DNA from: a virus
Reading direction: 5' to 3' (one strand)
DNA: 25,161 bases
IMG/VR virus record: IMGVR_UViG_3300009703_002114
Location: 1 to 25,161 of that record
The position numbers and the translations under genes were made by a program. Positions 1 to 25,161 of the stretch are shown in pieces. Numbering within the stretch: the stretch's first letter is position 1; every line of letters starts with the position of its first letter. Below the pieces are notes generated by a model. That model did no database searches and had not been told where the DNA came from. It worked only from the letters and a program-made list of their open reading frames with translations.

Positions 1-750
1 ATATTCGTATCTCTCAAAAGTATTAGTCCAATCTACATATATCGAACCTGTGTAATCAGTAACTACAGGTTCATATGGTGGTATTCTCATATTCTCTATA
101 CCTGTTTCTTCTACTTTCATTGTATAAGATTTCTTATCAGCCATTACACGAACAACTTCCATACCAAAACTTGGATATAGTTTATTGTCTACTGAAATAA
201 CTAATGGTATTCTTCGAACTGAACCATCAACTTCAGGAGATGACGATAACATCCCAGCCCCATCAGAGCTTTTTGAATGTATATTATTTACTACAGACTT
301 ATACTTATATGCGAAGGTGTTAGCATCACCATTACCTAGAGTAGCAGTCCCTACATGAGGAGCTACACTTTCTAAGCCCTTCGTTGAAGTTGTTGATGAC
401 AAAACAATGCCATTGTCTTTTACCCATGATGCAAATATCTCATCTCCACCAAATCTATCTACATCAGCGAACATTGGTGTGAATGCTATGATACCAGCAT
501 TGTTGTTTCTTAAATCAGATATTAACTGAGCGAATTGTTGTCTTGGAAATGGCCATTGACCAAATGTGTTTAAAGATTTTTCTCCGATATCAATAAGAAC
601 TATTGATTCATTTTGAACTTGTTCTTCTGTCTTTTGATAATAATCAAAGTTGATTACTCTGAGTTGTTCTACTATACTTGGGTCATATATTCTTAGACTG
701 ATTAATCCGACTAGAACTATGATACAAGACCATATTGAAGTTAGTTTCAT
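1..750 (-). CDS. CHASE2-domain membrane sensor protein (C-terminus outside window)
   Basis: An open frame starts with ATG at 750 and runs 250 codons to the window edge without a stop. It overlaps the stop of the upstream curlin-like gene as ATGA. An N-terminal hydrophobic segment (about residues 4-19) is followed by features typical of CHASE2, an extracytoplasmic sensor domain usually fused to cyclases, kinases or channels: 'FDYYQK' near residue 40, 'VLIDIGEKSLNTFGQWPFPR' near 53-72, 'AGIIAFTPMFAD' near 85, 'DGSVRRIPLVI' near 180 and 'LYPSFGMEVVR' near 195. The output domain, if any, lies left of the window. It is the last visible gene of the late csgF-csgG operon. FecR and CHASE2 proteins are known to occur together in bacteria, which fits the FecR gene two positions upstream. 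The family call rests on motif order by eye; the ligand is unknown. Confidence 0.72.
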   Translation of the reverse strand, partial: MKLTSIWSCIIVLVGLISLRIYDPSIVEQLRVINFDYYQKTEEQVQNESIVLIDIGEKSLNTFGQWPFPRQQFAQLISDLRNNNAGIIAFTPMFADVDRFGGDEIFASWVKDNGIVLSSTTSTKGLESVAPHVGTATLGNGDANTFAYKYKSVVNNIHSKSSDGAGMLSSSPEVDGSVRRIPLVISVDNKLYPSFGMEVVRVMADKKSYTMKVEETGIENMRIPPYEPVVTDYTGSIYVDWTNTFERYEY

Positions 751-1568
751 TGTTGTGTAACACTAATTGTACACCCACCAACAGTTACACAATTTTGAGA
801 CAAAGTATATGTTTGTGTTGTGTTTCCCTTTTGAACTAAAGTTAAATCTGTTGGTTGTGATCCCAATAATGATACTGTAGCTGTATGAGCTCCATTGTCT
901 CTTTGATTAACAAACACATCATTGCCATCTGAATTTCTAATTGTAAGTGTTAATGTTTTATTTCCATTCTGAGCTTGTCTAGCGTATACTTCGTTATCGT
1001 CTGTATAGATGTTAGCTGTAATAGAATGTTGAATACCAGATGTATCCATCTTTTGACTTCCAATAAATGTATTATCATCACCATGTATATCTAGTCTTAC
1101 AAAATTTCCACCAGGTTCGTTGTTATCATAATTCCATGTTGGACTTGTACTGTCATTGAGAGAATATCCTTGACCAAACTTAACTACATTATCATCACCC
1201 CATACATGAAATTGAAAATCGTTATCATTACAACTTGAAGTTGAACACTTTTGACGAATATCCATATTATTTCTTAGTCCGTCTAAATCACCACCCCAAC
1301 TATATCCTGAACCCCAAGCATCAGTATACCCAATATAGTTATTGTTTCCAAATTGTAAAAGATTAACTGTATTGTCATTATGATTAAAAGAAAATCTAAT
1401 CAAATTAGTATGACCAATTTGATCAATACTAAGATTTAAATTATCACTAGCACCAGTGGCAACTTGATCTAGATGTATATGATTATGTGTATCATCAGCC
1501 AGACTGTTTAATGATAATAACGACACTATCGCCGTCATTAACAATAATTGAATTTTTAACACCTTCAT
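747..1568 (-). CDS. Secreted curlin-like repeat protein (second copy)
   Basis: 273 aa from ATG 1568; a GTG two codons upstream would give the longer form. A signal peptide ends near 'LNSLADD'. The mature part is rich in Asn, Asp, Gln, Gly, Thr and Ser and repeats short alternating beta-strand/turn units such as 'IDQIGHTNLIRF', 'LLQFGNNNYIGY', 'WGDDNVVKFGQG' and 'HGDDNTFIGSQ', ending 'TISVTQQ'. This resembles the Q-x-G-x-x-N pattern of curlin repeats (CsgA/CsgB), though the units are irregular. With CsgG and CsgF in the same operon, it is probably a substrate or surface product of that pore. Cys pairs near residues 109-114 and at the C-terminus could form disulfides. Its start lies inside the FecR gene (about 74-nt overlap), so translation is probably coupled. 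A true amyloid nature is inferred, not shown. Confidence 0.7.
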   Translation of the reverse strand: MKVLKIQLLLMTAIVSLLSLNSLADDTHNHIHLDQVATGASDNLNLSIDQIGHTNLIRFSFNHNDNTVNLLQFGNNNYIGYTDAWGSGYSWGGDLDGLRNNMDIRQKCSTSSCNDNDFQFHVWGDDNVVKFGQGYSLNDSTSPTWNYDNNEPGGNFVRLDIHGDDNTFIGSQKMDTSGIQHSITANIYTDDNEVYARQAQNGNKTLTLTIRNSDGNDVFVNQRDNGAHTATVSLLGSQPTDLTLVQKGNTTQTYTLSQNCVTVGGCTISVTQQ

Positions 1569-2655
1569 TTTCACTCTCTATATTTACACTCGACTGTATT
1601 GGTATTCTAATATCTATGATTCCATTAACTTCTCTATAAAACCATATTTGACCTGCAGCTTCGTCTATTATTGTATTATATTGTGTGGTCTTATCAAATC
1701 CTAAAGCTGTACCTACTATGTTTCCTTCTGTAGAACCTGTTTGACCTTTATCTCTTGCTTTTTGTTTTATTATATTTATTTCTTCAAAGAGTTTAAGAAC
1801 ATCTTGAAGAAAGTCTACATCTAGTAAGTCCATATCTAACTCACTAAATTCTAAATCTTCACCTCCATCGTCCCAATCTTCTTTCAGATAATCTATATCT
1901 AAATCATTAAAGTCTAAAAGACTGTCACTGCTATCATCACGAGCTTCTGCAGCTTCGTCTGTAGCGTCTGTAACTTCTTGTGGTGGTGAAACAATAAACA
2001 TATTATCTATTGAATCTAAATTCATAATATTATCTAACACTACAGGTTGAACAGGTGGTGTCGATATATTAGACACCATTGTAGCCTGAAATGCTTCATT
2101 CAAAACAACTACGCCACCTTCATTCGTAACTGTTATTTCACCAGACGGACTACAATCTCCGTCTACAGTACATTCTGTTTCGGGTAAAAGAATTACTAAA
2201 CTTCTACCAAGTTCATCAACACTTGTTGTAAAACTTGTCCCTCTCACACCAATCGTTGCCGTTGGTGTTGTGATTACAATATTCTCTACTGGTACTAGAC
2301 CCAACTTACCTGTTGTAAATCTAGCTGTTCCAGATACAAAACTCATAGCCATTTTAGACTTTGATGGATCTGGATCAAAATAGTATTCATCTATTACTAC
2401 TTCTGTATGTTCAGTAAGTTTCAAATTTGTTTCATCAACAAACTTGATGTTCATTCTACCTTGAGCTGTTTCTATAGAATCTTTAAAGAATATATCTTCT
2501 CCGATTCCACCAGCTAAAATTTCACCCGTACCTCTTACTATACCTGAACTACCATTGTGTTCAGTTATATCACCTATGTCATTTGCGTAAACAAAAGTAG
2601 TAAGTAGACAAACATTAATCGCCAGTATCTTTTTGATTAATTGTAATCGTTGCAT
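1495..2655 (-). CDS. Secreted FecR-domain protein with acidic C-terminal region
   Basis: 386 aa from ATG 2655 (a TTG four codons upstream is less likely). The signal peptide ends around 'TTFVYAND'. Residues about 25-190 match the FecR domain: 'GIVRGTGEILAGG', 'QGRMNIKFVDETNLKLTEHT', 'GTARFTTG' and the hallmark 'TPTATIGVRGTSF'. Such secreted domains often accompany surface adhesins, as well as their classical role as anti-sigma regulators. No cytoplasmic anti-sigma segment is visible here, so a structural or assembly role fits better than transcriptional signalling. After the domain comes a highly acidic Asp/Glu/Leu stretch (about residues 225-290), then a final beta-rich part. The gene lies between the two curlin-like genes and overlaps both, which points to a shared assembly. 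Its exact role is unknown. Confidence 0.78.
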   Translation of the reverse strand: MQRLQLIKKILAINVCLLTTFVYANDIGDITEHNGSSGIVRGTGEILAGGIGEDIFFKDSIETAQGRMNIKFVDETNLKLTEHTEVVIDEYYFDPDPSKSKMAMSFVSGTARFTTGKLGLVPVENIVITTPTATIGVRGTSFTTSVDELGRSLVILLPETECTVDGDCSPSGEITVTNEGGVVVLNEAFQATMVSNISTPPVQPVVLDNIMNLDSIDNMFIVSPPQEVTDATDEAAEARDDSSDSLLDFNDLDIDYLKEDWDDGGEDLEFSELDMDLLDVDFLQDVLKLFEEINIIKQKARDKGQTGSTEGNIVGTALGFDKTTQYNTIIDEAAGQIWFYREVNGIIDIRIPIQSSVNIESENEGVKNSIIVNDGDSVVIIIKQSG

Positions 2656-3352
2656 TTTCACTATCAAAATCCGCTATTAGTTCACTATGACATGAACTTA
2701 TGCCGGTAGGACAAGTTCCAGAACTCTGAACAATATCAATATTACCACTAGATTGAATTAATTCTAAATCAATTTTATGATATGCTCCATCTGTCATATT
2801 TGTATTGACATCATTAGAACTACCTGTAACATCTACATCATATCTTGCATCGTCAACTTCAATAACAGTTGTAAATACATTAGAACTACCTGAAACATCT
2901 AAATCGAAATCTAGTCTTTCAGAAGACTGTGCTGCACCCCAATCTAAGTTCATAGTATTTGAACTACCAGACCAAGTTGCTAACAAGTTTGATGCGTCAG
3001 CTGAACCTGATGCACCAATAGTTTGATCCCAAATATTACTATTACCTGTCATATTAACACTATAAGTAGATTGATCAAGAATCATTGGACCATATATCTG
3101 GTTCAAATTACCAATCATATCCATGTTAATTGTATTAGTTGTACCTGAAATTACCATTGCTGTACCACAGAGTCCACTAGATATAGTCCCACAGATTTTG
3201 TTACCATAACCAATCTGATCAATGGTTAATGTCAATGTATCACCTGTTTGATCTAATTTGATAACATTATCTGTTGTTGCTTCAGCGAACAATAATGTAG
3301 GTGTGAATAATGTAAAGAATAATATCTTATTCAATATTTTCTTCATTTTCAT
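2615..3352 (-). CDS. Secreted curlin-like repeat protein (first copy)
   Basis: 245 aa; ATG at 3352 or, two codons later, at 3346, with a GAGGA ribosome site spaced better for the second. A signal peptide ends at 'TLLFAEA'. The mature chain is made of short Asn/Ser/Gly/Thr units: 'IDQIGYGNKICG', 'MIGNLNQIYG', 'VNMTGNSNIWDQTIG', 'DVSGSSNVFTT', 'DVTGSSNDVNTN' and 'DIVQSSG', ending 'ATITINQKDTGD'. The x-G-x-x-N-x-x-x-x-Q rhythm resembles curlin repeats (CsgA/CsgB). It has the same N-terminal start (MKMK) and layout as the curlin-like gene at 747-1568, so the two are probably diverged paralogues. It starts inside the csgG gene (26-nt overlap). It is likely exported through CsgG; polymerisation is inferred. 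Confidence 0.72.
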   Translation of the reverse strand: MKMKKILNKILFFTLFTPTLLFAEATTDNVIKLDQTGDTLTLTIDQIGYGNKICGTISSGLCGTAMVISGTTNTINMDMIGNLNQIYGPMILDQSTYSVNMTGNSNIWDQTIGASGSADASNLLATWSGSSNTMNLDWGAAQSSERLDFDLDVSGSSNVFTTVIEVDDARYDVDVTGSSNDVNTNMTDGAYHKIDLELIQSSGNIDIVQSSGTCPTGISSCHSELIADFDSENATITINQKDTGD

Positions 3353-4268
3353 TTTCCTCGTTATTATTATTATTATTTTCTTCGGTGATTAAAACTATTT
3401 CAACTTCATCAAAAACCTCAGAAACTTCTTTTTTAATTTTAGTTTCTGTTACAGGCCATTGAATAGTCCAATATCCTTTTTCATCACCTTGAAGTATTAA
3501 TTCGTAAACAGCAGCTTCGATAGCTGATCGAACACTTCTGGTTACACTCTCATTCTCGGTCATACCGTCTTCGACTTCTACTAGTTGAGTATCCATCTCT
3601 ACGAATCTAAAAACATCAAATCCTTCAGCGACCGATAAAATAGTCTTTGATGTCTGTACATTTAATAAAATTTCACCCGTAAGAACACTTACTGCTCTCA
3701 AGTGAACAACTACGATATCTCTACGATAAGCTTGTTGAGCTCCTATGCCAAGATACCGTGCACCTCTTCCTCCAGTTTCTATATTGGTATCATATCCAAT
3801 AATTCCACCTTCCAAAATAATCCCAGCGAACAAGAGTGGTGCTAATTTTTTCTCCTCTTGATACGCTTCTCTTGTTGTTCTTACTATTTGACGCTCTCTT
3901 GTCAAATGGTCTATACCAACTCTTTCTACTACACGAAACCATGTACCATCACCTGCTGTTTTCAAAGCATCGATTAACATAGTCTCTGTACCTTGTGATA
4001 CTGCTGTACTAAACATAGCAGCGTCACCTTTCTGTTTTCTTTGACCTGTTTTATCTAAAAACTTATAAACTGCTATAACAGGTTTTTCTTTAGCTGGTGG
4101 TAAAGATAATAGTTTTTCGTGTGTTGGTAATTCTATAACTTCTGGTTCTTCTGAACATTCAACAAATTTTGAACAGTTTGTATCGTGTACACCTTTAACA
4201 CTTACCATAGATGCACAACTACTCAATAGTAGAAGGCTAAAAACACCTAATCCTATTCTGAAATTCAT
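3327..4268 (-). CDS. csgG: CsgG-like curli secretion channel lipoprotein
   Basis: 313 aa, close to bacterial CsgG (about 277) plus a tail. The N-terminal lipobox 'LLLSSC' puts the lipidated Cys at 18. Strong CsgG landmarks follow in order: 'VAVYKFLDKTGQ'-type strand near 64, 'STAVSQGTETMLIDALK' near 87-104, 'WFRVVERVGIDHLTRERQ' near 110-127, 'GIILEGGIIGYDTNIETGG' and 'GARYLGIGA' near 149-176, then 'LTGEILLNVQTSKTILSV'. In bacteria CsgG forms a nonameric outer-membrane pore that exports curlins with CsgE and CsgF. The tail after 'YWTIQWP' is an odd Glu/Asn-rich extension with an Asn run coded by a trinucleotide repeat. The gene directly follows csgF with no gap, and its GGAGG ribosome site is formed by the last Gly codons of csgF. 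No CsgE is seen here. Confidence 0.93.
   Translation of the reverse strand: MNFRIGLGVFSLLLLSSCASMVSVKGVHDTNCSKFVECSEEPEVIELPTHEKLLSLPPAKEKPVIAVYKFLDKTGQRKQKGDAAMFSTAVSQGTETMLIDALKTAGDGTWFRVVERVGIDHLTRERQIVRTTREAYQEEKKLAPLLFAGIILEGGIIGYDTNIETGGRGARYLGIGAQQAYRRDIVVVHLRAVSVLTGEILLNVQTSKTILSVAEGFDVFRFVEMDTQLVEVEDGMTENESVTRSVRSAIEAAVYELILQGDEKGYWTIQWPVTETKIKKEVSEVFDEVEIVLITEENNNNNNEENENEENIE
3361..3375. repeat. Trinucleotide (TTA)5 microsatellite in the csgG tail
   Basis: Five tandem TTA units on the plus strand encode, on the minus strand, five AAT Asn codons followed by AAC in the Glu/Asn-rich C-terminus of CsgG. Gain or loss of a unit would change tail length without shifting the frame. Confidence 0.8.
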
Positions 4269-4823
4269 CTATCCTCCAAACTGACCACTACCGATAGGTA
4301 TGGTTATAACTGTCTCTGTACCGTCTTCTGCTATAATAGTCAATACAATAACTTCTTCTCCGATAACACAACCTTCCATCTCAGCTGTATTACAAGTAGT
4401 TTTTTGATATGATATTGTATTTCCTTCTAAAGCAAAACTACCGAATGTTGCTTGTACACAGGTAGGATCTACTGTAAGGTCACATTGTTTAAATAATGAT
4501 TCAACTAACTGTTTAGAAAGTTGAGAATAAATTCTACTTTCCAAGTTCCTCATGAACTTAGCCATAGTAGTATTTTCAGCTTCTCTTTGAGCTGCTAATA
4601 AAGCTGACTCTATATCTTTTTGAATAGCGTCACGCCTTGACTTTTCCTGATTCTCAATAGTAAGATAATGTGCTGATGTACCTATACCACTGAAGCTCGG
4701 ATTTTTAAATTTATGTGTTAACTCATCTGCAGATACAGAAGGAGTTAAAGCAAATATTGAGATTAAGAAGATACCTATTAAAGTAACTACTTCAAATTTA
4801 TCTCTAAGTTTTTTTATCTTCAT
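4269..4823 (-). CDS. csgF: CsgF-like curli assembly protein
   Basis: 184 aa from ATG 4823. An upstream in-frame ATG (4859) gives 12 extra charged residues before the signal peptide and is less likely. The signal peptide ends near 'TPSVSADE'. The mature N-terminus 'ELTHKFKNPSFSG' is the CsgF signature, matching the F-x-N-P-x-F segment of E. coli CsgF that plugs into the CsgG pore. 'FMRNLESRIYSQLSKQL' corresponds to the helix after it and 'TVITIPIG' to the C-terminal strands. Unlike E. coli CsgF it has four Cys (C-x7-C and C-x7-C) in the C-terminal half. In bacteria CsgF couples secretion to nucleation at the cell surface. It comes just before csgG and overlaps the upstream membrane-protein gene by 20 nt. 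Confidence 0.88.
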   Translation of the reverse strand: MKIKKLRDKFEVVTLIGIFLISIFALTPSVSADELTHKFKNPSFSGIGTSAHYLTIENQEKSRRDAIQKDIESALLAAQREAENTTMAKFMRNLESRIYSQLSKQLVESLFKQCDLTVDPTCVQATFGSFALEGNTISYQKTTCNTAEMEGCVIGEEVIVLTIIAEDGTETVITIPIGSGQFGG

Positions 4824-5130
4824 GTTGTTTCTCTGCGAGAGCTTCCTTTTCCTCGACATCTTCTAAGAACTTTTGTCTCTCTCTATATTCTAATACGACA
4901 TTAACCTTTTGTTGTAATCGTATCATATCTTGGTCAAGCATCCTTACTTGATCTATCAACCTGATTAATTGCATGTGCATTTTCTCAATTTCAGGTTCTA
5001 ATTCATTAGAAATGAATTGCCAAACATAATATATAAAATATCCCATACCAACGGCAAGGACAATCGGAAAACCATAATCATTAATTAGTTGAACAATCGT
5101 AGGATCGTTACTTATAGCTATTTCGTCCAT
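4804..5130 (-). CDS. Small membrane protein with coiled-coil tail
   Basis: 108 aa. One transmembrane helix at about residues 23-42 ('PIVLAVGMGYFIYYVWQF') follows a short acidic N-terminus. A long charged helix 'EIEKMHMQLIRLIDQVRMLD' with heptad spacing then continues to a Lys/Glu-rich end, predicting coiled-coil assembly. Its topology and 'MGYFI' core match the preceding gene (5130-5423), so the two may be diverged copies or partners. It starts by a TAATG overlap with that gene and overlaps csgF at its end, so it belongs to the late csgF-csgG unit. No family is recognised. A holin-like or pore-anchoring role is possible but unproven. Confidence 0.72.
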   Translation of the reverse strand: MDEIAISNDPTIVQLINDYGFPIVLAVGMGYFIYYVWQFISNELEPEIEKMHMQLIRLIDQVRMLDQDMIRLQQKVNVVLEYRERQKFLEDVEEKEALAEKQHEDKKT

Positions 5131-5423
5131 TAATCTCTCCTAGCGTCAATTTTTCCATCTTCAACAAAGTTACTAGCTCGAGCTACGCGGTCGATTGGTG
5201 GAGTAAGTTCTAATGCACTACTAACTAATAGGTCTATTTTAATCATTTCATTATTCATTGTGTTTACTCTTGTTTCTAAACTCTTACAAAACATAGTAAG
5301 AGTACTAATAGAATCAACTAAACCACCTAAAATCTGTTTTAGGATTAAGAATATGAAATAACCCATTAGTAAAGCACCCGCTACCGGAGCACCTACTTCC
5401 ATTATCAGTTCAAATATTTCCAT
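5130..5423 (-). CDS. Small membrane protein, first gene of the late curli-type operon
   Basis: 97 aa. A transmembrane helix at about residues 12-33 ('GAPVAGALLMGYFIFLIL') is followed by an amphipathic helix 'TLTMFCKSLETRVNTMNNEM' and a polar tail. It starts at ATG 5423 with a good GGAG ribosome site, 22 nt after a T4-type late promoter, and so leads the operon holding csgF and csgG. It shares layout and the 'MGYFI' core with the next gene. Function is not recognised; late timing and its small single-helix form would suit a holin-like or scaffold protein, but nothing in the sequence decides this. Confidence 0.75.
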   Translation of the reverse strand: MEIFELIMEVGAPVAGALLMGYFIFLILKQILGGLVDSISTLTMFCKSLETRVNTMNNEMIKIDLLVSSALELTPPIDRVARASNFVEDGKIDARRD

Positions 5424-5445
5424 ACAATCTCCATTTCTATACTAC

Positions 5446-5453
5446 TATTTATA
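5446..5453 (-). promoter_or_regulatory. T4-type late promoter (TATAAATA) for the csgF-csgG operon
   Basis: The minus strand reads TATAAATA, the core of T4 late promoters read by the gp55 sigma factor, 22 nt before the ATG at 5423 and directly after the poly-T of the terminator. The gene for gp55 is not in the window. Confidence 0.72.
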
Positions 5454-5483
5454 AAAAAAGGGAGACAAAGAATGCCTCCCTTT
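5453..5483 (-). terminator. Rho-independent terminator after the IscA-like gene
   Basis: On the minus strand AAAGGGAG (5483-5476) pairs with CTCCCTTT (5464-5457) around an 11-nt loop and runs straight into a T tract. It lies about 20 nt past the stop of the IscA-like gene and separates that unit from the late curli-type operon. Confidence 0.82.
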
Positions 5484-5501
5484 CATATTTTTTTAATGGA
5501 T

Positions 5502-5825
5502 TTAGATTGAGAAAGATTCACCACAACCACAATAAGCAGTTGCGTTTGGATTAACAAAGGTAAATCCTTCATTTATACCGTGATATTGATAGTCTAGTTG
5601 CATACCATGTAGATATTCTACTGATGCTTGGTTTGTCCAAATACTAAAAGTCCCATAATTGACTTCTAAATCATCTTCGTCTGGTTCTCCTCTTAGAAAA
5701 TCAAACTCGTAAGCAAACCCATTACAACCACTACCTTTAACTCCAATCCTTATGTTAGGATTTTCATGTTGTTGTGTTTTCTCTTGAAGCTTTATAAGTG
5801 CTTCGTCTGTTAGTTCAACTATCAT
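5502..5825 (-). CDS. IscA/HesB-type iron-sulfur cluster carrier
   Basis: 107 aa, the usual length of A-type Fe-S carriers (IscA, ErpA, HesB). It shows the three conserved cysteines: C34 in 'VKGSGCNGFAYEF' and C99/C101 in 'TAYCGCGESF'. In bacteria these proteins bind and pass Fe-S clusters to apoenzymes; HesB-like genes are known in marine T4-like phages. Here it may serve host metabolism or phage Fe-S enzymes such as QueE, which is inference. It follows the 54-aa membrane gene by 4 nt, under a late-type promoter at 6024-6031, and is closed by a terminator. Confidence 0.92.
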   Translation of the reverse strand: MIVELTDEALIKLQEKTQQHENPNIRIGVKGSGCNGFAYEFDFLRGEPDEDDLEVNYGTFSIWTNQASVEYLHGMQLDYQYHGINEGFTFVNPNATAYCGCGESFSI

Positions 5826-5829
5826 TCAG

Positions 5830-5994
5830 TTACTTTTCTTCTGAATAGATAGTCCACAGACCATAAACTAAAGCAGGCCATGCCAATAATTTGACAACAG
5901 GTGCTGCGACAAGTACTAATAGAGATAATCCTACTATTGTTATGCCGTCCCATGATGTTCTTTCGGCTAATCTAGCCTTTATGAAATCTATCAT
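5830..5994 (-). CDS. 54-aa membrane protein
   Basis: ATG at 5994, TAA at 5830-5832. The short basic N-terminus 'MIDFIKARLAERTSW' precedes a hydrophobic stretch 'ITIVGLSLLVLVAAPVVKLL' that could span the membrane, and a polar end 'TIYSEEK'. It lies between a TATAAATA late-type promoter (29 nt upstream) and the IscA-like gene. No family is recognised. Its position and composition support a real gene. Confidence 0.65.
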   Translation of the reverse strand: MIDFIKARLAERTSWDGITIVGLSLLVLVAAPVVKLLAWPALVYGLWTIYSEEK

Positions 5995-6023
5995 ATTTAC
6001 TCCGTTTTTTAGTTACCTTAAGT

Positions 6024-6031
6024 TATTTATA
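6024..6031 (-). promoter_or_regulatory. T4-type late promoter (TATAAATA) for the 54-aa protein and IscA-like gene
   Basis: Exact TATAAATA on the minus strand in the short gap after the ATP-grasp gene stop (6036) and 29 nt before the ATG at 5994, the same arrangement as the promoter at 5446-5453. Confidence 0.65.
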
Positions 6032-6035
6032 AGAG

Positions 6036-7097
6036 TTATGGTGTTAACACCGGCCAAATACTACGATCTTTATAATTTTCTAGTATTATTTTTGTTGGAG
6101 AATCTTTTGATATTTCTTCTATACCATTTAGACCAGGATTTGCATTTACTTCTAGACAATATGGAACTTCGTTTTCTCTATCTTCTGAGGGAAGTAAATC
6201 TACACCTACTAATCTACCACGAAATTCTTCTGCTATTCTAATTGCTTCTGTTTTTTCTAGTTCTGTTAATTCTATTTCTTCTGTATTTGCACCCATTGAA
6301 GCATTACTTCTAATATCATCACTCATAACATTTCTTTTCATAGCACCTACAACTTGATTTTCACAAACAACTACTCTTATATCATATTCTATATCAATAA
6401 ATTCTTGAATAATAATAGGCAAATATTTGTTATATAATAACTGCATTTGAATTAATGATTTTAATGACCTTAAACTTTCAACCACTACAACACCAACTCC
6501 TGTTTGTGTACCTGTAGATGATTTTAATACTAGTGGAAAATCTGTACCTAATTTTTTAACAGTATCTTCAACTGTTTCAGAATGAACTATAGGTTCTGTT
6601 TTAGGTGTTCTGATATCTTTTTGTAGACATTTTAAATAACTCATGTATTTACTATTACATAAATCATAACAATCTATTGAGTTAAGAATAAAGTATCCTT
6701 CTTCTTCTAAATTTTTCATCATATCATACCAATTTCTACTACCTGTAAAGTTTAATGTACCTAATCCTCTAGGCATTATAATCCAATCTGCAGGATTTAT
6801 TTTTATTGGTTTTTGATATTTGTAATTACCTTTTTGGTCAGGTAATTCAACTTCTAAGGTGTCATCTAAAGGAAAAGAATTGACTTCATGACCACTATTA
6901 GTTTTATTGATATGCATACCAACAAAATCTGCGTGTGCTATTGTAATACCTAGTTGTTTTGCAACTTTATCAATTATAGGTGTTGATGGTTCTTCTCGTG
7001 CTGTGTCTCTAACAGATGCAGCTGAATGACTTATAACTAGAATGTTATAAGGTTTGATATCTTCTGAGAGATTTACAAATTCTTTAAGACTTTTCAT
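6036..7097 (-). CDS. RimK-like ATP-grasp ligase
   Basis: 353 aa. The middle and C-terminal parts show the ATP-grasp fold: 'NSKYMSYLKCL' near 148-158, the Lys and glycine-rich loop 'PLVLKSSTGTQTGVGVVVVE' near 188-207, 'IIQEFIDIEYDIRVVV' near 228-243, and the metal-binding 'YCLEVNANPGLNGIE' near 312-326. This is the RimK/glutathione-synthetase subgroup, which joins a carboxylate to an amine with ATP (RimK adds Glu to ribosomal protein S6). The N-terminal ~120 residues differ from cellular RimK and include the 'MKSLKEFV' opening. The substrate cannot be read from sequence; protein tailing or a small-molecule ligation are options. It overlaps the upstream 78-aa gene by 14 nt. Confidence 0.88.
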   Translation of the reverse strand: MKSLKEFVNLSEDIKPYNILVISHSAASVRDTAREEPSTPIIDKVAKQLGITIAHADFVGMHINKTNSGHEVNSFPLDDTLEVELPDQKGNYKYQKPIKINPADWIIMPRGLGTLNFTGSRNWYDMMKNLEEEGYFILNSIDCYDLCNSKYMSYLKCLQKDIRTPKTEPIVHSETVEDTVKKLGTDFPLVLKSSTGTQTGVGVVVVESLRSLKSLIQMQLLYNKYLPIIIQEFIDIEYDIRVVVCENQVVGAMKRNVMSDDIRSNASMGANTEEIELTELEKTEAIRIAEEFRGRLVGVDLLPSEDRENEVPYCLEVNANPGLNGIEEISKDSPTKIILENYKDRSIWPVLTP

Positions 7098-7320
7098 TTA
7101 CTTTCTTCTCTAATTCTTCTATCCTTTTCATAATTGAAGGGTAGTCTGCTTCAAATTTAGATTGTTTTTTAGCTAATTCTATATCGTATTTATTCGACAA
7201 ATACTCCATAAATGAATCTAATTTGAATTGAAACCAAATACCGAAAGTAGTAGTTTGAAACCATTTATAAAAAGAAGAACCTATGACACTCTTTAACAAT
7301 AATATAAGTAAAGAATACAT
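7084..7320 (-). CDS. 78-aa membrane-anchored protein with coiled coil
   Basis: A hydrophobic N-terminus 'MYSLLILLLKSVIG' precedes an aromatic segment and a charged C-terminal helix 'SIMKRIEELEKKVNEKS' with coiled-coil character. It sits 1 nt after the lipase gene and overlaps the ATP-grasp gene, so it is part of that transcript. No family is recognised. Confidence 0.6.
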   Translation of the reverse strand: MYSLLILLLKSVIGSSFYKWFQTTTFGIWFQFKLDSFMEYLSNKYDIELAKKQSKFEADYPSIMKRIEELEKKVNEKS

Positions 7321-7321
7321 T

Positions 7322-8092
7322 TTACTGATTGACTTCTAAATCATTTTCTAAATGAGTTATATAATCATTTATATTGTGATCGGCTATTATATCTAATCTT
7401 CCTTTTACAATAGTTGAAAGTAAAGACCAACCTTTATCTCTAATTCTTTCTGTAGACCAACGACCAAGGTTAGTTACTTCTCCTGTTGATTTAATATAAT
7501 AACATTGACCATTGTGCCTCCATCTTAACCATGAAGGTACACATGGTACTACATCATTATTATTTACAAATCTTTGATGATTTAAGTTAGTATCACACCA
7601 TTTACTGAATAATGAACCACCTGCTCTAGGTGAACCAAATGTGAATAAAGTATCTATATCATGTCCGTCTTTGTATTCTAATCTCTGAGCTAGAATAGTT
7701 GCCATAGCACCACCAAGTGAATGACCACATGCCCATATAGATTTATTCTTTGCTATTTTATCTAATAAAAGTTCTACAGGGTCATAGACTTTATCAACTT
7801 CTTCTTTAAATCCTTGGTGAATTTTGTTACCTGTTACTGAATCTGCTTTGAATATTTCTAGGTCAGCATACACATCATTCATTTCAGATGGCTCTGTACC
7901 TCTACAAGCAATAGCAACATCATATTTACTTGAGAATACATAAGTTTGTGCTCCTTCAACATCAAATAAAACTGTTTTTGTGAATCCTAGTTTCTTTGCT
8001 GCAGGTCTTGCTTCTTGTAAATCTGTATACGCTATACTTGATAACTTTGCGAATAAAACTCTTTTTTGTTTACTAGATAAGTCATTGATCAC
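7322..8092 (-). CDS. Class 3 lipase (alpha/beta hydrolase)
   Basis: 256 aa. The nucleophile elbow 'ACGHSLGGAMA' places the catalytic Ser at 125. The oxyanion-side motif 'IACRGTEP' is near 61-68, the probable acid Asp180 is in 'NNNDVVPCVP', and the probable His239 is in 'ADHNINDYITHL', matching the D-H-x-x-x-x-Y end of fungal-type class 3 lipases. No signal peptide is visible, so it would act inside the cell, for example on host membrane lipids or at lysis; that is inference. Such lipases recur in marine T4-like phages. Its ATG overlaps the regA stop by one base (TAATG-like), so it is read from the replication operon. Confidence 0.9.
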   Translation of the reverse strand: MINDLSSKQKRVLFAKLSSIAYTDLQEARPAAKKLGFTKTVLFDVEGAQTYVFSSKYDVAIACRGTEPSEMNDVYADLEIFKADSVTGNKIHQGFKEEVDKVYDPVELLLDKIAKNKSIWACGHSLGGAMATILAQRLEYKDGHDIDTLFTFGSPRAGGSLFSKWCDTNLNHQRFVNNNDVVPCVPSWLRWRHNGQCYYIKSTGEVTNLGRWSTERIRDKGWSLLSTIVKGRLDIIADHNINDYITHLENDLEVNQ

Positions 8093-8490
8093 TATTTGGC
8101 AACTCCGATATTGTATTTAGCTACCAATTTCCAATCATTCTTTTCTTTATGAGGTAATACTTTAATTTGACTCATTGGTGCTAATGGTGTGGACGCTTGT
8201 TCAGTATGAACAATTTTTAAAAGACTCCATTCTTCTAACAATCTTGCAATAGCGTTTCTTCTAGCTATGTCATTTTCTGTTATAGATGAATCTTTACCAT
8301 CTAATGCAAACAATTCTTTAAAGTGTACCAAATAGTACTTACTTCTTTTGTGTAATATATGACATGACTGATAGAGAGTTCTATCTTTCCTTGATGCCAC
8401 ACCAATCCTTGTTAATGTTTCTCTGATTTTTAGAAAATCATCATTTTCTTTAAATGATATTTCTAACATATTGTCTATGTCATAACTCAT
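8092..8490 (-). CDS. regA: RegA translational repressor
   Basis: 132 aa (T4 RegA 122). 'FLKIRETLTRIGVASRKDRT', 'LYQSCHILHKRSKYYLVHFK' and 'LFALDGKDSSITENDIARRN' are close to the T4 family, as is the end 'DWKLVAKYNIG'. RegA binds start regions of early phage mRNAs, including those of genes 44 and 45 in T4, and blocks ribosome loading. The start at 8490 has GGAG five bases upstream and overlaps the gp62 stop as ATGA; the T4-like start would be Met8, which lacks a ribosome site. It directly follows gp62, as in T4. Confidence 0.95.
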   Translation of the reverse strand: MSYDIDNMLEISFKENDDFLKIRETLTRIGVASRKDRTLYQSCHILHKRSKYYLVHFKELFALDGKDSSITENDIARRNAIARLLEEWSLLKIVHTEQASTPLAPMSQIKVLPHKEKNDWKLVAKYNIGVAK

Positions 8491-8861
8491 TTCACTCCAC
8501 CCTTGTTCATTCTTGCTTTAAGAACCCCGATTTCTCTTTTACTCAAAATAGTTAAATATTCTTCTGCCTTTCCTCGGGATACTAAATAGTATTCCATAAC
8601 GATTTTCAAATCGTCTGCTAAGTCAGGTTTACTCCATTTAGCAAACCTTTTTCTTTTTCTAATACTATTTAGTAAATAGTGATATTGTAACCTGTGCGAA
8701 ACATCAAATCTACTATTCATTTCATTCGCATAGAGTAGAGTATCTTGGTGGTATGATAATGAACGATTTACTAGAAAAGGAGCATACTCCTTCTCATTAA
8801 TCTCATTCATAATGTCTTTTTTAGTGTATGTAATTGAGTTTACAAAATCAAATGGGTTCAT
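8487..8861 (-). CDS. 62: Clamp loader small subunit (gp62-like)
   Basis: 124 aa, shorter than T4 gp62 (187) but similar to the short marine-phage forms. 'MNPFDFVNSITYTKKDIM', 'YAPFLVNRSLSYHQDTLLYA', 'NEMNSRFDVSHRLQYHYLLN' and 'SIRKRKRFAKW' are characteristic. gp62 with gp44 loads the gp45 sliding clamp for the phage polymerase. The link to regA is as in T4. Unusually, gp44 is not directly upstream but 5.5 kb away, separated by the 7-deazaguanine block. ATG 8861 overlaps the stop of the DUF6884-like gene as ATGA. Confidence 0.9.
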   Translation of the reverse strand: MNPFDFVNSITYTKKDIMNEINEKEYAPFLVNRSLSYHQDTLLYANEMNSRFDVSHRLQYHYLLNSIRKRKRFAKWSKPDLADDLKIVMEYYLVSRGKAEEYLTILSKREIGVLKARMNKGGVK

Positions 8862-9274
8862 ATCGGTAATACACCTCTTGGTTTATATTCGTGTACAAAT
8901 TTAAGTAGTTCAGAAAAATGATCACCGATACCTCTGTTTCTACCAATCAATTCAATAGTGTTATCAAAATAAGAATTCAATACATCACGATATAATTTAC
9001 CACCGTAAATGTATATTTCACCTGAGGGATACTTTTCAGGTAGTCCTATCTTAATCCATTGCTTCGAAGCTTCTTCGTTCATTTTAAATTCGTAATATGA
9101 TATGATATCAGAAGAATGTATTAGACCTAATTCTGCAGACATTATCCAAACATCTACAGTATCTAATAGATGTTCTTTACGAATTAATTTAAAAACTTTA
9201 CCTTGATAGATATCAATGGCTTTGTGAGTACCTGGTAACTTAGCTTGACAACACGAAACTACAAGTGTCTTCAT
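8858..9274 (-). CDS. DUF6884-like protein at the end of the 7-deazaguanine block
   Basis: 138 aa. It opens with a strand ending in 'VVSCCQAKLPGTHKAIDIYQ' and contains 'VWIMSAELGLIHSSDIISYY', fitting the DUF6884/YaaA-like pattern (S-C-x-x-K-L, A-x-D-x-Y, S-A-x-x-G-L). A C-terminal 'GRNRGIGDHFSELL' may bind nucleotide or phosphate. The function is not established. Placement after the phosphoribosyltransferase and DpdA-like genes suggests a part in making or tailoring the modified base, which is inference. Transcription is coupled on both sides (start directly after the upstream stop, ATGA overlap with gp62). Confidence 0.62.
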   Translation of the reverse strand: MKTLVVSCCQAKLPGTHKAIDIYQGKVFKLIRKEHLLDTVDVWIMSAELGLIHSSDIISYYEFKMNEEASKQWIKIGLPEKYPSGEIYIYGGKLYRDVLNSYFDNTIELIGRNRGIGDHFSELLKFVHEYKPRGVLPI

Positions 9275-9715
9275 TTATCTTTCCCATGGAAAGACAATCC
9301 AATGTCCGTTGAGAGGATTACTATAAACAATATCTTTAGCATTTTCTTTACCAAACAAACAGTAACCATATACTTCTGGCATTGCTGATGGTCTAGTTCT
9401 ATTCCTTTTTACAAATTCAATTACATTATTCATAGTATAACCTGTGTCGTAAATATCGTCAACAACTAATATCTTTTGAACTTCATCAAAAGTTTTTGTA
9501 GTAGCATTATGCATCCAATAAGGTTTTTTATCTTTACCATCTCTGGTTTGAAATCCTACAATAGACATTGGTACATTTCTAATATTAGATACATGAACAG
9601 CCATTGGTAAACTACCTCGATAGATACCTACAACATGGTCAAACTTTAACCAATCGATACCTTTCATATCTTTTTCGTAATCAGACCAAGTGTATTGATG
9701 TTTATTATTATACAT
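9275..9715 (-). CDS. Gpt-like purine phosphoribosyltransferase
   Basis: 146 aa, close to E. coli Gpt (152). The PRPP-binding motif 'ILVVDDIYDTGYT' lies at 82-94, an 'YRGSLPMAVHVSN' loop near 32-44, and the C-terminal 'WIVFPWER' matches the W-x-x-F-P-W-E end of xanthine-guanine phosphoribosyltransferases. The reaction would be base plus PRPP to give the 5'-monophosphate. Lying between the DpdA-like and DUF6884-like genes, it may salvage the guanine released when DpdA swaps the base in DNA, or charge a modified base; that is inference. It overlaps the dpdA-like stop by 8 nt. Confidence 0.85.
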   Translation of the reverse strand: MYNNKHQYTWSDYEKDMKGIDWLKFDHVVGIYRGSLPMAVHVSNIRNVPMSIVGFQTRDGKDKKPYWMHNATTKTFDEVQKILVVDDIYDTGYTMNNVIEFVKRNRTRPSAMPEVYGYCLFGKENAKDIVYSNPLNGHWIVFPWER

Positions 9716-11000
9716 CTAAAACTCCTGGCCAATGTTCAGGTACTTTCTCTGGAGCTCTTTGTCTTGATAACCAATTATTAGTAAATTCATCATAGGAAGT
9801 AATAGAACCGAGACCTGTTGTATCTACAGGATTATTAATTCTTCTATCCAACTCAATCATAAAATTACCAATAGTATTTGTGACCCATAACCATGGTGTT
9901 AAATATCTACCATGTATTGCTGAATCATGGTCTTTCCAAAATCTTCTATCACCATTTACATTTTCTACTGACCATTTAGTTGAATCATTTATTAATTGCA
10001 TTGGTTCAGTAATACCAAAATCATTTAATGTTTCTCTGTCATATTCAAATAGTTCATTGATAACAGGAAGTAATTGGTCTGAATGAATTTGAGATAATCC
10101 TTTCTTTGACCTATGAACAACATCTACATCAATATTAGTAAATTCTTTATTTCTATATCTTGAATAAAACCAAGATGAAGCGTGAGAAGATGAATCATAA
10201 GATAGATTCTCAATAAAACTAAAGTAATCAGGTGATAGATAGAACGGAGATAAAGCTTCGTGATTACCAACACCCAATAAATGAACATTGTTTTTAATTA
10301 CATCAGGTATCTGATATTCTTTCATTGCATAAATCATTTCACATCTATGAGCGAATGAGTTACCATTACATAGTGAACTTGGAGCTACACCACATACAAA
10401 CATATCAATTTCATCATCGGATAGACCATTACATATCAATTCGATATATTCTCTGTATGTTTCTACTGATTGACCTTGTGATATTAACATCATCTTTGCT
10501 TTAGAGTCTTCTTGTTTGAATACTTCTATTTGTCTTTTAACATTAGCTAATGTTGCTGTAGCAGCTCGTTTGATATCACTTCTATCAAATCTTCTACCAA
10601 GTAATGATGCTTTCATAGAGTTACCACCAATAAGTGATAAATCAAACTCAATAGGTATTTCATCAAATATCATTGCAACATCACAATACTTTGCTTGATG
10701 ATGATATACTTTATCTTTTAACTCTGGTGTAATACCTTTTGATGTTCTTGCCATTTGTAGACCACCTGAGTCTGCAAACAAACGATGCCATGAGTCATTC
10801 ATTGTTTCTGTCATAGTCACACCATGTTTTCTTTCTTGATGTGCGTTGTATAGTAATGATAAATTTTGATTATCAAATCTATTGTCTAAATCAGTTATTT
10901 TCTGATTCATGTGTTTTATATAAGGTTCTGCGACTACAGGATTGTAATAGAGATCATCAATCCCCATAGTTAGACCTGAAACTACATATTCAAACTTCAT
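9708..11000 (-). CDS. dpdA: DpdA/TGT-like transglycosylase for 7-deazaguanine insertion
   Basis: 430 aa. TGT-superfamily landmarks: 'FADSGGLQMA' (Asp77, general-base position of D-S-G-G-F-Q), 'CDVAMIFDEIP' near 106-115, 'ISQGQS' near 173-178, 'HLLGVGN' near 241-247 and 'YDSSSHASSW' near 268-277, whose Asp is the likely nucleophile. The C-terminal zinc Cys3-His site of tRNA-guanine transglycosylases is not seen. This fits the DpdA group, which exchanges guanine in DNA for preQ0 rather than modifying tRNA. Neither phage tRNA in the window has a GUN anticodon, so they are not queuosine substrates. It lies between folE and gpt, overlapping folE as ATGA. The exact DpdA subgroup and target motif cannot be told here. 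Confidence 0.86.
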   Translation of the reverse strand: MKFEYVVSGLTMGIDDLYYNPVVAEPYIKHMNQKITDLDNRFDNQNLSLLYNAHQERKHGVTMTETMNDSWHRLFADSGGLQMARTSKGITPELKDKVYHHQAKYCDVAMIFDEIPIEFDLSLIGGNSMKASLLGRRFDRSDIKRAATATLANVKRQIEVFKQEDSKAKMMLISQGQSVETYREYIELICNGLSDDEIDMFVCGVAPSSLCNGNSFAHRCEMIYAMKEYQIPDVIKNNVHLLGVGNHEALSPFYLSPDYFSFIENLSYDSSSHASSWFYSRYRNKEFTNIDVDVVHRSKKGLSQIHSDQLLPVINELFEYDRETLNDFGITEPMQLINDSTKWSVENVNGDRRFWKDHDSAIHGRYLTPWLWVTNTIGNFMIELDRRINNPVDTTGLGSITSYDEFTNNWLSRQRAPEKVPEHWPGVLDV

Positions 11001-11656
11001 GATTGTAATGCTAACTTCATAAATTCTGATCTTACAGAATGTTTGTGAAAGAAATAACCACCTAACTTAGATGTAGTCATACCAGAGTTTTGATCTCCAA
11101 TCCCTCTAGACTTTACACAAAGATGTTCTGCTTGTACAAGAACAGCAATATTATCAGTACCCAAAATATATTCTAGTGCATAGAAAATTTGTTCTGTCAT
11201 TCTTTCTTGAACTTGAGGTCTTCTTGCAAAGAAGTTTACAATTCTATTCAATTTAGAAAGACCCACTACATTTTCATTTGGTATATAAGCAACTTGTGCC
11301 ATACCATTAAAGTTGACTAAATGATGTTCACATAATGAGTGGAATGTAATATCCTTTTGTATAATCATTTGGTCATAACCCATTTTGTTTTCAAATACTG
11401 ATACTTTTGGAAATCGATTATATGATAATCCTGAACATAATTCAGAAACATACATCTTTGCAACTCTATCAGCTGTACCAGCTATTGAATCATCTTCTCT
11501 ATCTAGACCCAATACATCAACAACAATCTCCATGTTATCTCTAATTAGTTCTATCTTCTCCTCGTCTGATAAAGAAGTTTCAGTAATAGGTGTTTCAACA
11601 CCTTTATTGACTAGATATTTAGCAACCTCTAGTCCAAGTTTTCTATCTGTTTTCAT
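10997..11656 (-). CDS. folE: GTP cyclohydrolase I
   Basis: 219 aa, the usual FolE length. The zinc and catalytic residues are present: 'SLCEHHLVNFNG' (C109, H111, H112), 'VVGLSKLNRIVNFFARRPQV' near 130-149 and C180 in 'AEHLCVKSRGI'. FolE turns GTP into dihydroneopterin triphosphate, the first step toward preQ0 and also folate. With queD, queE and queC in the same run it supplies the deazaguanine pathway. The start at 11656 has a GGAG site. The 49-nt gap upstream carries a small hairpin (ATGTG/CACAT) and an AT-rich stretch but no promoter I would trust. Confidence 0.96.
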   Translation of the reverse strand: MKTDRKLGLEVAKYLVNKGVETPITETSLSDEEKIELIRDNMEIVVDVLGLDREDDSIAGTADRVAKMYVSELCSGLSYNRFPKVSVFENKMGYDQMIIQKDITFHSLCEHHLVNFNGMAQVAYIPNENVVGLSKLNRIVNFFARRPQVQERMTEQIFYALEYILGTDNIAVLVQAEHLCVKSRGIGDQNSGMTTSKLGGYFFHKHSVRSEFMKLALQS

Positions 11657-11705
11657 TTTTTCTCCATTTTTTCATGTGGTTTTGTCACATATAATATAAT
11701 GAACC

Positions 11706-12371
11706 CTAACCGAAATAGTAAGGGTTCTCTTTAGTTTCAAACCTTTTCATAGGTTGTAACTCACTTCTTTGTAAATCCATAAGATACAGAACACCTGCTT
11801 CTGTTTCTTCTGAATTTTCAAATTCTGTTGATGAAAGATTTAAATCTTCATCAAAATACAAAGGACTTATTTCATTTCTGAATAAAGTCAATGCATGATT
11901 TCTATCTTCGTATCTAGCACAACTAAATGTACCGTCAACATCATCTAGTTCATTACCTAACAACAAGTGTCTATGTAATAATTCTGTATCCCAATCTAGT
12001 TTTCCGTAATCAGTTCTCCATTCTTGAACTTGATAATCTTTTATAATACCATTGTGCCATAATAAATCACTATTGATATTTGATGGGTGTGTTTTTGTAT
12101 TTTCTGTCGTTGGTGCTTGTACATGACCTAAATAGTATGTTTTAAAATGTTGAGGATTATCTTCTGTAAATCCTGTAACTTTATCTGTAAACAAACCTTC
12201 ATTTTGATATGTCAAGATATGTTTTACATGAGCTTCATTATTATAATTGTAGGCAGTATATCTACTCACTACAAACATAGATGTTGAATGAGAATATTTA
12301 CCTCTATACTGATTCAAATCTGCTAGTTCTAAGAATTTTTCTTTATCACTACTTCCAAATATTGCACACAT
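11706..12371 (-). CDS. Class II glutamine amidotransferase next to QueC
   Basis: 221 aa when started at ATG 12371, which makes 'MCAIFG' the N-terminus. After Met removal Cys2 becomes the Ntn nucleophile, so the longer upstream start is rejected. Other class II features: 'NQYRGKYSHSTS' near 20-31, 'GHVQAPT' near 84, 'LLWHNGIIKDYQ' near 103-114 and 'WDTELLHRHLL' near 124. The domain frees ammonia from glutamine for a partner. Its ATG overlaps the queC stop (TAATG). In archaea and some phages a Gat-QueC pair or fusion converts preQ0 to the archaeosine-type base G+, so this may do the same in DNA. No synthetase domain is attached. Confidence 0.85.
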   Translation of the reverse strand: MCAIFGSSDKEKFLELADLNQYRGKYSHSTSMFVVSRYTAYNYNNEAHVKHILTYQNEGLFTDKVTGFTEDNPQHFKTYYLGHVQAPTTENTKTHPSNINSDLLWHNGIIKDYQVQEWRTDYGKLDWDTELLHRHLLLGNELDDVDGTFSCARYEDRNHALTLFRNEISPLYFDEDLNLSSTEFENSEETEAGVLYLMDLQRSELQPMKRFETKENPYYFG

Positions 12372-13072
12372 TATACTTTCCAATCTATATCTATATCATA
12401 AGGAATAGGGTCTTTACGACCTACCTTCATGAAGTTCATTATTCTTTCAGCACAAGAAGGACACTTACCACAAGATAATACACCTTGAGGATTATAACAA
12501 GTCAATGTATGTTTGAGTAAATCAAATTGTCCTAATTCAATTGCTACTTCTATTTCATCTGCTTTTGACATTTGACTAAAAGGAGCTTCTATCTCAACTT
12601 TATGTTGACGATTTTGTGAAGCTACATTATTCATTGTGTCTACAAACTTTTGTGTCGTGTCCCAATAACCATATTCATCATGAACTTGTAATCCTGTAAT
12701 TACTTTATTACAACCTTGTACTTCTGCATGACTCATTGCAATAGATAATAGTATCATATTTCTGAATGGTACATAAGTTACTGGTTGTGGGTCACCTAAC
12801 ACTTCTTTTATATTTGGCATGTCAACTTCTGTACCTGATATATTTGCTGACATTGGTTGAGCTATTGTACCCAATACTGATAAATCAAGTATCGTATGTT
12901 TTACTTCTAACTCTTTACATAAATCAGAAGCTTTCTCAATTTCTAATTTTTGTTTCTGATTATAATCAAATGTCACAGCTTGAACATTATCTTTACCATA
13001 CTTATCAACGCACATCATAGTAGCGACTGAACTGTCCAGACCACCACTTAATACTACTAATACTTTATCCAT
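12371..13072 (-). CDS. queC: 7-cyano-7-deazaguanine (preQ0) synthase
   Basis: 233 aa, full length. PP-loop 'SGGLDSS' at 9-15, 'VTYVPFRNMILLS' near 98-110 and the zinc cysteines C192, C201, C204 and C207 in 'TCYN' and 'SCGKCPSCAER' are all present. QueC converts 7-carboxy-7-deazaguanine with ammonia and ATP to preQ0. QueF, which would reduce preQ0 to preQ1 for queuosine, is not in the window. It overlaps queE by one base and the amidotransferase by the TAATG junction. Confidence 0.97.
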   Translation of the reverse strand: MDKVLVVLSGGLDSSVATMMCVDKYGKDNVQAVTFDYNQKQKLEIEKASDLCKELEVKHTILDLSVLGTIAQPMSANISGTEVDMPNIKEVLGDPQPVTYVPFRNMILLSIAMSHAEVQGCNKVITGLQVHDEYGYWDTTQKFVDTMNNVASQNRQHKVEIEAPFSQMSKADEIEVAIELGQFDLLKHTLTCYNPQGVLSCGKCPSCAERIMNFMKVGRKDPIPYDIDIDWKV

Positions 13073-13938
13073 TATGTTCCTATCTGATTACCAAAAATAT
13101 AACAATGTACTCTTGCAGATACATTATATCCTCTTTCCATTGTTTGAATTGTAATTTCTTTTGCGTTATCATCTTGAGATTCTTCTGTTGCACCAACAGG
13201 CATTATCCATATCGGATACATTACACCTGCGTCTCTGAATTTTATTATTGATTCTTCAATCTCATCCCATGAAGCATCTGAACCATTACAAACAAACTTT
13301 AGTTGTCCTACTTCTGATATATCATGATATTGTTTTACTATATCTGGACATACAGCATCTTGTTCACCACTTGTATTAAACATCTTCGGACTTACTGAAA
13401 AGAAGTATTCAACTTCACCACTCATACTCATTAAATGATTATGAAATACAGTTTCTATTGGTCTTGTTCCATTTGTTTCCCATGTAATATACTTAAATCT
13501 TTTACTAAACTTTTCACGACACAATCTTTCCATTTCTTCTAGAATTTTTACAGTTTTCTTTTGTGCAGCTTTCATTAATGGTTCACCACCTGTAAATGCT
13601 ATATGAGTATTTTCATCATACATTTGATTGAATAGTTTTAATGCAACTTCTTCTTCTGTTTCATTCTTTTGTATCTTTGCAAACTTCTTTGACCAAGAAT
13701 AAGATGAATCACAACCATACTTCCATACAGGTAAATCTTCTACATTCTTAACTTCAATAATATCAAAATCTTGATATGGTAATTTATATGTAGAAGGGTC
13801 TGTTGGGTCGTCTTGTCCAAAACCATTACATTCAAGATTACAACCAAAAAATCTTAACCAGGTTGTTGGTACACCTGTGTAGTGTCCTTCACCTTGAATA
13901 CTTTTAAAAATTTCCGAATACAGCACTATTTGCTCCAT
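13072..13938 (-). CDS. queE: 7-carboxy-7-deazaguanine synthase (radical SAM)
   Basis: About 288 aa from ATG 13938. A GTG at 13926 has a better ribosome site (GGAG, six bases) and may be the true start. 'YSEIFKSIQGEGHYTG' and 'PTTWLRFFGCNLECN' mark QueE, and 'IAFTGGEPLM' is the SAM-binding GGEP motif. It rearranges 6-carboxytetrahydropterin to CDG. The cluster cysteines are unusual: in place of the compact C-x14-C-x2-C of E. coli QueE there are C37 and C41, then C80 in 'KYGCDSSYSW' after a ~38-residue insertion (numbered from a Met four codons before 13938). It overlaps queD by about 35 nt and queC by 1 nt. Confidence 0.94.
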   Translation of the reverse strand: MEQIVLYSEIFKSIQGEGHYTGVPTTWLRFFGCNLECNGFGQDDPTDPSTYKLPYQDFDIIEVKNVEDLPVWKYGCDSSYSWSKKFAKIQKNETEEEVALKLFNQMYDENTHIAFTGGEPLMKAAQKKTVKILEEMERLCREKFSKRFKYITWETNGTRPIETVFHNHLMSMSGEVEYFFSVSPKMFNTSGEQDAVCPDIVKQYHDISEVGQLKFVCNGSDASWDEIEESIIKFRDAGVMYPIWIMPVGATEESQDDNAKEITIQTMERGYNVSARVHCYIFGNQIGT

Positions 13939-14341
13939 GTTCGAATACACGAACTGATTTTACAATAACTCTTTCACATTCATATCTTTCACGACAAAAC
14001 TCATATACTTCTTGAGCAAAAGCTTCACAACCAACATTAGACATTACTCTAAGATCAATAAGTCCTTCATTCTCTAACTCTACAAAAGACTTCATCATTG
14101 GATCATCTTCTGCTATTACTGTTGTGTGGTCAAAAGTATTTTTTAAATATTGTTTTAATACACCCAAGTCTCCGAAATCTATAACCCAATTTCTATCGTC
14201 TAAAGTTTCTGACTCGAATGTTATTTCAAAACCTAATGCATAACCATGAATTAGATTACAATGAGAGTTTGCTCTCCATTGTCTAAATGCACATGAATGA
14301 CCTGTCTCATTCCCGTATGTTTTTATTACTTGATACTTCAA
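13904..14341 (-). CDS. queD: 6-carboxytetrahydropterin synthase
   Basis: 145 aa. 'TGHSCAFRQWRANSHCNLIH' has zinc ligand His15, catalytic-position Cys28 and His32; 'NWVIDFGDL' and 'FDHTTVIAEDDP' complete the QueD/PTPS fold. The usual H-G-H is H-G-Y here (Tyr34 for the third zinc His), so metal binding may differ or use His27. QueD turns dihydroneopterin triphosphate into 6-carboxytetrahydropterin. The start is a TTG at 14341 overlapping the gp44 stop (TTGA); no ATG occurs before the zinc motif. This is the left boundary of the block inserted after gp44. Confidence 0.92.
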   Translation of the reverse strand: MKYQVIKTYGNETGHSCAFRQWRANSHCNLIHGYALGFEITFESETLDDRNWVIDFGDLGVLKQYLKNTFDHTTVIAEDDPMMKSFVELENEGLIDLRVMSNVGCEAFAQEVYEFCRERYECERVIVKSVRVFEHGANSAVFGNF

Positions 14342-15276
14342 TTTAATTTACACTCCATCATTAATTCAGTCATACATGCTACCATGTTGACTTCTTGGTC
14401 AGCAACAAATGCTGACTTATATGTATAATCACTCAAAATAATAATTGCTTGTGGCACACTACTATTTTCCATTCTAGTAAACAAACTATCGTATATCTTT
14501 CGATAGATAGCTTGTGGATCATTATGTATATTTAGCGCTACCCATTTTCTCATTTTTGAGAATTCTTTATCACGAATAAAACTCAATACTTCACTCAATG
14601 ATTCATCATCTAGATTTGCTAGTACTCCGCTATCAATCTTACCTGAAGCTGAATACTTTTGTAATTCATTAAGAACTCTACGAAAATCCGGAAAGAACTT
14701 TTGAATTAATTCGACTACAACTTGTTCATTGTAGTCTATATTCTCTTTTTTAAGAATATCTAATACTCTTTGAAAGATACCATTTGCTATCTGTGGTTTC
14801 TGACCTGATTCAATAGTAAAATCAACAACACTACATCTTGAATGTAATGGAGAAATGATTCTATTTTTGTAATTACAAGTAAAGATGAATCTACAATTCT
14901 TTGAAAATTCTTCTATAAAACCTCTAAGTGCTGGTTGAGTTGATTGTGGATTTAGATAATCTGCTTCATCTAAGATAACAATCTTCGGACCACCACCAAG
15001 TGAAACTGTAGATGCAAACTGTTTAATCTTGACTCTTAATGTATCAATGTTTCTTTCTTCTGAACCATTAATCATCACAAAGTCTGCATCCAATTCATTA
15101 CATAGTGCTTTTGCTACAGTTGTTTTACCAACACCAGCAGTACCACACAATAACAAATTCGGTATTTCTTTATTGTTTACAAAATCTTGAAATATCTTTT
15201 TTGTTTCTGTTGGTAGAATACAATCATTAATATTTCTAGGTCTGTATTTTTCAACCCATAGAAAATCTTCTTTCAT
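14338..15276 (-). CDS. 44: Sliding clamp loader ATPase (gp44-like)
   Basis: 312 aa, matching T4 gp44 (319). 'WVEKYRPRNINDCILP' start; Walker A 'GTAGVGKT' at 45-52; Walker B 'VILDEADYL' near 100-108; sensor 1 'TCNYKNRI'; and the arginine finger in 'HSRCSVVDF' (R147). gp44 forms the ATPase part of the clamp loader with gp62 and opens gp45 onto DNA. It lies 2 nt after the gp45 stop. Its stop overlaps queD rather than gp62, unlike T4. Confidence 0.97.
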   Translation of the reverse strand: MKEDFLWVEKYRPRNINDCILPTETKKIFQDFVNNKEIPNLLLCGTAGVGKTTVAKALCNELDADFVMINGSEERNIDTLRVKIKQFASTVSLGGGPKIVILDEADYLNPQSTQPALRGFIEEFSKNCRFIFTCNYKNRIISPLHSRCSVVDFTIESGQKPQIANGIFQRVLDILKKENIDYNEQVVVELIQKFFPDFRRVLNELQKYSASGKIDSGVLANLDDESLSEVLSFIRDKEFSKMRKWVALNIHNDPQAIYRKIYDSLFTRMENSSVPQAIIILSDYTYKSAFVADQEVNMVACMTELMMECKLN

Positions 15277-15278
15277 TA

Positions 15279-15947
15279 CTAACCTTCATTATAATTTGAA
15301 TCTGGTTCAAGAGCGATGAAGTATTCAACTGCCATGTCCCTGTTAGTAAAGTGAGCTATTCCTTTTGATGATACAAAGACTGTATAGTTACCACCTACCA
15401 CTTTAATGTTTTCCATTCTTAAAAACATTTCGTATGTAGAACCATTACCTTGAGCTACTACTCTACTATAAACATTAGAAGTAGCATTCTTTTTGTCTTT
15501 GACTGTTAATGAAACTGTTGTACCATCACTAGATAAAACCATATCCGGTAATGATAGTACCGAAGAAGCTTTCAATAAACTTCCTAATACTTCTTCATCA
15601 AGATCAAATACAATCTCTGGTTCCGGCATTACAATATCTTTTTGTGGTGATATAACCATTTGTGGATCAGCATAGTAATATGTTACTGAATTATCACCTT
15701 CAGTCACATTTACTGACTCTCCATTGAACTCAAAGTCTGGTGTATCAAACAATGATACTGCTCCGAGATATTCTGATAAGTCATAGATTGAATGTTCTGT
15801 ATCGAATGTTTCATCTACGACTGCTTTCGCGAAAATATTTTTCATCGCGCTTACTGTTGACAGCTCATTACCAGCTTTAACAGTAATACCTGAATTAATT
15901 GTTGAAAAATTATTCAGGACATTAAGTGTGTTGTTACTTAATTTCAT
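15279..15947 (-). CDS. 45: Sliding DNA clamp (gp45-like)
   Basis: 222 aa from ATG 15947, which has GGAG six bases upstream; the longer reading frame upstream is rejected. 'MKLSNNTLNVLNNFSTINSG' is typical of T4-type gp45 starts, and the length agrees with T4 gp45 (228). The C-terminal 'AHFTNRDMAVEYFIALE' completes the fold. The trimeric clamp tethers the polymerase and in T4 also activates late promoters. It overlaps the DUF3310 gene by 14 nt and precedes gp44, the T4 order. Confidence 0.93.
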   Translation of the reverse strand: MKLSNNTLNVLNNFSTINSGITVKAGNELSTVSAMKNIFAKAVVDETFDTEHSIYDLSEYLGAVSLFDTPDFEFNGESVNVTEGDNSVTYYYADPQMVISPQKDIVMPEPEIVFDLDEEVLGSLLKASSVLSLPDMVLSSDGTTVSLTVKDKKNATSNVYSRVVAQGNGSTYEMFLRMENIKVVGGNYTVFVSSKGIAHFTNRDMAVEYFIALEPDSNYNEG

Positions 15948-16245
15948 CACTTTCTCCATTATTATTATCATGCACATGAAGTGCAATTATACCATAATGT
16001 AAAACCTTTAATAAGTCTTTACGATTATAGCCTTCCTTTTTACCATAGCGTTGAGCATACTTGAGAATATTTCCTATACAGAAACCTTCTCCATGTCCTC
16101 CGTCTATTATAAATTCTGTTGCTTGAAATTTGTTTTGATTATAATGTGAACCTTTATCTCTAGAATAAGTTGAGTCTATATATTTACCTAACTCTTTTAC
16201 TAGTTCACCTTCACTAAATTTATAATCTATCTTTTTCAAACTCAT
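15934..16245 (-). CDS. DUF3310-family protein
   Basis: 103 aa. 'SHYNQNKFQATEFI', 'GFCIGNILKYAQRYGKKEG' and 'KDLLKVLHYGIIALH' follow the DUF3310 pattern (H-Y, G-N-x-x-K-Y-x-x-R, K-x-D-L-x-K), a small phage family sometimes called nucleotide-kinase-like but without proven activity. Its ATG stands exactly six bases after the TATAAT of a consensus promoter (16252-16279), so the promoter would give a leaderless mRNA; it can also be read from the upstream gene, which it overlaps. It precedes gp45. Confidence 0.8.
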   Translation of the reverse strand: MSLKKIDYKFSEGELVKELGKYIDSTYSRDKGSHYNQNKFQATEFIIDGGHGEGFCIGNILKYAQRYGKKEGYNRKDLLKVLHYGIIALHVHDNNNGESDEIK

Positions 16246-16445
16246 GTATCTATTATACTATCGATTCCTGTCCTGTCAAGTTTCTTTCGATCATATTTTG
16301 TTTTATCTTTATGAACTTGAGTAATACCATGTTTTGGTGTTTTCTTATGACCTTTTATTACAGGTTTCTTTTTACCAAAAATTTTATCCCATTGGTCTTG
16401 ATAGACACCATCTTTCTCGGGTCTTCTTTTACTTCCTTTACTCAT
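16242..16445 (-). CDS. Small basic protein, unknown
   Basis: 67 aa, very rich in Lys and Arg: 'MSKGSKRRPEKDGVYQDQWD', then 'GKKKPVIKGHKKTPKHG'. No hydrophobic core or known motif is seen; it is likely disordered and may bind nucleic acid. Its ATG lies inside the upstream 56-aa gene, and its end overlaps the DUF3310 gene (ATGA). The promoter for that gene is inside its last codons. Confidence 0.7.
   Translation of the reverse strand: MSKGSKRRPEKDGVYQDQWDKIFGKKKPVIKGHKKTPKHGITQVHKDKTKYDRKKLDRTGIDSIIDT
16252..16279 (-). promoter_or_regulatory. Consensus sigma70-type promoter, TTGACA-N16-TATAAT
   Basis: TTGACA at 16279-16274, a 16-nt spacer and TATAAT at 16257-16252. Six bases separate TATAAT from the ATG of the DUF3310 gene, so the expected start of transcription is the A of that ATG. 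It would also serve gp45, gp44 and the genes beyond. Confidence 0.75.
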
Positions 16446-16608
16446 TTCTTTGTTTCAACCAATCTCTATAAGATAAATCTTCACCTTTTATGTTTTCTTG
16501 ATGTAAATACTTTTGATATTCTTTTTTACTTTCTTTAGACTTGTTCATAGTGTTTACCCAACCATCAGAACTATCTAACCATTCTTTTGAATTAATTTCT
16601 TTTCTCAC
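16438..16608 (-). CDS. 56-aa protein with GTG start, unknown
   Basis: GTG at 16608 overlaps the stop of the SET-domain gene as GTGA, and the TAA overlaps the next gene. The product is hydrophilic with many Lys and Glu ('MNKSKESKKEYQKYLHQENI', then 'YRDWLKQRNE') and is probably helical. The tight overlaps on both sides are the main support. No family recognised. Confidence 0.62.
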   Translation of the reverse strand: MRKEINSKEWLDSSDGWVNTMNKSKESKKEYQKYLHQENIKGEDLSYRDWLKQRNE

Positions 16609-16937
16609 GCTTCTATATCATCATACCCAACAGTATAAAATACAGTTAATTCTTCACCTTCTTCTATAGGTTTAATTGTATACAGTTCTCTTTGGTTTCC
16701 GTCATGATAATGAATATTCATATTAATAAAACAATTAGGATTCTCTGAATGATTTATAAAACCACCAAGAGGTGTTCTTATCCAATCCCATCTATTTGCT
16801 TCCCATACATGAGTCACACCAAGAAAGATACCTGCTTTCAAATTTTCTTTTGTAAATAATCCATTACCATTTATAGGTGAACTAGCAATAGTCAACCCAT
16901 CAGGTAATGGTTTGTAATGTTGTGGTCCAAATTTCAT
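16605..16937 (-). CDS. SET-domain protein (putative lysine methyltransferase)
   Basis: 110 aa from ATG 16937, which overlaps the upstream stop as ATGA; a longer frame upstream is not needed. The SET-fold motifs are all present: 'GNGLFTKENLKAG' (24-36), 'FINHSENPNCF' (60-70, the N-H-S-x-x-P-N-C signature) and 'IEEGEELTVFYTVGYDD' (91-107, G-E-E-L-x-x-x-Y). SET proteins transfer methyl groups from SAM to lysines. No pre- or post-SET cysteines are seen, so it is a minimal form. The target could be a phage or host protein; that is unknown. Confidence 0.85.
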   Translation of the reverse strand: MKFGPQHYKPLPDGLTIASSPINGNGLFTKENLKAGIFLGVTHVWEANRWDWIRTPLGGFINHSENPNCFINMNIHYHDGNQRELYTIKPIEEGEELTVFYTVGYDDIEA

Positions 16938-17422
16938 AATGTAAACCACTCTGGTGTTGGTCTTTTTTTCCAAACACTAAAACTACTTTTCTCACCCATG
17001 TAATATTTTTGATACGCTTCAACTGAATCTTCACCTTTATATTCATCTGGCATACATTGTGGTGGTTGATAAAACTTTTTATTGATTGGTATATTCTTTG
17101 GAGGTGTTCTTAATGTCTCTCTTAATTTTAAATCTGTCATGTGTCCTTTCTCATAACGATATGTGTATTCATCACATAGTGCTTCAAACAATCTGTATAA
17201 CCACCAATAGTTGTATACATTATCTCTTACCCATATTGTACTTGGGTGATTAACATGAGCTCTTTTGTACATAAACAATTCGTCAGCTTTTTCATCACCG
17301 TCCAGAACTCTATGAGCTGTACATAACATTTGTGCTGACTCAAGTATCATCTTTACACAATGTTTATCATTATGTTCTATAGCTGATATCTCAGGACTTT
17401 CATTCAAGTAAAATATATTCAT
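16934..17422 (-). CDS. Conserved phage protein, unknown function
   Basis: 162 aa. Clear pattern of His, Trp and Cys: 'MNIFYLNESPE', 'DKHCVKMILESAQMLCTAHR' near 19-38, 'HVNHPSTIWVRDNVYNYWWL' near 56-75 and 'KFYQPPQCMPDEYKGEDSVE' near 116-135. The many conserved-looking His/Asp residues hint at a metal-binding helical enzyme, and the type resembles a protein often seen in T4-like marine phages, but I know no proven function. It overlaps the SET gene (ATGA). Confidence 0.8.
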   Translation of the reverse strand: MNIFYLNESPEISAIEHNDKHCVKMILESAQMLCTAHRVLDGDEKADELFMYKRAHVNHPSTIWVRDNVYNYWWLYRLFEALCDEYTYRYEKGHMTDLKLRETLRTPPKNIPINKKFYQPPQCMPDEYKGEDSVEAYQKYYMGEKSSFSVWKKRPTPEWFTL

Positions 17423-17423
17423 G

Positions 17424-17567
17424 TTAGTGTCCTATGTGCATTCCTAAAAAGAAACCTAAACCAAATATAAACCAATCGAATATGAAGTGCATACAGAAAC
17501 TACCAATAAAGATAGTTTTCCAATTACACTTACAAAACTCTAAATGTCCCATTACTCTATCAATCAT
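17424..17567 (-). CDS. 47-aa membrane protein, unknown
   Basis: ATG 17567, TAA at 17424-17426. 'WKTIFIGSFCMHFIFDWFIF' and 'GLGFFLGMHIGH' form one long or two short hydrophobic helices. The ATG overlaps the stop of the upstream 54-aa gene as ATGA, and the stop is one base from the next ATG. Coding is supported by this packing. Confidence 0.6.
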   Translation of the reverse strand: MIDRVMGHLEFCKCNWKTIFIGSFCMHFIFDWFIFGLGFFLGMHIGH

Positions 17568-17728
17568 AAATTAAACCACCATACGATAAAACCAAACACT
17601 ATAATGTAAGGTGCAAACTTCCAACCAAGTTTAACTGACCCAGCAACAAAGCTGAAAAGTATACCCAAACACATTCCAATAATTATTAGTGGTACCATTA
17701 TGTTCCACATTATTTCTAATTCATTCAT
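17564..17728 (-). CDS. 54-aa membrane protein, unknown
   Basis: ATG 17728 overlaps the upstream stop (ATGA); TGA at 17564-17566 overlaps the next ATG. 'VPLIIIGMCLGILFSFVAGS' and 'FAPYIIVFGFIVWWF' give two likely transmembrane helices. No family recognised. Confidence 0.62.
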   Translation of the reverse strand: MNELEIMWNIMVPLIIIGMCLGILFSFVAGSVKLGWKFAPYIIVFGFIVWWFNL

Positions 17729-18009
17729 AACGCTTGTATTCTCCTAAGTAAAGCTGATACTTCTTTCCAATCTAAATGTCCAATAACATCATCTGTTATT
17801 TCTGTAGAATAATCTAAGTGACCTTCTTCATTTAGAACAGCTAACTCCCATTTACCACTACTGTAACCATAAGAACCTTCATGTCGAATGACACTTGCTC
17901 CCATTTGATTATCAAATTGATATAGTTTTTGAACGCCACCATAGTGTTCATTTTCTTCATAACAATAATCTTTTAGTGGTCTTTTGAAATTGTATTCTGC
18001 ATTCATCAT
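17725..18009 (-). CDS. Conserved small phage protein, unknown function
   Basis: 94 aa, or 93 from the second Met at 18006. 'GGVQKLYQFDNQMGASVIRH', 'GSYGYSSGKWELAVL' and 'STEITDDVIGHLDWKEVSAL' suggest a compact alpha/beta protein of the kind common in T4-like marine phages. The second ATG stands six bases after TATAAT of a perfect promoter, so it is probably read from a leaderless mRNA starting at that codon. No function known. Confidence 0.78.
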   Translation of the reverse strand: MMNAEYNFKRPLKDYCYEENEHYGGVQKLYQFDNQMGASVIRHEGSYGYSSGKWELAVLNEEGHLDYSTEITDDVIGHLDWKEVSALLRRIQAL

Positions 18010-18012
18010 ATA

Positions 18013-18041
18013 ATTATACTCTCATTTTTTAAATCTGTCAA
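18013..18041 (-). promoter_or_regulatory. Perfect sigma70-type promoter, TTGACA-N17-TATAAT
   Basis: TTGACA at 18041-18036, a 17-nt spacer and TATAAT at 18018-18013, directly after the Thr tRNA. Expected transcription start is the A of the ATG at 18006. Confidence 0.82.
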
Positions 18042-18043
18042 AC

Positions 18044-18119
18044 TGGAGCTATCGGTCAGATTCGAACTGACGACCTGCTGATTACAAATCAGCTGCTCTA
18101 CCAACTGAGCTACGATAGC
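18044..18119 (-). tRNA. tRNA-Thr (anticodon TGT)
   Basis: Full cloverleaf: acceptor GCTATCG/CGATAGC, D arm GCTC..GAGC, anticodon stem GCTGA/TCAGC with loop TTTGTAA, T arm GTCAG TTCGAAT CTGAC, discriminator T and an encoded CCA (18044-18046). Reads ACA codons, which are frequent in AT-rich genes like these. Confidence 0.95.
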
Positions 18120-18124
18120 GAATT

Positions 18125-18200
18125 TGGTGGAGCGAATAGGAATCGAACCTACGACCTACTGGATGCAAACCAGTCGCTCTCCCTACTGAGCTACCGCCCC
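18125..18200 (-). tRNA. tRNA-Ala (anticodon TGC)
   Basis: Acceptor GGGGCGG with TCGCTCC (wobble pairs), D arm GCTC..GAGC, anticodon stem ACTGG/CCAGT with loop TTTGCAT, T arm GTAGG TTCGATT CCTAT, discriminator A and encoded CCA (18125-18127). Its first 10 bases are also the end of the upstream zinc-ribbon gene. Five bases separate it from tRNA-Thr. Confidence 0.94.
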
Positions 18201-18379
18201 GAAACTTTCTCATAACATTTTTCACAAAACTGTGGGTCAATCATTACTAATTGATCTTTTACTAAACTTGGTCTACCTGATAAGTTTGTTGCTACATACA
18301 TTTCTACATCACCTTCAATATACACACCACACTTTGAACACTTACCTGGACCAAACTTTTTTTCAAACTCAATCGACAT
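18191..18379 (-). CDS. 62-aa zinc-ribbon-like protein
   Basis: Two Cys pairs, 'GKCSKCGVYIEGD' and 'QFCEKCYEKV', about 35 residues apart, predict one zinc-binding site. No other domain is seen. The stop TAG and last codons lie inside the Ala tRNA, so tRNA processing would cut the mRNA at the gene's end. The start overlaps the upstream 49-aa gene by 11 nt. Function unknown; binding of nucleic acid or a protein is possible. Confidence 0.72.
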   Translation of the reverse strand: MSIEFEKKFGPGKCSKCGVYIEGDVEMYVATNLSGRPSLVKDQLVMIDPQFCEKCYEKVSGR

Positions 18380-18518
18380 CTGCGTAAACTACTTCCATTA
18401 GTTCCTCAAACATTGTCCTAAAGTTTTCTTTTGATACAAAAGATGCATCATGTTTAATTTGATTTTTTCTATAAACATCATACGCATCATCTAATTGTTT
18501 TTCTAAATATAAAATCAT
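18369..18518 (-). CDS. 49-aa protein, unknown
   Basis: ATG 18518, TGA at 18369-18371. Helical, charged: 'MILYLEKQLDDAYDVYRKNQ', then 'FRTMFEELMEVVYADVD'. Overlaps on both sides (ATGA with the micro-ORF upstream, 11 nt with the zinc-ribbon gene) support coding. Looks like the many small early proteins of T4-like phages; no function known. Confidence 0.65.
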   Translation of the reverse strand: MILYLEKQLDDAYDVYRKNQIKHDASFVSKENFRTMFEELMEVVYADVD

Positions 18519-18592
18519 AATTCAAAATCTGGTGGGATGGAGTCGCTGTCTATACTACAAGAGCTAGAATAAAATTGTCCTCTTTGTATAAT
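18515..18592 (-). CDS. Possible 25-codon micro-ORF with ATT start
   Basis: An open frame after an in-frame TAG ends with TGA overlapping the next ATG (ATGA), the junction used by real genes here. It has no ATG, GTG or TTG. A strong AGGAG site stands six bases before an ATT, giving a peptide that contains 'IQRGQFYSSSCSIDSDS' and ends 'IPPDFEL'. Base composition is more GC-rich than around it. It may instead be a structured RNA (see 18534-18608). Confidence 0.35.
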   Translation of the reverse strand: MIQRGQFYSSSCSIDSDSIPPDFEL

Positions 18593-18608
18593 GTCGTACT
18601 CCTGTCCC
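18534..18608 (-). promoter_or_regulatory. Nested RNA hairpin that would hide an AGGAG ribosome site
   Basis: On the minus strand GGGACAGGAGT (18608-18598) can pair with ACTCCATCCC (18543-18534), enclosing an inner stem TACAAAGAG (18588-18580) with CTCTTGTA (18563-18556). The AGGAG of the micro-ORF lies in the outer stem. Drawn by eye; energies not computed. Confidence 0.4.
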
Positions 18609-18626
18609 TACCCGAGCTCGAAGCCC

Positions 18627-18755
18627 CTATTGTATCCATTTTGATTTTCGAAATAATTCCAAAATCAAATAACCTAATAAAACCCATAATCCTATATTGA
18701 ATAATAACTCAATAGAATTTATAGGTAACCAAAATAAATTTATTAAAAATTCCAT
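18627..18755 (-). CDS. 42-aa membrane protein, unknown
   Basis: ATG 18755 overlaps the upstream TAA (TAATG); TAG at 18627-18629. 'NIGLWVLLGYLILELF' is a likely membrane helix followed by a basic end 'RKSKWIQ'. A TAATG junction and a fitting product support it. Confidence 0.58.
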   Translation of the reverse strand: MEFLINLFWLPINSIELLFNIGLWVLLGYLILELFRKSKWIQ

Positions 18756-19009
18756 TACCATTTCTCCTTGCCAACTATTTTACCTTGTGAATAATCCATC
18801 CATCTACTTTGAGTTTCAAAGTTAGTCGGATTATTATCTTCACCAACATAAGTAAATTTTGAATATAATGTTGAAGGATTGATATGGTCAAATTCTTCTT
18901 CACATTCACAATCATGTTTAACACTATACTTACCAATATCTAAATTAGTACCATATATCAACTCACCGTTGTCCATTTTCATATAAAGCATGTCTGATAT
19001 ACTAGGCAT
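18755..19009 (-). CDS. 84-aa protein with Cys/His-rich centre, unknown
   Basis: 'MPSISDMLYMKMDNGELIYG' suggests a beta-rich start, 'KHDCECEEEFDHINP' is a C-x-C/His cluster that might bind metal, and the end is polar. It joins neighbours by TAATG overlaps on both sides. No family recognised. Confidence 0.7.
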   Translation of the reverse strand: MPSISDMLYMKMDNGELIYGTNLDIGKYSVKHDCECEEEFDHINPSTLYSKFTYVGEDNNPTNFETQSRWMDYSQGKIVGKEKW

Positions 19010-19272
19010 TAATTACCACCTCTAACATAAGCTCTAATTAGTTCATCACCTTTCAGTTGTTTTCCTAACCAAACGATTTCACCTGTTTTATTAATAGTTC
19101 TTTTAACCTCACCGTTATTGTAACATATATCTAAAACTGAACCATCAGTTCTGTCTGTTGCATACCACATTGAATTTAATGAATGTGCATGTATAGTTTT
19201 TGGAATGTAAGCCCACTCCTCAGCTTCTAGTTTAATTTTTTGTCTTTCGACTCTATCTTCATATTGTGTCAT
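19009..19272 (-). CDS. 87-aa protein, unknown
   Basis: ATG 19272 is preferred over an upstream TTG at 19302; AGGAG lies 12 bases upstream. A helical start 'RVERQKIKLEAEEWAYIPK' leads into a beta-rich part 'SMWYATDRTDGSVLDICYNN' and 'KTGEIVWLGKQLKG'. No family recognised. It follows the 29-aa ORF by 4 nt. Confidence 0.65.
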   Translation of the reverse strand: MTQYEDRVERQKIKLEAEEWAYIPKTIHAHSLNSMWYATDRTDGSVLDICYNNGEVKRTINKTGEIVWLGKQLKGDELIRAYVRGGN

Positions 19273-19276
19273 ATTA

Positions 19277-19366
19277 CTATTTATCTCCTGTTCCACCACC
19301 AATGATAGTAAAAATCCCTCTCCCTAGTTCAGAACAAACATCAGGAGAGAGACCGAGGTAAAACAT
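19277..19366 (-). CDS. Possible 29-aa peptide gene
   Basis: ATG 19366 lies 1 nt past the AAA+ gene stop and TAG ends 4 nt before the next ATG. The peptide 'MFYLGLSPDVCSELGRG' plus 'IFTIIGGGTGDK' looks protein-like. The same DNA can form the terminator-like hairpin listed at 19310-19352, so one or both readings may hold. Confidence 0.42.
   Translation of the reverse strand: MFYLGLSPDVCSELGRGIFTIIGGGTGDK
19310..19352 (-). terminator. Possible rho-independent terminator after the AAA+ gene
   Basis: TCTCTCTCCT (19352-19343) pairs with GGGAGAGGGA (19324-19315), including G-U pairs, over an 18-nt loop, followed at once by TTTTT. The large loop lowers confidence. Confidence 0.5.
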
Positions 19367-19367
19367 T

Positions 19368-20567
19368 TTAAAATAAGTCCTCATTATTATCGGGTTCTGA
19401 ATATTCCGAAGCATGCTTAGCTTTAAGTTCTTCTAATTCTTGTTCATAAGAAGAAACAGTTTCATCAACTTCATTAGCTTCTTCATCTACTTTAGTGTAG
19501 AGGTCTAAGAATGTTGCTTTAGTTTCTGAATCGAACCTTGCAACACACATTTCAATCGCTTTCAATTTGTTATCGAACATTTTGAAAGCTTGAACAATGT
19601 GAACTAATCTTCTAGTTGATATCAATTCATCAATTGCACCTTCGTAAAAACTTTTTCTGATAACATCAGCCCAAGTAACTAAGTTAGTTGCAAAATCAAT
19701 TGCACCTTTAACTTCAAGTTTTTCAAATTCTTTGACAAGAATTTTTTTCTCAATTGCATTAGAAGGATATTCTTGTTCCATTGTGATTGAGAACCTTTCT
19801 AAGAAAGCTTCGTTAAGAACATTAGTTCCAATAAATCTTCCATCGTCTGAACCTTTACCTTTAGTGTTCGCTGTTGCGACTATTGTAAAACCATCTTTTG
19901 GAGAAACATATTCACCAGTTTTTTTGTTTAAGTAACCTTTACCTTCAAGTATTGATTGAAGACACATAATTTTGTTAGACGCTAAATCAATTTCGTCAAT
20001 TAAAAGAACAGCACCTTTTCTCATTGCTTTGAGAACTGGACCTTCTCTGAAAACAATGTTTCCATCTACCAAAGTATTTGAACCAATAAGATCATCTTCA
20101 TCGGTTTCAATAGTAACATTGACTCTGTAACATTCTTTTTTGAGTTTAGCACATATTTGTTCAACCATCATAGTTTTACCATTACCTGATAAACCTGTAA
20201 TGAAAACTGGAAAGAACAATCCTGAATTCAGAATTGATTTTAAATCTGTAAAATGTCCAAATGGAACATATTCTTTAACAGTTTCAGGAACTACTGAAAC
20301 ATCATTCAAAAGAACATTAACTGCTCCCGTTGAAGTAGGACTTACCGGTAAGTCAACTACATTATTTTGAACTGCAACTCCTGCAAGTTCTAATGAGTAA
20401 GTACCATGTCCTACTCTGTAAGTTGGTTTTTGTAACCAAGAAGGATTTGGACATCCTGTCTCTGCACAAATCTTTTTAATTTGTGACTTTGAAAACTCAG
20501 CTTGTCCTGGATAAAGTCCAGCAGCTGCGTCAATAAATTTCTCATGTTGAGCTGTCAATTTAATCAT
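19368..20567 (-). CDS. MoxR/CobS-like AAA+ ATPase
   Basis: 399 aa. Walker A 'GLSGNGKT' at 125-132, 'ETDEDDLIG' near 154-162 (typical of CobS-like proteins), Walker B 'VLLIDEIDLA' near 187-196 and sensor 1 'IVATANTKG' near 229-237. The N-terminal ~100 residues are a separate domain and the C-terminus is acidic. Marine T4-like phages carry this gene annotated as cobS (cobalt chelatase), but no other cobalamin gene is near. The upstream gene is a VWA protein, and MoxR-type AAA+ ATPases generally work with VWA partners. GAGGT precedes the ATG at 20567, which overlaps the stop of a 12-codon mini-ORF (TAATG). Confidence 0.92.
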   Translation of the reverse strand: MIKLTAQHEKFIDAAAGLYPGQAEFSKSQIKKICAETGCPNPSWLQKPTYRVGHGTYSLELAGVAVQNNVVDLPVSPTSTGAVNVLLNDVSVVPETVKEYVPFGHFTDLKSILNSGLFFPVFITGLSGNGKTMMVEQICAKLKKECYRVNVTIETDEDDLIGSNTLVDGNIVFREGPVLKAMRKGAVLLIDEIDLASNKIMCLQSILEGKGYLNKKTGEYVSPKDGFTIVATANTKGKGSDDGRFIGTNVLNEAFLERFSITMEQEYPSNAIEKKILVKEFEKLEVKGAIDFATNLVTWADVIRKSFYEGAIDELISTRRLVHIVQAFKMFDNKLKAIEMCVARFDSETKATFLDLYTKVDEEANEVDETVSSYEQELEELKAKHASEYSEPDNNEDLF

Positions 20568-20614
20568 TATATATTTACCTCACTATTTAATTGATTATTT
20601 TTCATTATGTACAT

Positions 20615-20644
20615 AGTATAACAAAAGTGTACCAGCGGTTTCAA
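20615..20644 (-). promoter_or_regulatory. Promoter of the AAA+ gene, copy A of a conserved promoter repeat
   Basis: TTGAAA at 20644-20639, an 18-nt spacer CCGCTGGTACACTTTTGT and TATACT at 20620-20615. The spacer is nearly identical in copies B and C. Leader of about 40 nt before the ATG at 20567. Confidence 0.75.
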
Positions 20645-20652
20645 GTTTTGTA

Positions 20653-22941
20653 TCATACCGCCATTTGTGAAACGAACTTGTTAAGTATAACTCTTTGTTT
20701 CATTTTACTATTACCTGCTTTTACTAAAGCTCTTTTTAGAACTCCTTTGTTTGCACCTTCTTCTACATTAAGTTCATCTTCATTGTAGTTAAGTTTCATT
20801 TTCTTTTGATTAATCATGATTGCTAAATCATAACAACCATCATCAAAAGTAGTTGCAAGATTATTAAATTCTTTTCTTTTAGTATCATATTCATCACCAA
20901 AGTAGTCACATTTAGTAGCACAGAATCTTTCTGCATCACTAACTATTTGAGAACCTTTACTAGTAGTAATATAAAATCCAATAGTATTACAATTTGTAGT
21001 ATCTTTAATCCATTTAAGAAGACTATGAGTATCCCTTCCATTTTTAAATTTTGTAGTAGTATTATATCTTCTGTCTACTAAATGTTTAGTTCTACCATAA
21101 CCATTCGAAAAGACATTATGACTTGAACCATCGGTTAGTGTAATTAAACTTGTAATGTCTAAATTGTTTTGTAGTTGAAAATCTTGTATCAAGTCTCTAA
21201 CAATTACTAGAGAATGGTCAAGAGGAGTACCACTCAAATTCAATCCATGTGGACATGGAAAGTTTGAGTCATGGTTAGAATCTTCATCATAATAATACCA
21301 ATTATTTTCTATTGACTCAGCTAGTTGAAACCAATTTTCCATTGCTTTTGTAAATTCTGAATTTGATTGTTTCTCATTGTATATTTCTAAAAGTTTAACA
21401 TTACCAAGAGACCAATCCTCTTCATTCTCATTGTTTTGAATTGATTTACCATACATTAGTTTTCTGTAATGATTGTCATAAGCTTCACTTTTTTCTCTCC
21501 AATCATCATCACTTGGAAATTTTTCTTCTATTTCTTTAACTTCTTCTCTTACATAACCATCTGAAAAAGCATAAAGTCTGAAAGGAACTGAAAGTCTTCT
21601 ACAAAACATTGAAAGTAATGTTGCTTGTTCAATAGTTGATTTAACTGTCCCGTGCATTGAACCAGACCAATCTAATAACATTACCAATCCATGATTTTTA
21701 CCTTCTGGAGTTACTTGTACTCTGTTGAAGATATCATCTTTTAATTTGAACAAGTGAAGTTTATTCATATCTAATTCACCTGATTTAGCTGACCAACTTC
21801 TATTGTAAGCTGCAGCTGCTTTTTTCATTTCAAATTCTTTTACCATGTAGTTGATAATTTTTTTATTAGTATCTTGAAATTCTTTTACTTGAGGAGATAT
21901 TTTAGTTCTATCAAAAGATTGACCATGATATGTTCCTGACATTATGTTATCAATTTTTTTGTAGTCAACAATAAAATTTTCATATTTAATTTTATCTTTG
22001 ATTTCAAAATAAGTAGGTTCATTATAACCATAATCATCTTTATTATATAATGATGATTCTTTTTCTCTAAAAGCTTCGTCTGATATTGACTTGTTCATTT
22101 CATCAAGTAATAAACCTTTTGAACCCTCAGAATTTTTTTCATCATTTTCTGTTTCTGTGCCTTCTGATGCATCAGTTGAATTAGTTTCATCATCTGAATT
22201 TTCTGTATCACTTGTATCTTCTGACTTAGCATCAGAACCTTCTTGTTCATTTTCATCTTCTTCATCTGATTCAGAAATTTCTACACTCATTGTTTCACCA
22301 CTTTCATCATCAAGACCAAGTTCTTCCATCATATCTTGAATGTCTAAATCAGACATTGCATCAAGTTCTTCTTCATTTAATTGATTTTGTCTGTCAAATA
22401 GTTCTTCTGATAAAATAACAACTTCGTCCCAAGTCTGTAATTTTTCACATCTTAGAATGTAAGGTAGTTCTTCTTCTGAAAACTGTACTCTTGCTATAGA
22501 ACCTATTTTGAAATGAATATTAATTCTATCAATCAAATTTAGTTTAGTTAAATCTCTATCTTTAAGACCAAAGAAATCTCTTTTAGCTAAATCTTTATAA
22601 CCTGCATAGAATGATTTTCTTAGTCCAGGATATTTTGATTTTATCATTTTCTCAATTCTACAATCTTCAATAACATTTAAGTATCCTTTAAATACCATAC
22701 CTTTATCTGAAACTTTATCATGCCAACCTTCTGATGGTGTATTCAAAGCATGTCCAACTTCATGACCCATGAATAAATCAGTAAGTTCTGGAGACATTTC
22801 TCCTTTAAGAATAGGACATACTAATGTTCTAGATTTAACATCAAAGTATGCTGTTGGAACTGATTTATGAATAACTGTAATGTTCTCTGTAGCCATAAGT
22901 TTAGCTAGAACATCTTTATTTGATTGTTGAGTTGATATCAT
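20653..22941 (-). CDS. HExxH metalloprotease-like and VWA-domain protein, partner of the AAA+ ATPase
   Basis: 762 aa from ATG 22941. An earlier TTG (22977) lies in the -35 box of promoter B and is rejected. N-terminal gluzincin site 'MGHEVGHALNTP' (H60, E61, H64) with the third-ligand motif 'LNVIEDCRIE' (E92). Residues about 210-275 form a very acidic Ser/Asp/Glu linker. The C-terminal VWA domain has the MIDAS motif 'LLDWSGSMHG' (D424, S426, S428) and 'TLTDGSSH'. The acidic linker plus VWA recalls CobT, the partner of CobS; the protease-like domain does not occur in CobT. It is likely a remodelling or proteolytic machine powered by the AAA+ protein; targets unknown. No ribosome site precedes the ATG, which lies six bases after TATAAT. 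Confidence 0.88.
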   Translation of the reverse strand: MISTQQSNKDVLAKLMATENITVIHKSVPTAYFDVKSRTLVCPILKGEMSPELTDLFMGHEVGHALNTPSEGWHDKVSDKGMVFKGYLNVIEDCRIEKMIKSKYPGLRKSFYAGYKDLAKRDFFGLKDRDLTKLNLIDRINIHFKIGSIARVQFSEEELPYILRCEKLQTWDEVVILSEELFDRQNQLNEEELDAMSDLDIQDMMEELGLDDESGETMSVEISESDEEDENEQEGSDAKSEDTSDTENSDDETNSTDASEGTETENDEKNSEGSKGLLLDEMNKSISDEAFREKESSLYNKDDYGYNEPTYFEIKDKIKYENFIVDYKKIDNIMSGTYHGQSFDRTKISPQVKEFQDTNKKIINYMVKEFEMKKAAAAYNRSWSAKSGELDMNKLHLFKLKDDIFNRVQVTPEGKNHGLVMLLDWSGSMHGTVKSTIEQATLLSMFCRRLSVPFRLYAFSDGYVREEVKEIEEKFPSDDDWREKSEAYDNHYRKLMYGKSIQNNENEEDWSLGNVKLLEIYNEKQSNSEFTKAMENWFQLAESIENNWYYYDEDSNHDSNFPCPHGLNLSGTPLDHSLVIVRDLIQDFQLQNNLDITSLITLTDGSSHNVFSNGYGRTKHLVDRRYNTTTKFKNGRDTHSLLKWIKDTTNCNTIGFYITTSKGSQIVSDAERFCATKCDYFGDEYDTKRKEFNNLATTFDDGCYDLAIMINQKKMKLNYNEDELNVEEGANKGVLKRALVKAGNSKMKQRVILNKFVSQMAV

Positions 22942-22947
22942 GTATAT

Positions 22948-22977
22948 ATTATATAAAAAGTGTACCAGCGGTATCAA
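22948..22977 (-). promoter_or_regulatory. Promoter of the VWA gene, copy B of the promoter repeat
   Basis: TTGATA at 22977-22972, an 18-nt spacer CCGCTGGTACACTTTTTA and a perfect TATAAT at 22953-22948. Six bases separate it from the ATG at 22941, giving an expected leaderless transcript. Confidence 0.8.
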
Positions 22978-23014
22978 CCATCTGACTTTTTATATATTTT
23001 ACCTCTTTTGTCAT

Positions 23015-23022
23015 TATTTATA
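23015..23022 (-). promoter_or_regulatory. Late-promoter-like TATAAATA upstream of the VWA gene
   Basis: Exact TATAAATA on the minus strand right after the -10 of promoter C. In this AT-rich stretch it may be chance; if used, the module would also be read late. Confidence 0.35.
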
Positions 23023-23023
23023 T

Positions 23024-23053
23024 ATTATAACAAAAGGGTACCAGCGGTTTCAA
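23024..23053 (-). promoter_or_regulatory. Upstream promoter of the VWA gene, copy C of the promoter repeat
   Basis: TTGAAA at 23053-23048, an 18-nt spacer CCGCTGGTACCCTTTTGT and TATAAT at 23029-23024, directly after the oxygenase gene stop. It would give an ~80-nt leader including promoter B, with a GAGGT at 23005-23001. Confidence 0.75.
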
Positions 23054-23662
23054 CTACATAAATTCAAACCAAGTGGTAATAATATATTTTGTAGTCTTAG
23101 ATTGTAGACCACAATGAAAGAATGGTAATCCAGCTGGCCATATAGCTACTGAACCTGTTTTAGGTGTGATTGCTGTACCACCCATAGGAAATATAGTTTG
23201 ACCACCTTCTACATCATTTAAATAAACTATTACAGCTAGATATTTCTTATAATGTTCTTTACCTGATTCAATATGTACTGCAGGATAACCTTTATCCTCA
23301 GGTGTGTATTTTTGTATCTGTAATGAACGAAATCCTGTACTGTAAATATCAGTTAGAGGTCGGTCAAAAGGCATGTAATCTTCATGACATAAAGAATGTA
23401 AATATGACTCAAACTTAGAACCAAGAGGATATAAAGTCTCAAATAAATGATTTTTATAATCTACAGCATCTGGTCTTGGGTCACCTATCAGTTGCATTTG
23501 ATTTGCTTGTTTTCTATGGTCGTCTGTTCTGTAATGTAAACTATGATTAAAATAATCTATTAAATCTTCACACCAATCTCTTGCAAATTGATTCTTATAT
23601 TGAACAATACAGTCTCCTAAATGTGAACTATTAGATTTTTGTAATTCGTAATGTAAATCCAT
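23054..23662 (-). CDS. Prolyl 4-hydroxylase-like 2OG-Fe(II) oxygenase
   Basis: 202 aa. The double-stranded beta-helix core shows 'LQIQKYTPEDKG' near 114-125, iron ligands H130 and E132 in 'VHIESG' (Glu instead of the usual Asp), 'LAVIVYLNDVEGGQTIFP' near 142-159, 'PKTGSVAIWPAG' near 167-178, H183 in 'FFHCG' and 2-oxoglutarate-binding K192 in 'TKYIITTWFEF'. Such enzymes hydroxylate Pro or other side chains, and are common in marine T4-like phages. The target is unknown. Its ATG overlaps the deformylase stop (TAATG). Confidence 0.9.
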   Translation of the reverse strand: MDLHYELQKSNSSHLGDCIVQYKNQFARDWCEDLIDYFNHSLHYRTDDHRKQANQMQLIGDPRPDAVDYKNHLFETLYPLGSKFESYLHSLCHEDYMPFDRPLTDIYSTGFRSLQIQKYTPEDKGYPAVHIESGKEHYKKYLAVIVYLNDVEGGQTIFPMGGTAITPKTGSVAIWPAGLPFFHCGLQSKTTKYIITTWFEFM

Positions 23663-24195
23663 TATAATGCAAATCTTGCTTTAGTTTTTGATATCTTACC
23701 TCTAGCTCTAAATTTTTGTGTTTTTTTAGCTTTCTCGAAAGCTCTTCTTTTTGAAAATTCACCAACTCTATCAATCATCAATATACCATCTAAATGGTCT
23801 AATTCATGTTGAAAAACTCGAGCAGTTAATCCTTCAGCTAGCTGTCCTTCTTCTTTTTGAAGTTCATTTAAATATTTAATAGCTACATGAGACGGTCTTA
23901 CAACTTTAACAAATACATCTGGTAAAGATAAACAACCTTCTTCCATTGTATTCATCTCTGGTGAAAAATCTACAATCTCTGGATTAAAACAAACAACTGA
24001 CTCTGATTTTGTTTCACCTCTCATAGCAAACACTCTAGTCTTATAACCTATTTGGTTTGCTGATACACCTAAACCAGCATAGTCAAACATAGCGTCAATA
24101 AGTTTTTTCTTCAATTCAATAGGATCAACTATTGGATTATCGAAATCAAACTTTGGACATTTTTCTCTTAGTTCTTTTTCTGTTTTTACTATCAT
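23662..24195 (-). CDS. def: Peptide deformylase
   Basis: 177 aa. The three PDF motifs are intact: 'GLGVSANQIG' (41-50), 'EGCLSLP' (86-92, metal ligand C88) and 'QHELDHLDG' (129-137, ligands H130 and H134, catalytic E131). It removes the formyl group from new proteins. The basic C-terminal tail 'RRAFEKAKKTQKFRARGKIS' is longer than in the short phage forms. Phage PDFs are well known in marine T4-like viruses, where they are thought to favour the processing of phage or photosystem proteins. It overlaps gp46 (ATGA). Confidence 0.96.
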   Translation of the reverse strand: MIVKTEKELREKCPKFDFDNPIVDPIELKKKLIDAMFDYAGLGVSANQIGYKTRVFAMRGETKSESVVCFNPEIVDFSPEMNTMEEGCLSLPDVFVKVVRPSHVAIKYLNELQKEEGQLAEGLTARVFQHELDHLDGILMIDRVGEFSKRRAFEKAKKTQKFRARGKISKTKARFAL

Positions 24196-25161
24196 TTTAT
24201 TTTACTAAAGTTATTAATTTTTTCAAATTCAATTATGTTTTGAAATTTCTCATTCATACTTTCACCTTTATGTGAAATAATAAAAGTGTTTGTATTATCA
24301 TCTAGTGTATGAAGTATCTTTAAAAATTCGTCTGTACCACCTTCATCAAGTGAACTATCAAACACTTCATCAAGTATCAGTAAATTTGTATTTACAGAAT
24401 TCTTCAACTTAGCTACTGCTCTCCATGTGAAAAGAAGTGATAAGTCAATTCTCATTTTCTCACCTTCACTAAATGATGAATATGAAAAGTTATCTCTGTA
24501 TCTAGATTTAATTTCTTCATTGAATTCTTCATCTAATTCGAATTGTACAAAGAACTCCATACTAGCTAAATATTTATTAATTAACTTATTCATAATCGGT
24601 AAGTACTGTCTTATTATCTTAGTTTTGATACCACTATCTCTAAGTAATATATCAGCTAGATCATGATAATGTTTTTGATCTGATACATCAGCGTCCATAC
24701 CCTGTAAGAGTTCTAGAGCTTTACGATATTTTTCTAATTTATCTTTATCATCTTCTGTATGTTCTTGTTTTGTAAGTTCTAGAATTTGACCTTCTAATTT
24801 ATCAATATACTTTTCATTAGTGTCTATAAGGTTCTGTTCTTTTTGAATCATTTTCTGAGACTCAGCTATTTCTTTATGTACTTCATTAATTTCTTCAAGT
24901 CTTTGATTAATTTTCTCTATAGATTCACTATGTTGTGTAAGTCTCATATCAAGTTCTTTGATATTTACTGTTCTTTCAGTACATATATGATCTTTATGTT
25001 CTGACTCAATAACTTGTTCACAGGTAGGACATTCATCATTATCTTCATAAAACTTTAACTCTTTAATAAACTTTCTTCTTTCAGTTTCAAAATCTTTTTC
25101 ATCACTCAACATTGTTTGAAGTGAAGCTCGAACTGTATCTTCGTCTTGTATTAGATTCATA
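24192..25161 (-). CDS. 46: Recombination endonuclease subunit gp46, C-terminal part
   Basis: At least 322 codons; the frame is open to the window edge, so the N-terminus with Walker A lies outside and the first ATG in view is internal. A 'CPTC' zinc hook is followed by a long coiled coil rich in Glu, Gln and Lys, then the ABC-type signature 'SSFSEGEKMRIDLSLL' and Walker B 'NLLILDEVFDSSLD' with the D-loop, and the switch His in 'TFIISHKGES'. This is the Rad50/SbcC-like partner of gp47 in T4 recombination and DNA end processing. It is the most upstream gene seen. Confidence 0.95.
   Translation of the reverse strand, partial: MNLIQDEDTVRASLQTMLSDEKDFETERRKFIKELKFYEDNDECPTCEQVIESEHKDHICTERTVNIKELDMRLTQHSESIEKINQRLEEINEVHKEIAESQKMIQKEQNLIDTNEKYIDKLEGQILELTKQEHTEDDKDKLEKYRKALELLQGMDADVSDQKHYHDLADILLRDSGIKTKIIRQYLPIMNKLINKYLASMEFFVQFELDEEFNEEIKSRYRDNFSYSSFSEGEKMRIDLSLLFTWRAVAKLKNSVNTNLLILDEVFDSSLDEGGTDEFLKILHTLDDNTNTFIISHKGESMNEKFQNIIEFEKINNFSKIK

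Follow-up and report, generated by a model that had tools for sequence, protein, structure and literature searches.

A late curli-type export operon in a T4-like marine phage and a C-terminal strand motif shared by its curlin-like and FecR-domain proteins

What does a T4-like phage gain from a set of genes that resembles the curli export system of bacteria, and are the proteins encoded beside the exporter what their published labels say they are? These questions are raised by one end of a 25,161-nucleotide stretch of viral DNA (positions 1 to 25,161 of IMG/VR record IMGVR_UViG_3300009703_002114; hereafter the window). The window is a genome fragment, and the whole analysis is based on sequence and on single-chain structure models. 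Its genes mark it as a piece of a T4-like marine myophage genome: among them are those for a gp44-type clamp loader, a pyrimidine-dimer glycosylase and QueC, QueD, QueE and FolE. Since the clamp loader resembles its counterparts in Melnitz and in cyanophages to the same degree (58%), we dropped it as a guide to the host. From position 5423 to the contig edge run eight minus-strand ORFs: tmA, tmB, csgF, csgG, curlin-like 1, a FecR-domain protein, curlin-like 2 and a CHASE2 protein. Pfam matches above cut-off were obtained for CsgG (PF03783, 2.8e-52), CsgF (PF10614, 1.1e-8), FecR (PF04773, 4.1e-12) and CHASE2 (PF05226, 6.5e-23). The original prediction, made from the sequence of the window, had placed eight genes behind one late promoter in a unit spanning 1-5453; all eight ORFs are present there on the minus strand and so is the promoter, with the correction that the first gene begins at 5423 and the promoter lies just upstream of its start. 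Gene content, gene order and the conserved position of the promoter support its view of the locus as a late curli-type export unit, and its assumption that only CsgG and CsgF were previously known from phages is outdated.

The operon itself is not new, since the module was published in 2022. In pelagiphages with podovirus and myovirus morphology, PMC9599517 describes a viral type VIII secretion module that comprises CsgF, CsgG, curlin repeats, FecR and adenylate cyclase, and it reports viral curli proteins at 65/65 GOV2.0 stations; the operon is widespread among ocean phages. Partial reports had come before, in PMC7029224 and PMC9004378, which raise roles in nutrient uptake, in “sibling capture”, or as a pinholin or secretin. 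The window is a further member of this published module. We compared it with 80 viral contigs retrieved with CsgG and with Pelagibacter phage HTVC008M and Methylophilales phage Melnitz, giving 83 records including the window. All 83 begin tmA-tmB-csgF-csgG, and the same gene order is found in HTVC008M, Melnitz and viral contigs, as the original prediction had anticipated for marine viral genomes. All eight genes stand in order in 44 of the 83; in nearly all other records contig ends cut the operon, or one divergent gene was missed by single-sequence searches. Thirteen contigs binned in bacterial MAGs (L084-L096) show all or some of the viral layout and appear to come from phages. What is new here is the positional conservation of the late motif NATAAATA, the lack of any kinase match in tmA and tmB, a shared C-terminal tail, and the existence of FecR/CHASE2-cyclase pairs without curli.

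The operon is preceded by a T4-type late promoter core, TATAAATA (5446..5453, minus strand), whose position upstream of tmA is kept in relatives. Over the whole AT-rich window this octamer is not enriched (3 found versus 4.7 expected), and we used positional conservation as the promoter evidence in place of window-wide counts, which are not above chance. Of 61 distinct regions around the tmA start, 35 contain TATAAATA and 52 the late motif NATAAATA ahead of that gene. Neither was found at five control positions inside the operon (50-66 regions each), and the seven genes after tmA have no, or almost no, late motif ahead of them. Abutting the promoter is a hairpin followed by a T-run (5457..5483, minus strand) that, as read from the sequence, probably terminates transcription of the HesB-like gene upstream. 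The automatic terminator scan did not list this hairpin, and neither sigma-70 nor terminator scans of the window gave a useful signal. Close relatives also have a hairpin and T-run before the late promoter, at the same place and with a different sequence. The late motif is kept despite lineage-variable upstream sequence, as expected if a single late transcript spans the operon.

CsgG is an outer-membrane lipoprotein that is nonameric in E. coli. The phage homologue (3327..4268, minus strand) has the lipoprotein signal LLLLSSC, with a lipobox Cys18 that is invariant in the CsgG homologues, and is 43-47% identical to CsgG of HTVC008M and Melnitz. Its assignment, for which a structural check had been proposed, is borne out by a strong sequence-level match to CsgG chains whose structures have been solved (PDB, 8e-68). 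The CsgF homologue (4269..4823, minus strand) has a signal peptide and the N-terminal segment FKNPSFSG, within which F-x-x-P-x-F-x-G is invariant; this segment is the predicted pore-binding part. Among the operon ORFs of this incomplete genome there is no Pfam match to CsgE, which PMC9599517 also reports to be absent from viral modules.

The candidate export substrates are curlin-like 1 (2615..3346), which has G-x-x-N repeats, and curlin-like 2 (747..1568), both on the minus strand and both with a signal peptide. Neither reaches the Pfam threshold for the curlin repeat PF07012 or has a significant Pfam match of its own; their Melnitz orthologues pass it (26.0 and 21.8 versus a cut-off of 20.7). 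In Pseudomonas and Hymenobacter, the viral family profiles of curlin-like 1 and 2 match PF07012-positive curlins encoded next to csgG. The C-termini of both viral families can also be aligned with bacterial curlins, at pairwise hhalign E-values of 1.2e-4 and 8.9e-6, as against 0.14 or higher for control-family pairs. Motifs of the form G-x-x-N-x-hydrophobic number 8 and 7 in the two proteins, compared with 1.7 and 2.3 in shuffled sequences (0/2000 as high, and p = 0.007), and Q46-x-G48-x-x-N51 is invariant in curlin-like 1. Structure prediction had also been suggested; the AlphaFold2 model of curlin-like 1 is all-beta (pLDDT 82), and its Foldseek matches, many of them beta-helix proteins, are all non-significant. 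We consider the sequence evidence for a kinship of these proteins with bacterial curlins to be good.

The two curlin-like proteins and the FecR-domain protein between them end alike. Their tails, ...ENATITINQKDTGD in curlin-like 1 (2618..2659), ...NDGDSVVIIIKQSG in FecR (1498..1539) and ...CVTVGGCTISVTQQ in curlin-like 2 (750..791; all minus strand), have the motif hydrophobic-x-hydrophobic-x-Q, with no more than seven residues after it. This motif is present in 94 of 95 distinct tails: 31/31 for curlin-like 1, 29/30 for FecR, in which I368 and Q370 are invariant, and 34/34 for curlin-like 2. The sole FecR tail without it belongs to the first half of a split gene. Only 9 of 322 other ORFs end in this way, and of about 200 tails from the five remaining operon genes 2 do so, neither of them from CsgG, cyclase, tmA or tmB; among bacterial curlin ORFs it is 26 of 38. 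Curlin 1, FecR and curlin 2 therefore have one C-terminal strand motif that is also present in bacterial curlins, a feature not described in the accessible parts of PMC9599517, PMC7029224 and PMC9004378. Beyond the motif, the best pairwise comparison of the FecR C-terminus with curlins (curlin 2) gives an E-value of 0.0034 and a probability of 4%, so that homology over the whole domain is only suggestive. A regular repeat of about 22 residues in FecR tails is limited to HTVC008M and Melnitz, and for this reason we did not use it as a general argument.

The tail bears on how the FecR-domain protein (1495..2655, minus strand) is to be understood. It consists of a signal peptide, the FecR domain directly after it, a linker and a C-terminal beta domain, and was also modeled with AlphaFold2. 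A role as an anti-sigma iron regulator was considered and rejected, as the protein has no transmembrane helix and no cytoplasmic anti-sigma domain; its only hydrophobic segment is the N-terminal signal peptide, and on that ground the transmembrane anti-sigma reading fails. Several comparisons point to surface proteins instead. The top PDB fold match is 5ix9, the cell-surface anchoring domain of a Marinomonas adhesin (E 1.4e-3, not significant at 1e-3; TM-score 0.75 of target), and anti-sigma FecR proteins score about equally as fold matches of the phage protein. The entry 5ix9 is also the only PDB sequence-profile match (0.088), the best NCBIfam match is the surface adhesin Lsa33, and the best non-phage matches in Alphaproteobacteria include the N-termini of very large, probably surface, proteins. 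Based on these sequence comparisons, we suggest that the “iron regulator” FecR is really a fibre-associated surface protein.

The last ORF (1..750, minus strand) was originally described as a CHASE2 protein. It does have the CHASE2 sensor domain, and is cut by the contig end, being only the N-terminus of what in relatives is a CHASE2-class III cyclase protein. For instance, an ORF of contig L006 (11733-13631) is 91% identical to the window ORF and continues into PF00211, with the metal-binding aspartates D450 and D498 and the transition-state Asn and Arg in VNLAAR. These residues are present in most relatives; Melnitz and L093 have Ser at the transition-state Asn position. PADLOC found that the cyclase domain resembles a Pycsar cyclase and gave no other match, and we took this as general class III cyclase kinship and not as a sign of a defence role. 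At least 19 of the 71 alphaproteobacterial CHASE2-cyclase matches listed have a FecR match no more than 5 kb away, far above the 1% or so that we estimate ourselves from gene density. No csgG or curlin genes were found near these 19 loci, and none of their FecRs, some of which are cut by contig ends, has the tail motif. The simplest history would be that a curli exporter was combined with a FecR/CHASE2-cyclase pair, whose FecR acquired the tail.

The operon opens with two paralogues, tmA (5130..5423, minus strand; 97 aa; phrog_18771, 2.4e-23) and tmB (4804..5130, minus strand; 108 aa), each with one membrane segment, N-terminal in tmA, and a long amphipathic helix. In PMC9599517 the genes ahead of csgF bear the name histidine kinases. 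We reject this identity: none of 21 tmA/tmB members matches a kinase family in Pfam or PHROGs, and 97-108 aa is too short. Instead, 4 of the 21 weakly match the phage holin family phrog_4898 (best 1.1e-4), tmB being among the proteins with such similarity, and a lysis or membrane role is thus possible. There is no Pfam holin match for tmA or tmB, an NCBIfam search returned noise, and in cultured phages other than HTVC008M and Melnitz only chance matches were found.

Taken together, we consider a late viral type VIII secretion module that builds a surface fibre, with FecR as anchor or cap and the CHASE2-cyclase as sensor, to be the best overall explanation, at a probability of roughly 50%. Transcribed late in infection from the single T4-type promoter, the module would form an export pore from CsgG and CsgF. 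Curlin-like 1 and 2 would enter the periplasm by the Sec pathway and pass the pore to assemble a beta-solenoid fibre at the surface. FecR would be a third fibre component, its FecR domain folding in the periplasm and too bulky for the pore, while the curlin-type strand at its C-terminus is built into the fibre or interacts with the export path; FecR would thereby anchor or cap the fibre. This anchor or cap role is proposed by analogy with the retention domains of RTX-type adhesins, which fold inside the cell and exceed the channel in size (PMC12077191). The periplasmic CHASE2 domain may then sense either FecR itself or how export stands, and switch the cytoplasmic cyclase, producing a cyclic nucleotide late in infection. 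As to purpose, elimination leads us, weakly, to a late-infection cell surface that is sticky and so holds the released phages close to new hosts. Clumping of Melnitz-infected cells was looked for and not seen, according to PMC9004378, and the available portions of the published accounts of the viral curli module report no experiment on operon function.

How do other explanations compare? The strongest alternative, though still an unlikely one, is lysis timing, in which CsgG is repurposed as a pinholin- or secretin-like pore, as proposed for Melnitz in PMC9004378, and tmA and tmB are holin-like; opening would depolarise the membrane and trigger lysis. The late promoter fits this idea, as do the small size, single membrane segment and weak phrog_4898 match of tmA and tmB and their constant place before csgF. 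However, CsgG retains its outer-membrane lipoprotein signal whereas pinholins act in the inner membrane, and three conserved exported proteins with matching tails would be superfluous. The claim in PMC9004378 that Melnitz lacks csgA/B also conflicts with the above-threshold PF07012 matches in Melnitz genes. Exported proteins could otherwise mask receptors on infected cells and act as a superinfection barrier, and the gene content does make a surface fibre plausible. Yet exclusion genes are usually early and the promoter here is late; such timing makes exclusion a less natural main role. We place this alternative second, with a low likelihood.

More improbable still is the regulated adhesion module set out in PMC9599517, with FecR as an iron-dependent regulator, histidine kinases upstream and cAMP controlling curli expression. 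Its FecR and cyclase domains are real, but the FecR protein is built without the membrane segment and anti-sigma domain of such a regulator, tmA and tmB have no kinase match, and timing is already set by one conserved T4-type late promoter. An open outer-membrane pore for nutrient or cofactor uptake, raised in PMC7029224 and PMC9599517, would be in keeping with an intact CsgG for which no CsgE gate was found. The late timing speaks against it, and neither CsgF nor conserved export substrates would be necessary for uptake; we consider this the least probable of the readings. Returning to the late surface-fibre module, a more specific version is that a curli exporter was fused with an alphaproteobacterial FecR/CHASE2-cyclase sensor pair through the curlin-type strand on FecR, and that the anchored fibre reports its own assembly as a late cyclic-nucleotide signal; we offer this version only tentatively. 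With the shared tail, the conserved late promoter and the FecR/cyclase pairing, a vague notion of curli in phages becomes a set of specific, testable questions, and two published gene labels, “histidine kinase” for tmA/tmB and “iron regulator” for FecR, may call for correction.

Finally, we compare the operon with known systems. The pelagiphage type VIII secretion module of HTVC008M and Melnitz (PMC9599517) has the same eight homologous genes in the same order; the window operon adjoins a HesB-like gene, whereas that of HTVC008M and Melnitz lies between helicase-loader/ssb and tape-measure genes. With bacterial curli (csgBAC-csgDEFG) the phage module has in common CsgG, CsgF and curlin-type subunits with a C-terminal strand. 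It differs in having no CsgE match and in adding tmA, tmB, FecR and the CHASE2-cyclase, none of which was found in 67 bacterial csgG loci. The real bacterial csgG loci retrieved are mostly from Pseudomonas and Bacteroidota, and the comparison therefore has no bearing on the published alphaproteobacterial origin. The alphaproteobacterial FecR/CHASE2-cyclase pairs are alike in placing a secreted FecR-domain protein next to a CHASE2-class III cyclase, but their FecR lacks the curlin-type tail and no curli genes are nearby. The N-terminal retention domains of RTX adhesins (5ix9; PMC12077191, PMC13090378) weakly resemble the FecR domain in fold and sequence, whereas RTX adhesins themselves are single giant chains that use type I secretion.

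PMC9004378 states that csgA and csgB are absent from Methylophilales phage Melnitz. However, the GenBank record of this phage (L003) annotates two curlin-repeat proteins at 12830-15624, and Pfam supports the annotation of both. On this point, the record and Pfam contradict the paper. All or part of the viral curli layout is also found on 13 MAG-binned contigs (L084-L096), whose MAGs are named Saprospirales, Sphingobacteriales (contigs of 121 and 142 kb), Synechococcus, Planctomycetaceae, Rhodobacteraceae, Maricaulis and Pelagibacter; these appear to be phage contigs that were wrongly placed in bacterial bins. Separately, CsgG is encoded on the 1.5 kb GenBank record OR851715.1, named Salmonella phage S.Kent 1-2-1, which is probably not a phage genome.

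The gene block upstream of the curli operon in the window includes, at 6036-8092, genes for a class 3 lipase and for an ATP-grasp protein resembling RimK; the lipase might have a part in lysis or in remodelling of membranes. At 9708-14341, FolE, QueC, QueD and QueE cluster with an amidotransferase-like protein and a 430-aa protein whose family is unknown; this make-up is typical of 7-deazaguanine synthesis, with DNA modification a possible role. A small phage-encoded SET-domain protein (16605-16973) adjoins a pyrimidine-dimer glycosylase (16934-17422), and tandem tRNA-Thr(TGT) and tRNA-Ala(TGC) genes lie at 18044-18200.

In the Melnitz-type cyclases of L003 (15640-17691) and the MAG-binned contig L093 (6672-8708), the motif reads GDSVSTAARIE or GDAVSTAARIE as opposed to GDAVNLAARLE. 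Because Ser replaces the transition-state Asn, activity in these proteins may be altered or lost. In Alphaproteobacteria, CHASE2-class III cyclases often have a secreted FecR-domain protein nearby (at least 19 of the 71 cyclase hits listed; L199-L217). No curli genes occur in these loci, and the FecR protein and cyclase would form a sensor pair that seems to be little described.

Follow-up and report, generated by a model that had tools for sequence, protein, structure and literature searches.

A predicted CHASE2-cyclase gene closes a phage curli operon that also encodes a FecR-domain protein

A type VIII secretion (curli) module has been described in pelagiphages, both podoviruses and myoviruses, and the published account of it includes a FecR protein, a second curlin-repeat protein and an adenylate cyclase, together with an alphaproteobacterial affinity and expression in metatranscriptomes (PMC9599517, in the parts cited here). 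CsgF and CsgG have also been recorded in related phages (PMC7029224, PMC9004378), and infected cells are described as giving no sign of clumping (PMC9004378). The word CHASE2 is absent from the main texts of these three papers. In bacteria, a FecR envelope protein is likewise encoded beside a CHASE2 adenylate cyclase in gene clusters of Campylobacterota (PMC9239204) and in the alphaproteobacterial loci discussed below. The BiofilmReg operon of Burkholderia similarly places the gene of a LysM-FecR protein beside that of a CHASE2 sensor, and an insertion in its response-regulator gene gave a strain without biofilm; there, however, CHASE2 drives a histidine kinase and not a cyclase (PMC5192318). 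The Sinorhizobium enzymes CyaD1, CyaD2 and CyaK, working with NsrA and Clr, are CHASE2 class III cyclases through which a signal at an outer-membrane barrel leads to cAMP (PMC13001267, PMC5498481). This last system differs in being bacterial and symbiotic and in having a known CRP-type receptor, Clr, and curli are not mentioned in the cited portions of the two papers.

The window analysed here comes from a marine virus and is the entire IMG/VR record IMGVR_UViG_3300009703_002114 (25,161 bases). Its (-) strand encodes, in this order, two small proteins, CsgF, CsgG, a first curlin-like protein, FecR, a second curlin-like protein and the CHASE2-cyclase (Table 1). This matches the module of PMC9599517 in the order CsgF, CsgG, curlin, FecR, curlin, cyclase, in having no CsgE, and in its nearest relatives being Alphaproteobacteria; the operon type is already published, and the present locus adds a further instance. 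The window also departs from the cited parts of that paper. FecR was taken for a ferric-citrate regulator in that account, whereas here it carries a curlin-type end and an apparently anchor-like domain; and one or two histidine kinases precede CsgF there, whereas the window has in that place two proteins of about 100 residues without a kinase match.

Table 1. Features of the window (positions in the 25,161-base record).
Feature	Position	Strand	Basis
CHASE2 sensor, N-terminal 250 residues	1..750	(-)	Pfam and PHROGs; protein of ~610 aa judged from relatives
Curlin-like repeat protein 2	747..1574	(-)	HMM built here, seeds include the window protein
FecR-domain protein	1495..2667	(-)	PF04773, 4.1e-12, 46.8 bits against cut-off 24
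Curlin-like repeat protein 1	2615..3352	(-)	HMM built here, seeds include the window protein
CsgG curli outer-membrane pore	3327..4268	(-)	PF03783, 2.8e-52, over cut-off
CsgF-like curli chaperone	4269..4859	(-)	PF10614, 1e-8, 35.8 bits against cut-off 25.8
Small protein 2, 108 aa	4804..5130	(-)	phrog_18771, 2e-28
Small protein 1, 97 aa	5130..5423	(-)	phrog_18771, 2.4e-23
T4-type late-promoter octamer TATAAATA	5446..5453	(-)	22 bases ahead of the operon's first ATG
Fe-S biosynthesis protein (PF01521)	5502-5825		
RimK-like ATP-grasp protein	6036-7097		
Class 3 lipase	7322-8092		
SET-domain protein	16605-16973		
AAA_5 ATPase	19368-20567		

Both small proteins (~100 aa; 4804-5423) belong to a single PHROG family. 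Small protein 1 shows, by eye only, one membrane helix and a coil, and Pfam gives it no rows at E 1; small protein 2 has a weak holin row (phrog_4898, 0.004), and its Pfam rows are weak, none of them above cut-off and none a kinase. A 38.7 kb contig that carries the complete module (L175) has an extra ORF of about 100 residues between its two proteins of this type (6605-7553), and seven other loci (L060, L061, L082, L089, L092, L094 and L173) encode the pair downstream of the operon, in the opposite orientation.

The frame that opens the record (750 to 1, (-) strand) comprises 250 codons and is interrupted by the record end. The first-pass annotation had read a CHASE2 domain in these 250 residues and placed FecR beside it. 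HMM search bears out the domain: PF05226.16 matches with E 6.5e-23 and 82 bits against a cut-off of 26.3, aligning residues 14-248 with profile positions 4-173 of 257, and phrog_35576, a family of 681 positions and unknown function, matches at 6.5e-60. FecR does lie in the same operon, although not adjacent, as the second curlin-like gene (747-1574), which shares four bases (747-750) with the CHASE2 gene, stands between them. That annotation was right about the sensor, the link with FecR and, judging by the relatives described next, a cyclase output, but missed the curli module (CsgF, CsgG and the curlins) in which they lie.

As the record stops inside the CHASE2 gene, we infer its C-terminal domain from relatives: 16 close viral loci, 80 loci collected by profile search and, by tblastn, HTVC008M (two records) and four Melnitz-type phages, whose records are annotated as adenylate/guanylate cyclase. 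Identity over the visible part reaches 92% (in L003), and complete frames among the close relatives have 609-624 residues. In all six full-length phage relatives scanned, L003 among them, CHASE2 is followed over cut-off by the cyclase domain PF00211, so that of the two outputs proposed earlier, a cyclase or a channel, the cyclase is upheld and the channel finds no support. CHASE2 scores 119.2 bits in the full-length relative L005, whose structure model (mean pLDDT 85.5) begins with a single helix, continues with an alpha/beta domain and, after three helices of membrane length, ends in a cyclase. The predicted helices of this relative (5-22, 305-328, 331-354 and 362-394) suggest a CHASE2-type topology (a single membrane helix at the N-terminus, a periplasmic domain and three helices C-terminal to it), with which the envelope placement supposed for the sensor would agree. 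Its cyclase part aligns with CyaB (3r5g) at a TM-score of 0.88 of the target, and among the 50 Foldseek matches listed for the model all are cyclases. Judged from these relatives, the window frame is probably the N-terminus of a membrane-bound class III cyclase.

Class III cyclases use two metal-binding Asp residues, here D428 and D476, together with a Lys and an Arg. The site (D428, K472, D476 and R557) is kept in all 86 aligned phage cyclases, 85 of them distinct and one a duplicate, and identity among the phage enzymes falls to 33-45%. The purine position of the phage enzymes combines Lys with one of Ser, Thr or Asp, a pattern of ATP specificity, and the full-length relatives look like enzymes whose product would be cAMP. 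The catalytic Asn is replaced by Ser in 23 of the 86 (22 by motif). Enzymes with this Ser-for-Asn change, the cyclase of Melnitz among them, have Asp as their purine-site residue behind the same CHASE2 (L019, 9001-11049, and 22 other loci); they form a second phage cyclase type, perhaps with a swapped cyclase domain or an altered activity.

The composition of the operon is highly conserved. Every cyclase-seeded viral locus that extends 6.5 kb or more upstream (42 loci) contains CsgG and FecR, and every CsgG-seeded locus that extends 4.5 kb or more downstream (48 loci) contains FecR and the CHASE2-cyclase; the exact order CsgF, CsgG, curlin, FecR, curlin, cyclase is found in 41/42 and 48/48, respectively. 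In the sole exception, L093, CHASE2 comes immediately after FecR, no second curlin being recognised, and FecR retains the tail motif described below. These counts rest on 80 cyclase-seeded loci and on the best 80 of 409 CsgG-seeded loci, so distant relatives are under-sampled, and at least six contigs are common to both sets. Of 84 unique viral loci, 47 have an exact copy of the octamer TATAAATA within 80 bases of the operon's first ATG, and the corresponding count for CsgG is 0 of 93; in the window as a whole its three copies are not above chance (mean 4.74). The octamer ahead of the operon, in the window as in these loci, supports the earlier labelling of the CHASE2 frame as a late gene, and the curli operon is probably transcribed late.

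Elsewhere in the window, the (-) strand from 9708 to 14341 encodes GTP cyclohydrolase, a glutamine-amidotransferase-like protein, QueC, QueE, QueD and a 430-residue phrog_10773 protein, presumably DpdA-like. This preQ0-type set suggests 7-deazaguanine modification of DNA. Five further genes are given in Table 1.

Pfam returns no Curlin_rpt (PF07012) row for either curlin-like protein of the window; the same profile matches the L175 protein at the position of the first curlin (3.1e-7), and all three relatives of the second curlin that were scanned (HTVC008M, Melnitz and L175), two of which also match PA14. HMMs built here, with the window proteins among their seeds, connect these two proteins with the phage curlins. 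The PA14 domain precedes the repeats of the second curlin (L018, 7667-8989, 2.7e-6; L175, 10512-11684, 2.1e-10), possibly forming a sugar-binding fibre tip; Pfam finds no PA14 in the second curlin of the window or of Melnitz. CsgE, the gate present in E. coli and lacking from some curli systems (PMC9599517), was found in none of ten phage records, the window included, of which HTVC008M and Melnitz are complete and the others may be fragments. Given this absence, FecR may also occupy the pore. A CsgG relative is also encoded by GenBank OR851715.1, an unannotated 1,499-base sequence named as a Salmonella phage, which may be host DNA.

The FecR protein has a short leader, a beta region that is FecR- and anchor-like, an acidic linker and a C-terminal curlin-like strand (VVIIIKQSG). 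The hydrophobic leader begins no more than about 15 residues into the protein (model helix 2-24) and the FecR domain follows it. FecR of the FecA-FecI type is an anti-sigma regulator with a cytoplasmic anti-sigma part ahead of its membrane helix; as the window protein has no such cytoplasmic part, we rejected a role as an anti-sigma or iron regulator of this type. The structure model (mean pLDDT 69) has a low-confidence acidic linker at 245-313 and a beta region at the C-terminus. It matches the cell-surface-signalling domain of PupR (Z 14.8) and, under Z 8, the structure 5ix9 (Z 7.3, 74 of 76 residues, 27% identity; profile E 0.002), named by the tools antifreeze protein or cell surface anchoring domain and taken by us to be a domain of an RTX adhesin. 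FecR may therefore resemble a cell-surface anchoring domain. The VIA-align 2 matches cover residues 28-248 only, and no curlin is listed among them.

Evidence on the C-terminal strand comes from a tail motif, [VILFM]x[VILFM]xQ ending at most three residues from the C-terminus. It occurs in all 84 unique phage FecR tails and in 116 of 165 phage curlins (148 of 165 by a looser motif), against 0/89 CsgF, 0/90 CsgG, 0/78 CHASE2-cyclase and 5/797 other long ORFs. The C-terminus of E. coli CsgB (AIRVTQR) is of the same type, CsgA falls outside the expression, and the motif is present in 6 of 12 ORFs matched by the curlin HMMs in five alphaproteobacterial curli operons. It was found in none of 50 FecR ORFs from bacterial CHASE2 neighbourhoods (bacterial background 28/3,178). 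An origin as a by-product of gene overlap was rejected: among 83 tails, of which 59 overlap the next gene by more than 27 bases and two are unclassified, the motif is kept in 15/15 loci without overlap and in 7/7 with an overlap of at most 27 bases. Moreover, the CsgG and CsgF tails overlap the next gene yet lack the motif, so overlap does not explain the tail of FecR. A link of FecR to the fibre through its C-terminal strand is therefore supported.

The bacterial relatives show the FecR/CHASE2 association in another setting. The cyclase's 80 best bacterial loci are labelled Alphaproteobacteria in 78 cases (mostly Bradyrhizobium), 'Proteobacteria' in one and 'Frankia' in one. Seven of these have a short upstream flank; in the 73 others, which extend 4 kb or more ahead of the cyclase, the ORF immediately preceding it on its own strand encodes FecR in 42 cases. 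Among the other 31, eight have a same-strand FecR further upstream and one (L237) has it just upstream on the other strand; ten have an upstream ORF of at least 1,290 residues that runs off the locus, so 42/73 may be a lower bound. The FecR domain is found close to the N-terminal end of large repeat proteins: four of the five bacterial FecR ORFs scanned (L178, L188, L196 and L212) combine it with cadherin-like, Ig-like, VWA or RTX domains, and the fifth (L230) has the FecR domain alone. In L196, where FecR is further upstream, ABC exporter and HlyD genes lie between it and the cyclase. These clusters differ from the phage operon in the fusion of FecR to adhesin-type repeats (4/5), in the exporter genes of L196 and in having no curli genes, none being detected with the HMMs built here in any of the 80 loci.

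A broader alphaproteobacterial CHASE2 sample limits how far this association extends. From 59 matches over cut-off, 40 regions were chosen for their flanks and four were dropped for want of a match to the phage HMM; FecR was directly upstream in 6/36, upstream on the same strand in 9/36 and anywhere in the region in 15/36. The sample is not fully independent of the first (L301 is the L188 locus, and the L303 contig has the same size as that of L177), and FecR was sought with HMMs built here, which distant FecR domains may escape. We accordingly dropped the pairing as a general rule, and with FecR directly upstream in only 6/36 it appears to be a habit of part of the family. Alphaproteobacterial curli operons were also considered as the source of the FecR-cyclase pair and, on the five operons sampled, rejected. 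CsgF exceeded the cut-off in 5 of 385 sampled Alphaproteobacteria genomes, and the 19.5 kb stretches retrieved for these five curli operons contain neither FecR nor CHASE2; L263 holds, some 8 kb off, a weak match of 96 residues to the cyclase HMM (9.7e-4). In a sixth genome, with CsgF under cut-off, the 3.2 kb locus (L262) holds no module genes. Most simply, the phage operon would bring together a curli operon and a FecR/CHASE2-cyclase pair, the two being separate in the bacteria sampled.

How might these parts work together? We propose that the CHASE2-cyclase closing the probably late phage curli operon reads, through CHASE2, a periplasmic FecR joined to the fibre, and adjusts cAMP in response; we hold this to be about evenly poised between right and wrong. 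CsgG and CsgF would form the outer-membrane pore and the two curlin-like proteins the fibre. FecR would be exported to the periplasm, where its FecR/anchor domain would stay, and its C-terminal curlin-type strand would join it to the fibre or the pore. The periplasmic CHASE2 domain might then contact FecR and distinguish its free form from one engaged with the pore or the growing fibre, turning the cyclase on or off and so changing cAMP in the infected cell. Phage FecR has the strand of a fibre subunit and bacterial FecR heads repeat proteins, so that a single polypeptide would link the FecR domain to a surface polymer; it is this link in both settings, with a CHASE2 domain facing the periplasm, that leads us to propose that FecR reports the state of pore or fibre. 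In the open-access literature we found no account of FecR as a fibre-tethered partner of CHASE2.

Several observations sit awkwardly with this proposal. FecR, if exported whole, would end up away from CHASE2; the low counts of the broader alphaproteobacterial sample (6/36) and of the alphaproteobacterial curli operons (0/5 within 19.5 kb) do not favour it; the 5ix9 match stays below Z 8; and catalytic Asn is Ser in 23/86 phage cyclases. A cAMP-binding domain (PF00027) was found in none of nine phage records other than the window, and among ten titles listed in the literature for a Pelagibacter cAMP receptor, none deals with such a receptor. Alternatively, the CHASE2-cyclase could respond to an extracellular ligand as a general receptor of the envelope, with FecR a regulatory neighbour, for example an iron-related one (PMC9599517), and the state of the fibre not sensed at all. 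CHASE2 is an input domain whose signals are stated to be unknown in the cited part of PMC5192318, and in S. meliloti a plant protein elicits a response from the CHASE2 cyclases by way of the outer-membrane barrel NsrA (PMC13001267), which would suit such a receptor. Yet the cyclase gene is never apart from the curli operon in the 42 cyclase-seeded loci with enough flank, FecR and the curlins have a C-terminal strand in common, and a cytoplasmic anti-sigma part is lacking from the window's FecR; we consider this explanation rather unlikely.

It may instead be that FecR serves as a plug or gate of the CsgG pore, standing in for the absent CsgE, and that the cyclase, though encoded in the same operon, regulates host physiology separately. 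The failure to find CsgE in the ten phage records and the combination of anchor-like similarity with a curlin-like tail are what such a plug would lead one to expect, but FecR and CHASE2 are also neighbours in bacterial loci where the HMMs built here detect no curli gene, and in the clusters of PMC9239204 and PMC5192318, which points to a functional pair. We regard the plug as improbable. The null explanation, in which the operon is a passenger gained by horizontal transfer that does little for the phage, has on its side the bacterial type of the genes and the alphaproteobacterial labels of 78 of the 80 best bacterial loci. Against it, the core order is kept (41/42 and 48/48) although the cyclases fall to 33-45% identity, the four catalytic residues are invariant (86/86), the late-promoter octamer precedes the operon in 47/84 loci, and expression in metatranscriptomes has been reported (PMC9599517). 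We find this very hard to credit.

Our proposal of a fibre-joined FecR read by CHASE2 can be extended, with rather more doubt than confidence, to the bacterial clusters. The FecR/CHASE2-cyclase pair might be a portable sensor of fibre state, in which a FecR anchor domain borne covalently by a surface polymer is read across the periplasm, and which phages have joined to a curli operon. In bacteria the polymer would be the adhesin-type repeat proteins, some of them encoded beside type I exporter genes; in phages it would be the curlin strand exported with type VIII secretion, and late curli assembly or contact would give a cAMP signal in the infected cell. Curli operons are carried by abundant ocean phages without a settled role, and the cited parts of the earlier papers leave open what FecR and the cyclase do there. 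If the extension holds, CHASE2, a sensor whose signal is mostly unknown, would gain an input in bacterial adhesin-type gene clusters as well.

Follow-up and report, generated by a model that had tools for sequence, protein, structure and literature searches.

The closest described counterparts of the gene pair studied here are the 'peptidase' and 'CobS' genes of cyanophages and pelagiphages (phrog_459 and phrog_249; S-PM2p119/p120 and HTVC008M). This pair belongs to the core genes of marine T4-like phages, is widely listed among vitamin-B12 auxiliary metabolic genes and has been drawn on for ecological inference. A MoxR-type ATPase and a VWA protein also make up NorQ-NorD and CbbQ-CbbO, for which nitric oxide reductase and Rubisco are the established targets, and cobaltochelatase CobS/CobT likewise pairs an AAA+ ATPase with an N-terminal domain, an acidic linker and a MIDAS VWA domain. 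Midasin/Rea1 has a ring ATPase of related sequence and a MIDAS fold, but is a single giant chain acting in eukaryotic ribosome assembly and is not known to contain a zincin domain. A pair consisting of a MoxR ATPase and a metallopeptidase-vWA protein has been reported in group 2.2 jumbo phages (PMC7824862), so that a published prediction of this architecture exists for jumbo phages other than the one studied here.

We analysed a window of 25,161 nucleotides of viral DNA (the whole stretch, positions 1 to 25,161 of IMG/VR record IMGVR_UViG_3300009703_002114); all features given with coordinates below lie on its minus strand. The first gene encodes a CobT-like zincin-VWA protein of 762 aa (20653..22941, ATG at 22941 and stop at 20653), which matches phrog_459 'peptidase' as a full-length family member (E = 7.6e-172, 17-773 onto 3-736/736, numbered on a 774-aa TTG form, the 762-aa form starting at the ATG at 22941). 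The second encodes a MoxR/CobS-like AAA+ ATPase of 399 aa (19368..20567; PF07728 AAA_5, 3.6e-19), which matches phrog_249 'porphyrin biosynthesis/CobS' (E = 8e-117, 85-370 onto 100-366/380). Judged by these matches, both genes belong to known phage families and the pair is a further member of these. It shares families, architecture and gene order with the cyanophage and pelagiphage pair and differs in sequence only (against HTVC008M, partner 31.8% and AAA+ ATPase 52.3%). The preliminary description had placed an AAA+ ATPase, an HExxH site with NxxED, an acidic linker and a MIDAS VWA domain at this locus, all of which we found; its wording of an ATPase with a fused partner is right for HExxH and VWA, which are fused in one protein, but the AAA+ ATPase is a separate gene.

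The ORF and a residue check showed that the 762-aa protein consists of a zincin-like N-terminal domain (NTD), an acidic linker and a VWA domain. The NTD carries HEVGH at residues 60-64 (22750..22764; H60, E61 and H64) and NVIED at residues 89-93 (22663..22677; N89, E92 and D93), the latter on a helix predicted at 82-103; both histidines, the catalytic glutamate and the ED pair on the next helix are kept, and either E92 or D93 is likely to be the third metal ligand. The linker (residues 206-282, 22096..22326) is 42% D+E, within a range of 26-51% across the 47 rows of alignment A1. The VWA domain (approximately residues 414-762, 20656..21702) contains a full MIDAS (D424xS426xS428, T572 and D604), of which the first motif is DWSGS at residues 424-428 (21658..21672). 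An AF2 model of the protein (mean pLDDT 76.0, pTM 0.67) gave an NTD of three strands, an HExxH helix at 51-67 and an acid helix at 82-103, with pLDDT < 50 over linker residues 212-270. When this model was used to search PDB folds, all rows among the matches listed covered the VWA half only, the best being the NorD VWA domain (Z 15.7, rmsd 8.8 over 256 residues) and the midasin MIDAS domain (Z 15.4, rmsd 3.2 over 215 residues). By sequence, the NTD itself matched nothing significantly in Pfam or the PDB, and a PDB sequence search by the partner profile gave matches to the acidic linker only.

The HExxH site is strongly conserved. Of the 80 best viral relatives, 79 have an ORF with HExxH and the remaining one (L022) ends before that region; HExxH was also present in 79/79 relatives of the S-PM2 protein, using a search pattern which permitted residues other than E. 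Together these scans comprise 158 zone sequences (124 distinct), and the catalytic glutamate is kept in 158/158. These two scans provide the unbiased counts: the rows of alignment A1 were picked by a pattern demanding HE..HA, and invariance at positions 60, 61, 64 and 65 is therefore by construction. Loss of HExxH in close relatives, which the preliminary description had named as grounds for abandoning its reading, was thus looked for and not seen, and chance occurrence of the motif was dismissed on the same counts. HExxH with a conserved downstream acidic ligand is the sequence signature of zincin metallopeptidases. Among more distant phage relatives, both intact and dead sites occur. All 25 Rhizobium-phage-type sequences showing the motif zone have an intact site, and their NTD matches by profile (E = 2.1e-14; score 96.5, the highest of 40 column shuffles reaching 18.4), whereas the site is lost in 5/5 nickie-type sequences. 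The dead-site relatives (nickie-type 5/5 and ANB28) still adjoin their AAA+ gene, and proteolysis is therefore not needed in every such machine.

The AAA+ ATPase contains Walker A (GLSGNGKT, residues 125-132, 20172..20195), Walker B (LLIDEID, residues 188-194, with DEID at 191-194; 19986..20006) and an ATAN motif at 231-234. An AAA_5-type ATPase thus adjoins a VWA protein with a full MIDAS, and the resemblance to MoxR-VWA machines noted earlier is borne out, also by the NorD and midasin fold matches. Against the PDB, the AAA+ profile scored 120 bits with CobS, 221 bits summed over domains with midasin (best single domain 54.5) and 58 bits with NorQ, so that CobS is the closest chain by single-domain score. 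In a phylogeny, however, window-type phage ATPases and CobS formed separate clades. This tree had 43 rows: 10 of the 29 A2 rows, 12 of the 16 CobS found in 30 loci, 8 of 30 CbbQ-family ATPases, 7 of 9 odd phage ATPases, 4 DUF2201 partners and 2 named phages; the placement of ICP2, LP-125 and AM24 is unsure because of several long branches.

The locus lies in a T4-like replication block with the order gp46-(zincin-VWA)-(AAA+)-gp45-gp44, as it does in S-PM2 and HTVC008M. In the window the upstream neighbour, truncated where the window ends, encodes a gp46-like (Rad50-like) subunit of a recombination nuclease (24192..25160; phmmer to S-PM2/HTVC008M gp46, E = 6e-80), and downstream are a gp45-like sliding clamp (15279..15986, E = 1.3e-53) and a gp44-like clamp loader (14338..15276, E = 5.7e-118). 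The AAA+ gene was next downstream on the same strand in all 68 viral loci with room for it, gp45 was downstream in 37/37 loci with at least 5 kb, and gp46 was upstream in 32 of 39 loci with at least 5 kb and not found in the other 7; in L028, the upstream side is occupied by gp44, gp62 and regA. Nickie, ANB28 and ICP2, whose pairs are more distantly related, have an annotated DNA polymerase gene no further than approximately 5 kb from the pair. The gene order indicates a link with phage DNA replication and recombination, though it is no proof of function: within the window, the stretches separating the pair from gp46 or gp45 contain a deformylase, a 2OG-oxygenase and tRNAs.

Our best reading, to which we give a probability of roughly 55%, is that the two genes encode one MoxR-AAA+/VWA-type machine, not a cobaltochelatase, in which a MoxR-type motor works with a MIDAS domain that grips a target which is then cleaved or stripped, probably in phage DNA metabolism. 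By analogy with NorQ-NorD, the ATPase would form a hexameric ring with the VWA domain docked in its pore and moved by ATP hydrolysis. The MIDAS face would grip the target protein, the acidic linker may let the N-terminal domain swing, and the putative zincin domain could then cut the gripped protein. Given the fixed position of the pair between gp46/47 (Rad50/Mre11-like) and gp45/44 (clamp and clamp loader), its most probable job would be to strip or degrade a protein standing in the way of phage DNA replication, of recombination or of late transcription coupled to the clamp; this is the least certain step.

More tentatively, the AAA+ ring and zincin-VWA adaptor of T4-like marine phages could be a replication-coupled remover of proteins stuck on DNA, which would be extracted and cut alongside the neighbouring Mre11/Rad50-like nuclease and sliding clamp, in a logic analogous to SPRTN-p97 in eukaryotes, with the NTD an active ancestor of CobT/CbbO-type NTDs. 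The NTD of bacterial CobT would then have decayed by loss of the site, while CbbO-type partners would have lost the catalytic glutamate and kept the metal ligands. The series of intact, half-lost and lost sites also allows the origin of CobT, CbbO and similar metal-insertion partners to be tested directly. An active zincin site would mean that hundreds of records carry a wrong B12 label and that a core function linked to replication has gone unnoticed.

An unlikely alternative is a role in virion assembly, as chaperone and maturation protease, which PMC7824862 proposes for the group 2.2 jumbo-phage pair, citing archaeal-virus tail assembly by a MoxR-vWA system. The published example, Atu_ph07 (ASV44729/ASV44728), likewise joins vWA and a metallopeptidase-like domain in one protein next to a MoxR ATPase, but it belongs to the DUF2201 subfamily (PF13203/PF09967), has HQILH in place of HExxH, and its AAA+ ATPase falls in another clade, grouped with DUF2201 partners at 100/100. 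The window protein had no match to DUF2201_N (PF13203, cut-off 23.2 bits) up to E = 1, although one relative (L123, the same ORF as in L086) scored 18.6 bits. The neighbours of the window clade are, moreover, replication genes and not head or tail genes.

It is very unlikely that the pair is a metal-insertion or folding chaperone whose zincin-like site holds metal without cutting, by analogy with the insertion of iron into nitric oxide reductase by NorQD. Among VWA-type partners beside CbbQ/NorQ-family ATPases, 22 of 29 carry H[MLI]A[AG]H...ED.R, sharing the HxxxH...EDxR layout of the phage domain with both histidines and the acid but without the catalytic glutamate, and a profile of these 22 (the 7 ORFs without the motif, L132 and L147-L152, were left out) is related to the phage domain at E = 5.6e-6. 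NCBIfam gave no name for three of these partners which were scanned, and no solved NorD chain was found with their profile in the PDB, so it cannot be stated that NorD itself shares the motif. The invariant glutamate of the phage clade counts against metal holding alone, which would not need it.

We consider it highly unlikely that the pair is a viral CobS/CobT which borrows host CobN and raises cobalamin supply for nucleotide synthesis, the cobaltochelatase role proposed in PMC8651126. That paper calls the viral peptidase label a mistake; HHTV-2, an example in it, has HEVQH...NVLED adjoining a VWA gene. Beyond the proximity of the AAA+ ATPase to CobS in the PDB, the partner weakly matches CobT (PF06213, E = 0.007), but scores fell far under the curated cut-offs, at 86.1 bits against 558.55 for CobS (TIGR01650) and 23.8 bits against 759.05 for CobT (TIGR01651). 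PF11775 CobT_C had no match in the window protein up to E = 1 or in the HTVC008M and S-PM2 proteins up to E = 0.1, while the RHph_N2_6, nickie and ICP2 proteins exceed its cut-off. In a search covering virus DNA, CobN was found in 0/9 named virus records (most called complete genomes), 0/6 viral records behind the loci studied and not in the window, which is a fragment; a host may still supply one. A chelatase has no evident use for an active protease site, HExxH was present in 0/30 bacterial CobT, and SAR11, the likely host type, lacks MetH and MetE (PMC12478193). The earlier claim that the machine is distinct from cobaltochelatase is upheld by the cut-offs, the separate AAA+ clades, which came from a phylogeny it had called for, and the absence of CobN from the tested phage records; a bona fide cobaltochelatase was dismissed on the first two. 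The full-length partner profile did match bacterial CobT (E = 1.7e-6), with the match placed on the NTD. The NTD-only profile, compared with 20 of the 30 CobT sequences, matched weakly (E = 0.0048; score 26.3, the highest of 40 shuffles reaching 21.2), as did the RHph-type NTD (E = 0.0024), so the CobT link rests on the full-length comparison and on a chain from RHph_N2_6 to nickie (34% over the NTD, E = 1e-32) and from nickie to PF06213 (27.3 bits, cut-off 26.1).

Least probable is a counter-defence or takeover machine dismantling a host complex, for which conflict systems containing MoxR-vWA pairs (PMC7159879) and the suitability of an active protease for a destructive role would speak, since near-universal conservation and fixed core synteny contrast with the patchy spread of host-aimed proteases (PMC7824862), and nothing points to the host target suggested by the preliminary description, gene order pointing instead to phage replication and recombination. 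Membership of a defence system was dismissed, as PADLOC matched the ATPase just twice and weakly (E = 1.3e-4 and 0.015) and the partner not at all. A separate cellular zincin-VWA family was also dismissed, on the basis of 6 of the 9 zincin-VWA matches in genome_contigs, which have gp46/gp47 upstream and were read as phage contigs; the other three are L082, L087 and L088.

The window, a virus record of 25,161 bases, encodes on its minus strand a zincin-VWA protein of 762 aa (22941-20653) and a MoxR/CobS-like AAA+ ATPase of 399 aa (20567-19368), the latter 85 bases beyond the 762-aa ORF. They belong to phrog_459 ('peptidase') and phrog_249 ('porphyrin biosynthesis') and matched 463 phage records, mostly T4-like cyanophages, and 849 phage records, respectively (tblastn, E ≤ 1e-5); no tblastn match among phage records reached 60% identity to the 762-aa protein. 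The window resembles pelagimyophages in gene order and curli genes, and its host is one that we infer.

The zincin-VWA protein carries H60-E61-x-x-H64 followed by N89-x-x-E92-D93, an acidic linker (206-282, 42% D + E) and a VWA domain whose MIDAS metal site motif is complete (D424, S426, S428, T572 and D604). In an AlphaFold2 model (pTM 0.67, mean pLDDT 76.0) three strands are followed by helix 51-67, which carries HExxH, and by helix 82-103, which carries the ED pair, an arrangement expected of a small zincin; residues 212-270 are unstructured. In the structure search the VWA half came closest to the VWA domain of NorD (Z 15.7, rmsd 8.8 across 256 residues) and to the MIDAS domain of midasin (Z 15.4, rmsd 3.2 across 215); all matches listed cover the VWA half, so this result speaks for that half only.

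We found HExxH and the MIDAS motif in one ORF in 79 of the 80 best viral relatives, the sequence of the 80th beginning downstream of the HExxH region. HExxH was likewise found in 79/79 relatives of the S-PM2 protein, using a pattern which permitted non-glutamate residues at the E position. The two sets had no zone sequence in common and 124 of the 158 were distinct. Further afield, the Rhizobium-phage type, labelled CobT, has HE[VIL].H...ED (25/25 with the zone present), and the site reads HECYH in Vibrio phage ICP2, HETGH in a Gordonia phage GMA2 protein annotated as hypothetical, and HEVQH...NVLED in haloarchaeal virus HHTV-2, in an ORF adjoining a VWA gene. The available text of PMC8651126 calls the viral peptidase label a mistake, with HHTV-2 as its example; the conservation of the site, HHTV-2 included, speaks against that view. 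Pseudoalteromonas phage XG4 (HEVSH...NIVEDIRIE) has zincin and VWA in separate ORFs, a natural split of the fusion. The XG4 VWA ORF comes first, then the zincin, both ahead of the ATPase (2679-4936 of that locus).

The site is lost in 5/5 of the nickie type (SE[IV]SK) and reads REVST in Stenotrophomonas phage ANB28. It is plain that phage proteins with an intact site and those with a dead one are homologous, since RHph_N2_6 and nickie share 34% across the 216 N-terminal residues (E 1e-32). In Atu_ph07 ASV44728 (3254-4543 of its locus, minus), which the literature gives as type example of the jumbo-phage metallopeptidase-vWA, the motif reads HQILH and the catalytic glutamate may therefore be missing; two bacterial DUF2201 proteins (loci L163 and L167) also have HQ variants.

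The S-PM2 genes run gp47-gp46-peptidase-CobS-gp45-gp44-gp62-regA, small ORFs separating some of them, and HTVC008M keeps this frame plus insertions. Across 80 viral loci examined, the first gene downstream of the zincin-VWA gene was the ATPase, in the same orientation, in all 68 with at least 488 bases there, gp45 lay downstream of the pair in 37/37 with at least 5 kb, and gp46 lay upstream in 32 of the 39 with at least 5 kb (not found in 7). Among distant pairs, those of nickie, ANB28 and ICP2 have DNA polymerase genes nearby and that of RHph_N2_6 has DNA ligase and a sigma factor. Because the pair sits among replication genes, and near DNA polymerase in distant phages, we infer from position a role in DNA metabolism. 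The interval that separates the pair from the clamp gene in the window includes tRNA-Thr(tgt) and tRNA-Ala(tgc) (18044-18200, minus).

Use of a host CobN by the phage pair is formally possible. Several results argue against a cobalamin role of the pair: its scores missed the cut-offs for CobS (86.1 vs 558.55 bits) and CobT (23.8 vs 759.05 bits), CobN was not found in any of nine named virus records, HTVC008M and S-PM2 among them, and the AAA+ clades are separate. In the AAA+ tree the ATPases of T4-like phages make up one clade (support 94/93) and bacterial CobS another (100/100); the RHph/ANB28/nickie ATPases fall beside CobS (90/71), and Atu_ph07 groups with DUF2201 partners (100/100).

HExxH was present in 0/30 bacterial CobT proteins, and the nickie N-terminal domain scored above the Pfam CobT cut-off (27.3 vs 26.1 bits). 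Among proteins adjoining CbbQ/NorQ-family ATPases, called CbbO-like by neighbourhood only, 22/29 have H[MLI]A[AG]H and, about 26 residues later, ED.R[VI][DE]...PGL[RK], which aligns with phage HEVGH...ED.RIE...PGLRK. Their profile matched the phage N-terminal domain profile (E 5.6e-6) and the full-length profile (E 3.9e-5, score 49.9; maximum of 60 column shuffles 25.2). At this level of motif and profile only, our own reading is that CobT and CbbO-type N-terminal domains may be decayed zincins. PMC9976466, in its available text, states that NorD and CbbO have unrelated N-terminal domains and that this domain is not conserved in MoxR-associated VWA proteins. A limited literature search pairing these names with zincin terms found no precedent for our reading in the text available.

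The pair is a core feature of cyanophages; in the accessible portions, PMC3037559 places cobS among 25 cyanophage core genes and PMC8651126 likewise treats cobST as core. The part of PMC7824862 available describes, in group 2.2 jumbo phages, a MoxR ATPase with a metallopeptidase-fused vWA protein, proposes a virion assembly role and assigns cyanophage P-SSM2 to group 2.1; the MoxR/vWA example cited there belongs to the DUF2201 subfamily. Since such pairs were already reported, the window pair is of a kind known beforehand; the present analysis adds that the site is strictly conserved in the family, that CobT differs in this respect and that the replication context is fixed. The pair's function, target and zinc binding are predictions.

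Elsewhere in the window, a curli-like cluster (747-4859, minus) includes CsgG (PF03783, 2.8e-52), CsgF (PF10614, 1e-8) and a FecR-domain protein (PF04773). Two of its proteins (747-1574 and 2615-3352) had no Pfam match; their repeats appear curlin-like, and they are candidates for CsgA/CsgB, which the available text of PMC7029224 found missing in pelagimyophages. A 7-deazaguanine-type gene set (9708-14341, minus) includes GTP cyclohydrolase (PF01227), QueC (PF06508), a radical-SAM protein and a 430-aa ORF with no Pfam match, and suggests modified phage DNA or tRNA. We take the radical-SAM protein, by position, to be QueE-like, another ORF to be QueD-like and the 430-aa ORF presumably to be a transglycosylase. 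The window also encodes a small SET-domain protein, unusual for a phage (16605-16973, minus; PF00856, 2e-10), and an A-type iron-sulphur carrier-like protein (5502-5825, minus; PF01521, 1.7e-17).
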